Below, piece after piece: positions 1 through 42,695 of a stretch of 42,695 bases of DNA (its first letter is position 1; every line of letters begins with the position of its first letter). Location of the stretch: assembly GCA_945902075.1 (NCBI GenBank), contig CAMDMA010000033.1:1-42695 (forward strand). The letters are read 5' to 3'. Below the pieces are notes generated by a model. It did no database searches and was not told the origin of the DNA. It worked only from the letters and a program-made list of their open reading frames with translations. Both the position numbers and the translations under genes were made by a program. Source of the DNA: Candidatus Kuenenia stuttgartensis (lineage in GTDB: Bacteria; Planctomycetota; Phycisphaerae; Phycisphaerales; SM1A02).

Positions 1-151
1 CGATGACCTTAACACCGAATCGACGCAGGCCAAACGAATGCGGCACTTTTTCACGCATTCTGTCGATGTTGGAGCTAGTCTCCGAAACAATTCCTCGCGA
101 AAGTCGACTGAAGTTCGACGTATCACGGATGAGAAGCCCCAACTGCATAAA

Positions 152-1249
152 TTATGGGGTCAACTTCTCGGGTTGCGTCTGAAGAGGCGTCGCGAGCCGT
201 AAGGAGCGGGGGTTTCCGTAGGTCGAGCCGGGGATGGGTGGGAGTCCGAGCAGTGAGAGTGCAAGGTTGCCAGCATCGGCGTTGCGGATCGGTTGCGCCG
301 GATCGGTGCGCGCGACCCGTGACTCACGCGCCGGTCGGGGACGATCCGGGTTCAGCGCGATCAGGTCGGAGGCGGGTGCGTCGGCTCCTAGCCACACGAG
401 AAATGGAATTCGAAAGTTGAGCGGGCAGGTTGCGTCCGTGTGCGTCTTGCGGGGGACACCGCCGCCGTGGTCCGCAGTGAGGATGATCGCGGTGCGCCCG
501 CATAGTGCGGGCGTCGTGTCGATAGCTTCGAGGATCGGCGCAAGCGCGGCGTCGACTGTGCGGATTGCTGCAAAGTACTTCGATTCCGACGAGATGATCC
601 AGTCGTAGCTATGGCCAGCGATGTCAGGTGCTGCGAAGTGCACGAAATCGAGGGTGGGGCCAGACGCGCGGCGTAAGCGGTCGGCGACGCTGTGGCCAAC
701 ATCACGCATTGCCTCGGCGAAGACGAAGACGTCAATCTTCGGTTGCCCGTAATCGGGCTCCGAGCGATCGGGTTGCGCGGCCTTGGAGGCGTAACTTTGC
801 TCGAGCAGCCAAAATTTCGTTTTCGACGCGGCGACCATCGTCGACACGCCCGCGTCGTGCGCAACATCAAACACGCTCGCGACGTAGAAGCCCCGATTCG
901 CATGGAGAGTTCCGCCTTGCGTTGCGCCCGGCGGATCGGTGTTCAACTTCCACCCGTGGCCTTCTGGGCCGTCTACAGGACGACCCGTGAGCATGGCGAC
1001 ATGGTTCGGAAGGGTGATGGTGAAATCGGCGTCGGTACGCGCGTCGAGGGTATGTGGGCCACGCAAGAGCCGGGTCAGCGTAGGGAGCTGCCCGACGAGC
1101 GGCGGCTCTAACGCTTCCGGCCGGAGCCCGTCGATGCTGATGATGAGCACGTGGTCGAATTGGCTTCCTTCGCGGGATTCCGACGGTTGTGGTGGAACTG
1201 CGGAGCTCAGCGTGAGTGCGATGACAAGCGAGAGGCTTGGGAACAGCAT
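152..1249 (-). CDS. secreted type I phosphodiesterase / nucleotide pyrophosphatase-like (alkaline phosphatase superfamily)
   Basis: A 365-residue protein that probably hydrolyses phosphodiester or phosphomonoester bonds outside the cytoplasm. Residues 1-20 form a hydrophobic signal peptide. The metal-site signature of the NPP branch of the alkaline phosphatase superfamily is present in order: Asp40 in IISIDGLR, the nucleophile Thr79 in TLPNH, Asp209 and His213 in APDIAGH, Asp260-His261 in TADHGG, and a later His270. Length fits a compact bacterial NPP-like enzyme. It lies 51 bases downstream of the FMN dehydrogenase on the same strand, so the two may be co-transcribed. The substrate cannot be read from the sequence; a sulfatase is less likely because the nucleophile context is TLPNH rather than CxPxR. 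Confidence 0.85.
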   Translation of the reverse strand: MLFPSLSLVIALTLSSAVPPQPSESREGSQFDHVLIISIDGLRPEALEPPLVGQLPTLTRLLRGPHTLDARTDADFTITLPNHVAMLTGRPVDGPEGHGWKLNTDPPGATQGGTLHANRGFYVASVFDVAHDAGVSTMVAASKTKFWLLEQSYASKAAQPDRSEPDYGQPKIDVFVFAEAMRDVGHSVADRLRRASGPTLDFVHFAAPDIAGHSYDWIISSESKYFAAIRTVDAALAPILEAIDTTPALCGRTAIILTADHGGGVPRKTHTDATCPLNFRIPFLVWLGADAPASDLIALNPDRPRPARESRVARTDPAQPIRNADAGNLALSLLGLPPIPGSTYGNPRSLRLATPLQTQPEKLTP

Positions 1250-1300
1250 CGCCCTACGGTAACGCCGCTTGATGAGGATCGCGTCAGGGTTCGCGTCAAC

Positions 1301-2416
1301 TCAGCTCCGCGGCCGCACGAGCGACGCCCCGAGCGCGCGGATCTCATCAACGCCGCAGACTCCAGCGAGCGCCATCGCCAACTCGAATTCTCCGCGGAGT
1401 AGTTCGAGTGCGCGGCCCACGCCCGCTTCACCGCCAGCGCCAAGCCCCCACAGGATTGGCCGACCGATTGCGACGGCATCCGCCCCAAGCGCGAGCGCGC
1501 GCAGGATGTCGATCCCGCGCCGGATGCCGCCGTCGACGATGGTTGTTCCGCGTCCGCGCGCTGCGTCGGCGCACGCTGCGAGGATATCGGCGGTTGCAGG
1601 CGCGCCATCAAGTTGGCGCCCGCCGTGATTCGAAATCCAAACACCACGGGCGCCCGAGTCAAACGCAGCTCGGACATCGTCCGGTCGGCAAAGCCCTTTG
1701 ACGAGAAGTGGGCGCGAGGTCGACGCGGCAAGCAATTCAACATCTTTCCAGGTGATCGATGCGTCGATCGTCCAAGAGAGCGCGCCGCCGATGCCAACGC
1801 CAGAGTGGCCCGTCGGCCCACCAGGTCGCTCAAGGTTCACGATGTGAAGTCCGTCTGGCACGCGGAAACCGTTGCGCATGTCGCGCTCGCGGATTCCCCA
1901 GACTGGCGTGTCGGCGGTCACGGCAAAGGCATCGACTCCGGCGGCTTCAGCTCGTTGCACGAGATCACGAGTGAAGCCGCGATCCTGAGAGATATAGATC
2001 TGCATCCAGAGCGGCGCACTGGTGGCGGCACGGACGTCCTCGAGTGCGGTCGTCGAGAGGCTCGACAGGCACATCGGAAGTCCGGCGGCTGAGCAGGCGC
2101 GCGCAGTGGCACATTCGCCGTCCGGATGCGCCATCTTTTGCATCGCCGTTGGCGCCGCGACAAGCGGACACGGCACCTCGCACCCGAACAGGTTCACGGC
2201 ACCCGTGCGACGCGACACGTCCACCATCCCGCGATAGTGGATCTCGTACTCGCGCCACGCTGCACTGTTGCGGGCGAGAGTCGACTCATCCCACGCCCCA
2301 GAGCGGTAGTAGTCCCAAGCGGTCCGCTCGATGTTGGGCTCGGCGAGCTCGGCAAGATCGGCAAGCGACACGGCGAGGGAGAGATCGGTTGGCGTAGAAC
2401 GGGCAACGAAGGCCAT
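1301..2416 (-). CDS. FMN-dependent alpha-hydroxy-acid dehydrogenase/oxidase (lactate/glycolate oxidase family)
   Basis: A 371-residue flavoenzyme expected to oxidise an L-2-hydroxy acid such as lactate or glycolate to the 2-oxo acid. The TIM-barrel family hallmarks are visible: PLVAAPTAMQKM near residues 84-95, the QIYI strand around 139-142, Lys240 in PLLVKG, and the catalytic SNHGGRQLD with His264 and Arg267. The C-terminal flavin phosphate region follows in VDGGIRRG and AIGRP. The protein is soluble, with no signal peptide, so it probably acts in the cytoplasm or at the membrane face. Whether the electron acceptor is oxygen or the respiratory chain is not determined. The start lies beside a 411-base gap containing a microsatellite and a hairpin. 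Confidence 0.9.
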   Translation of the reverse strand: MAFVARSTPTDLSLAVSLADLAELAEPNIERTAWDYYRSGAWDESTLARNSAAWREYEIHYRGMVDVSRRTGAVNLFGCEVPCPLVAAPTAMQKMAHPDGECATARACSAAGLPMCLSSLSTTALEDVRAATSAPLWMQIYISQDRGFTRDLVQRAEAAGVDAFAVTADTPVWGIRERDMRNGFRVPDGLHIVNLERPGGPTGHSGVGIGGALSWTIDASITWKDVELLAASTSRPLLVKGLCRPDDVRAAFDSGARGVWISNHGGRQLDGAPATADILAACADAARGRGTTIVDGGIRRGIDILRALALGADAVAIGRPILWGLGAGGEAGVGRALELLRGEFELAMALAGVCGVDEIRALGASLVRPRS

Positions 2417-2620
2417 CCGCAGAGGCTACCGCGAGGAATGGTTCGGAGAGTACACCCTCGCGTAGAAAATTCTGTCGAAAGCGCTCGGAAGACGGCGCTG
2501 CGGTGAGAGATCGAATTCCCGTCCGCGGATCAGATGTGGAAGGGCACTCTGCTCGGGACAGCGGGGTGCTCCGAATGGAACAGCAGAGGCGACACGCATC
2601 TCCTCTTCAGTCTGGACAGT

Positions 2621-2665
2621 TTCTCTCTCTCACTCTCTCACTCTCTCACTCTCTCTCACTCACAC
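2621..2665. repeat. CT/CA-rich microsatellite
   Basis: About 45 bases of nearly pure pyrimidine on the plus strand, built from imperfect 8-10 base units of the form (CT)3-4CA, running directly into the left arm of a hairpin. It lies in the 411-base gap between the divergent dehydrogenase and MgtC/DUF4010 genes, roughly 165 bases before the chosen start of the latter. Units of this kind can change copy number by replication slippage. Confidence 0.9.
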
Positions 2666-2699
2666 AGAACGCCGACGCACCCCGTCGGCGTTCTGTGTG
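2661..2699. repeat. perfect 17-bp inverted repeat (hairpin)
   Basis: Positions 2661-2677 pair perfectly with 2683-2699, leaving a 5-base loop (CACCC). The stem is GC-rich at its loop end and A/C-rich at its base. No T-run follows on the plus strand, and on the minus strand the hairpin is followed by the purine-rich complement of the microsatellite, so it is not a standard intrinsic terminator for either neighbour. It may act in the 5' untranslated RNA of the downstream gene, be a cruciform-forming site, or terminate an unseen short transcript. Confidence 0.85.
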
Positions 2700-2827
2700 T
2701 TGCGTGGTACAGCAAAACTGCTTGCGCGACCTGCATCGACTTTCGGTCGGAGGTCGCGCGGTGCGTCGATGTGCTCGGAGTGACCGACTCGTGCGTGCCC
2801 TCTCGCCCGTGCCGTACACTCCGTTCT

Positions 2828-4105
2828 GTGCCGGTTTCGCCCGACATCGTCACGCTTGGGATTGCGCTCGGTGTCGGGCTTCTTGTTGGTTTCGAGCGTG
2901 AACGGAAAGCGGAGAGCGTCGCTGGCGTGCGCACATTCGGACTCGCGGGGCTCTTCGGCGGAATCGCCGCACTTCTCACTCCGCCTGACGGGACGCCGTG
3001 GGCGTTACTGCTGGTGACCGCGATCGCCGCTGCCGGCGGAATCGCGGGTGGAATCGTTGGCTCCGCGCGTTCGGTGCTTCATCAGGCAAACGCCGAGGAA
3101 CCTCGTGCATCGCGTGACATTGGGCTCACGACTGCATTTGCGCTCGTTGCGACCACGCTGCTCGGCGGCTACGCAGTGCTTGGCGATCGAACCATCGCGG
3201 TCGTCGCGGCGGGGGTGCTCTTTCTTCTTCTCTACGTACGCGATCCGCTTCATGCAGTCATTCGGCGCCTTGCACCCGGCGACCTTCGGGCAATCGCGAT
3301 CTTCGTCTTGATCGCACTTGTCATCCTGCCTGTACTTCCCGACGCGGAAATCGGGCCATTTGGTGCGATCAACCCTCGCGGTGCGTGGGCACTTGTTGTC
3401 CTTGTTGTCTCGATCAGCCTCGCTGGTTACATCGCGCAAACGCTTCTTGGCGCACGCGCTGGAACGCTCGCGACCGGTCTCCTTGGCGGACTTGTCTCGA
3501 GCACTGCAGCAAGCGTTGGTGCTGCGCGACGGGTGCATGAAACTGGCACGGTTGACTCGTCCGCTGCGATCGTCCTCCTCGCGTGCGGAGTGCTCCCGTT
3601 GCGCCTGATTGCGCTCGTCGGAGTGGTGTCTTTGCCCGCACTCACGTCGTTGTGGCCATGGCTCGGTGTGATTGCCGCCGTCACGATCGTTGGGGGAATA
3701 CGGGTTCTGCGATCGGATTCTTCCGTCTCCACGACCGCGGTTACGAAACCGAAAAACCCCACTCAACTCTCGTCCGCGCTTGCTTTCGCGGGCATTTTTG
3801 TGGTTGTTCGCATTGCAACTAAGGCGACAGTCGCATTTGCTGGACCTGGCGCGCTCATTGCGGTGGCGGCGATTTCTGGCGTCACCGACATGGACGCCAT
3901 CGCGCTCAGTACGGCACGCGAAGTTGCCGATGGCGCACTCGTTCCAGAACTTGCGACCCGCGCGACGCTCGTCGCGCTCCTGGTCAACACGGCGTTTAAG
4001 CTCGGGATGGTGCGTGTGATGGGTGACGCAAAACTGTTTCGCGGAGTACTGCCGGTACTTGGTGCAGCAGCGCTTGTCGCAGCTGTTGGCATCGTCTTTG
4101 CGTGA
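2828..4105 (+). CDS. MgtC/DUF4010 family integral membrane protein
   Basis: A 425-residue polytopic membrane protein. The N-terminus (LGIALGVGLLVGFERER) followed by RTFGLAGLFGG matches the MgtC/SapB-type N-terminal domain, and the rest is the long hydrophobic DUF4010 part with about ten further membrane segments, including the Gly/Ser-rich GLLGGLVSSTAAS helix. I chose GTG at 2828 because homology begins there. An upstream in-frame ATG at 2534 would translate the CT microsatellite and hairpin into a Ser/His/Leu low-complexity stretch. MgtC-like proteins are linked to magnesium and phosphate stress, but no transport function is established for DUF4010. It converges with the next gene, with only 6 bases between stop codons. 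Confidence 0.85.
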   Translation: MPVSPDIVTLGIALGVGLLVGFERERKAESVAGVRTFGLAGLFGGIAALLTPPDGTPWALLLVTAIAAAGGIAGGIVGSARSVLHQANAEEPRASRDIGLTTAFALVATTLLGGYAVLGDRTIAVVAAGVLFLLLYVRDPLHAVIRRLAPGDLRAIAIFVLIALVILPVLPDAEIGPFGAINPRGAWALVVLVVSISLAGYIAQTLLGARAGTLATGLLGGLVSSTAASVGAARRVHETGTVDSSAAIVLLACGVLPLRLIALVGVVSLPALTSLWPWLGVIAAVTIVGGIRVLRSDSSVSTTAVTKPKNPTQLSSALAFAGIFVVVRIATKATVAFAGPGALIAVAAISGVTDMDAIALSTAREVADGALVPELATRATLVALLVNTAFKLGMVRVMGDAKLFRGVLPVLGAAALVAAVGIVFA

Positions 4106-4111
4106 AGATTT

Positions 4112-5194
4112 TTAGTGTGTCGTCACTGGCATCGTGAAGTGGTCTGGCGGAAACGCGACCGGCTCAATGCGTTTTAGGCGCAATTCGCTTGGGGGCATCG
4201 GCGGCAACATGCCACGAGCAGCGCGATACTCGTCCGGTCCGGGGGCTACGAGCGGATTGCTGTCCGCATTGCGGTCTGGGCCACGTTGGGTTGGAGGTAG
4301 CGAAGGTGGCCCGGACTTGCGGGCGGGCGGAGACCCGCGCGGTGGACCCTGGGAAGGATCTTCGCGGAACAATGGCGGGGCACCGGAACGATCGCCGTCG
4401 CGCGAGCCGCTCCTTGGATGCGCACCACCCCACACAAGCCTCGCCTCAAGCACGACATTGCGGTCGGTATCGATCCAAAGATCGATCTCTTCTGGCCCGA
4501 TCACGCGTGCTGCGCGCGAGGCAATGATGTGCATCGATCCGCGCAGCGACTTCGGCGACTCATCACCAGCGCGGGCAATGGCGACGGTGTACGAGCGCTG
4601 TACCAAGCGCAGCAGGTGGTCCATCTGTTCAATCGCGACCTCGCCGTCGCCGTCCTTAATCCACCGCGGCCAGATTTCCCGCGAATCAAGCGGGCGAATC
4701 ACGTTTCTGGCGTCGCGTTCCCATGCGCCCGCGTGCGAGTCTGCGCGCGTGGTCGGCATTCGGTCCCCAAGTTTGAGGTCAAGTCGGCTCTCGTCCCCAC
4801 GCATGTCCCACGTTCCTCGAAACTCACGAGTGGCTTGGTCACGGCCGCCCGGGCCGCCTGGCGAGGAGACGATGACGACGATTTCGTACCGGCGATCACG
4901 ACTCGATCCGTGGGCTTGCGACTCAGCATTCAAAGCAGCACCAAGCACGCTGGACGCACTTGACTCGACCGGGAACATGAGAAACAAAGCACTGCATACA
5001 AGTGCAATCAGCGCGGCGCGTGCGAGGCGTGATGGCAGCTTAAAGTGCGAAACGCTGTGCGACGCGCGGCCTGCCTCGGTCGTAGCATCGAGTGTGGCGA
5101 AGCTCGCCCGATAGCGAGCTTCCATACTCTCCGTATGTTCGCTGAGATGCTGGGTGAGAAGCGCGTCGATGACTCGCTCGCGTGCGTTGTTCAT
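4112..5194 (-). CDS. putative membrane-anchored anti-sigma-like regulator
   Basis: About 360 residues. The N-terminal ~60 residues form a charged, presumably cytoplasmic segment starting MNNARERVIDALL. One transmembrane helix follows (ARAALIALVCSALFLMF), then a large extracytoplasmic domain. Its C-terminal part contains a DLWIDTDRNVVLEARLVW-like strand pair reminiscent of LolA/LolB-type folds, and a Pro/Arg/Gly-rich tail. The start ATG at 5194 overlaps the stop of the ECF sigma gene as ATGA, so translation is probably coupled. Position, topology and coupling suggest it binds and restrains that sigma factor and senses something outside the membrane. No ZAS (HxxxCxxC) motif is seen, so this is inference from context. 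Confidence 0.65.
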   Translation of the reverse strand: MNNARERVIDALLTQHLSEHTESMEARYRASFATLDATTEAGRASHSVSHFKLPSRLARAALIALVCSALFLMFPVESSASSVLGAALNAESQAHGSSRDRRYEIVVIVSSPGGPGGRDQATREFRGTWDMRGDESRLDLKLGDRMPTTRADSHAGAWERDARNVIRPLDSREIWPRWIKDGDGEVAIEQMDHLLRLVQRSYTVAIARAGDESPKSLRGSMHIIASRAARVIGPEEIDLWIDTDRNVVLEARLVWGGAHPRSGSRDGDRSGAPPLFREDPSQGPPRGSPPARKSGPPSLPPTQRGPDRNADSNPLVAPGPDEYRAARGMLPPMPPSELRLKRIEPVAFPPDHFTMPVTTH

Positions 5195-5772
5195 GCTGTT
5201 TCTCCCTGAATATCTCGTAATTCGTCGCCGAATGCGCCCTTTCCACTGAGGCACTGCGCAAGCATTGAACGTGCGCGCTGCAGTCGCTTCTTTATGGCCT
5301 CTTCGTTTTCGCCAAGCGAATGCGCGACGGCTCTGAGCGTGCGCGTGTCGCGATAGACGGCTTGCACGGCGTCCGCGTACACCGCGGGGAGTTTGGTAAG
5401 GCAATCCTCAAGTGCGTTGAGGCGCTCACGGAAACTCATCGCTGGTTCTGTAGCCGAGCCGCGGTAGCGATCGAAGGCAGAGAAATCTTGTTCGATTGCA
5501 TCGAGGGTTGTCGGATCTGCAACGTGTAAACGCGCGCGCTTTGAAGCCATATCCATCGCAACCAGCCTCGCGATTCCGCGGAGCCACGGACCGAACGGTC
5601 GAGTCCGGTCGTAGTCCGCCATTCGCCGCCAGGCGACGAGTACGGTCTCCTGAAAAATGTCGTCCGCGTGGGCCGCTCCGCCAGTCGCGCGGATCGAGGC
5701 GAGGAGCGCATCGCCGTTCTCGCGAACGAGGATCTCGAAGAGCTCACGGGCGGTTGGGTCGGACGAAGGCAT
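5191..5772 (-). CDS. ECF RNA polymerase sigma factor
   Basis: A sigma-70 family ECF factor of 193 residues from the ATG at 5772. Region 2 is visible in the first half (HADDIFQETVLVAWRR, then FGPWLRGIAR). Region 4 lies at the C-terminal end, with LPAVYADAVQAVYRD followed by the helix-turn-helix AVAHSLGENEEAIKKRLQRAR. The frame stays open upstream to 6156, but that would overlap the Old Yellow Enzyme gene; 5772 gives a normal ECF length. No strong Shine-Dalgarno sequence precedes it. It is coupled to the membrane protein downstream by ATGA, the usual sigma/anti-sigma arrangement. Target promoters are unknown. Confidence 0.88.
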   Translation of the reverse strand: MPSSDPTARELFEILVRENGDALLASIRATGGAAHADDIFQETVLVAWRRMADYDRTRPFGPWLRGIARLVAMDMASKRARLHVADPTTLDAIEQDFSAFDRYRGSATEPAMSFRERLNALEDCLTKLPAVYADAVQAVYRDTRTLRAVAHSLGENEEAIKKRLQRARSMLAQCLSGKGAFGDELRDIQGETA

Positions 5773-5839
5773 GCGAAGCGCGTTGCCAAAGAAGGCAAGG
5801 GAGGGGACAGAATTCGCAAACACAGGCGCGAGATCGTCC

Positions 5840-5869
5840 TGATTCCACAAGTCCTGATCCCACAAGTCC
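5840..5869. repeat. two tandem 15-bp direct repeats upstream of the ECF sigma gene
   Basis: Two head-to-tail 15-base units (TGATTCCACAAGTCC and TGATCCCACAAGTCC on the plus strand, one mismatch) lie 68 bases before the sigma start and after the Old Yellow Enzyme stop. On the sense (minus) strand each unit reads GGACTTGTGG(G/A)ATCA. They could be regulator-binding sites. If a longer sigma N-terminus were translated, they would encode a repeated W-(D/N)-Q-D motif. Confidence 0.75.
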
Positions 5870-5944
5870 GCGGTCCACACGGGCGCCTCAGCCTCGACAT
5901 TGTTCGGGAGCCCAACCTGCGGAAAGGTTCGAAGTGGCCTGCCG

Positions 5945-7060
5945 CTAAAGAGCAGGCGTGAAACGGGGGTAGTCGTTGTACCCACGCGCGCAGTCGCCGT
6001 AGAAAGTGGATTCATCCCACGGCGAAAGCGGAGCGCCGACTGAGAGGCGTTCAGCAAGGTCTGGGTTCGAAATTGCGAGTTTGCCAAAAGCAACGGCATC
6101 GCCGAGGCCCGCGTCGATGTCGCGTTGCGCGGCGTCAACATCGGCTCCGTACCCATTCAGCACGATCGGACCGTCAAAGCGTTCCTTCATTGCGCGCGCG
6201 AGTTTCTCCGTATAAAGACCGTTCCACTTTTCCTTGGGCCAGTAGTGGTTGAAAAGATGGAGGTAGGCGAGACGTCGCTTGCCGAGTTCGTCCGCAACGC
6301 GCAGCATCAATTCCTCATCGTCATGGTGCGGAGGAAGGTCGTTTGCGCTTCCCATTGGTGAGAGCCGGACGCCGACGCGGCTCCAGGTGAACGTCTCAGC
6401 AGCGGCCTCGACGGCGTGCATGAGAAGGCGCATGCGGTTTTCGATCGCGCCGCCCCAGGCGTCGCTACGAGTATTGAGGCTTCCGGAAAGGAACTGGTTG
6501 ATGAGATACGAGTTTGCCGCGTGGACCTCAACGCCGTCGAAGCCCGCCGCCTTCGCGCAGCGTGCCGCGTGGGCGAAATCAGCGACCAAACGGCCCATTT
6601 CGTGTGTCTCGAGCGCACGCGGGTGGCTCGCCTCAACGCGCTCACGCCGACCGTCGGGGAGTTTGATGCCAACAAAGCCCTTCGAGCGCACCGCCACACT
6701 CGAGACAGGCGGCTGGCCGTTGGGCTGGTGATCGACATGGCTCACACGCCCGACGTGCCACAGCTGCGCGAAGATGCGCCCGCCAACGGCATGAACCCGC
6801 TCGGTGACAAGCTTCCACCCAGCCACCTGTTCGTCGGAGTAGATACCGGGAGTATTGGGATAGCCTTTTCCTTCGGGCGAGATCTGAGTTGCCTCGCTGA
6901 TCAGGAGGCCCATGCTTGCGCGCTGGGCGTAGTGCTCGGCCTGCAATTCGCCGGGAATATCACCTGGGCTCTGAGCCCGCTGGCGCGTGAGCGGCGCCAT
7001 GAAAATGCGGTTCGGGCAGGAGAGTCCGCGCAGTGAGATCGGTTCGTGAAGATTTGGCAT
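5945..7060 (-). CDS. Old Yellow Enzyme family alkene reductase
   Basis: A 371-residue FMN flavoprotein of the OYE/NemA class, expected to reduce activated C=C bonds (enones, maleimides) or nitro compounds with NAD(P)H. Family landmarks are NRIFMAPLTR at residues 17-26; the GLLISEATQISPEGKGYPNTPGIY block at 51-74 (split here only for description); QLWHVGR near 99-105; and the active-site VHAANSYL with His180, Asn183 and Tyr185. The C-terminal flavin-binding LNGYG and AFGKLAISNPDL complete the fold. No signal peptide, so cytoplasmic. The start ATG has no strong ribosome site. It is divergent from the Tat oxidoreductase, with a 164-base shared upstream region. Confidence 0.92.
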   Translation of the reverse strand: MPNLHEPISLRGLSCPNRIFMAPLTRQRAQSPGDIPGELQAEHYAQRASMGLLISEATQISPEGKGYPNTPGIYSDEQVAGWKLVTERVHAVGGRIFAQLWHVGRVSHVDHQPNGQPPVSSVAVRSKGFVGIKLPDGRRERVEASHPRALETHEMGRLVADFAHAARCAKAAGFDGVEVHAANSYLINQFLSGSLNTRSDAWGGAIENRMRLLMHAVEAAAETFTWSRVGVRLSPMGSANDLPPHHDDEELMLRVADELGKRRLAYLHLFNHYWPKEKWNGLYTEKLARAMKERFDGPIVLNGYGADVDAAQRDIDAGLGDAVAFGKLAISNPDLAERLSVGAPLSPWDESTFYGDCARGYNDYPRFTPAL

Positions 7061-7224
7061 GAGGAAGTCCAGAGGATGATCTTCGCAGGATTCGTGACGG
7101 CCGATGCGGGCTGGAATTTCGAATCAGATCCCTTCTGACGCGGGTTCGTGACCGTGCTCCGCTATCTTGCGATTCTGGCGCGCGAAGCGTAGGTCTTCGT
7201 CGCGACCCCTCGAGGAGCCTTTCG

Positions 7225-8562
7225 ATGCATGAACATTCACGTCGCGAGTTTCTCGCGCTCACCGCAGCCGTTGGTGCTGCAGGTCTTGTCACGCCCCATG
7301 GATTCGGCAGTGAGCTGAGTCGTGCTGGGCGTGATGAACTGACGCAGGCCGCCAATCCGCAGGTCGTTAGCGCGGGCAACCAGGTTGTGCGCATTGGTCT
7401 CATTGGCTGCGGTGGCCGCGGCTCCGGTGCTGCGAACGACACACTTACCGCAAACAAGAACGTGCGCATCGTCGCGATGGCTGACATCGATCTCGCGAAA
7501 GCAAAGGTTGCGCGCGACGCGCTCAAGGCCGAGCACGGTGAGCGCGTAGACGTGACCGATGAGCGGATTTTTGGCGGCATCGATGGCTATCAGAAGGTGA
7601 TCGACCTGAAGGATGTCGACCTCGTCATTCTCGCCACAGCGCCCGGATTCCGACCGATCCACATCGCGGCCGCAGTTGGCGCGAAGAAGCACGTCTTTGC
7701 GGAGAAGCCGGTCTGCGTCGATACCGCGGGTTATCGCGTTTGCTGCGCGGCCCACGACCTCGCGAAGTCGCAGGGCACTGCGATCGTCACCGGTACGCAG
7801 TATCGTCGTCAGCCGAGCTTTATCGAGGGCATCAAGCGCATCCGCGAAGGAATGATCGGCGAGGTCGTCGGCATGACGGCGCGCTACTGCTCCAATGGCA
7901 TCTGGTACCGCGAACGGCTTCCCGGCATGAGTGACATGGAGTATCAGATTTATAACTGGATGCACTTCATCTGGTTGTCAGGCGATCAAATCGCTGAGCA
8001 AGCTGTGCACAACATCGATGTCATTCACTGGGTCATGGGCGGACCGCCGGTGCGTGCATTCGCGTCGGGAAGCCGATGGAATCGGCCAGCTGACAGCGAG
8101 ATGTGGGACTCGATCTCTTGCGATTTCGAGTTTGCGAATGGGCGGATCTGTTCGTTCACCGGTCGGCATTGGCCGAACGCTGACAATCAACTCGACAACG
8201 TGGTGTATGGATCGCGAGGTATTGCGTATCTCCGCGCGTTCGACGCGGGCACGCAGATCTTTGATCACGCTGGCAATGAACTCTTCAGCATCAAGGGCAA
8301 CCTCGGTGCGGCGTACCGACAGGAGCACAAGGAATGTGTGGAGTCCATCATTGTCAAGAAGCCGATCGTTGAGTTGCGGCAAACAGCTGAGAGTTCGATG
8401 ATGGCGGTGATGGGCCGCGAGGCGGCGTATTCAGGTCAAATCGCCACCTGGGATTTCATGACGAAGCAGTCGAAGCTCGACCTGATGCCGAAACTTGTGA
8501 CGATACCCGGCGACGCGCCCGCTCCGTTCGTGCGGAAGCCTGGTGAGTATCGGCTCCAGTGA
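7225..8562 (+). CDS. Tat-exported Gfo/Idh/MocA family oxidoreductase
   Basis: A 445-residue NAD(P)-dependent oxidoreductase. The N-terminus carries a twin-arginine motif (SRREFL, residues 5-10) followed by an Ala/Gly-rich hydrophobic stretch, so the folded protein with cofactor is probably exported. The Rossmann fingerprint GLIGCGGRG lies at about 58-66 and the family signature EKPVCVD at 160-166. The C-terminal alpha/beta domain contains AEQAVHNIDVIHWVMGG. Such Tat-exported members are abundant in planctomycetes and usually act on sugars or cyclitols, but the substrate is not readable here. A GAGGAG ribosome site at 7212-7217 supports the start, and a strong terminator follows at 8588. Confidence 0.92.
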   Translation: MHEHSRREFLALTAAVGAAGLVTPHGFGSELSRAGRDELTQAANPQVVSAGNQVVRIGLIGCGGRGSGAANDTLTANKNVRIVAMADIDLAKAKVARDALKAEHGERVDVTDERIFGGIDGYQKVIDLKDVDLVILATAPGFRPIHIAAAVGAKKHVFAEKPVCVDTAGYRVCCAAHDLAKSQGTAIVTGTQYRRQPSFIEGIKRIREGMIGEVVGMTARYCSNGIWYRERLPGMSDMEYQIYNWMHFIWLSGDQIAEQAVHNIDVIHWVMGGPPVRAFASGSRWNRPADSEMWDSISCDFEFANGRICSFTGRHWPNADNQLDNVVYGSRGIAYLRAFDAGTQIFDHAGNELFSIKGNLGAAYRQEHKECVESIIVKKPIVELRQTAESSMMAVMGREAAYSGQIATWDFMTKQSKLDLMPKLVTIPGDAPAPFVRKPGEYRLQ

Positions 8563-8587
8563 TCGAACCTTCTCTCCGAAAAGTGCA

Positions 8588-8622
8588 CGAGGCCGGCAGC
8601 AATGCCGGCCTCGTTTCGTTTT
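8588..8622 (+). terminator. strong Rho-independent terminator after the Tat oxidoreductase gene
   Basis: An 11-bp perfect GC-rich stem (8588-8598 with 8603-8613) is closed by a GCAA tetraloop of the GNRA type and followed by TTTCGTTTT. It lies 25 bases past the oxidoreductase stop codon. On the minus strand a weaker T-stretch (CACTTTT) follows the stem, so it may also serve the convergent PEP-CTERM gene. Confidence 0.93.
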
Positions 8623-8650
8623 CCCCTTGAATTACTCGATTACTGCGGCA

Positions 8651-9325
8651 TCACTTCCGACGACGGAAAGACGCCAGTCCGGCGAGGCCCGCGGCGGTGA
8701 GCCCGAGTGTCTGCGGAAGTGGCACGACGAGTATCTCGCCAGTAACCTTGTCAGAACCATCGTCACTGAAGCCTCTGAAGCGCGCGCCGAAGCCAAAGCC
8801 ATTCGTGGTGTCGAAGAAGCTCGCATCGGAAAGAGATGCGAGCAGCGTTGCGTCTCCCGAGACATCGAACGTGAACGCACCCGTCGATCCCACGCCGATG
8901 CCAGCGTTTGGTGAGCCGCCACCAAGCCAGTCGCCGTTGAGTGCTGCGCCGAAGTCGAAATCCGGGAACGGACTCGCGGCAACGCCGCTCATCCCATCCC
9001 ACGAAGCACTCGGCGCACTCGCGAGCGAAAGCGCCACACCGTCGACGACGTTAAAGGCGAATCCGGTAAGGCGTCCGCCATTCGCAGCTGGCGATGTGTT
9101 CGTCAGCGAGATGGCGAGCGTACCCGTGCCCGAACCGAGATAGGTCCATGTCATCGACCCTGTGAAACTGCCGAGGCTTTCGAGGCCGTTACTTCCTCCG
9201 ATTGTGAGCGCGCCGGACGCCGTCGATGCGATTGACATCGCCGCAATCGAAACCGTCGTTGCGGCCGCGAGTGCGAGGCCCCCGCATCGCACGCGTGTCT
9301 TCATCCCTGTCTTGATCGTCTGCAT
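8651..9325 (-). CDS. PEP-CTERM-type exported surface protein
   Basis: A 224-residue secreted protein of unknown function. The start ATG at 9325 is preceded by an AAGGGGGAAC ribosome site; the frame is open to 9373 but that start has no such site. A signal peptide covers about residues 15-38 (GLALAAATTVSIAAM...ASG). The mature part is Gly/Ser/Thr/Asn-rich, likely beta-strand. The C-terminus shows the three-part sorting tail: VPLPQTLG in place of a strict PEP motif, a short hydrophobic helix (LTAAGLAGLA) and a basic end (FRRRK). Such tails are recognised by exosortases that anchor proteins to the outer surface; no exosortase gene is in this window. Confidence 0.82.
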   Translation of the reverse strand: MQTIKTGMKTRVRCGGLALAAATTVSIAAMSIASTASGALTIGGSNGLESLGSFTGSMTWTYLGSGTGTLAISLTNTSPAANGGRLTGFAFNVVDGVALSLASAPSASWDGMSGVAASPFPDFDFGAALNGDWLGGGSPNAGIGVGSTGAFTFDVSGDATLLASLSDASFFDTTNGFGFGARFRGFSDDGSDKVTGEILVVPLPQTLGLTAAGLAGLASFRRRK

Positions 9326-9566
9326 GTGTTCCCCCTTCGATCCCATCACCGGCCACGGCGGTTGCCATGGCATCCCCGGCTTGAGAGCGAACGGTAGTCA
9401 CGGCACTTTGCGAAGTCGCTCGCGCGAGCGCGGGGAATGGTTCGTGATTGAGATGCACCTCCACGTGGTTGTGGTACTCGTCGCGCAAATCTTCTCTCGC
9501 GGACTCGCGCGTGTTGCTGCGAAACTTGTTCAGTGCGTTCGACATGGCGCACATGGAGGAATTGAA

Positions 9567-12500
9567 ATGCGCAGTGACCGAACGTCGAGACGAAGAAAGA
9601 TGCTCATCAAGAGCGCAATATCCTGCGCGGTCATTGCCGCGATCGTGGGAGGGGCGTTCGTTGCCCGCGCGTGGCGACGGGCGAACCTTGAACGGATGGC
9701 ACGTGATGTCGGCTTTAGTGCCTTCGAGCGTGGAGACTGGAACGAGGCGATCCGAAACCTCGGCGTGCTCGTCGCGCGCAAGACTGCCGATCCATCAGAG
9801 ATGCTCGCCTTCGCAGCCGCGCGGCTTCGCATGCCCCGTGAGGGAGGGGCGCATGTCGCACAGGCTGTCTCAACCGTCGAGGCCGCACGTGTGCTCGGAG
9901 CCGACCCTGCAGAATGCGATCGTCTGTTGCTCGAGGCCTATGTTGAGGGAGGGATGCTCGCTGAGGCGCAACGCGAGGCGGAAGCAGTGCTCGCCCGCGA
10001 CGAGCGCAATGCGGAGGCGCGGCGCGTATTCGTCCACGCATCCATTGCGCGCGGACGGCTCGACGAGGCCGAGAGGGTCCTCCGTCGGGCGGTCGAACTT
10101 GAGCCACGCTCGCTACCAAACCGCATCGCCCTCGCGGGCGTTCTTGCGAAGCGTGTGCGCGAAGGCGCGCTCGATCAGGTTTCAGATGCAGCGCGAGCCC
10201 GCGCGGTGCACGCGGAGATCTCGGCGTGGGCGAGCGAGCCTGATGCGCCCGCCGGGATGGCCGATCTTGCGCACGCGGTCGCACTTGAGCTTGGTTGCGA
10301 GGCGCCGGCAGCAATCGCTTCACGCGCAGCTGGGGCCGAGGTTCCGGCGCACACGCTCGATGAGGCCGAGCTACGTGCAGGGCTTCTCGATGCGATCGAT
10401 CGTCGTCACGAGGCCGATCAGTTGCTTGCACAGCTTCGGAGGGAACAACCCCTCAACACCGCCGAGCGCCGCGAGATTGCACGCATCGAGTTTCGCCGCG
10501 CGATCTTCGCGGGAGATACGCGCGCCGCCCGGGTACTTCTCGAAGGCGAACTTACGCAGAACGGCATCGGTGAAAGCGTGGAGACGCCGCTTGGATTTTC
10601 ATTCGCATTGGATGTCGTGATCCGCGTCATCGATGGTCGCGAGGACGAGGTGCGTGCGCTGATCTCGACGTCGCAGCCAACATCGCGCGAGATCGGCGCG
10701 TGGACCGATGCGCTCCGTGCGGCGCTCGATGGCGCCTCGATCGGCTCGCAGCGGGCCTCCGACAGCGTCGATGTGGTGGCGGAGGCCGCGCTTCGACTCG
10801 CACAGGCGCACGCCGCGACGCAGCAAGAAAGGCTACATGATGCACTCCGGCTTGCTGACGAGGCCGTCGTGCTTGGGCGCGGGCGCTTCGACACAGCGGA
10901 GGCGATTGCGATTGAGGCGCTGGCACGTCTGGGCCGAGTAGAGGAGGCGTTGGTGCGGTCGACGCGGCTTGCGCATGTGAGTGGCGGACGCTCGTCCGCG
11001 GTCGCTCTGCGGCTCTGGTGCGAATCGCGCGTGCGTGCCTCGGTGGCGGTCGGTGCATCCGAAGCGCGCGGATTACGGACACGTGAGGCGATCATTTCAG
11101 ATGCCCGCGCGATTCTCGCATCGCCGGACGCAGATCTGCGTGCATCCATGATTGCAGCCGCGACGCTCGGCAGTGCGGGATATGCAACCGAGGCCGCTGA
11201 CTCATACAGGCGGTTCGCGGAAGGTTCCGTCATCTCGGCGGAGGATTGCGTCGCGCTCGCCGAATGCGCGGTCGTCCTTGCGCGTGCATTCGACGACGCG
11301 TCATTCCTCCGTTCCGCGAGGACGAGCATCGCGCGCATGGGGCCAGAGACATCCGCGGACGTGCGTTGGGCGTTGGCTTGGATCAACGCCCTCGAGGCAG
11401 AGCGCGCTGGTGATGCAGCGCGCGGATTCGCACTACTTCGCGAGGCGGGGGAATCGAGCCACGCGCGACTTGCCATTGCCGGCGAGTTCGGGGATGCACG
11501 TGAAATCGAGGGCGCGTTGGATGTCCTCCGCGCATCGCTTCCCGAGGGTGCGCTCATTGCCGTCCGATCGAGCGCGGCGCTCAGGGATCCGCAGCTTGCC
11601 CTCGCCGCGTTGGCGGCACTTGAACCAGGGGCAGATCGACGAACAGTCGCGCTCGCACATCTTCGCATCGCGACGGCACATCCCGCGCACTTCGCTCCAA
11701 ACGATGTGCTTGCCCGTGCGGCCGATGCGCGCCGCATGTTTCCCCTCGACGCTGAGATCCCGGCTGCCATCGCGGGATTCTTGTTGACATCTTCGTCGCC
11801 GGATCCCGCGCAGGCGCTCCTGCTCCTCGGCGATGCGATTCGGCTCTCGCCCGAAGATCATGTATTGCGCGAGCGGGCGGCGCATGTGGCGCTTCTTGCA
11901 GGTGAACCGCAGCTCTCTCGCGAGTATGCGGAGTCTTTGCCGACGATGAGCCGCGCGCGGCGGAAGCTGCTCGCGGCGATCGCCGTGGCGCAGGGCGACG
12001 GCCGTACCGCGTCTGAGGAACTCTTGGATCTCGACGAGACCTCTTCTGAAGTTGATAGCGAGATCGCGGCCCTGCGCGCGTTGGCACTCATTCTTACTGG
12101 CGGTTCAGAAAAGGTCGACGTGCGAGCCCTCGACGGCAGGACGGTGCGTGCCGCGCGCATGATCCCGCGTGCAGACCATCGCGCCCTCGTCGTCCGATGT
12201 GCTGGCGACGGCGTGGATCCGATACTCGTCGCCCACCTCGCCGCGGAGTATCTCCATCGCGCCGCTGATGAAGAGGTCGCGTTGATCGCACGATCGGCGG
12301 CTTCGCATGCCCTCAATGTGAGTGCACCGGCGAATGGATCCGCGGGTGCGATCGCTGCATACCGGGCTTCGGTTGCGTGTGGCGATACTGCGCTCGAGGC
12401 GCGCGCCCGTACCGCGCTTGCGGTGCCTTCCGACGGGCGCGCATCGATCGGGCTTCGCCGTGAGGAGGCGATCGCGTGGCTCGCACGGGATCCGGCACGA

Positions 12501-12821
12501 GCCCGTCGCATCGCACTCGAACTGCTCGCAGTGGACATCGGAGATCACGAGTCTGCGCTCATCGCAGCAGCCAGCGCAATCGCACTGCAGGAGACGACTC
12601 CGGCTGACGCAGACCGGATTTCTCGTGCGCCCCGTACGCCGGAATCGCATCTCATCGAGGCACGCATGGCGCTCTTACAAGGGCTTCGCTCGGATGCGCG
12701 GCGTGCCGCGCGCGACGGACTCGCACTTACGAAGCGGAGATCGTTCGTCTCCCTCGAGACGCGTGAGGCGCTCCAAGCAATCGCAGATGGCGAGGGTACT
12801 CTGGACGCCCCGGCCAGCTGA
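9567..12821 (+). CDS. very large membrane-anchored TPR-repeat protein
   Basis: A 1084-residue protein starting at ATG 9567 with a GGAGGA site 8 bases upstream. One transmembrane helix near residues 13-35 (IKSAISCAVIAAIVGG) anchors it. The rest is almost all alpha-helical, Ala/Arg/Glu-rich helix pairs typical of tetratricopeptide repeats, clearest near the N-terminus (FERGDWNEAIRNLG, EAYVEGGMLAEAQREAEAVL, ASIARGRLDEAERVLRRAVE). Later repeats are diverged. No catalytic domain is seen. TPR solenoids mediate protein-protein contacts, so a scaffold role in the cell envelope is likely but unproven. The upstream frame to 9162 overlaps the divergent PEP-CTERM gene and is rejected as start. Confidence 0.8.
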   Translation: MRSDRTSRRRKMLIKSAISCAVIAAIVGGAFVARAWRRANLERMARDVGFSAFERGDWNEAIRNLGVLVARKTADPSEMLAFAAARLRMPREGGAHVAQAVSTVEAARVLGADPAECDRLLLEAYVEGGMLAEAQREAEAVLARDERNAEARRVFVHASIARGRLDEAERVLRRAVELEPRSLPNRIALAGVLAKRVREGALDQVSDAARARAVHAEISAWASEPDAPAGMADLAHAVALELGCEAPAAIASRAAGAEVPAHTLDEAELRAGLLDAIDRRHEADQLLAQLRREQPLNTAERREIARIEFRRAIFAGDTRAARVLLEGELTQNGIGESVETPLGFSFALDVVIRVIDGREDEVRALISTSQPTSREIGAWTDALRAALDGASIGSQRASDSVDVVAEAALRLAQAHAATQQERLHDALRLADEAVVLGRGRFDTAEAIAIEALARLGRVEEALVRSTRLAHVSGGRSSAVALRLWCESRVRASVAVGASEARGLRTREAIISDARAILASPDADLRASMIAAATLGSAGYATEAADSYRRFAEGSVISAEDCVALAECAVVLARAFDDASFLRSARTSIARMGPETSADVRWALAWINALEAERAGDAARGFALLREAGESSHARLAIAGEFGDAREIEGALDVLRASLPEGALIAVRSSAALRDPQLALAALAALEPGADRRTVALAHLRIATAHPAHFAPNDVLARAADARRMFPLDAEIPAAIAGFLLTSSSPDPAQALLLLGDAIRLSPEDHVLRERAAHVALLAGEPQLSREYAESLPTMSRARRKLLAAIAVAQGDGRTASEELLDLDETSSEVDSEIAALRALALILTGGSEKVDVRALDGRTVRAARMIPRADHRALVVRCAGDGVDPILVAHLAAEYLHRAADEEVALIARSAASHALNVSAPANGSAGAIAAYRASVACGDTALEARARTALAVPSDGRASIGLRREEAIAWLARDPARARRIALELLAVDIGDHESALIAAASAIALQETTPADADRISRAPRTPESHLIEARMALLQGLRSDARRAARDGLALTKRRSFVSLETREALQAIADGEGTLDAPAS

Positions 12822-12833
12822 GCGCTCGCGGCG

Positions 12834-14222
12834 TCACGATCCCCACGCGCCGAGCAGGACGGAGAGATCGGACGCGCCGACCTGGCCGTCGCCATCGAGA
12901 TCAGCGGAGCATGACTTGCATGCACCCCATGCGCCGAGCAGGATTGCGAGATCGCCAGCGGCGACGACGCCGTCGCCATTGAGATCGGCGGGATTCGAAG
13001 CAGGCGTGAACTCGACTGGGAGTGTGAGCGCGATGCCTGCGCCATCGCGTACGCGCAAGGCGTCGATGCCGATCGTGTCGGACGCGGCAACCAAAGATGC
13101 GACGCGCACGGTGAAAACTGCGCTCGCGCCCGCCGCGATTGGCGCGCTCTCTACTGGATCGAAGTCAACCGCGAGGTCAGTGCCGGTCGGACGCGGGCGG
13201 AACGAAGTCACGTCCGGTCCGATGTTTGTCACGGTGAGCGTGGTGATGAGGTCGACGCCTGCCGGGCCCGCGAGCGCAGCGTTTGCGAGTGACGCGGTGG
13301 TGCGCGCGTCACGGTTTTGCGTGGTGCCTGGTGTCGCACCCGAGACCCAGCAGGTCGCGAAGGCGTTGGTATCGCGACGAAGGTGCGCGTCGAGGAAATC
13401 GAGGAGTAGCGCGCGTGTCATCGCGAGCTGCTCTGCGCGCGGGAGCGAGACCGAGTCGCAGCCGAAGAAACTTGAGTCGACGAAGCCGCAGTGCGAGCCG
13501 CCAGCAATATTGACGAACTGCCGCGGTGCATCGCAGTTGTTGTACTGACTGACTGTCGTCGTCGGTGTGACGATCGTGTCCGCGCTTCCCACAATCGCGC
13601 GCAACGGGAACTGGACGGAGGTCGACGCGGCGGCCGACGAGGGATTGGTCTCGGCGGCGGCGAGTGTGGCCGCACAGCGGATGCGTGCATCGGCCGCGGC
13701 TGCGAGCATCGACGCACCTCCACCCATGGAGTGACCTGACACGCCAAATGCATTCTCGTTCACCGCACCGAAGAGGAATCCGCCGGCAAGTACGTCCTGC
13801 TGCTCGAGCCACGTGAGGCATTGGCGCATGTCGACGGCGTAGTTCGCGTGATTCGGAAAGAGTTCGCCACCTGACGTCGTCGCGATCACGATGTAGCCGT
13901 GGCTTGCGAGGTGGTCGAGCGTTGAGTCATAGAGATCGACCGAAGTGAGGAAGCCGTGTCCAAAGGTGACAGCGGGCGCGGGCACTGCCCCTAGCGCGAC
14001 CTGCGCATTCGCCGCAGTTGAGGTAGCTGGGTAGCGGAGTTGCGCCGTAAAGGTGGTGCCGTTCGAGCGCGTGACGGTGACGTTCCGCTGTGAGACAGGG
14101 AATGGCCCCGGGAGCCCGCTGTCGGCGTGGAGAGGGGCCGCCCATGCGATTGCCAACACGACGGCGAGGCTGCGGAGACTGTGTTGGCGGGAGGCGCGAA
14201 GACGTGGGGTGATCGAAGGCAT
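12834..14222 (-). CDS. secreted alpha/beta hydrolase (polyester hydrolase/chlorophyllase-like) with dockerin-like EF-hand tail
   Basis: A 462-residue secreted enzyme. Residues 15-34 form a signal peptide ending LHADS. The alpha/beta-hydrolase core has an oxyanion region (FGHGFL, 88-93), the nucleophile elbow GHSMGGG with Ser165, Asp215 in GSADTIVTP and His244 in GGSHCGF. This layout resembles the cutinase/PET-hydrolase and chlorophyllase-like families. A beta-sandwich-like linker follows, with a Thr/Val-rich CARDB-type look (LTTLTVTNIGPDV). The last 50 residues are two Ca-binding repeats (ADLNGDGVVAAGDLAILLG and ADLDGDGQVGASDLSVLLG), each ending in a GAWG motif. The start at 14222 places the signal peptide normally; the frame is open to 14288. 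It is divergent from the sialidase gene. The natural ester substrate is unknown. Confidence 0.85.
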   Translation of the reverse strand: MPSITPRLRASRQHSLRSLAVVLAIAWAAPLHADSGLPGPFPVSQRNVTVTRSNGTTFTAQLRYPATSTAANAQVALGAVPAPAVTFGHGFLTSVDLYDSTLDHLASHGYIVIATTSGGELFPNHANYAVDMRQCLTWLEQQDVLAGGFLFGAVNENAFGVSGHSMGGGASMLAAAADARIRCAATLAAAETNPSSAAASTSVQFPLRAIVGSADTIVTPTTTVSQYNNCDAPRQFVNIAGGSHCGFVDSSFFGCDSVSLPRAEQLAMTRALLLDFLDAHLRRDTNAFATCWVSGATPGTTQNRDARTTASLANAALAGPAGVDLITTLTVTNIGPDVTSFRPRPTGTDLAVDFDPVESAPIAAGASAVFTVRVASLVAASDTIGIDALRVRDGAGIALTLPVEFTPASNPADLNGDGVVAAGDLAILLGAWGACKSCSADLDGDGQVGASDLSVLLGAWGS

Positions 14223-14380
14223 GGCTTTGAATTCTCGGGGTCGGTCGGTTCGCCTGAAGCATCGTTCCGTTGTGGAAGATGAGACCAAATTCTCTCAAGT
14301 CGAATGGAATCGCCGGGGAAAGCCTCGCAAGCTTCCGCACCCCGCGCGGCACGGCGCGCGATGCCGACCATACTGTGCCC

Positions 14381-15613
14381 ATGCTGACCGCCATCCTCGT
14401 CACCGTCGCACTCTCCAGCGTACCTGCCCCGGCGTCCGCAACCCTCGCCAGATCGCCGACAGGCAGCGATCGCGAGCCGCCTGTGGCGACGGAGGCACAG
14501 GTATTGATCTCACCGGTCACCGATGTTTTCGTCGGTGGCGAGGGCGGCTACCCCGTGTACCGAATCCCTTCGATCGTGCGAATCGAGCATGGCGGGGCGA
14601 AGCCACGGCTCCTCGCCTTTGCCGAGGCGCGCGGCAGTTACGCCGACGTTGGCGAGAACGATCTCGTCCTGCGTCTCTCTGACGACGACGGCGCGACTTG
14701 GAGCACGCAGCGCGTGATCGCTGAGATGGCGGGCCGCTCGCTCAACAACCCGTGCGCCGTCGAGGTGCGCGAGGGAGTGCGTGCGGGCCGCGTGGTCCTC
14801 ATGTTTCAGTCGTACCCCAAGGATCGCGGCGAGGCGACGGTTGTAGAGGGATACGGCACGTCGTGCGATGCACCGGACGACCTCATCTGCCGCACATTCG
14901 TGATCCACTCTGACGATCGCGGCGCCACATGGAGCGCGCCGCGCGAGGTGACGCGCGGAGTGAAGCGCGCCACGCGCGCGACGAGCACCGCGACCGGGCC
15001 GGGCGTCGGGATCCAACTCATGCGCGGTGCGCATCGAGGCCGCATTCTCATGCCCTTCAATGAGGGTCCCCTCGACCGGTGGAAGGTGTACGCCGCGATC
15101 AGCGACGACGGCGGCGAGACGTGGCGTTTCGGTGAGACCGCGCCCGACGGCGCGAAGGGTGTCGCGAACGAGGTTCAGATGTTTGAGCGCGCCGACGGTG
15201 CGGTCGTCCTCAACGCGCGACAGCACCTCGGTGCGAAGTGCCGGAAGAGCGCTGTGTCGACCGATGGCGGAGCGACGTGGAGCAAGCTCGTCGACGAGCC
15301 AAACCTCACCGAGCCGACCTGTATGGGCGGGGTTGCGGTTGTTGGCGGGACCACCGTCTTCTACACCGGACCCGACAGCGAGACGCGCCGCGCGCTCGGC
15401 ACGCTGTGGATCTCGCGCGATGGCGGGCGCACGTGGCCCGCGGTCGGTTCGCCTGACCGGATCCTGATCGAGCCAGAGGGCTTCGCATACAGCGTGCCGG
15501 TTGTGCTCGCGCCCACCGTGGTCGGCATCCTGTTTGAATCGGCCGGTTACGGGCGTGTTGTCTTTCGGAGAGTAGAGCTTCCTGCGCGCGCTGCTGCTGG
15601 TGCTACGCAGTGA
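14381..15613 (+). CDS. secreted exo-alpha-sialidase-like glycoside hydrolase (GH33-type, BNR repeats)
   Basis: A 410-residue six-bladed beta-propeller enzyme. Residues 1-20 are a signal peptide (start at ATG 14381; the frame is open to 14270). The sialidase YRIP motif holds Arg61, and five Asp-box repeats (S-x-D-x-G-x-T-W) are at 100-107, 177-184, 241-248, 293-300 and 345-352. Catalytic residues fit the family: acid/base Asp89 in the SYADVGENDLVLRLS segment, Glu264 in ANEVQ, Arg280 in LNARQ, Arg336 and the nucleophile Tyr370 in FAYS. The expected reaction is removal of terminal sialic or related nonulosonic acids from glycans. No sialic acid uptake or catabolic genes are nearby, so it may serve scavenging without uptake, or act on a related sugar. 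Confidence 0.87.
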   Translation: MLTAILVTVALSSVPAPASATLARSPTGSDREPPVATEAQVLISPVTDVFVGGEGGYPVYRIPSIVRIEHGGAKPRLLAFAEARGSYADVGENDLVLRLSDDDGATWSTQRVIAEMAGRSLNNPCAVEVREGVRAGRVVLMFQSYPKDRGEATVVEGYGTSCDAPDDLICRTFVIHSDDRGATWSAPREVTRGVKRATRATSTATGPGVGIQLMRGAHRGRILMPFNEGPLDRWKVYAAISDDGGETWRFGETAPDGAKGVANEVQMFERADGAVVLNARQHLGAKCRKSAVSTDGGATWSKLVDEPNLTEPTCMGGVAVVGGTTVFYTGPDSETRRALGTLWISRDGGRTWPAVGSPDRILIEPEGFAYSVPVVLAPTVVGILFESAGYGRVVFRRVELPARAAAGATQ

Positions 15614-15703
15614 AAGTCTGATGTCTTCGTTCGTTCTTGCATCGCGTTAGGATGCTTTCTCGCGCTCTCGTGGCGCACCTCGACACTCCTCCACGGATCC
15701 TTT

Positions 15704-16375
15704 ATGACGCATTCGACTCGTCTTCTCGCCATGCTTGCGATTTCGATCGCGGCTCCGTTTCTCTTGACGACAACTCCAGTTTCAGCGAGTGCTCGCGTGC
15801 GCACGGAGGCTTCAACGCCGAAGATCGCAGCGCATCCTCAAGAGTCCGTCCCGAATATTGTGCTTGATCCGGTTCACTCGATGGCGGTCTTTCGCATTCA
15901 GCACCTTGGTGCCGGATTTTTCTGGGGCCGTTTCAACGAGGTCGCAGGAAGTGTCGCGTGGCCGCTCGACGACAGTACGGCGCCTTCCTTTGATGTTGTG
16001 GTTCAGGTCAACAAGGTTGACACGGGGAGCGAAAAGCTCGACGGCAATCTCCAAGGTCCAAACTTCTTCAATCAGGCGGAGTTCCCAACGATCGCGTTTC
16101 GATCGAAGGCGGCAAAGCGCATCGGAGAGCGGCACTATGCGGTGACTGGCGATTTGACTCTTCGTGGTGTGACGAAAGAAATCGAAGTGGATTGCACCGT
16201 GACCGGCATTGGTAAGACGCCGACAGGCCAGAAGGTCGGATTTGAATGCAGCTTTACGATCAATCGCGCGGACTACGGTATGAAGTGGGGGATCGAAGCC
16301 CCAAAAGGCGCGCTCGGCAACGAGGTAAAGATGGTGATTGCACTCGAAGGTGATGTAGCAAAGGTGAAGGAATAG
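15704..16375 (+). CDS. exported YceI-family lipid-binding-like protein
   Basis: A 223-residue protein with a signal peptide at residues 1-29 (LLAMLAISIAAPFLL...VSA). The YceI lipocalin-like beta-barrel follows: the domain opens with LDPVHSMAVFRIQHLGAG, contains FFNQAEFPTIAFRSK, then TGDLTLRGVTKEI and NRADYGMKWG, all characteristic of the family. Members bind isoprenoid or amide lipids in the periplasm, with no enzymatic activity shown in general. The next gene begins 3 bases after its stop, so the two are almost certainly co-transcribed; YceI proteins are often paired with membrane proteins. Confidence 0.92.
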   Translation: MTHSTRLLAMLAISIAAPFLLTTTPVSASARVRTEASTPKIAAHPQESVPNIVLDPVHSMAVFRIQHLGAGFFWGRFNEVAGSVAWPLDDSTAPSFDVVVQVNKVDTGSEKLDGNLQGPNFFNQAEFPTIAFRSKAAKRIGERHYAVTGDLTLRGVTKEIEVDCTVTGIGKTPTGQKVGFECSFTINRADYGMKWGIEAPKGALGNEVKMVIALEGDVAKVKE

Positions 16376-16378
16376 GTC

Positions 16379-17353
16379 GTGGATGGCGTGGTTGACTATG
16401 TGCTGATGGTCGTCGTGATTCCTGCGGCTATCGCCGTTCTTCTTGCGTCAACACTTCTTGTATTTGCATCTTTTAGCGATGCGCGCCCACAGCGCAAATG
16501 GTGCATCGAGGCCATCGGGTTCGCAGTGTGCGTTGCGTTTCTACTGAGTTTCGTGCGGGAACTGGAGTGGAGTGCGATCGTTCGGCAGGTGCGTGTCATC
16601 GAGGGTGACGATGCGCCGTTTGAGCGTTGGCATCGAGTCGGTCTCCTTGCGCTCGTCCTTGCAATCGCAGCGTTTCCTATGGCGTGGCTGCACGCAAGCG
16701 CGGCACGACTTCGCCCGGGTTTAGAGCGCATTTGGTTTGGAGCATTTGCGCTCACGGCTTCGATGCTCGTGATGCTTTTTGTCGCTTTCCCCGGCGCAAA
16801 TCCGTGGACTCAGTGTGGGCAGGTACTACTTGTCCTCGCATCGATTGCTGCATTCGCGAGGTGTGCGCATGGCGCAGTGTTGTGGATGGCATGGATCGTG
16901 TTCGCAGCACTCGCGCTTCTTGCCGGACTTGGGGGGTTCGCATCGCTCGCCGTGATGTGCGGTGCTGCGAGCGCTGCAGCGTTTGGCATCGCAATACTCG
17001 CCGCAATCGTGGGATTGCGTGTTCATAGCGCTTTCAACTTCATTTCCGGCGGTGCTATGGCGGTTGTACTAGGCACGCTTGTAGCAACGGTTGCGCGTTG
17101 TGGAATGGCGTACGACCAGGCCGGCGTTCCTTGGTGGGCGTGGACAGCGATCCCAATTTTACCTGTCGGTGGAAGCCTCTTTGTGAGACAAGCAAGGCGT
17201 GCTCCATTCAGAGCTGCCGACACGCTTTGGAGATGTGCCGGCATGTTGGTCCTCGCTGCGGCACTTGCGGGTGCGGTGGCGGTTTCGCAGGCATCAGCGT
17301 CTGAGCAAAGCGACGAGAGCGACCAGGACTTGTCGGACATGTACGGTGGATGA
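16379..17353 (+). CDS. polytopic membrane protein of unknown function, in operon with YceI
   Basis: A 324-residue protein starting with GTG at 16379, three bases after the YceI stop. About eight to ten hydrophobic segments are spread along the chain (for example VVVIPAAIAVLLASTLLVF near the N-terminus and MLVLAAALAGAVAV near the end). It ends in an acidic, probably cytoplasmic or periplasmic, tail (EQSDESDQDLSDMYGG). I recognise no family or catalytic motif; the YceI neighbour hints at a role in lipid-linked envelope processes, but not strongly. It converges with the kinase gene, separated by 54 bases. Confidence 0.75.
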   Translation: MDGVVDYVLMVVVIPAAIAVLLASTLLVFASFSDARPQRKWCIEAIGFAVCVAFLLSFVRELEWSAIVRQVRVIEGDDAPFERWHRVGLLALVLAIAAFPMAWLHASAARLRPGLERIWFGAFALTASMLVMLFVAFPGANPWTQCGQVLLVLASIAAFARCAHGAVLWMAWIVFAALALLAGLGGFASLAVMCGAASAAAFGIAILAAIVGLRVHSAFNFISGGAMAVVLGTLVATVARCGMAYDQAGVPWWAWTAIPILPVGGSLFVRQARRAPFRAADTLWRCAGMLVLAAALAGAVAVSQASASEQSDESDQDLSDMYGG

Positions 17354-17384
17354 ATCGGCCGCATGCCGAGGGGAGCCGGTACGC

Positions 17385-17433
17385 AAAACACCGTAAAATT
17401 CCAGCGCTCACGGCGATTTCGGAAGGAGCGCTG
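17385..17433 (-). terminator. possible terminator of the sigma-kinase operon
   Basis: An 8-bp perfect inverted repeat (17402-17409 with 17426-17433, 16-base loop) overlaps the last codons and stop of the kinase gene. Just past it, reading the minus strand, is GGAATTTTACGG. The long loop and short T-run make it only a moderate candidate. Confidence 0.45.
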
Positions 17434-20137
17434 CTGCGGTGCGCGCTGGACCCGACGTCGCACCAAGCGACAACGACGCGCGGGAATAGACCGCTTCGAT
17501 ACGCCTCACAGACTCTGCTTTGGCATCCGAGTTGGCGATAGTTGCGAGCATCTGCGCCAGACCGAGTTCGACATCAAGCGCTGGCATCGAATCGGGACCA
17601 AACTCTTTTGCCGCACAATCAAGATCTGCGCGAAGAAGCGCAATCAGTGCTTGATTTGCCGAAAACGAAGTGGTGCTCTGTGATGTAGCCAGGGCGGACA
17701 CGAGCCAGAGCCGAGCAAAGATCGCCATTGTTGGCGAGTTGCTATGACGCGCGAGTTCGTCAGGCATCGTCGCGAGCTGAGCTTCAAGCGCTTGGTGTCC
17801 CTCGCGCTGTTCAAGTTCGCGGAGAAAAAATATCATTGCGGACTGAAAGCGTGTGTAGTGCGCGAAGCCGCTTGCTGCGAGTTCAAAGGATGCAGCGCGT
17901 AGCGCGTGGAGTGCGCGAAGACTATCGCCATCGGATTGACGCACTTGATAAATGCGGCCGAGGTGCCGGAGCATGTTCCCACGGTTGGGATTCGCGATCC
18001 CAGGCGAAGCGGGGTAGGACTCAAGTACCGACTCAAGCAGGGCGATGCTTTCGTCAAATCTTCCCAGGGCTCTGAGCGTGAGAGCGAGTTGCGCGCGTGG
18101 AGAGTTGAGTGCGGGATGCCGAGTGCCATAGAAGCCCACGCGCAGCGCGATCGACTCTTCAAGGTAGGGCAGCGCTTCGCGTGCGCGACCACATTCATTC
18201 AGAAGGTAGCCAGCGTTATGCAAAAACCGTGCGAGTTGCGGCGGTTTCAGTCCCGGAATTGATCGTGCGCGGTTGACTGCGTCGATCGCGGAATCCGATG
18301 CATCCAGTGCACGACCTTCCGCTTGCAGGATGAGGGAGTCGGTCGTGATGGCGTTCGCAAGTGCGAGTGCGTTTCCTGATCTTTCCGCGAGTTCGCGCGC
18401 GTGATCTGCAGCGGCGCGTGCATCGCGGAGTTGACCGAGATCGCTGCAGGAAAGTGCAATCATCTCGTAGGGCTCGGCGATAAGGTCTGCGCTCGCGTTG
18501 ATCGACTCACGAATAGTCGCGCAGGCGCGGGCGAGGCTGAGCGCGCTGATCTTCGGCGGTAATGAGGTTGCTCGCTTTGCAGAAGTCATTGCTCGCGCGA
18601 GCACACGAGCATGTTCTGCTTGATCTTGCGTCGTAGCGAGTAGTTCGGAAGCGCGGAGATATTGGTGCAGTGATCCGTCGTAGTCGCCGATCTCATAAAG
18701 CGCAGCGCCAAGAGACGATCGTAGATCACTCTCAGAGTCTTGCGGCGTGTCACCGCGCTCAAGGCTTGACGCTGCGAGCATGATGATTTCTTTCGCACTC
18801 GTTCGTTCTCCCGCCACATCGCGCTCACGGAGATTTGCGAGAAGTTCTGCAAAAAATACGTTCATGCGTTCAGCACGCGCGCGAGAATGCTCCGCTTCGT
18901 CTGCGCGGTCAATCGCGGCGTTGCGCGCAGATGTCGCGTCGATAGCGAAGATTGCGGACACAACGGCACCACCAAAAACTGCAGTACTCGCGATACCGAA
19001 GGCGACGGTGAGTGCCCGATGGCGTCCGAAAAACTTGCGAAGCAGGTAACCAATATTTGGCGGGTGCGCATCGATTGCTTCGCCATTGAGATACCGATTG
19101 AGATCTCGCTCGAAGGCATCAGCGGTTTGGTAGCGGCGGGCAGGATCTTTTTCCAGGGCGCGCAACGTGATGAGGTCAAGTTCGCGTGGAACTCCGAAGC
19201 GCGTGCGTGAAGGCGCGAAAGGGACGCAAGCTCGGATTGACTCGAAGAGAGGTCCGATGCCGAGTGATGCGTCAAAGGCGGTACCGCCGGACAGTGCTCG
19301 ATAGAGAAGCAATCCGAGCGCGTGAACATCGGCGCGGGCGTCGATGTCATGCGGGTTTCCAGCAACCTGTTCAGGCGAACTCCACGAAGGCGTGCCCGCA
19401 AAGCCGTTGGTTCGCGTGATATCGCGCGAGGCACCAAGCTCTTTGACGAGACCAAAGTCGAGAACCTTTGGCTCTCCACCAGCGGTCACGAGAACGTTCG
19501 ATGGCTTGAGATCGCGATGCATGATGCCGCGGGCATGTGCGGCTGCGATGGCGGAAGCAACCTTCGCGTGACATTCCGCGATCGCGCGAACTGCTTCACG
19601 CGGTGTGTGTTGAAGCCAAGCTGTGTCGGACCACGTATCGAGCGGGACTCCATCGATCCACTCCATGACGATGAGTCTGGCGCCGTCGGCCTCAGGGGCG
19701 GCGAGTAATGCAACCACATTTGGGTGTCCAAGCGAAGCCAGTGCGGATGTCTCACGGGAGAAGCGGTCGGCCTCTAATGTCCCGAGTTCGCCGTTGGCGA
19801 GGCGCTTGATCGCGACCAAGCGGCCACTCCTGCCTTCCGTCGCCTCGTAGACGGTGCCTTGCGCGCCGCGTTGGACAACGCGGTGGATGCGGTAGCCAGC
19901 CATTTCGCCAAGCACAACAGCCTCAGCCGCGCGTGCGGCGCGCTGTATCCACTCGTCAGAGTCGAAGGCTCGAAGTGCAGTTGCCTCGGCGCGCTCCAAA
20001 TCGCCCGTCGCGCGTGCTTCTCCACTTGAGTGCGGCGAGGCACGGTGGTGGGCCCCATTTTCGCCGCCGCTGCCGTCGGGGATGTCCGAGCACCTTAGAG
20101 TTCCGGCGGAACTGGTGTTCTCAGAGGAAGCGTGCAT
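17408..20137 (-). CDS. Ser/Thr protein kinase with transmembrane helix and TPR C-terminal domain
   Basis: A 909-residue protein from ATG 20137. Residues 82-355 are a Hanks-type kinase: loop QRGAQGTVYEA (89-99, first Gly of the usual GxGxxG replaced by Gln), Lys111 in VAIKRL, Glu129, HRDLKPSN with Asp209, DFG at 228-230 and SPE at 254-256 in place of APE, so it looks catalytically intact. A transmembrane helix follows at about 376-398. The remaining ~500 residues are helical repeats of TPR type (ALYEIGDYDGSLHQYLRA, LNECGRAREALPYLEESI, LRALGRFDESIALLESV) for an extracytoplasmic sensor or scaffold. Its start overlaps the sigma stop by one base (TAATG). This sigma-kinase pairing is common in planctomycetes; phosphorylation of the sigma factor is an inference. 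Confidence 0.92.
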   Translation of the reverse strand: MHASSENTSSAGTLRCSDIPDGSGGENGAHHRASPHSSGEARATGDLERAEATALRAFDSDEWIQRAARAAEAVVLGEMAGYRIHRVVQRGAQGTVYEATEGRSGRLVAIKRLANGELGTLEADRFSRETSALASLGHPNVVALLAAPEADGARLIVMEWIDGVPLDTWSDTAWLQHTPREAVRAIAECHAKVASAIAAAHARGIMHRDLKPSNVLVTAGGEPKVLDFGLVKELGASRDITRTNGFAGTPSWSSPEQVAGNPHDIDARADVHALGLLLYRALSGGTAFDASLGIGPLFESIRACVPFAPSRTRFGVPRELDLITLRALEKDPARRYQTADAFERDLNRYLNGEAIDAHPPNIGYLLRKFFGRHRALTVAFGIASTAVFGGAVVSAIFAIDATSARNAAIDRADEAEHSRARAERMNVFFAELLANLRERDVAGERTSAKEIIMLAASSLERGDTPQDSESDLRSSLGAALYEIGDYDGSLHQYLRASELLATTQDQAEHARVLARAMTSAKRATSLPPKISALSLARACATIRESINASADLIAEPYEMIALSCSDLGQLRDARAAADHARELAERSGNALALANAITTDSLILQAEGRALDASDSAIDAVNRARSIPGLKPPQLARFLHNAGYLLNECGRAREALPYLEESIALRVGFYGTRHPALNSPRAQLALTLRALGRFDESIALLESVLESYPASPGIANPNRGNMLRHLGRIYQVRQSDGDSLRALHALRAASFELAASGFAHYTRFQSAMIFFLRELEQREGHQALEAQLATMPDELARHSNSPTMAIFARLWLVSALATSQSTTSFSANQALIALLRADLDCAAKEFGPDSMPALDVELGLAQMLATIANSDAKAESVRRIEAVYSRASLSLGATSGPARTAAALLPKSP

Positions 20138-20745
20138 TAACTCTTTTCCTCGGCAATCTGGGCCTGAACCAGTGCCTGCATGCGGTCGCGGACTCGTTGC
20201 TTCACCTTGTGCACCGCCTGCTCGGTCGTCGCGAAGCGCAGTGCTGTCGCCGCGATCGATATCCCGGCGATCAGCGTCTCGAAGATCGCCACGCTCTCCG
20301 GTGCATGGGTCCGGCGGATTTCCGAGAGGGCGAGTCGATAGTGGTGATTGATCCATTCGTCATCGAACATCTTTGCTGCGTCGCCTACGTCCGCTGAACC
20401 GGGGTCGTTGCTGGGCGAGAGTTCGGAAAGGGCTAGGAGTGGAGAGGCACTCATTGGACGGAGAGCCTTCGATTTTTGTCGACAAACCTCATTTCGGACT
20501 GCTCGGAAGAGGTAATCGCGAAATCGTCCTTTTGAGGCATCGAACGTAAAGTTCTGCAGTGACTTGAGCAGGGAGGCGAAAACCGCTTGCGCGACGTCCT
20601 CGGCGTCAGCAGCCTGAAGCCCCTGACGCATGGAAAATCGCACGACAAGCTCGCGGTAACGCGTCTCGAAATGCGTCCATGCCGCTTCGTCCTTCGGATC
20701 GCGAAGTCGAGCAATCAGCGTGAGTTGCGTGAGGGGGACAGACAT
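20137..20745 (-). CDS. ECF RNA polymerase sigma factor coupled to a Ser/Thr kinase
   Basis: A 202-residue sigma-70 family protein from ATG 20745 (MSVPLTQLTLIARLRD). Region 2 contains WTHFETRYRELVVRF, then DAEDVAQAVFASLLKSL and the promoter-melting part FRDYLFRAVRNEV. The C-terminal region 4 has a helix-turn-helix around SIAATALRFATTEQAVHKVKQR. It resembles the ECF groups of planctomycetes linked to protein kinases, which lack a classical anti-sigma factor. The kinase gene begins on the last base of its stop codon. The frame continues upstream to 20934, but that would translate the repeats at 20811-20977, so the shorter start is preferred. Confidence 0.87.
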   Translation of the reverse strand: MSVPLTQLTLIARLRDPKDEAAWTHFETRYRELVVRFSMRQGLQAADAEDVAQAVFASLLKSLQNFTFDASKGRFRDYLFRAVRNEVCRQKSKALRPMSASPLLALSELSPSNDPGSADVGDAAKMFDDEWINHHYRLALSEIRRTHAPESVAIFETLIAGISIAATALRFATTEQAVHKVKQRVRDRMQALVQAQIAEEKS

Positions 20746-20810
20746 CAGAAAGAAACTGTAACCCCCCGGAAATGGCGGCCTGCACGATTTCCGGCTCGAA
20801 ATCTTCAGGG

Positions 20811-20977
20811 GACACAAATCTGGGACAGGCATGCATCTCGGCCGGGCGGACTGGACCGGCGACGTGTTGGTTGGAAGGTAGGGCCAGAACCGCGGTGGAT
20901 TCGAACCTGTGCCGACACAAATCTGGGAATGCATGCCTGTCCCGGATTGCCGGAATGCATGCCTGTCCCGAATTGCG
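20811..20977. repeat. interspersed direct and inverted repeats upstream of the sigma-kinase operon
   Basis: In the 395-base gap before the sigma gene a 15-base element, GACACAAATCTGGGA, occurs at 20811-20825 and 20914-20928. A second 15-mer, GGGACAGGCATGCAT, occurs once forward at 20822-20836 and twice inverted (ATGCATGCCTGTCCC) at 20929-20943 and 20955-20969. The inverted copies could fold with the forward one across about 90 bases. The pattern looks like a small non-autonomous mobile repeat or REP-type element rather than a simple operator, but no transposase is nearby. Confidence 0.8.
20926..20977. repeat. two tandem 26-bp repeats
   Basis: Units at 20926-20951 and 20952-20977 differ at two positions. 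Each contains the palindromic core ATGCAT followed by GCCTGTCCCG. They form the right-hand part of the repeat cluster at 20811-20977. Confidence 0.88.
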
Positions 20978-21140
20978 TGTTACGCCCGACCTACGTCCCG
21001 GATTGATCATGAGTCATCCAGATCGCCTGAGTGGGGTGTGGTCCTTGCAGGAACCCTGCGGGAACGACCGCTAATTCGTATCGACAGCGCGAACTTTCAA
21101 ATCGGCGCGCTAGCGTTCCGCGACTCGAAAGGGGGTCAGC

Positions 21141-21545
21141 ATGATTCACGAGCCGCTGTCACGCCAAGAGTTTGTCGAGTGGTTTCTCGCAGCCGCGCTC
21201 CTCGTAGTGGGCGCAAGCTTGTTGATACGGTCGCGAGTGTGGATTCAGGCATTTTCAGGAGTTGCAAGTCATCCGCTTGCTCCACTCGCATCAGGCCTCT
21301 ACGCACTTCTCGTCGGCATCGCCATCATTCTCACACACAATGTCTGGGTCGCGGATGCGCGGGTTCTTGTCACGGCTATCGGGTGGCTTGCGGCGGTTTC
21401 TGGTGCGCTCTTTTTGTTGGTTCCCGAGTCATACAACCTGCTGCTGCGACGCCTGCCTATGACGCCGCGGTTCGTCGCAATGCGCGGGCTCGTCCGCCTC
21501 ACTTTGGGTGGGGTCCTTGTCGGATATCTGCTCGCGCATGGCTGA
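21141..21545 (+). CDS. small four-helix membrane protein, unknown function
   Basis: A 134-residue protein preceded by an AAAGGGGG ribosome site. Four hydrophobic segments are visible, at about 15-29, 46-66, 75-94 and 117-134, with basic loops (RSR, LLRRLP, RFVAMRG). The N-terminal ~12 residues are soluble. The family is not recognised; the pattern of four short helices is shared by many small bacterial inner-membrane proteins. It is divergent from the sigma-kinase operon and followed by a 330-base gap containing a long inverted repeat. Confidence 0.75.
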   Translation: MIHEPLSRQEFVEWFLAAALLVVGASLLIRSRVWIQAFSGVASHPLAPLASGLYALLVGIAIILTHNVWVADARVLVTAIGWLAAVSGALFLLVPESYNLLLRRLPMTPRFVAMRGLVRLTLGGVLVGYLLAHG

Positions 21546-21581
21546 GAACCGTGAGAGCGGTCGCGCGGGAAATGAACGGCC

Positions 21582-21632
21582 GGGCGGCGTGTGTCACGCG
21601 GAGGGTGGGATTCGCAGAGACACACGCCGCCC
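21582..21632. repeat. 14-bp perfect inverted repeat in the 330-base gap
   Basis: Positions 21582-21595 (GGGCGGCGTGTGTC) pair with 21619-21632, with a 23-base loop. A GGCC on each outer flank could extend the stem past a two-base bulge. It lies 37 bases after the small membrane protein gene and may help end its transcript, but no T-run follows. A short TCGCC-TTT-GGCGA hairpin comes just after at 21641-21653. I see no gene in 21546-21875. Confidence 0.75.
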
Positions 21633-21875
21633 AGGGCCGGTCGCCTTTGGCGAGAGCAGCAGCAGTTCAGCATCTACTCCGCGTTCAGCAGGAGCGTGAA
21701 AAACCCGCCTTCCCCATGCTTCTAAACAGGCTCAGCTCTGGGAACGCGTCTCCGTGCGAAATGGAATCTTGGCGCAATCGTTGGGATGGTGGACCGCTAC
21801 TCTTGCCGATACTGAAGGGCATTCGGCCCCGGTGCACTCTGCGCCGCGCGAAAAAGCGGGATTGAGGTTCACGTC

Positions 21876-23597
21876 ATGACAACCCTTGCCACCGACACGG
21901 TCACGTCGAATAAGCTCGAGATGCAAAACCGACTCTTCGCGGCACTTTCCGCGATGTTTGGTCGAGAAGTGCCCCTCTACGACAAGGCGCTGTCCGTGAA
22001 TCGCGCGTGTAACTCCGCGGTCTGCGCGCTCTTTGCGAAGTTACATATCGGCTTCACACTCTCGGCCGAGGATCTTGACCGCACATCAGGCGAGCGCCAT
22101 GGTGCGATCCGCATCGGTCGCCCGGACGAATATTGTTGGATTGGCCGTCTCTTCTCGTGCTTCGCCATGGAGCCGCACAATTTCTACGACATGACGTGTG
22201 TGGGCTCGAAGAGCCAGCCGATCATCGCCACCGCATTTCGCTCGAAGGTTCGACCCGAGCACCGTGTGTTCACGTCGTTGCTGATGACGAACTACTTTGA
22301 TCCATCGACACAGCAGCGGATAGAAGAGTTGCTCTCGAGACGTCAAGTCTTTTCTGCCCGTGCGAAACACCTCATTGAGCAAAGTGAGCGTCAGGGCGGG
22401 CTTTCCGCCCCTGATGCCGATGAGTTGATTCGTGAGTGCACTGAGCGCATCTTCAAGTGGACCGGCCATGCGCGCGACCACGCGCTCTACGCGGAACTCT
22501 CTGCTGCCGGCTTCAAAATTGCGGCAGATATCGCCTGCTTTGAGTCGCACCACCTCAACCACCTCACACCAAATACCTTCTGCATTGATCTCTACACGGC
22601 GGCGATGAAACATTGTCTCGGCGAAGTTGATGCGTCGTGGTTCCGCGCGCGGGCGGAGTCAATTTTTTCGCGTCTCGTCCGTGAGTCTGTAGTCGATATT
22701 GGGCGCGACACACTCAAGTTGCACTTCAAACACATTTCGCTTGATGAGATCGCGTCGTATCACGCAGGCTCAGTAAGTTCCGCCGATGTTGCACAGCTTG
22801 CCGCTGAGTTGACAGCGGAGTTTGCCCGCCCCGAATTCGCACTCGCGTCGCTCAAGCATGCGGGATACAAGGATTTTACGGAAGGACCGAGCGAAGACAC
22901 ACCGGTACTCCTTCGGCAAGATGCTTACAAGGCACTCACTGAGCCAGTCACGTTTACGGAGTCGGACGGCACGACCAAAGAGTCCACCCACACGGCGCGC
23001 TTCGGTGAAATTGAGGAGCGTTTCTATGCTTGTACGCCGACAGGTCGAGCGCTCTATGACGCTTGTCTCGCCGAGGCGGACGCCGCGCGTGAGAAGGACC
23101 CCGGGCTTCCGAAACGCGACATGGCCGCCTATGAGGCGCTCTACGCAAAGCCGTTTGCGCCGTTTCCGAAGACCTTGCCCGAATTGATCCAGAAGGGATT
23201 CGTGTACGCACGCTTTGTTGTCACGCCTCAGGGTCACGCGGCGCGAAACGCAGGCGTCACGCTCCCGAAAGACCTCGCGACGCTCGTGGCGCGCGGCTTT
23301 GTTGGCTACGAAGGACTTCGCTACGAAGACTTCTTGCCTGTCAGTGCGGCCGGCATTTTCGCCTCGAATCTTCAGCAGTACGGCACGAAATCGACCGCTG
23401 CGGTGAAACCGACATACTCGCAGGCACTGCTTGAGGAGATTCTTGGGAAGCGCATCATTGATACGACGGTGATGTATGCGGGCATTGAAGCAGAATCAAA
23501 GATCGACACTTTCGAGCGGCTCGGCCTCTATTCGGATGTTTCCGCAGACGATCGTGCGCAACTTGAAAATGCTGTCGCACTCATGCGTGCAAGCTGA
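21876..23597 (+). CDS. ydcJ: DUF1338 (YdcJ/HglS) 2-oxoadipate dioxygenase/decarboxylase family protein
   Basis: A 573-residue protein clearly of the YdcJ group: LLRQDAYKAL near 346-354, HTARFGEIEERFYACTPTGR at 372-391 and an HHLNHLTPNTF block at 225-235 match the family. HglS, a studied member, is an Fe(II) enzyme turning 2-oxoadipate into D-2-hydroxyglutarate in D-lysine breakdown. Candidate metal ligands here are His75, a His of the HHLNH block and a Glu in FGEIEE. It is longer than the ~450-residue E. coli YdcJ, with extra sequence in the N-terminal half and after residue 390. A GAGG ribosome site precedes the ATG. No other lysine catabolic gene is nearby, so the substrate here is open. 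The ATP-grasp gene follows after 6 bases. Confidence 0.85.
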   Translation: MTTLATDTVTSNKLEMQNRLFAALSAMFGREVPLYDKALSVNRACNSAVCALFAKLHIGFTLSAEDLDRTSGERHGAIRIGRPDEYCWIGRLFSCFAMEPHNFYDMTCVGSKSQPIIATAFRSKVRPEHRVFTSLLMTNYFDPSTQQRIEELLSRRQVFSARAKHLIEQSERQGGLSAPDADELIRECTERIFKWTGHARDHALYAELSAAGFKIAADIACFESHHLNHLTPNTFCIDLYTAAMKHCLGEVDASWFRARAESIFSRLVRESVVDIGRDTLKLHFKHISLDEIASYHAGSVSSADVAQLAAELTAEFARPEFALASLKHAGYKDFTEGPSEDTPVLLRQDAYKALTEPVTFTESDGTTKESTHTARFGEIEERFYACTPTGRALYDACLAEADAAREKDPGLPKRDMAAYEALYAKPFAPFPKTLPELIQKGFVYARFVVTPQGHAARNAGVTLPKDLATLVARGFVGYEGLRYEDFLPVSAAGIFASNLQQYGTKSTAAVKPTYSQALLEEILGKRIIDTTVMYAGIEAESKIDTFERLGLYSDVSADDRAQLENAVALMRAS

Positions 23598-23603
23598 AGT
23601 GCA

Positions 23604-24473
23604 ATGCGCGTTGCTCTTGTGACTGCATCGAAACTCCCGCGGCCCGACACGGATCTAGCGATTCTCGTCGATGCTTTCTCTGCGCGCGGGATCGCGGCGG
23701 AGATTCGCGCGTGGGACGATCCGAGCGTTGCATGGAGTATGTACGACGTTGCGCTCGTGCGTTCGACATGGAACTACGTCGAGCAACTTGATGCATTCGA
23801 AACTTGGATTGATCGCACTGCACGCGTCACGACAATCGCTAATCCGCGAGCCGCACTCCGTTGGAATCTCCATAAGTCTTATCTCATCGAACTTGCGCGA
23901 GCGGGAATTCCCGTCGTTCCAACGGAAGTCCTTCACGCTTGTGATGAGGCTGACTGGCACACCACATTCGATCGGTATGGGACGATTGTCGTGAAGCCCG
24001 CGGTCTCTGCCGGTTCTTTTGCGACGATCCGGGTCATGCATGGCGATGCATCAACGGCGCGGGCGCATCGTGCGTCATACCCGGGGCGTGACTTCTTGGT
24101 GCAGCCGTTACTCGCTTCGGTGGTCGAGCATGGCGAATCAAATCTCATCTATCTCGATGGGAAATTCTCGCACGGCATCCACAAAGGCGCGCGCTGGGAT
24201 GGTGAGCCTGAGCAGTCGCGCGGGCTTATCGAGCCCGAGGCCGACGAACTGTTGGTGGCGGAACAAGTGCTCTCCGTTGTCGCTGCGAAGGGATTCGGTC
24301 CACTCGCCTACGCGCGAGTGGATATCGCTCGAGGGACAGAAGGTGCACCGATGTTGATGGAGCTCGAGATCGTTGAGCCCTCACTCTTTCTTGATCGCGC
24401 ACCAGATCGGGCGAATCTACTCGTCGACGCCATATCCCGAGGTCTTCAATCCTCAGCCTTCGAGGGCGAGTGA
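23604..24473 (+). CDS. ATP-grasp family ligase-like protein (RimK/DcsG-like)
   Basis: A 289-residue protein with the ATP-grasp plan: an N-terminal pre-ATP domain (MRVALVTASKLPRPDTD), the helix-strand KSYLIELARAGIPVVPTEVL, the ATP-binding strand TIVVKPAVSAGSF with its Lys, the hinge DFLVQPLLASVVEHGESNL, and the metal-binding end MLMELEIVEPSLF. This layout resembles the branch that includes the D-cycloserine cyclo-ligase DcsG and glutathione-synthetase-like enzymes. It would join a carboxylate to an amine or similar nucleophile through an acyl phosphate. It is 6 bases after the YdcJ-type gene, so the two may act on a shared carboxylic metabolite. Substrates are unknown. Confidence 0.85.
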   Translation: MRVALVTASKLPRPDTDLAILVDAFSARGIAAEIRAWDDPSVAWSMYDVALVRSTWNYVEQLDAFETWIDRTARVTTIANPRAALRWNLHKSYLIELARAGIPVVPTEVLHACDEADWHTTFDRYGTIVVKPAVSAGSFATIRVMHGDASTARAHRASYPGRDFLVQPLLASVVEHGESNLIYLDGKFSHGIHKGARWDGEPEQSRGLIEPEADELLVAEQVLSVVAAKGFGPLAYARVDIARGTEGAPMLMELEIVEPSLFLDRAPDRANLLVDAISRGLQSSAFEGE

Positions 24474-24537
24474 TTTCGGGCGCTGCGGGACACATGGCAA
24501 CTGACTGTCGGCATCTGAGATAGAGTCCACTCGGCGG

Positions 24538-26037
24538 ATGCGCCGCGACTTCAGCGCTATGGCACCACCTGAATCACCACTCGCCCGAATGGAGCGCCTG
24601 CTTGGCATCGGTGATGCTGCGGGCGCGCTTCGCATCGCCGATCAACTCATCGCGCAGTCAAAGCGGAGTTTCCCGGGATGGCTTGGTCGTAGCTGTGCGA
24701 ATCTCAATCTCGGAAGAATCGCTGACGCCGATGCAGCTCTCGACGTTGCGCTGCGACTCTCGCCCGCGGATCCACAGGCGAACTTGCTGCAAGGTATGGT
24801 CGATCAGAGGCTCGGCCGAATAGAGAGTGCCATTGATCGGCTGCGGCGGGTCGCGGCATCGCGCACTCCGCAGGCCGTTGAAGCGGCGGTGACACTTGCC
24901 GAGGTCTATTGGTACGCGCACCGCCGCGAGGAACTGTCCAACTTTATCGCAGCGGGTGGAGTGTGGACGAAGGATCCTCGTGCAGCACTTTCGATCGCTC
25001 GCGTGCGAGCAACAAATGATCCAGAAGGTGGGCTCTCCGAACTCATCGCAATCTCGGAACGCGAACGAAACCCAGTGCTCCGTCGCGTGGCAGGCTTCGA
25101 AGCTGTCGCGATGCTCGATAAGGGAGGCCGCTATCGAGAAGCGTTTGATCTCGCGACAGAACTCCATAGAGACACGCCGCCCTTCGATCTCGAGGGAATG
25201 CTCATTCCTCTACGCGAGCAGCAGGTCATGGTTGAGAAGGGAACCAACTGGATCACCCCGCGTGTTGATCCTGTCGCAGGCGTATCTATGGTGGTAGGAC
25301 TCCCGCGGTCAGGAACCACGCTGCTTGAGCAAATGCTTGACCGCCATCCTGCGATTGGCGGAATCGGCGAGTACGACGGTGTAGAAATTCTCGGTGGCGA
25401 GCTCGTCTCGCTCGGTGCGTGGCCTCGGCGCATCGGGATGGTGCCGCGTGACACACTCTTGGCATTGCAGCATCGGTATCTTGAAGGTGCGAACCGACTG
25501 AAGCGTGCGGGTACTGTGTGGAGCTTTGACAAAAATCTTTTGGCGTGGCGTTGGCTTCCGGCAATCGCAGCGGTGCTTCCAGGCGCGGTGTACTTCCATG
25601 TCGCGCGTGATCCACGAGATGCCGCAATTAGCACGTTTCTTTCGTATTTTCATCCGGTCCACTGTGGATGGACCGCGAGCCTCTCGTCGCTCCGGCGCGT
25701 GGCTGAACTTGAACGTGTGCTCGTCCCGCGAGCACTCGAAGTACTCAAGCTCTCGCATGAATCAATCGTGTACGAGGATCTCGTTGCCGATCCCGCAGGG
25801 CATGCCCAACAGTGTCTCCACCGACTCGCCCTCCCGATGGATGTGAATGTGGTAAGCCCAGAACGAAACACGCGCGCAGTATTTACGCTGAGTCACGAAC
25901 AGGTTCGCCGCCCAATCAATTCGGCATCCATCGGACGGTGGCGGAACTACGAGTTTGCATTCGATGGATCATGGGACGCACTCGCCGGCATACATCATGC
26001 GCGGCGTCAATCTGCATCCGCGAGGTATCGACCGTGA
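24538..26037 (+). CDS. TPR-sulfotransferase fusion protein
   Basis: A 499-residue protein. The first ~190 residues are TPR-like helix pairs (GDAAGALRIADQLI, NLGRIADADAALDVALRLSP, DQRLGRIESAIDRLRRV). The C-terminal part is a PAPS-dependent sulfotransferase: the 5'-phosphosulfate loop GLPRSGTTLLEQ begins near residue 254, and the 3'-phosphate motif VARDPRDAAISTF lies near 358-370. Similar TPR-sulfotransferase proteins are frequent in marine and planctomycete genomes; acceptors are rarely known and may be glycans, lipids or tyrosine. The start at 24538 is not backed by a clear ribosome site; ATG 24559 is an alternative. The K+ channel gene overlaps its end by 4 bases. Confidence 0.88.
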   Translation: MRRDFSAMAPPESPLARMERLLGIGDAAGALRIADQLIAQSKRSFPGWLGRSCANLNLGRIADADAALDVALRLSPADPQANLLQGMVDQRLGRIESAIDRLRRVAASRTPQAVEAAVTLAEVYWYAHRREELSNFIAAGGVWTKDPRAALSIARVRATNDPEGGLSELIAISERERNPVLRRVAGFEAVAMLDKGGRYREAFDLATELHRDTPPFDLEGMLIPLREQQVMVEKGTNWITPRVDPVAGVSMVVGLPRSGTTLLEQMLDRHPAIGGIGEYDGVEILGGELVSLGAWPRRIGMVPRDTLLALQHRYLEGANRLKRAGTVWSFDKNLLAWRWLPAIAAVLPGAVYFHVARDPRDAAISTFLSYFHPVHCGWTASLSSLRRVAELERVLVPRALEVLKLSHESIVYEDLVADPAGHAQQCLHRLALPMDVNVVSPERNTRAVFTLSHEQVRRPINSASIGRWRNYEFAFDGSWDALAGIHHARRQSASARYRP

Positions 26038-26726
26038 AGCCCGTCACGATCTCTGCTGATCCGTGGAAATGGATCAGGAACCGGACGCTACCGCTACTCG
26101 TCGCGCTCGTTTCACTCATCACCCTTCATCCACTTTTCATCGACGAGTTCGGAACAAGCAATAAGATTTTCCCAGTCGCGATGGCGACCGTGCCTCTCTT
26201 TGGGTTGATCGTGCTCGGAAGTTGGCGGCGCGCCATTCCGCTACTTGTGCTCTTTGGCATCATGGTGATTTGGGCGCTCTTGATCTATGGATTCGATACC
26301 GACGCGATTGCGCGCAGTCCCATCGAGTTACTTGCTTTTGCTTACTACGCGTACGCGACGGTCGCCATCGGCACCACGCTGCTTCGCAGCACTGCACTCC
26401 TCGACGACCGCGTCTACGGTGGTCTTGCGGTTTTTCTGCTGTCTGCGTGTATGTATGCGACGCTCCATCGTCATATCTCGGCGCTTGACCCAAACGCATA
26501 CTGGTCAACGACTGATGGGGGACCAATCACACTCGATTGGGATGGATCGCTCTACTACTCCTTCGTTTCGATCACAACGGTTGGTTTCGGCGACATTGTC
26601 CCGCGCTCGCCGTGGGCCCGCTCAATCACCATCGTGGAGTGTGCGACCGGCATCTTCATCACAGTCGTGTTCATCGCACGACTTGCGGCGGTAGGCAGCG
26701 TTCGACAGAATGGCCACCCAACCTAA
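26034..26726 (+). CDS. potassium-channel-like membrane protein
   Basis: A 230-residue protein starting with GTG at 26034, whose GTGA overlaps the sulfotransferase stop; a GAGG site lies 8 bases upstream. Five hydrophobic segments precede a pore loop carrying the selectivity filter TTVGFGD near residue 181, followed by a last helix (VECATGIFITVVFIARL). This is the Ion_trans_2 type pore. The fourth helix has no regular Arg ladder, so voltage sensing is doubtful, and there is no cytoplasmic RCK or cyclic-nucleotide domain. A tetramer conducting K+ is the expected assembly. The link to a sulfotransferase is unexplained. Confidence 0.87.
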   Translation: MKPVTISADPWKWIRNRTLPLLVALVSLITLHPLFIDEFGTSNKIFPVAMATVPLFGLIVLGSWRRAIPLLVLFGIMVIWALLIYGFDTDAIARSPIELLAFAYYAYATVAIGTTLLRSTALLDDRVYGGLAVFLLSACMYATLHRHISALDPNAYWSTTDGGPITLDWDGSLYYSFVSITTVGFGDIVPRSPWARSITIVECATGIFITVVFIARLAAVGSVRQNGHPT

Positions 26727-26851
26727 CGAGCCAGAGCGAGAGCTCGCGCTATCCACCCTCAACGTACGACCAAAAATCCGCGAGAGTGTCGCCAGGCTGT
26801 GAACTTTTACCCTCGATACGGCCATCGGTCGAAGCAGTGTTTGGAGGATTC

Positions 26852-28399
26852 ATGCACGACCCAGCACTCACCCGCGAAGCACTTGCCGAACTGCCGCCTG
26901 ATCTTGTCGGAAGTCCATTGATCAACGGCGATCTTGCGCCCACGCCCATCGCTCGTCGTACGTGGACAACCTACAACTTCGCAGCGCTCTGGATCGCGAT
27001 GGCACACTGCATTCCGACCTATCTGCTCGCAGGCGGGCTGATTGCGGTCGGCATGAATTGGTGGCAAGCCCTACTCACAATCGGGCTCGGAAACATCATC
27101 GTTCTCATACCGATTCTGCTCAACGCCCATCCTGGTACCAAGTACGGGATTCCATTCCCCGTGTTTGCGCGCAGCAGCTTTGGCACTGTGGGCGCAAACG
27201 TGCCCGCCGTCTTGCGAGCGCTTGTTGCCTGCGGATGGTTCGGCATCCAAACTTATATCGGTGGCGAGGCGGTACGCACATTTCTTGTGACGGTCTGGCC
27301 AGCGTTTGCCAGCATCGGCGGTGAAACGACGGTACTCGGGCTCGCCATTCCGTCACTCCTCACCTTCCTGGCGTTTTGGTCGATCAACATCGTGATTGTG
27401 CTGATCGGAATGAACGCGGTGCGACACTTTGAGAACTGGTCCGCTCCGCTCATCTTGATAATGGGCGTGTGGCTACTTTGGTGGATGATCGACCGCGCTG
27501 GTGGGCTTGGCCCGATGTTTCATAGGCCGTCAACTTTCGCAACGAATGCGGACTTCTGGAGGGTGTTCGTACCCTCGCTGACTGGGATGATCGGATTCTG
27601 GGCGACGCTCAGTTTGAACATCCCAGACTTCACGCGCTTTGGCCGTGGTCAACGACAGCAGATTCTTGGACAGGCAATCGGGCTTCCGACAACGATGGTG
27701 GTCTTCAGTGCGATGGCAGTAGTGATCACCAGTGCTGCCGAAACCATTCTCAAGGGAGCTGATCCAAAAACGCTCTGGGATCCGGTGATCGTTCTCTCGC
27801 AAATAACGAGTGCAACGCCGCCGATCGGCCACGACGCTCCACTCATTAGCGATGCAGGTACGCGCATACTTGTCGCAATTTTGAGTTTGGTTGGCGTTGG
27901 CGTTGCGACGATCAGCACAAATATTGCAGCGAATGTCATCAGCCCCGCAAATGACTTCTCTCATCTCGCTCCTCGACTGATCTCATTCAAGACGGGTGGC
28001 GTGATCACGGGAGTCATCGGCGTACTGATCATGCCGTGGAAGTTGCTCGCGAGCGCCGACGCTTACATCTTCAATTGGCTTGTCGGCTACTCAGCACTAC
28101 TCGGTCCGATTGCTGGCATCATGATCGTTGACTATTGGATTCTGCGCCGCAGGCAACTTGATGTACCTGATCTCTACAGACCGCAGGGCCGATACGCAGG
28201 AATCAATTGGGTTGCGATGTTCGCTCTTGTAATCGGCATCGCGCCCAATGTGCCCGGATTCTTAAAGAGTGTCAAAATTCTCGAAGGCGAACCAAATCTG
28301 TGGGACGCTATCTATCCGTACGCATGGTTCACCGGCGTTTTACTCGCAGGTGTGGTGCACTGGATGTTTAGTCCCACGCGACACGACCGTATGCGCTGA
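26852..28399 (+). CDS. NCS1 family nucleobase/hydantoin/allantoin permease
   Basis: A 515-residue transporter of the NCS1 (Mhp1/PucI/CodB) family with about twelve membrane helices. The family opening is clear: NGDLAPTPIARRTWTTYNFAALWIAM (described here in part, residues 25-50), then HPGTKYGIPFPVFARSSFG and the GWFGIQTYIGG helix. NIPDFTRFGRGQRQQ also fits. It starts at ATG 26852 with GGAGG 5 bases upstream; the longer frame to 26537 overlaps the K+ channel and is rejected. It converges with the aminotransferase, 18 bases apart, ending the pyrimidine-degradation array. Likely cargo is uracil, thymine, dihydropyrimidine or hydantoin with Na+ or H+; the exact substrate is inference from context. 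Confidence 0.92.
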   Translation: MHDPALTREALAELPPDLVGSPLINGDLAPTPIARRTWTTYNFAALWIAMAHCIPTYLLAGGLIAVGMNWWQALLTIGLGNIIVLIPILLNAHPGTKYGIPFPVFARSSFGTVGANVPAVLRALVACGWFGIQTYIGGEAVRTFLVTVWPAFASIGGETTVLGLAIPSLLTFLAFWSINIVIVLIGMNAVRHFENWSAPLILIMGVWLLWWMIDRAGGLGPMFHRPSTFATNADFWRVFVPSLTGMIGFWATLSLNIPDFTRFGRGQRQQILGQAIGLPTTMVVFSAMAVVITSAAETILKGADPKTLWDPVIVLSQITSATPPIGHDAPLISDAGTRILVAILSLVGVGVATISTNIAANVISPANDFSHLAPRLISFKTGGVITGVIGVLIMPWKLLASADAYIFNWLVGYSALLGPIAGIMIVDYWILRRRQLDVPDLYRPQGRYAGINWVAMFALVIGIAPNVPGFLKSVKILEGEPNLWDAIYPYAWFTGVLLAGVVHWMFSPTRHDRMR

Positions 28400-28417
28400 G
28401 GCCATGTATCGCGTGCG

Positions 28418-29755
28418 TCATTCCTCAAACACTTCGTCGACGAGGTCAAGGCCGCGGTCGATGATGTCAAACGATTCTGCCATCTGCGCCTGATTGATCG
28501 TGAGTGGAGGATTGCACATCACCATGCTCCACTGAAGCACAGTGAAAAGCCCGTTTTCACGCAAGAACTTGCCGAGTTTCGGCATCACAGGGTGTGAGCC
28601 AGCGTACGGAACAAGCCGTTCACCCGCACTATTCTTGCGAAGTTCGATGCATCCGAAGAGACCGATGTTGCGGTGTTCCCTGACGCAGCGGTGCTTGGTC
28701 GCAAGCCGCGCCATATGACCTCGCATCACGTCGCCCATACGCGCCGAGTTTTCGACAAGCTTTTCGTCGACGATGACGTTGACCGCGGCAAGCGCGCACG
28801 CCATACAGAGTGGGTGTGCGTTATAGGTGAGCCCACCCCAAAAGATATTTTCACGAAAGTGGTTGGCGATCCGGTCGCTGACAGCCATCACGCCGAGCGG
28901 GAGGTAGCTGCTGGTCAGTCCCTTCGCCATGGTGCAGATATCGGGAACGATGCCGCCATGCTCGAATGCGAACAACTTCCCAGTGCGACCCCAGCCGCAC
29001 ATGACCTCATCGCACACGAGGAGAATCCCGTACTTCTCGAGTAGGGTCTTCAATCCCTTGAGGTAGCCGTCGGGTGGCGGAAGGATGCCGTTCGTACCGG
29101 TGACCGTTTCGATGAACATCGCAGCGATGTTCTTCGGTCCCTCGTACTGAATGATCTCCTCCAAGTAGCGCAGGTTGTTCGTGACGATTTCCGTATCGGT
29201 GGTTCCGAAACTGAATTCATAAGGCTTCGGATCCATCACGCGGATGACCCCTGGCATCCCAGGTTCGGTGGGCCAACGTCGTGGGTCACCGGTCAAGGTG
29301 ATGGCGCCATTGGTTGCGCCGTGGTAACTGCGGTGGCGCACGAGAATTTTCTGGCGGCCAGTGAACATGCGCACGGCCTTAATCGCGTTCTCGTTCGCCT
29401 CTGCACCGCCAAGCGTGTAGAAAAACGTGTTGAGATCGCCGGGAACCAACTCTGCAAGCCGCTGCGAGAGTCGTGCGCGAATTTCCGTTGCCATACCCGG
29501 ATAGGCGTATGCAAGCGTCGCGGCCTGTTCCTGAATCGCCTGCACGACTTTTGGGTGACCGTGTCCGATGTTGACGCTCATCAACTGGCTGTTGAAGTCG
29601 ATCCAGCGCTGACCCTCGGGTCCGTGCAGATAGATGCCCTCTGCGCGTGCGATGGGAATCGGATCGACTTTGCCAGTCGCGCTCCACGAGAAGAGGCTGT
29701 GCTGCATGCACACATCAATCATCTCGCGCGAGGACATCGATGATTCATGGCTCAT
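28418..29755 (-). CDS. class III omega-aminotransferase (probable beta-alanine aminotransferase)
   Basis: A 445-residue PLP enzyme. It has the class III pattern: GGAEANENAIKAVR (116-129), HRSYHGATNGA (141-151), Asp249 in LLVCDEVMCGWGRTGK and the Schiff-base Lys278 in MAKGLTSSYLPLG. It probably moves the amino group of beta-alanine (from uracil) or 2-methyl-beta-alanine (from thymine) to pyruvate or 2-oxoglutarate, giving malonate or methylmalonate semialdehyde. That role rests on its place: it starts 1 base after the stop of the semialdehyde dehydrogenase, the enzyme using its product. By sequence alone taurine or other omega-amino acids are possible substrates. Confidence 0.9.
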   Translation of the reverse strand: MSHESSMSSREMIDVCMQHSLFSWSATGKVDPIPIARAEGIYLHGPEGQRWIDFNSQLMSVNIGHGHPKVVQAIQEQAATLAYAYPGMATEIRARLSQRLAELVPGDLNTFFYTLGGAEANENAIKAVRMFTGRQKILVRHRSYHGATNGAITLTGDPRRWPTEPGMPGVIRVMDPKPYEFSFGTTDTEIVTNNLRYLEEIIQYEGPKNIAAMFIETVTGTNGILPPPDGYLKGLKTLLEKYGILLVCDEVMCGWGRTGKLFAFEHGGIVPDICTMAKGLTSSYLPLGVMAVSDRIANHFRENIFWGGLTYNAHPLCMACALAAVNVIVDEKLVENSARMGDVMRGHMARLATKHRCVREHRNIGLFGCIELRKNSAGERLVPYAGSHPVMPKLGKFLRENGLFTVLQWSMVMCNPPLTINQAQMAESFDIIDRGLDLVDEVFEE

Positions 29756-29756
29756 T

Positions 29757-31280
29757 TCAGCTCATCCAGTTCTGGTCGCGTTGGAGCGCCCACTTGCTCG
29801 TGATCTTGCGCTGCCGCGTCCAAAAGCGGTAGCCATCCCAGCCCGTCATATTGCCGTGACCAAAGGCGGAATCATTCCATCCTCCGAAGCCGAAGGGCTC
29901 GCGTGGAACAGGGACGCCGATATTGACGCCGCACATGCCCGCCTCAACGCTCGCGAGAACACGCCGCGCGATATCTCCGCTTGAGGTGTAGATACAACTC
30001 GCGTTTCCATACGGGCTTGAGTTTTCGATCTCAATTGCCTTGTCAAGTGTGGGTACGCGTCTCACGCTCAGGACGGGGCCGAAAATCTCTTCATGTGCGA
30101 CCGGCATGTCACCAGTGACACCATCGAGAATCGTCGGACCGATCCAGTATCCGCCCGGAACCGCAGCACTCGGGTTCGGTGCGCGACCATCGAGCACGAT
30201 CCGTGCGCCCATTTGTTCAGCACCATCAATGTAGTTGGCGATGCGATCACGGGCTGCTTGTGTTGTGACCGGGCCAAGATCGCGCCCTGTTGTGATCTTG
30301 GCTGCGCGCACACGCACCGCATCGAGAATGTGGTCGACATCACCGACCGCTAGCAGCACACTCGCAGCCATGCACCGTTGACCAGCGCATCCTGTGAATG
30401 AAGCAACGACGTTTTCGGCAGTCAGCTCTGGGTCGGCGTCGGGCACAACAATCAGATGATTTTTCGCCCCTCCAAGACAAAGCGCACGCTTGCCCTGCAC
30501 GCTCGCGCGAGCATAGACCGCTTTCGCAACGCGTGTACTTCCGACAAAGCCGAGCGCCTTGACTTCTGGGTGGTCGCACAACGCCTCAACGACATCGCGA
30601 CCACCTTGGACGATGTTGAAGACACCTGCTGGGAGCCCCGCCTCTGCGAGCAGTTCTGCAAGCCTTAACGTCGAGAGTGGTACGCGCTCACTCGGTTTGA
30701 GCACGAACGCGTTTCCGCCTACGAGCGCTTGCGGAAGCATCCAGAGCGGAACCATGATTGGGAAATTGAACGGCGTCACACCCGCGACCACTCCAAGCGG
30801 CGTGTACGCGAGCTCACACGATACTCCGCGGCTTACTTCGAGCTGGTTTCCAGCCGCAAGATTCGGGAGTGAGCAGCCGAACTCCACGCACTCAATGCCC
30901 TTCTCGACCTCTGCTTTCGCTTCGCCATAGATCTTGCCGTTTTCATGTGAAACGAGCCACGAAAGCTCCTCAAGGTTCCGCACCATGAGTTCGCGCAGCC
31001 GATACATCACGTGCGCCCGATCACGAATCGGCCAGTGTCCCCACTCGCGCGCAGCGGCTGCGCCCGATTTTACGGCGGCAGCGACATCATCTGCGCCTCC
31101 GATGCGCACCTGAGCAATCGTCTTTCCGTATCGAGGATTCACGACGTCAAGCTCAGTCTTGCTTGAGAGTGGATCGCGCCAAGCGCCACCGATCCAGTGG
31201 CGAGCAGTCGCATAGGCGGTGAAGTCGTTACTTGTCGCAGAAAATGGACCAATGGCAGGCGTTGATGAAACTACGGTCAT
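29757..31280 (-). CDS. mmsA: CoA-acylating (methyl)malonate-semialdehyde dehydrogenase
   Basis: A 507-residue aldehyde dehydrogenase of the MmsA/IolA class. The nucleophile is Cys303 in GCAGQRCMA. The usual catalytic Glu of hydrolytic aldehyde dehydrogenases (ELGGK) is replaced by the GGAKNH motif at 270-275, the mark of the CoA-acylating subgroup. It oxidises malonate or methylmalonate semialdehyde with NAD+ and CoA, releasing CO2 and giving acetyl-CoA or propionyl-CoA, the last step of uracil or thymine catabolism. The start overlaps the dihydropyrimidinase stop as ATGA and the aminotransferase follows after 1 base, so the three are in one operon. It could also serve valine or inositol breakdown. 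Confidence 0.93.
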   Translation of the reverse strand: MTVVSSTPAIGPFSATSNDFTAYATARHWIGGAWRDPLSSKTELDVVNPRYGKTIAQVRIGGADDVAAAVKSGAAAAREWGHWPIRDRAHVMYRLRELMVRNLEELSWLVSHENGKIYGEAKAEVEKGIECVEFGCSLPNLAAGNQLEVSRGVSCELAYTPLGVVAGVTPFNFPIMVPLWMLPQALVGGNAFVLKPSERVPLSTLRLAELLAEAGLPAGVFNIVQGGRDVVEALCDHPEVKALGFVGSTRVAKAVYARASVQGKRALCLGGAKNHLIVVPDADPELTAENVVASFTGCAGQRCMAASVLLAVGDVDHILDAVRVRAAKITTGRDLGPVTTQAARDRIANYIDGAEQMGARIVLDGRAPNPSAAVPGGYWIGPTILDGVTGDMPVAHEEIFGPVLSVRRVPTLDKAIEIENSSPYGNASCIYTSSGDIARRVLASVEAGMCGVNIGVPVPREPFGFGGWNDSAFGHGNMTGWDGYRFWTRQRKITSKWALQRDQNWMS

Positions 31281-32773
31281 GGCACAAACTCCTGGCGCTC
31301 GACAGCCGTCGGCATGGTGAAGGTATTTCGAATCGCCTGGCTACGCGTGGTGTCGCCGAAGCAGGGGCGGTGGACGTAGCAACCGTGTCCTTCGAGTGGC
31401 GTGAGCCTGCCGTTTTCCCATAGGACAGTTCCACGACTGAGGGTGATCGCTGCTGCGCCGGTGACGCGCATGCCCTCAAAGATGCTGAAGTCATTGCGCG
31501 AATGATGCGATCTCGCGCTGAGCGTGCGTGTGGCATCCGGATCCCATACGACGATATCTGCATCGGAGCCGACAGCGATCGTTCCCTTCTTGGGATGCAC
31601 GTTAAAGATGCGTGCAGCGTTGGTACTTGTTGCGGCCACAAATTCGCTGGGCGTCAGGCGTCCGCTACCAACGCCGTGGTGCCAAAGCACACTCATGCGT
31701 TCTTCGAGACCACCGGTTCCGTTGGGAATTTTGCGGAAATCGGTAGCACCCATCGCCTTCTGATCCGTGCGGAACGTGCAGTGGTCGGTACCGATCACCT
31801 CGATCGTTCCACCTTGCAGGCCACCCCAGAGGGCAGTTTGGTGCTCGGGCGCGCGGAATGGCGGGCTCATCACATGATGCGCCGCGCGACGCCAATCAGT
31901 GTCGCGGTACACGGAGTCGTCGATGACAAGATGCTGAACCAGCGATTCGCCGAACACGCGTTGTCCCGCGAGCTTGGCCCGCGCGATTGCTTCCATCGCT
32001 GGGCGACAACTCGTATGCACGATGTAGAGCGGAACACCAACAATCCCCGCGATTTGGCAAGCGCGGTTCGCGGCCTCTCCCTCGACCTCGGGTGGCCGCG
32101 AGAGCGGATGGCCTTCAGGACCCACGATGCCACGCGCAACGATCTCTTGCTGCATACGAAAGACAAGATCCCCGTTTTCTGCATGCACCATGCAGATCGC
32201 GCCAACATCACGCGCCCGGGTGAAGCTCTCGATGAGCGTCGCGTCATCGACCATAATCGCATTTTTGTACGCCATGAAGTGCTTGAAGCTATTCACTCCA
32301 TGCTCGCGCGCGAGGATAGTCATCTCTTCGGCAACTTCTGGCGACCACCATGTGATGGCCATGTGGAAAGAGTAGTCAGTGGTAGCTTTTCTCGCGCGCT
32401 CACGCCATATCGCGTAGGTTTCAAGCAGCGACTGCCCGGGTGCCGGAATCGCAAAGTCGATGATCATCGTTGTTCCACCCGCGGCTGCGCAGGCGGTACC
32501 CGAGAGAAAATCATCAACGCTTACCGTGCCCATAAATGGCAGTTCCATGTGGACGTGCGGATCGATACCACCGGGCATGACGTATGCGCCACCCGCATCG
32601 ATTGTCCGTGCACCTACGGGAGCTTGCAGCGACTCAGCAACCGCAATCACTTTCTCACCCGCAATGAGCACGTCGGCGCGCACGGTGTTGTCTGCGGTGA
32701 CGACTGTTCCGCCTCGAATGAGCGTCGTCTCATTGAGACGTTTGCCCGTGCGATCAATCTTTGTGTCGCTCAT
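31277..32773 (-). CDS. hydA: dihydropyrimidinase (D-hydantoinase family)
   Basis: A 498-residue cyclic amidohydrolase opening dihydrouracil or dihydrothymine to N-carbamoyl-beta-alanine or its methyl form. The binuclear metal site is complete: HVH (His73, His75), the carboxylated Lys164 in SFKHFMAYK, His197 in MVHAEN, His253 in IVHTS and Asp330 in GTDHC. The active-site loop MELPFMGTVSVDDF at 76-89 matches dihydropyrimidinases and hydantoinases rather than allantoinase or dihydroorotase. It lies 78 bases after the amidohydrolase gene and overlaps the next gene by ATGA, between the steps before and after it in the pathway. Confidence 0.94.
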   Translation of the reverse strand: MSDTKIDRTGKRLNETTLIRGGTVVTADNTVRADVLIAGEKVIAVAESLQAPVGARTIDAGGAYVMPGGIDPHVHMELPFMGTVSVDDFLSGTACAAAGGTTMIIDFAIPAPGQSLLETYAIWRERARKATTDYSFHMAITWWSPEVAEEMTILAREHGVNSFKHFMAYKNAIMVDDATLIESFTRARDVGAICMVHAENGDLVFRMQQEIVARGIVGPEGHPLSRPPEVEGEAANRACQIAGIVGVPLYIVHTSCRPAMEAIARAKLAGQRVFGESLVQHLVIDDSVYRDTDWRRAAHHVMSPPFRAPEHQTALWGGLQGGTIEVIGTDHCTFRTDQKAMGATDFRKIPNGTGGLEERMSVLWHHGVGSGRLTPSEFVAATSTNAARIFNVHPKKGTIAVGSDADIVVWDPDATRTLSARSHHSRNDFSIFEGMRVTGAAAITLSRGTVLWENGRLTPLEGHGCYVHRPCFGDTTRSQAIRNTFTMPTAVERQEFVP

Positions 32774-32851
32774 AGTTCGTCTCGCTTCTGACGGCTAGGT
32801 GCCATTGCTTCGCAGGTGCGCGATGCTGCGTGTAGATGCGTGCACTCGATG

Positions 32852-33730
32852 TCAGAGCCGCGTGATTTCAGGATACGCCTCAGGTCGCCGATCACGATAA
32901 AACTGCCACACACTGCGCACTTGATCGATCATGCCCAGATCAAGGTCTGAGACGAGCAGTTCGTCATTGTCCTCGCTCGCCTGCGCAACGGTTTCTCCGC
33001 GTGGGTTCACGAAGTAGCTCGTGCCATAAAATTTCCCGATGTTCCACGGTGCCTCAGTACCAACGCGATTGATGCAACCCATGTAGTAACCGTTGGCCAC
33101 AGCGTGTGCGGGCTGTTCGATCTTCCACAAATACTGCGACAATCCCGCGACCGTTGCTGATGGATTGAACACGATCTGCGCGCCGTTGAGCCCGAGGCAT
33201 CGTGCGCCTTCAGGGAAGTGTCGGTCGTAACAGATGTATACGCCGATGGTCGCGTAGCGCGTCTTGAAGACGGGGTAGCCACCATTTCCCGGCTTGAAGA
33301 AAAACTTTTCAAAGAAGCCGGGCTGAACTTGGGGGATGTGCTGTTTGCGGTATTTGCCGAGGTAGGTTCCGTCGGCGTCGTACACAGCAGCAGTGTTGTA
33401 AAAGACACCGCTCATTTCACGCTCGTACACGGGCACAACGACGGCCATCGCATACTTCTTCGCGAGGCCTGCGATGAGATCGGTCGTGGGCCCCGGCACC
33501 GATTCAGCCGCTTCGTACCAACGAGGATCTTGCCCAGGGCAGAAGTAGGGCCCATTGAAGATCTCCTGTAGGCAAAGGATTTGAACTCCCTTCTTGCCAG
33601 CGTCCTCGATAAGCGCAACATGCTTGTCGACCATCGCTTTTTGGATTTCGCGTACCGGTCGCGATTCATCGTTGATCGGATTGCTGCACTGGATGAGCCC
33701 GCAGCGGACGGTTTTGCGTTCTTGGTTCAT
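32852..33730 (-). CDS. N-carbamoyl-beta-alanine amidohydrolase (beta-ureidopropionase, nitrilase superfamily)
   Basis: A 292-residue nitrilase-superfamily C-N hydrolase. The Glu-Lys-Cys triad is present: Glu56 in CLQEIFNGPYF, Lys129 in KYRKQHIPQ and Cys167 in VYICYDRHFPEG. The QEIFNGPYFCPGQD and IPQVQPGFFEKFFFKPGN blocks match beta-ureidopropionase-like members. It would release CO2 and ammonia from N-carbamoyl-beta-alanine, giving beta-alanine. It lies 39 bases after preA and 78 bases before the dihydropyrimidinase gene. Eukaryotic enzymes carry longer N-termini; this is the compact bacterial form. Confidence 0.92.
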   Translation of the reverse strand: MNQERKTVRCGLIQCSNPINDESRPVREIQKAMVDKHVALIEDAGKKGVQILCLQEIFNGPYFCPGQDPRWYEAAESVPGPTTDLIAGLAKKYAMAVVVPVYEREMSGVFYNTAAVYDADGTYLGKYRKQHIPQVQPGFFEKFFFKPGNGGYPVFKTRYATIGVYICYDRHFPEGARCLGLNGAQIVFNPSATVAGLSQYLWKIEQPAHAVANGYYMGCINRVGTEAPWNIGKFYGTSYFVNPRGETVAQASEDNDELLVSDLDLGMIDQVRSVWQFYRDRRPEAYPEITRL

Positions 33731-33769
33731 TCGTTTACCGTTCGTAGATTCAGCACTCGTTGTTCCCTG

Positions 33770-35074
33770 TTAGTGCGCGCCTTTTTTGGGCCGCAACGTC
33801 GCGCCGCGGGCGGCAAAATCATTCCAACTTGCGCGCGTGTGCTCGTTGGCAACCTCGACCATTTCGATACATCCAGCGACCGGGCACACAATCTGGCAGA
33901 GGTTACAGCCGACACATTCCGACTCATCCACGTGCGGCACGCGGGTTTCCTCTTGCGGATGAATGCACTGATGTGCGCCGTCATGGCACGCTGCCACGCA
34001 TAGCTGGCAACCGATGCATTTGTCTGCATCGATCTTCGCAACCGTTTCATAGTTCAGGTCAAGGTCGCCCCACTCGCTGAATGCGGGGATCGCCTTGCCA
34101 ACCATCTGATCGATCGTGGAGAAGCCATGCGTGCGCATGTAGTCCTCGAGGCCGTCGACCATGTCTTCGACGACACCGTAGCCGCGCAGCATGACTTCGG
34201 TACAGATCTGCACGGTGCTTGAGCCGAGCAGGATGAACTCAACGGCGTCTCTCCAGTTTGAGATTCCGCCGATGCCGCTGATCGGAAGGCCAAACTCCTT
34301 GGTTCGTGCGAGTTCCGCAACCATGTGGAGCGCGATGGGTTTGACCGCGGATCCGCAGTAACCGCCGTTCGTGCTCAGGCTGCCGACGCGCGGAATTGGT
34401 ACGAGTCGATCGATATCGACGGCAACGATGCTCTTGATGGTGTTGATGAGCGAGACACCGTGTGCGCCGCCGCGCTTTGCCGCCATGCCATGCGGAATGA
34501 TGTCACCAACGTTCGGCGTCAACTTCACGAGTACAGGAACGGTGCTGTATTTCACGGCCCATGCAGTAATACGCTCGTTTACCATCGGTTCTTGTCCGAC
34601 CGCGCTTCCCATTCCGCGCTCGCACATGCCGTGCGGACAGCCGAAGTTCAGTTCGAGTCCATCGGCGCCCGCATCAATTGACTTCGAAATAATTTCGCGC
34701 CACTCCGCCTCGGTTTCGACCATGAGCGAGACGATGATCGGATTTCTCGGAAAAAGGCGCTTGGTCTCAGCGATTTCTCGAAGGTTCACTTCGAGCGGAC
34801 GGTCGGTGATGAGTTCGATGTTTGAGAAGCCTGCGCCTTGAACGCCGCGGATCGTGTGCCCAGCGAAACGGCTCGACACATTCTGAATCGGGACGCCGAG
34901 CGTCTTCCAGACCGCTCCGCCCCAGCCGGCCTCGAAGGCACGTTGGATCTGCAGCCCGCTGTTGGCCGGGGGTGCACTTGCGAGCCAGAACGGGTTTGGC
35001 GAGCGGATACCTCCGGTGTTCGTCTCAAGGCTTGGAGCGGCAACGGACGCGTGTGATGTTTGCGGTTTACGCAT
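33770..35074 (-). CDS. preA: NAD-dependent dihydropyrimidine dehydrogenase, subunit PreA
   Basis: A 434-residue subunit that binds FMN and reduces uracil or thymine. The N-terminal barrel starts NPFWLASAPPANSG and carries the active-site Cys region FGCPHGMCERGMGSA. The C-terminus has two 4Fe-4S ferredoxin motifs (CIGCQLCVAACHDG and CVGCNLCQIVCPVAGC). The start is ATG 35074, overlapping the preT end by 8 bases; the frame extends to 35233 inside preT and is not used. Together PreT and PreA correspond to the single-chain mammalian dihydropyrimidine dehydrogenase split in two: PreT takes electrons from NADH, PreA passes them to the pyrimidine. Confidence 0.95.
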   Translation of the reverse strand: MRKPQTSHASVAAPSLETNTGGIRSPNPFWLASAPPANSGLQIQRAFEAGWGGAVWKTLGVPIQNVSSRFAGHTIRGVQGAGFSNIELITDRPLEVNLREIAETKRLFPRNPIIVSLMVETEAEWREIISKSIDAGADGLELNFGCPHGMCERGMGSAVGQEPMVNERITAWAVKYSTVPVLVKLTPNVGDIIPHGMAAKRGGAHGVSLINTIKSIVAVDIDRLVPIPRVGSLSTNGGYCGSAVKPIALHMVAELARTKEFGLPISGIGGISNWRDAVEFILLGSSTVQICTEVMLRGYGVVEDMVDGLEDYMRTHGFSTIDQMVGKAIPAFSEWGDLDLNYETVAKIDADKCIGCQLCVAACHDGAHQCIHPQEETRVPHVDESECVGCNLCQIVCPVAGCIEMVEVANEHTRASWNDFAARGATLRPKKGAH

Positions 35075-36383
35075 CGTGGTGTGCTCCGCTGAATGCAGCG
35101 TGGATCGCGTGCGCGGCGCGCTTTCCTTCTGCGGCTGCATTGACGACTTCCTTGCCGCCATTTGTGCAGTCTCCACCTGCGTACCAACCGGGGCGGCCGG
35201 TGAAGCCGTGCTCATTGACCCGAATGCAGCCATGATCGAATGTCACGCCGTCGAGCCCCGCGAACTGTCCGCCGAGCTTTGACTGCCCAATCGCAAGCAA
35301 GACAAGATCTGCCTCGAGCACAAAGTCAGAGCCAGCAATTGGGCGTTTGCTGTCATCGAGGCGCACGCAGTGCACATGCTGCACACGCGCATCGCCACGG
35401 AAAGTTGTGGCAACAGAACGCCATTCGACGTTGATTCCCTCGGTCATTGCAGCGTCGAGTTCGTGTGCGTAGCCACTCATCGCGTCGCGTTGTCCGCGGT
35501 AGAGCATCGTGACATTCGCGACACCGAGGCCGCGTACTTCGCGCACCACGTCGAGGGCTGTATTGCCGCCGCCTACGACGATTGCACGTGAAACACGGGA
35601 GAAATCTGCCTTCCCAAGCTTCATCGACTCAATCCAGGCAACGGCACCGTGGACGCCATGGAGTGTTTCGCCGGGAATTCCAAGCGCACTATCCGCTCCG
35701 AGTCCAACACCGATGAACACTGCATCGAAATCGCGCTCAAGCTCCGCAAGCGAGATGTGCTCGCCCACGACGACGCCAGTTCGCAGTTCGATGCCGCCGA
35801 TCGAGAGCACCCACTCGACCTCGGTGAGTGCCCGGTCTGCTTTCATCTTGTAGGGCGCGACGCCAGTCGCATTGAGTCCGCCAACGGTTGTCCGCTTCTC
35901 GAAGATCGTACAAGCATGGCCAAATCGTCTCAGTTCATGTACCGCTGCAAGGCTCGCCGGCCCCGAGCCAATCAGCGCGACGCGTTTCCCTGTTTCTGCG
36001 CCAGCTTCAAAAAACTGCCAGCCCTGCTCGAACGCGATATCTGTGGCGTAACGCTGCAACTTTCCGATCGCGATCGGCGGCTGCTTCAAATCGTTGTAGA
36101 CGCACGCGCCAGCGCACAGCACTTCAACCGGGCAGACGCGCGCGCAACTCATGCCCAGGATATTTGCCTCGAAAATCGTCCTCGCCGAACCCCGCACATT
36201 GTCAGTTGAAATCTTTCGGATGAACTGGGGGATATCGATCGCGGTCGGGCACGCTTTGATGCACGGTGCGTCGTGACAAAAAAGACAGCGGTTTGCTTCG
36301 GCGACGGCAGCATCGCGGAGAAGCGGGAGTTTGAAGTCCTCAAAGACAGACTCTGAACGTTCGATAGAAAGCTGTGGAGTCAT
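35067..36383 (-). CDS. preT: NAD-dependent dihydropyrimidine dehydrogenase, subunit PreT
   Basis: A 438-residue FAD and Fe-S oxidoreductase of the GltD-like family. The N-terminal Cys motifs CLFCHDAPCIKACP and CARVCPVEVLCAGAC bind 4Fe-4S clusters. They are followed by the FAD fingerprint LIGSGPASLAA, the NAD(P) fingerprint VVGGGNTALDVV and the closing YAGGDCTNGG. It supplies electrons from NADH to PreA; in E. coli the PreT-PreA pair reduces uracil and thymine. I chose ATG 36383, where homology begins; the frame is open to 36419. It is the first gene of the catabolic array, with a 493-base gap upstream. Confidence 0.95.
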   Translation of the reverse strand: MTPQLSIERSESVFEDFKLPLLRDAAVAEANRCLFCHDAPCIKACPTAIDIPQFIRKISTDNVRGSARTIFEANILGMSCARVCPVEVLCAGACVYNDLKQPPIAIGKLQRYATDIAFEQGWQFFEAGAETGKRVALIGSGPASLAAVHELRRFGHACTIFEKRTTVGGLNATGVAPYKMKADRALTEVEWVLSIGGIELRTGVVVGEHISLAELERDFDAVFIGVGLGADSALGIPGETLHGVHGAVAWIESMKLGKADFSRVSRAIVVGGGNTALDVVREVRGLGVANVTMLYRGQRDAMSGYAHELDAAMTEGINVEWRSVATTFRGDARVQHVHCVRLDDSKRPIAGSDFVLEADLVLLAIGQSKLGGQFAGLDGVTFDHGCIRVNEHGFTGRPGWYAGGDCTNGGKEVVNAAAEGKRAAHAIHAAFSGAHHDA

Positions 36384-36876
36384 ATGAATTCGTCCCAGAT
36401 GCGCGAGGCGCAGAACCAACAGTATCGGCCAGACTGGGCCGATTTCAACGGTTCAATCTGAGGTTTCTCGTTGAGCGGTTTGGTCGATTCCCTTGAAGGT
36501 TTCGCGAAGGTCCTACCAAGGGCTTCGTGGCGTGCAATCGCAGGCATAGCTGCCGAGAGCCCTGTCGTGCCATTTGGATCGCTCCGGGTGACGGACGCTC
36601 AAGGTTCATTCGTCTAGGAAGTACCTCTAGGCGTGCGGTTGAGAATGGTCCACGCACAAAGTGGTTGTTCAAGTTGCTGAGTCAATCACGCGGTGAGCCG
36701 CCGCGAGACATGACGTTGCGACGTTTGAGCAAATGTCGTAGTGCAATCCCATTGCACGATCGCTTACATGATGGCAGCTGAAACCAACGAGATCGGCGAG
36801 CGTGATCCGTGCAAGCCGATCACAAGTACAGAGATCGGATCCCATTCATGGCGATCGGACAATCGCGCTACCGAGA
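36384..36876. other. 493-base gap between preT and the sensory receptor, no convincing gene
   Basis: No frame here reads as a protein: the short open frames on both strands are Arg/Ser/Pro-rich and match shadows. A small GC stem CGGCC-AGACTG-GGCCG lies near 36428-36443, close to the preT start, and GCGAT-CGGACA-ATCGC at 36851-36866 lies just past the receptor stop. The preT promoter and any regulator site should be within this stretch. I do not recognise a known riboswitch. Confidence 0.6.
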
Positions 36877-38976
36877 TCAGACGATAAACCGTGTCACCTC
36901 ACCATTGAGCTCGTCGACCGCGCCGCGTAGGTTCGTCGTCGCGACGTTGAACTCGTTGAGTGACGCAGCGGTTCGCGATGCACCATCCGAAAGCCGCGCC
37001 ATCGCTTCGCGAATTTGCTCGGCTCCCTGCGACTGCGCGCACATGCCCTCCGTCACCTGCTCGAAGCGGCCAGAGATCCCCTGCACAGCGGAAATGATCT
37101 CGCCAAGCTTCGCGGAGATGTCGCCAATCCTCACAACTCCTCCTTGAACCTGCGTATCGAACGCCTGCATCTCGTTCACGCCTGCATGCACGCTGTGCTG
37201 CATGTCCTTCACCATCTGCTCGATATCAAGGGCGGCCACTGCAGTTTGGTCAGCAAGCCGGGAGATTTCACTCGCGACAACGCGGAAGCCGAGTCCGTAC
37301 TTCCCGGCGCGTTCCGCCTCAAGGGCCGCGTTCAGTGAGAGCAGATTCGTTTGATTCGCGACCTTGGTCATCGTTCCGACGACGCGGTTGATGGTTGTGG
37401 CGCGCTCACTGATCGTCGCGAGTTTTGCGCTGAAAGACGTCGTGCTCCGCGCAAGTTCTTGCATCGTCGCATCCATGCCTGCGAGGTCTTGCCTTCCTTC
37501 TTCCGCGCGCGCTCCGGTACGCGAAGCCATCTCATTGACTTCGCTCATCGTCCGGGCGAGTTCTTGGCTCGTCCCTGTGATCTGACGCACCGCAGCGGCG
37601 GCATCGCTGGTGGTTGCACCGAACTCGGTAACGACCTGGCGTTGCCCGCCACTCGTCGACTGCATGGCCGTCGCGGTTGCAAACAGTACGGACGAGGAAC
37701 TCTGAATACGGCCGATGAGCCCGCGGAGATCGTCGCTCATCGTTTGGATCGCATCAAGAAGCGCGCCAGTTTCGTCTTGAGCAGTTACTCCGACGTCCGT
37801 GCGGAGATCACCATCCGCCACTTGGCGCGCGACGCGTACAGCAGTGGCGATCGGCTTCGAGATCGATCGGGCAACGAGTAATGCCGTGAGCGTCACGCCG
37901 ACGATCGTCGCCACGGAGAGTCCAATGATCGCGTTGCGCTGGAAGCGCACCAACGCGAACGCTTCGCTTGCATCCTGTTTGACCGCCATCCCCCAGCGGA
38001 GGCTTGGCAGATAGCACCACGCAGCCGCGACGTCGATACCGCGGATGTCGGGCACGACGCCATATCCGCGGTCACCGCTCGCCGAGCGAACTGCCGCCGA
38101 GGTTTGTCCCGAGCCCAATTCAAACTGCAGCTGAAACGCGGCATCCGAAGCACTTCGGAGCGGCTTCGTGATTAGAAACTTATTCCCGCGCCGCTCGCCG
38201 GCCACGATGTCTCCCGTCTCGCCGAGTCCGCTGAGGTCTGAAAGTATGCGCCAAATCCGTTGAGGACCAAGTCCGGCTGCGAGTACGCCGATGACGCGAC
38301 CGTCGCTGATGATGGGACTTGTGACAAACGCGAGCGGTTCAGCCGACGCGCCGAAGAGTTCAAAGCCGCCTAGATCCGATTGGAGCAATGTGCGCGCACG
38401 ATCAAATCCTGCCGACAACTCGGTATCACGGAAGCGTTCGTCGTCGAGGGACTCGCCCACCTCAACTGATCCATCGAGCGCGTAAAGGACACGCCCCGAA
38501 AGGTCGATCATGAGCAACTGCGAGAATTCGTAGACACTCGCGGCGTTCACGAGGGTTGATTCGAGTTTGGTTCGCAGCGCGGCCGATTCGGTCGTAGAGA
38601 CTCCGGTCGAAGGTGCCGAAGCGGTGCCAGCTGATGCTGCTCTGAGCTGAGCCATCGCCGCGATAATGTCTTTGCTGTGCGCGAGCGTTGTGCCGTCGTC
38701 AACGCGCTGAAGGGTGTAGACCTCAATCTCATCAGCTTTGGCTGCAGCGATCTGAACCAGTCGCGTCCGCACGGAATTTTCAAGCGCGTGTACCGCGATG
38801 CGCGCTGTGACAGTTGTCAAGAGCGCGCAAGGCACAAGCGAAATTGCAAGAAACCAAATCGTGAGTCGACTGGCGATCGAACGGCGTCGGTGCGAAGCGG
38901 TTGATCCGGAGGTGCGGCTCGCATCATTGGTACCGTTCTTCGTTGCGCGTGCTGCGCTGTGATCGTTCCGAATCAT
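36877..38976 (-). CDS. dCache-HAMP methyl-accepting receptor with WspA-like signalling domain
   Basis: A 699-residue receptor. Transmembrane helix 1 is at about 38-60. A dCache-type extracytoplasmic domain spans about 70-340, with [30 protein letters not shown] and the GLGETGDI motif. Transmembrane helix 2 (348-370) leads to a HAMP domain (371-425) and a long coiled coil. The hairpin tip is [20 protein letters not shown] at about 539-558, followed by [30 protein letters not shown]. Both this region and the C-terminal end EVTRFIV resemble WspA of the Wsp surface-sensing pathway more than chemotaxis receptors, and there is no CheR-tethering pentapeptide. The start overlaps the stop of the binding-protein gene (ATGA). 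Partner CheA, CheW or WspR genes are not in the window. Confidence 0.9.
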
Positions 38977-40346
38977 CGTGATACCGATCCTTCCTGGAGC
39001 GCAGTTGGAGAAACTCCAGTAGGAGCCGCCCATTTTCCACCCCATCGGCGGTGGAGATCTTCGACGAATCTCTCCCATGATTCGCGGGAGCGTGAGCTAG
39101 GGAATGGCACCGGTCGCACCGCGATCCCGCTCGACCAGACGACGTCAAACTGCCCGTCCGCGCGGATCCTTCCGATCGCGACCGGCAGCCATGTATGTTG
39201 TGTCTCACGATCAACGGCGATGATGCCGGAAGGCGCGTTCAAACTCTGATGACGAATCGCGTAGCGCACTTGGCGCACGTCGGTGCTATCCGCCTCACCA
39301 ACCGCTTGCGCCCAGAGCCGCACGCTGTTGTATGCGGCCTCCATCACTCCCGAGACTGGGCGGTCCATGCCAAACCGCGCCTTAAAGTTGCGGACAAACT
39401 TCACGTTCTCGGGGCGATCGAGGCTCTGAAAATAGTTCCAAGCGGCGTAGTTTCCAACCATGTCCTCACGGGCAACCGTTCGGAGTTCGTTTTCACCGAG
39501 TGCGAACGTGAGGACCGGCGTCTTATCAGGGCGGATCCCTGCTTCGCGCAACTGCTTGGCGAAAGCGATTGCTGAATCGCCGACCACCGAACTCAGCACG
39601 ACATCGGGCTTCGCGTCGACGATTGCGCGTACGGCAGCGCTGACATCGGTGCTTCCAAACGGGATGTACATCTCTCCCGCGCGCTCGGCACCAAGCCCGA
39701 CGAGCTGGTCGCTGATGATCGCGTTGACACAGTGCGGCCAGATGTAGTCCGATCCAACGAGAAAATATCGGCGCGCGCCGAGTTTCTCATGGCACCATTG
39801 CACAGCGGGAGTGATCTGTTGATTTGGTGCAGCACCGGTGTAAACAATGTTGTTTGACTGCTCAAGCCCCTCATACGCCATCGGGTAGACCAGGAGGTGG
39901 TCGTTCGATTCGAAGACTGGAAGCACGCTCTTACGACTCGCGCTTGTCCAGCATCCGAAGACGACGCAGACCTTGTCATCACGGATGAGTTTCTCTGCTT
40001 GCGTGGCAAATGTTGGCCAGTCCGACGCGCCGTCCGCGATCACCCATTGAATCTCGCGACCGAGCAGTCCGCCCGCGGCGTTGATCTCTTCGAGCGCGAG
40101 AATTTCCGCCTCGATCATTGAGTTCTCACTCACCGCCATCGCGCCAGTTTGTGAGTGCAGGATGCCGACCACGATTGGGCTACGGTCGATGAAGAGTCGA
40201 TCGAGTCCAAGCCAAAGGCCCACGGCGACCACAACAAGTGCGACGATGACGAACATCATCGTGACTGCGCTGCGCAGACGTCCGCGTGTTGCGAGTTGTG
40301 GCATGACGAGAGATGTGGTGGAAGCGGACTGGTTGCGATCCATCAT
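38973..40346 (-). CDS. membrane-anchored UrtA-like (urea/amide family) solute-binding protein
   Basis: A 457-residue protein with one N-terminal transmembrane anchor (about 28-49, [20 protein letters not shown]) and no lipobox, so the binding domain sits outside the membrane. The domain is that of the UrtA/FmdD/AmiC family: [69 protein letters not shown] and a [16 protein letters not shown] block. This family binds urea, short amides or branched-chain amino acids for ABC uptake, but no permease or ATPase gene is near. An AAAGGGA ribosome site precedes tandem ATG codons (40346, 40343). Its ATGA overlap with the receptor gene argues that it presents ligand to that receptor rather than to a transporter. 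Confidence 0.9.
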
Positions 40347-40532
40347 GAGGTCCCTTTGGAACTACCACTACGGTCACTCAGGTAGAGCTCTACGGTGGCG
40401 AGGCTTCAGAAACGACTCCGCAGAAGCTGCGGGAAGCTGGCCAATTCCCGGCTTCGTCGCATGGCTTCACACGAGGCGAATGTCGGCATCGTGACTTGCA
40501 CCGCACGCTATCAGGTTCCCGCCCGACCGATC

Positions 40533-40823
40533 TCAGGCGAGCGACTTGCGCGCATCATGCGCGGCGTCCGGGACATCCCACAAGTCCTCAGAGGCCGATG
40601 CGCCGTATTTCTCACAGCAGATCGATGACCGACTGATGAGCTTTCGAACCTCAGGTGCCGGACACGCGTTTGGTGTTTCGCGCGACTCCATCGAGTCGGA
40701 CGAAATGGAGGAGCATGCGTGGGTCTGGTGTCGCCGGCTGGCCTCCGCGAGCGAACGTTCGCGCTTCATCGGGTCGACCGGGTAGATAGGCTCATCGAGC
40801 AACGCGTCCGCCGCCCACAGCAA
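40533..40823 (-). CDS. doubtful small hypothetical protein
   Basis: A 96-codon frame from TTG at 40823 (no ATG start of that length; ATG exists inside at PVDPMKRERSL). Third codon positions are mostly G or C, as expected of real genes here, and the composition is protein-like (LLWAADALLDEPIYPVDP, EDLWDVPDAAHDARKSL). The frame is open further upstream to a stop near 40878 without a better start. I recognise no family. It could be a real small gene, or the remnant of a larger one. It lies in the 611-base stretch between the binding-protein gene and the PEP-CTERM gene, which holds nothing else I can support except a terminator. Confidence 0.35.
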   Translation of the reverse strand: MLWAADALLDEPIYPVDPMKRERSLAEASRRHQTHACSSISSDSMESRETPNACPAPEVRKLISRSSICCEKYGASASEDLWDVPDAAHDARKSLA

Positions 40824-40886
40824 TTGATCGAGGGCTCGCGCAGTGCAATGGGTGGTCTTTCTCGAAAGGTGCCATGGTCAGATCTG

Positions 40887-40938
40887 CGAAAATGACGAAC
40901 GCCCCGGCGGAAACCGAGGCGTTCGCGACAATTTTCGC
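40887..40938 (-). terminator. terminator hairpin after the PEP-CTERM gene
   Basis: An 8-bp perfect stem (40896-40903 with 40918-40925), with further CGG/CCG pairing inside. The outer flanks GCGAAAAT and ATTTTCGC can also pair, which gives a long nested hairpin. Reading the minus strand, the stem is followed by TCATTTTCGC. It lies about 33 bases past the stop of the PEP-CTERM gene at 40958. The symmetrical A/T flanks would allow it to work in both directions. Confidence 0.8.
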
Positions 40939-40957
40939 GTTGTGATACGAAACGCGA

Positions 40958-41641
40958 TCAGCGACGACGACGGGCTGCGAGGCCCGCGAGGCCGAGGAGT
41001 GCGATGGCGCCTGGAGCCGGGACAGCGGTGCCGTTGACAAAGATGTTGTCGATGCGGTTGGTACCGCCGGTCGCCCCGGTCGAGGTAACCACGAAGCGGA
41101 AGAAGAGGGTCGCCTGGTCTCCGGCGCCCGCGATGCTGTTGATGGTCGTGGTGAACGCAGCCTGCACGCCATTCGGGACCGACCAGGCGAGCGTGCCGGA
41201 GCCGGCGAGTCCGGCCTGGATGACGGTGTAGCTAGAAAGGATGCTCGAGAAGTTCGAGCCGTCAGTGCTCATCTGCACGGAAAAGACCGACGGGCCGGTG
41301 CTTGAGCGGGTCTGGTCCCACGAGAGGTTGATGTCGCTGAAGCCGGTCGTCGAGACAGCGATCTGGTAGTAGTCGCCGACCGTCCAGTTGTTGCTGGAGA
41401 GCGAGTAGGTCGAGCCGTTTCCAGATGGCGAAGACCAGGTCGTCGCAGCCAAGCTGTGGGCGGCGCTAAGCGAGGTGCCAGCGGCAAGGTCACCCTGATC
41501 GGCGGCGCCGTAGGTGTAGCTTGCACCAGTGGTGGCAGCGGGAACCGCGGTGGTCATCGTCCAGCCTGCGACGAGCGACGCTGAGGCACTCACGGTCGTC
41601 GTCAAAACGGCCATCGCGGCAACGAGAGATTGCTTCTTCAT
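40958..41641 (-). CDS. PEP-CTERM exported surface protein
   Basis: A 227-residue secreted protein from ATG 41641, with GGAG 8 bases upstream; the frame is open to 41722 but lacks a ribosome site there. The signal peptide is KKQSLVAAMAVLTTTVSASA. The body is rich in Ser, Thr, Gly and Asn with alternating hydrophobics (WTVGDYYQIAVSTTGFSDINLSW), typical of a beta-sandwich. The end is a clear sorting tail: VPAPGAIALLGLAGLAARRRR, that is, a P-x-P/PEP-like motif, a hydrophobic helix and four arginines. Function unknown; likely a surface or extracellular-matrix protein processed by an exosortase encoded elsewhere. Confidence 0.87.
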   Translation of the reverse strand: MKKQSLVAAMAVLTTTVSASASLVAGWTMTTAVPAATTGASYTYGAADQGDLAAGTSLSAAHSLAATTWSSPSGNGSTYSLSSNNWTVGDYYQIAVSTTGFSDINLSWDQTRSSTGPSVFSVQMSTDGSNFSSILSSYTVIQAGLAGSGTLAWSVPNGVQAAFTTTINSIAGAGDQATLFFRFVVTSTGATGGTNRIDNIFVNGTAVPAPGAIALLGLAGLAARRRR

Positions 41642-41896
41642 CTGAAACTCCGAATGTTGTTGTGGACAGGGAACAGGACCAGTAGAGAAAGGCGCAAACA
41701 ACTCGCGCGCGGAGAGGGACATCCGCGGACTCTAAATTAACGCCGGATGACTCGAACTCCAAAGCGAATTCGCCGACTTTTCACGAGGCTCACGAAATCC
41801 AGCGCTGCCGTGCAAAGGAACCGTGGGAGAATCCCGGGGAGAAGTCATCGTTCTGGTGCAGTTGTCGCAGTATTTATTAGTCGACTTGCACTTCTG

Positions 41897-42695
41897 TCAT
41901 GGGGAACGTCTGACAAGCGAGGTGCATTCACCTTCTTCAGCGACCCGCATCCCCGCAGCATGAACGACTGTGCGCGCTTGGCTGTTTGGGTCCAGTGCCG
42001 GATTTGAATGGTTCAAGTGGATGAATCGAACCTTCGCGCGCTGCTCAGCGGGAAGTGAGCGCAGCCGATCGATTGTGTGGGTCATCAAGGGGTGCGGGAA
42101 GCCGGTCATATCGCGGCCGGGAAGTTCGCCGTTGGCGAAGAACGTGCCATCGATGTAGGCGATGTCGATTGTCGAAAGAACATCCTCCAGTCGGGTTCCA
42201 AGCGCGTCCCACTCTTCCCAAGAATCGATGTCAGGAAGCCACAAGACCGCGCGCTGCGGCCCATCGATGCGGAAGGCGACGACCTCGCTGAATTCTTGGC
42301 GATGCGGAACGAGAATCGGCGTCACCGAGAGATCGTCCGCGAGGCGCACCGGCTCGCCGTGCACAAGTGGTTCGAGCTTGATGTTCTCAAATGCGACGAG
42401 TTGGCTCCATGGTCCGTTCCGACGAAGAAACTCCGACATGCGTGCCATCGCGAAGACGGGAATCGACTTCGCACCGATCGACTCATGCCCGAGAAATAGG
42501 AGACCGGTGTAGTGACCCATGTGCGCGTGCGTGAGGAAGATGCCGTCCACGACCGGACGCGCGCTGCCGCGCGATGCACGGAAGAGTTCGAGTGATTGAC
42601 GGCGAAAATCGGGTGTTGCGTCGATCATCCAGCGCTTGCCTGAGCGTGGATCGATGATTCCAAGCGATACCACGTGGCGTACGCGTGACGCGTCG
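41897..42695 (-). CDS. PqqB-like metallo-beta-lactamase-fold hydrolase (5' end cut by window edge)
   Basis: At least 265 residues; the reading frame is still open at the right edge, so the N-terminus is missing. The metal motif LTHAHMGHYTGL, the preceding IDATPDFRRQ, and later VLWLPDIDSWEEWD, IDGTFFANGELPGRDMTGFPHP and FIHLNHSNPAL follow the PqqB family closely. In PQQ producers PqqB acts in making the cofactor pyrroloquinoline quinone. Here the first motif has the full HxHxxH pattern, with no other pqq gene in view, and PqqB-like proteins also occur in genomes without PQQ synthesis. It should therefore be called PqqB-like only. Confidence 0.85.
   Translation of the reverse strand, partial: DASRVRHVVSLGIIDPRSGKRWMIDATPDFRRQSLELFRASRGSARPVVDGIFLTHAHMGHYTGLLFLGHESIGAKSIPVFAMARMSEFLRRNGPWSQLVAFENIKLEPLVHGEPVRLADDLSVTPILVPHRQEFSEVVAFRIDGPQRAVLWLPDIDSWEEWDALGTRLEDVLSTIDIAYIDGTFFANGELPGRDMTGFPHPLMTHTIDRLRSLPAEQRAKVRFIHLNHSNPALDPNSQARTVVHAAGMRVAEEGECTSLVRRSP

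Follow-up and report, generated by a model that had tools for sequence, protein, structure and literature searches.

The two overlapping genes at 36877-40346, on the minus strand of the window (the whole 42,695-nucleotide stretch analysed here, from Candidatus Kuenenia stuttgartensis, GCA_945902075.1), very probably encode the two pieces of one split receptor, whose internal contact, ligand and partner cluster we infer. In this mechanism, a solute-binding protein (SBP), probably membrane-held by its N-terminal helix, would close, outside the inner membrane, on a ligand of small-amide type, and its state would be read through a predicted contact by the dCache ectodomain of the co-translated receptor. 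The receptor would then relay the change via its HAMP domain to the MCP hairpin, with a presumed direction of response, and the hairpin would most likely feed a chemosensory cluster encoded on contig 7. The urea pocket is kept in most SBP relatives, and the clade of the window would have switched to another small amide. More broadly, it appears likely that an UrtA-derived, anchored SBP and a dedicated dCache subfamily make up a transferable front end for urea or small amides, joined to at least four outputs (MCP, histidine kinase, GGDEF-EAL and SpoIIE phosphatase) and with a sister line fused to Ser/Thr kinases, in which the ligand has changed and the architecture has been kept in one mostly planctomycete clade.

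The SBP gene (38973-40346, minus strand, as are all features of the two genes given below) encodes the UrtA-type sensor subunit, a protein of 457 residues. It belongs to the Peripla_BP_5 family (PF13433), which is named among the SBP families in an excerpt of PMC9602780, both by its Pfam profile score (499 bits against a family cut-off of 27) and by the fold of its structure model (pLDDT 90.6), whose closest solved structures in Foldseek are urea-binding proteins (UrtA), with AmiC next. The UrtA model TIGR03407 gives it 466.4 bits, just below the curated cut-off of 492.75, and it is the sole PF13433 protein above the family cut-off in the assembly, which is 97% complete. The PF13433 match covers the ligand-binding domain (39090-40175). 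Residues 20-52 (40191-40289) form one long helix in the model, the best 19-residue stretch of the protein reaches a hydropathy of 2.82, and no lipobox or AxA motif was flagged in the sequence scan; this N-terminal helix probably anchors the SBP to the membrane.

The receptor gene (36877-38976) is joined to the SBP gene by an ATGA (38973-38976) in which the SBP stop codon overlaps the receptor start, as read directly in the sequence of the junction, CACGATGATTCGG. The mechanically called receptor frame has 733 residues and begins within the SBP gene; with the start at 38976, which produces the ATGA overlap, the receptor has 699 residues, within which Pfam matches delimit the domains. The signalling hairpin (36988-37533) identifies a methyl-accepting chemotaxis protein, with 110.5 bits to PF00015 against a cut-off of 34.6, and the HAMP domain (37723-37878) scores 41.5 bits to PF00672. 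The ectodomain with its flanking transmembrane helices (37879-38898) scores 34.7 bits to dCache_1, under the cut-off of 45, which other paired receptors exceed (e.g., L045 and L046). Its model (pLDDT 88.6) has a double-Cache fold and its structure matches are dCache sensor domains, including that of McpH (Foldseek E 1.5e-11) and DctB (Z 18.3, rmsd 2.8, 230 residues aligned). Another match, the D. retbaense receptor 5ere, aligns with the model only from residue 352 of its longer chain; a table in PMC8694187 gives cytosine alongside the dCache part of this receptor. Thus, the profile scores and the reading of the junction confirm what the preliminary description had seen here, namely a strongly UrtA-type SBP overlapping by ATGA with a dCache-HAMP-signalling receptor, with no ABC permease or ATPase among the tested neighbours. 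The arrangement goes beyond chance: an in-frame receptor start lies between -10 and +29 nt from the SBP stop in 24/24 receptor-downstream pairs of a first survey and between -7 and +9 nt in all 33 pairs of a second one; the start closest to the SBP stop was chosen, so that single offsets, and not the adjacency, are partly a matter of choice. This coupling makes 1:1 expression of SBP and receptor a plausible prediction.

The adjacency, whose restriction to this genome would have spoken against a sensor, recurs in 26 distinct pairs in several phyla. SBP-dCache pairs were found again in Planctomycetota, Cyanobacteriota, Pseudomonadota and Verrucomicrobiota and in single other metagenome-assembled genomes, and their outputs are histidine kinases (13), MCPs (8), GGDEF-EAL proteins (3) and SpoIIE phosphatases (2); in seven rows, sister SBPs are naturally fused to Ser/Thr kinases. 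Surroundings were taken for 37 of 40 listed SBP matches outside the window (all except G260:C9, G260:C263 and G286:C98). The receptors of L083 and L087, split across two frames, were left as such, and L103 was removed, as it lies on the same contig as L051. A relative of the same genus (G251) lacks the SBP, a point against the split receptor. Urease was also considered as an explanation of the module and rejected: it is absent from the source genome and present in 6 of the 26 module-bearing genomes, several incomplete, and therefore does not explain the module.

The genome offers two chemosensory partners, an alternative cluster on contig 7 (MCP, CheW, CheR, CheW, CheA with a receiver, CheB and a receiver-SpoIIE phosphatase) and a second CheA/CheW system on contig 28. 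The mere presence of both leaves room for a split receptor that signals to the contig-28 system, probably in taxis, rather than to the contig-7 cluster. This seems unlikely, since the receptor hairpin is 45-48% identical to the two contig-7 MCPs and only 26-32% to the other four MCPs of the genome, a comparison in which the receptor row of L081 is not counted. Moreover, CheW-CheR-CheW-CheA genes come after the SBP-MCP pair in L082 and L089, and a CheW gene does so in L090; the CheAs of the first two loci resemble the contig-7 CheA (39-42% over 441 residues) more than the contig-28 CheA. At the nearest relative, L081, and at L084, che genes do not adjoin the pair, and the link to contig 7 thus rests on hairpin similarity and the three other loci. 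By these comparisons, the hairpin most likely feeds the contig-7 cluster rather than the contig-28 CheA/CheW. Hairpin similarity and che clustering in L082, L089 and L090 would point to signalling through an alternative CheA, as expected of the ACF type, the class of alternative-function chemosensory receptors with a non-flagellar output.

The dCache subfamily is tied to the SBP lineage. When a dCache profile built without planctomycetes was run against 294 planctomycete genomes, the four known SBP-linked receptors ranked at the top with 364, 362, 279 and 244 bits, the next match having 165 bits; a search with the full dCache profile, which contains its own training rows, was not used as evidence. 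In proteobacteria, where the search started from the dCache domain, an SBP lies directly upstream in 33/36 readable loci scoring at least 229 bits (40 matches, 39 of them read, without G355:C37:36898) and in none of the 30 readable loci at 184-217 bits (32 matches, 31 read, without G500:C38), matches below 184 bits being outside the test. Among these 31, L233, with 252 bases upstream, was not counted as readable, and L240 and L248 have 1366 and 937 bases. The leave-phylum-out search, the proteobacterial test and the SBP-kinase fusions thus bear out a dedicated SBP-receptor pair, as had been proposed. Other observations count against a split receptor: three high-scoring receptors of the same dCache type (L194, L206 and L218) have no adjoining SBP, and the distances of SBP and dCache domains, correlated overall (r 0.71, 52 pairs), reach an r of only 0.26 in divergent pairs. 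The same three receptors would suit a dCache domain that binds a ligand of its own, with the SBP made alongside it just as a concentrator or buffer of a related compound, and so would the direct binding of small ligands that is usual for dCache domains, the nearest solved matches of the model including ligand-bound receptors. Nevertheless, the strict tie between dCache subfamily and SBP lineage, together with the swapping of output domains while the SBP-dCache pair is kept, makes such a division of labour quite improbable.

With regard to the ligand of the split receptor, the known urea pocket is kept in most relatives of the SBP, which are probably urea sensors. In the numbering of P. marinus UrtA, the side chains that hydrogen-bond urea are Ser122, Gln144, Tyr190 and Asn246; the SBP of the window keeps the Ser and the Tyr, and the hydrogen bonds of the other two are lost with Ala157 (39876-39878) in place of Gln144 and Val255 (39582-39584) in place of Asn246. 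The pocket alignment also places Trp203 (39738-39740) at Phe192 and Ala282 (39501-39503) at Ser274. As the clade of the window lacks Gln144 and Asn246, two of the four side chains on which tight binding of urea depends, urea is unlikely to be its ligand, and this clade probably senses another small amide. The ligand proposed in the preliminary description thus calls for revision: the wider family resembles a urea sensor, urea itself appears unlikely for the clade of the window, and a small amide is suggested by the pocket comparison.

The adjacent genes have invited a more specific proposal. A pyrimidine-catabolism cluster (28418-36419) lies downstream of the receptor as the next genes on the same strand, an NCS1-type permease is encoded nearby, and the SBP pocket may have room at the lost Gln144, so that the pair could be imagined as the sensor of this cluster, with uracil, dihydrouracil, N-carbamoyl-beta-alanine or beta-alanine as the ligand. 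Seven reference genes from the cluster and permease have no match around the seven compared relatives whose SBP is paired with an MCP (L081-L085, L089 and L090; flanks of up to 6 kb, four loci being 3.5-7 kb long). Moreover, the receptor and the cluster are separated by 457 bp, where scans found one promoter-like site (shuffled mean 1.3) and six terminator-like sites (shuffled mean 3.6), an uninformative result. As the neighbourhood is not conserved in the compared loci, the idea was rejected as very unlikely, and pyrimidines or beta-alanine, which had been put forward as ligands, are left without comparative support.

The signalling SBPs form a lineage separate from the transporter UrtAs. In the quick SBP tree, a 34-row clade (SH-aLRT 97) contains none of the 60 rows linked to urtBC, a label given when the same strand of the locus carries a homologue of UrtB or UrtC at any place, with true UrtB and UrtC as references. 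L056, which falls inside this signalling clade, was treated as misplaced on account of its exporter-type neighbours, degenerate pocket and long branch. In a careful tree, a branch with 99/99 support separates all 32 signalling rows from 21 urt-linked rows, six cyanobacterial kinase fusions and two unassigned rows; this tree was built from 63 rows out of 116, including only 21 of the 60 linked to urt, and leaves out L055, L056 and L078 because of their long branches; in both trees, the SBPs used have more than 300 aligned query residues. On the signalling side of the careful tree there are also two planctomycete SBP-kinase fusions with long branches, which counts against the split receptor. The trees support the earlier proposal that the SBP was recruited from transport into signalling. 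The neighbouring genes that were tested include no ABC permease or ATPase, nor any UrtBCDE gene with which an UrtA would be encoded. An orphan ABC system for the SBP elsewhere in the genome, raised earlier as a counter-indication, finds no support either: of six PF02653 permeases, a LIV-type pair on contig 11 scores as LivH/LivM and not above the UrtB cut-off, has at best 29-31% identity to UrtB/UrtC, and adjoins an SBP of its own, the second PF13433 match of the assembly (19 bits, sub-cut-off). It is extremely improbable that the SBP works as a normal transport component for a permease whose genes lie elsewhere, with the receptor as a mere neighbour. Its UrtA-level similarity (466 bits to TIGR03407) and the six PF02653 matches would favour this reading; against it stand the pairing with one dCache subfamily across phyla, the 0/60 urtBC-linked SBPs in the lineage and, for one pair of the six permeases, the properties of the contig-11 genes.

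Several known systems resemble the proposed split receptor. LuxP of Vibrio is a periplasmic protein of another SBP family. The layout of the pair is LuxPQ-like, as judged from the genes and the model, in that the SBP gene adjoins a receptor with a tandem Cache/PAS ectodomain, and LuxQ is absent from the structure matches listed for the dCache model. According to an excerpt of PMC8534201, the signal is bound by the SBP, LuxP, rather than by the tandem-PAS (dCache-like) ectodomain, and it is the SBP that the receptor senses. LuxQ is a kinase, whereas the SBP of the window derives from UrtA and is probably membrane-held, and pairs of its kind have several outputs, including MCPs. By analogy, the pair may work like LuxPQ with an unrelated SBP family, through a predicted complex of SBP and ectodomain. 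AmiC of Pseudomonas aeruginosa acts in the cytoplasm. It is an UrtA relative that serves as an amide sensor and, like the SBP of the window, has Val in the place of Asn246, but it controls AmiR (entry title 1qo0) and has no receptor partner. UrtA of UrtABCDE shares the SBP family and fold, and the urea pocket with most SBP relatives, but the SBP here occurs without UrtBCDE, in a separate lineage, and its clade lacks two urea-binding side chains. In PstS-CtpL and the E. coli receptors with binding proteins, the loaded SBP stimulates a chemoreceptor (PMC6829864, in part); PstS also serves a transporter, whereas the SBP here is apparently dedicated to the receptor and encoded with it. TorS is listed with TorT, an SBP of another family, in the same excerpt of PMC8534201, and a portion of PMC8547431 tabulates one chemoreceptor whose ligand-binding domain is Peripla_BP_5. 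AgtS and AruS of P. aeruginosa likewise have an SBP gene beside the receptor gene, of other SBP families, and the available part of PMC11113362 states that no SBP binding was found; thus, an SBP gene next to a kinase gene need not mean a functional link, which counts against a split receptor. In the open-licence literature, no report of an UrtA-type SBP/dCache receptor pairing was found by titles and abstract starts, and one may nevertheless already be in print.

If true, the split receptor would define an SBP-dependent receptor family that is recognisable by sequence and in which the genome names the partner of each receptor, and it would provide dozens of natural pairs for testing the mechanism by which a Cache ectodomain is switched by its binding protein. 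It would also predict that relatives of nitrifiers, iron oxidisers and cyanobacteria sense urea, and would offer, in four pocket residues, a natural case of a ligand switch. Caution is advisable in annotation, as such sensor genes score nearly as urea transporter proteins. Among the 30 matches listed of 724 plasmid records, the relatives are named urtA, amiC-type or ABC-transporter, or are unnamed.

The UrtA-type solute-binding protein (SBP) of 457 aa encoded on the minus strand at 38973-40346 (PF13433, 499 bits) is followed on the same strand by a dCache-HAMP-MCP receptor of 699 aa (36877-38976), and the SBP stop and receptor start share an ATGA in the sequence; the receptor start was chosen at this overlap in place of a 733-aa reading that starts within the SBP gene. 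No ABC genes were seen adjoining the pair when the neighbouring genes were profiled, and the arrangement given in the preliminary description, an SBP gene overlapping a receptor gene without an ABC neighbour, is borne out. In a profile search, this SBP is the sole PF13433 protein of the assembly above the cut-off, and the UrtA model gives it 466 bits, slightly below the model cut-off. An orphan ABC importer elsewhere in the genome finds no support: among six PF02653 permeases, the LIV-type pair (contig 11) is accompanied by a separate SBP and matches LivH/LivM by score, with no more than 29-31% identity to UrtB/UrtC. The SBP model (pLDDT 90.6) shows a single long helix, residues 20-52, leading into the binding domain, and its closest solved structures are urea-binding proteins, followed by AmiC. 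The surveyed paired SBPs have a strongly hydrophobic N-terminus (best 19 residues 1.39-2.82, Kyte-Doolittle), compared with 1.13-1.84 in 15 sampled SBPs encoded on the same strand as UrtB or UrtC homologues (urt-linked), and some carry lipobox-like or AxA motifs.

Recurrence of this adjacency beyond the genome was confirmed. An SBP match at 1e-30 occurs in 32 of 294 genomes of the phylum, and among 37 SBPs outside the window whose surroundings were read, 21 lie on the same strand as UrtB/UrtC homologues, three are directly followed by a dCache-HAMP histidine kinase, four are fused behind a Ser/Thr kinase, three are fused ahead of a hybrid kinase, and six are unassigned. Together with a scan of named genomes (best 80 relatives used), at least 26 SBPs directly adjoin a dCache receptor, including the window's and excluding the duplicate locus L103; outputs are MCP (8), histidine kinase (13, one also with EAL), GGDEF-EAL (3) and SpoIIE (2, directly on the receptor in L086 and L092). 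The records, many of them metagenome bins, are named as Planctomycetota, Cyanobacteriota, Pseudomonadota, Verrucomicrobia, a deltaproteobacterial MAG and a Thaumarchaeota MAG. The nearest in-frame receptor start lies -10 to +29 nt from the SBP stop in all 24 receptor-downstream pairs measured; gene order is reversed in L092, and the L083 and L087 receptors each span two frames. Since one same-genus relative lacks the SBP in the search of 294 genomes, the unit has a patchy distribution and could be mobile.

The receptors seem to form a dCache subfamily of their own. A leave-phylum-out profile from 12 non-planctomycete paired receptors, searched against the 294 planctomycete genomes, returned the four SBP-linked receptors as its top matches (364, 362, 279 and 244 bits; the fifth match scored 165). 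The full profile was searched against 398 genomes sampled from the phylum that a Gallionella bin belongs to. An SBP lies directly upstream in 33 of the 39 loci inspected that score at least 229 bits, while three others are truncated at the end of their contig (L201, L203, L210); it lies there in none of the 31 loci inspected at 184-217 bits, of which L233 is likewise truncated. At readable loci this is 33/36 versus 0/30 (Fisher p 2e-15), or 31/34 versus 0/30 without training rows L187 and L188. The remaining three high scorers (L194, L206, L218) are SBP-type dCache receptors with no SBP in the 1.5-2.5 kb read upstream. In this proteobacterial set the nearest receptor start lies -7 to +9 nt from the SBP stop in 33/33 pairs, with an ATGA or GTGA overlap in 21. 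SBP and dCache distances correlate (r 0.71, 52 pairs; highest of 2000 permutations 0.17), but r is only 0.26 for pairs with SBP identity below 60%, so that close co-inheritance accounts for much of the correlation.

Recruitment of the SBP from transport to signalling, as proposed earlier, is supported by the trees, in which signalling SBPs are a separate lineage. A quick tree built from 116 SBPs has a clade of 34 rows (SH-aLRT 97) that excludes all 60 urtBC-linked ones. It comprises 17 rows next to non-MCP dCache receptors, eight next to dCache-MCPs, seven Ser/Thr-kinase fusions and two unassigned, of which L097 adjoins a dCache kinase and L056 is probably misplaced there. When 63 of the rows were placed in a careful tree, a 99/99 branch separated 21 urt-linked rows, six cyanobacterial kinase fusions and two unassigned rows from all 32 signalling rows. 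Two planctomycete kinase fusions with long branches land on the signalling side, and a constraint that groups the 32 is not rejected (p-AU 0.46). Given this placement, SBP-hybrid-kinase fusions look like additional recruitments. A 1517-aa protein (L111:2446-6999) carries two PF13433 stretches and HEAT repeats.

In Prochlorococcus marinus UrtA, according to PMC10392092, the urea-proximal residues are Trp120, Ser122, Tyr141, Gln144, Glu146, Tyr190, Phe192, Asn246 and Ser274, and urea binding is greatly reduced or lost when Ser122, Gln144, Tyr190 or Asn246 is mutated. Allowing Phe or Tyr at 192, alignment finds the full pocket in 54/60 urt-linked SBPs, 15/17 paired with non-MCP receptors, 9/9 hybrid-kinase fusions, 6/7 Ser/Thr-kinase fusions and 28/31 readable SBPs of the proteobacterial set, thus urea is the likely ligand of the family at large. 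Only one of eight MCP-paired SBPs, L089, keeps it. Ala144, Trp192, Val246 and Ala274 are common to the SBPs of the window and L081-L085 (L084 additionally has Tyr120); L087 and L209 share the first three and retain Ser274, and L090 has Ala at 246. Val246 also occurs in AmiC and six urt-linked SBPs. These changes suggest that SBPs of the window's clade likely bind a different small amide. For the nitrogenous ligand proposed earlier, urea would fit the family, but the altered pocket (Ala144, Val246) makes urea unlikely for the window's clade. L089 combines an MCP with a urea pocket and L087 a kinase with a changed pocket, suggesting independent changes of ligand and output. Other changes in paired SBPs L134, L207 and L220, with Arg replacing Gln144 in the first two, are possible further ligand switches. 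Cyanobacterial SBP-histidine kinase fusions with a full urea pocket (L099, L101, L105, L106, L108, L114) may sense urea as single proteins; they do not belong to the paired lineage.

Seven MCP matches were counted in the genome, and CheW-domain proteins are encoded on contigs 28 and 7. Contig 7 carries an alternative chemosensory cluster (L161:6091-15257) of MCP, CheW, CheR, CheW, CheA with receiver, CheB and, last, a receiver-SpoIIE phosphatase. The signalling hairpin of the window receptor is 45-48% identical to the two contig-7 MCPs versus 26-32% to the other four. At L082 and L089 the SBP-MCP pair is followed by CheW-CheR-CheW-CheA genes, whose CheA is 39% and 42% identical to that of contig 7 over 441 residues, and at L090 by CheW up to the contig end; unrelated genes adjoin the pair at L081 and L084, the neighbours at L083 resembling those at L084. 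The hairpin identity and the che genes at L082, L089 and L090 favour signalling to the contig-7 cluster as the best guess for the window receptor.

The nearest known mechanism is LuxP-LuxQ, a receptor read through an SBP (PMC8534201, in part); PstS-CtpL and E. coli receptors are further cases (PMC6829864, in part), and AmiC, by structure entry titles, is an amide-sensing member of the same SBP family. An SBP gene beside a kinase gene is not always functionally linked (PMC11113362). Among the papers listed in literature searches, none was seen to report an UrtA-derived SBP paired with its own dCache subfamily. The apparently new element is a dedicated UrtA-derived subunit that goes with such a subfamily across phyla and outputs.

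Elsewhere in the window, 26537-36419 holds a reductive pyrimidine-catabolism cluster with PreT-like and PreA subunits, a carbon-nitrogen hydrolase, dihydropyrimidinase, a methylmalonate-semialdehyde-type dehydrogenase and a class-III aminotransferase on the minus strand; the NCS1-type permease at 26537-28399 is encoded on the plus strand. A 254-aa protein (40958-41722) ends in a hydrophobic stretch and an arginine run that resemble a PEP-CTERM-type sorting signal. At 17408-20934, a 982-aa Ser/Thr kinase with TPR repeats adjoins a protein that matches sigma-70 region 2.
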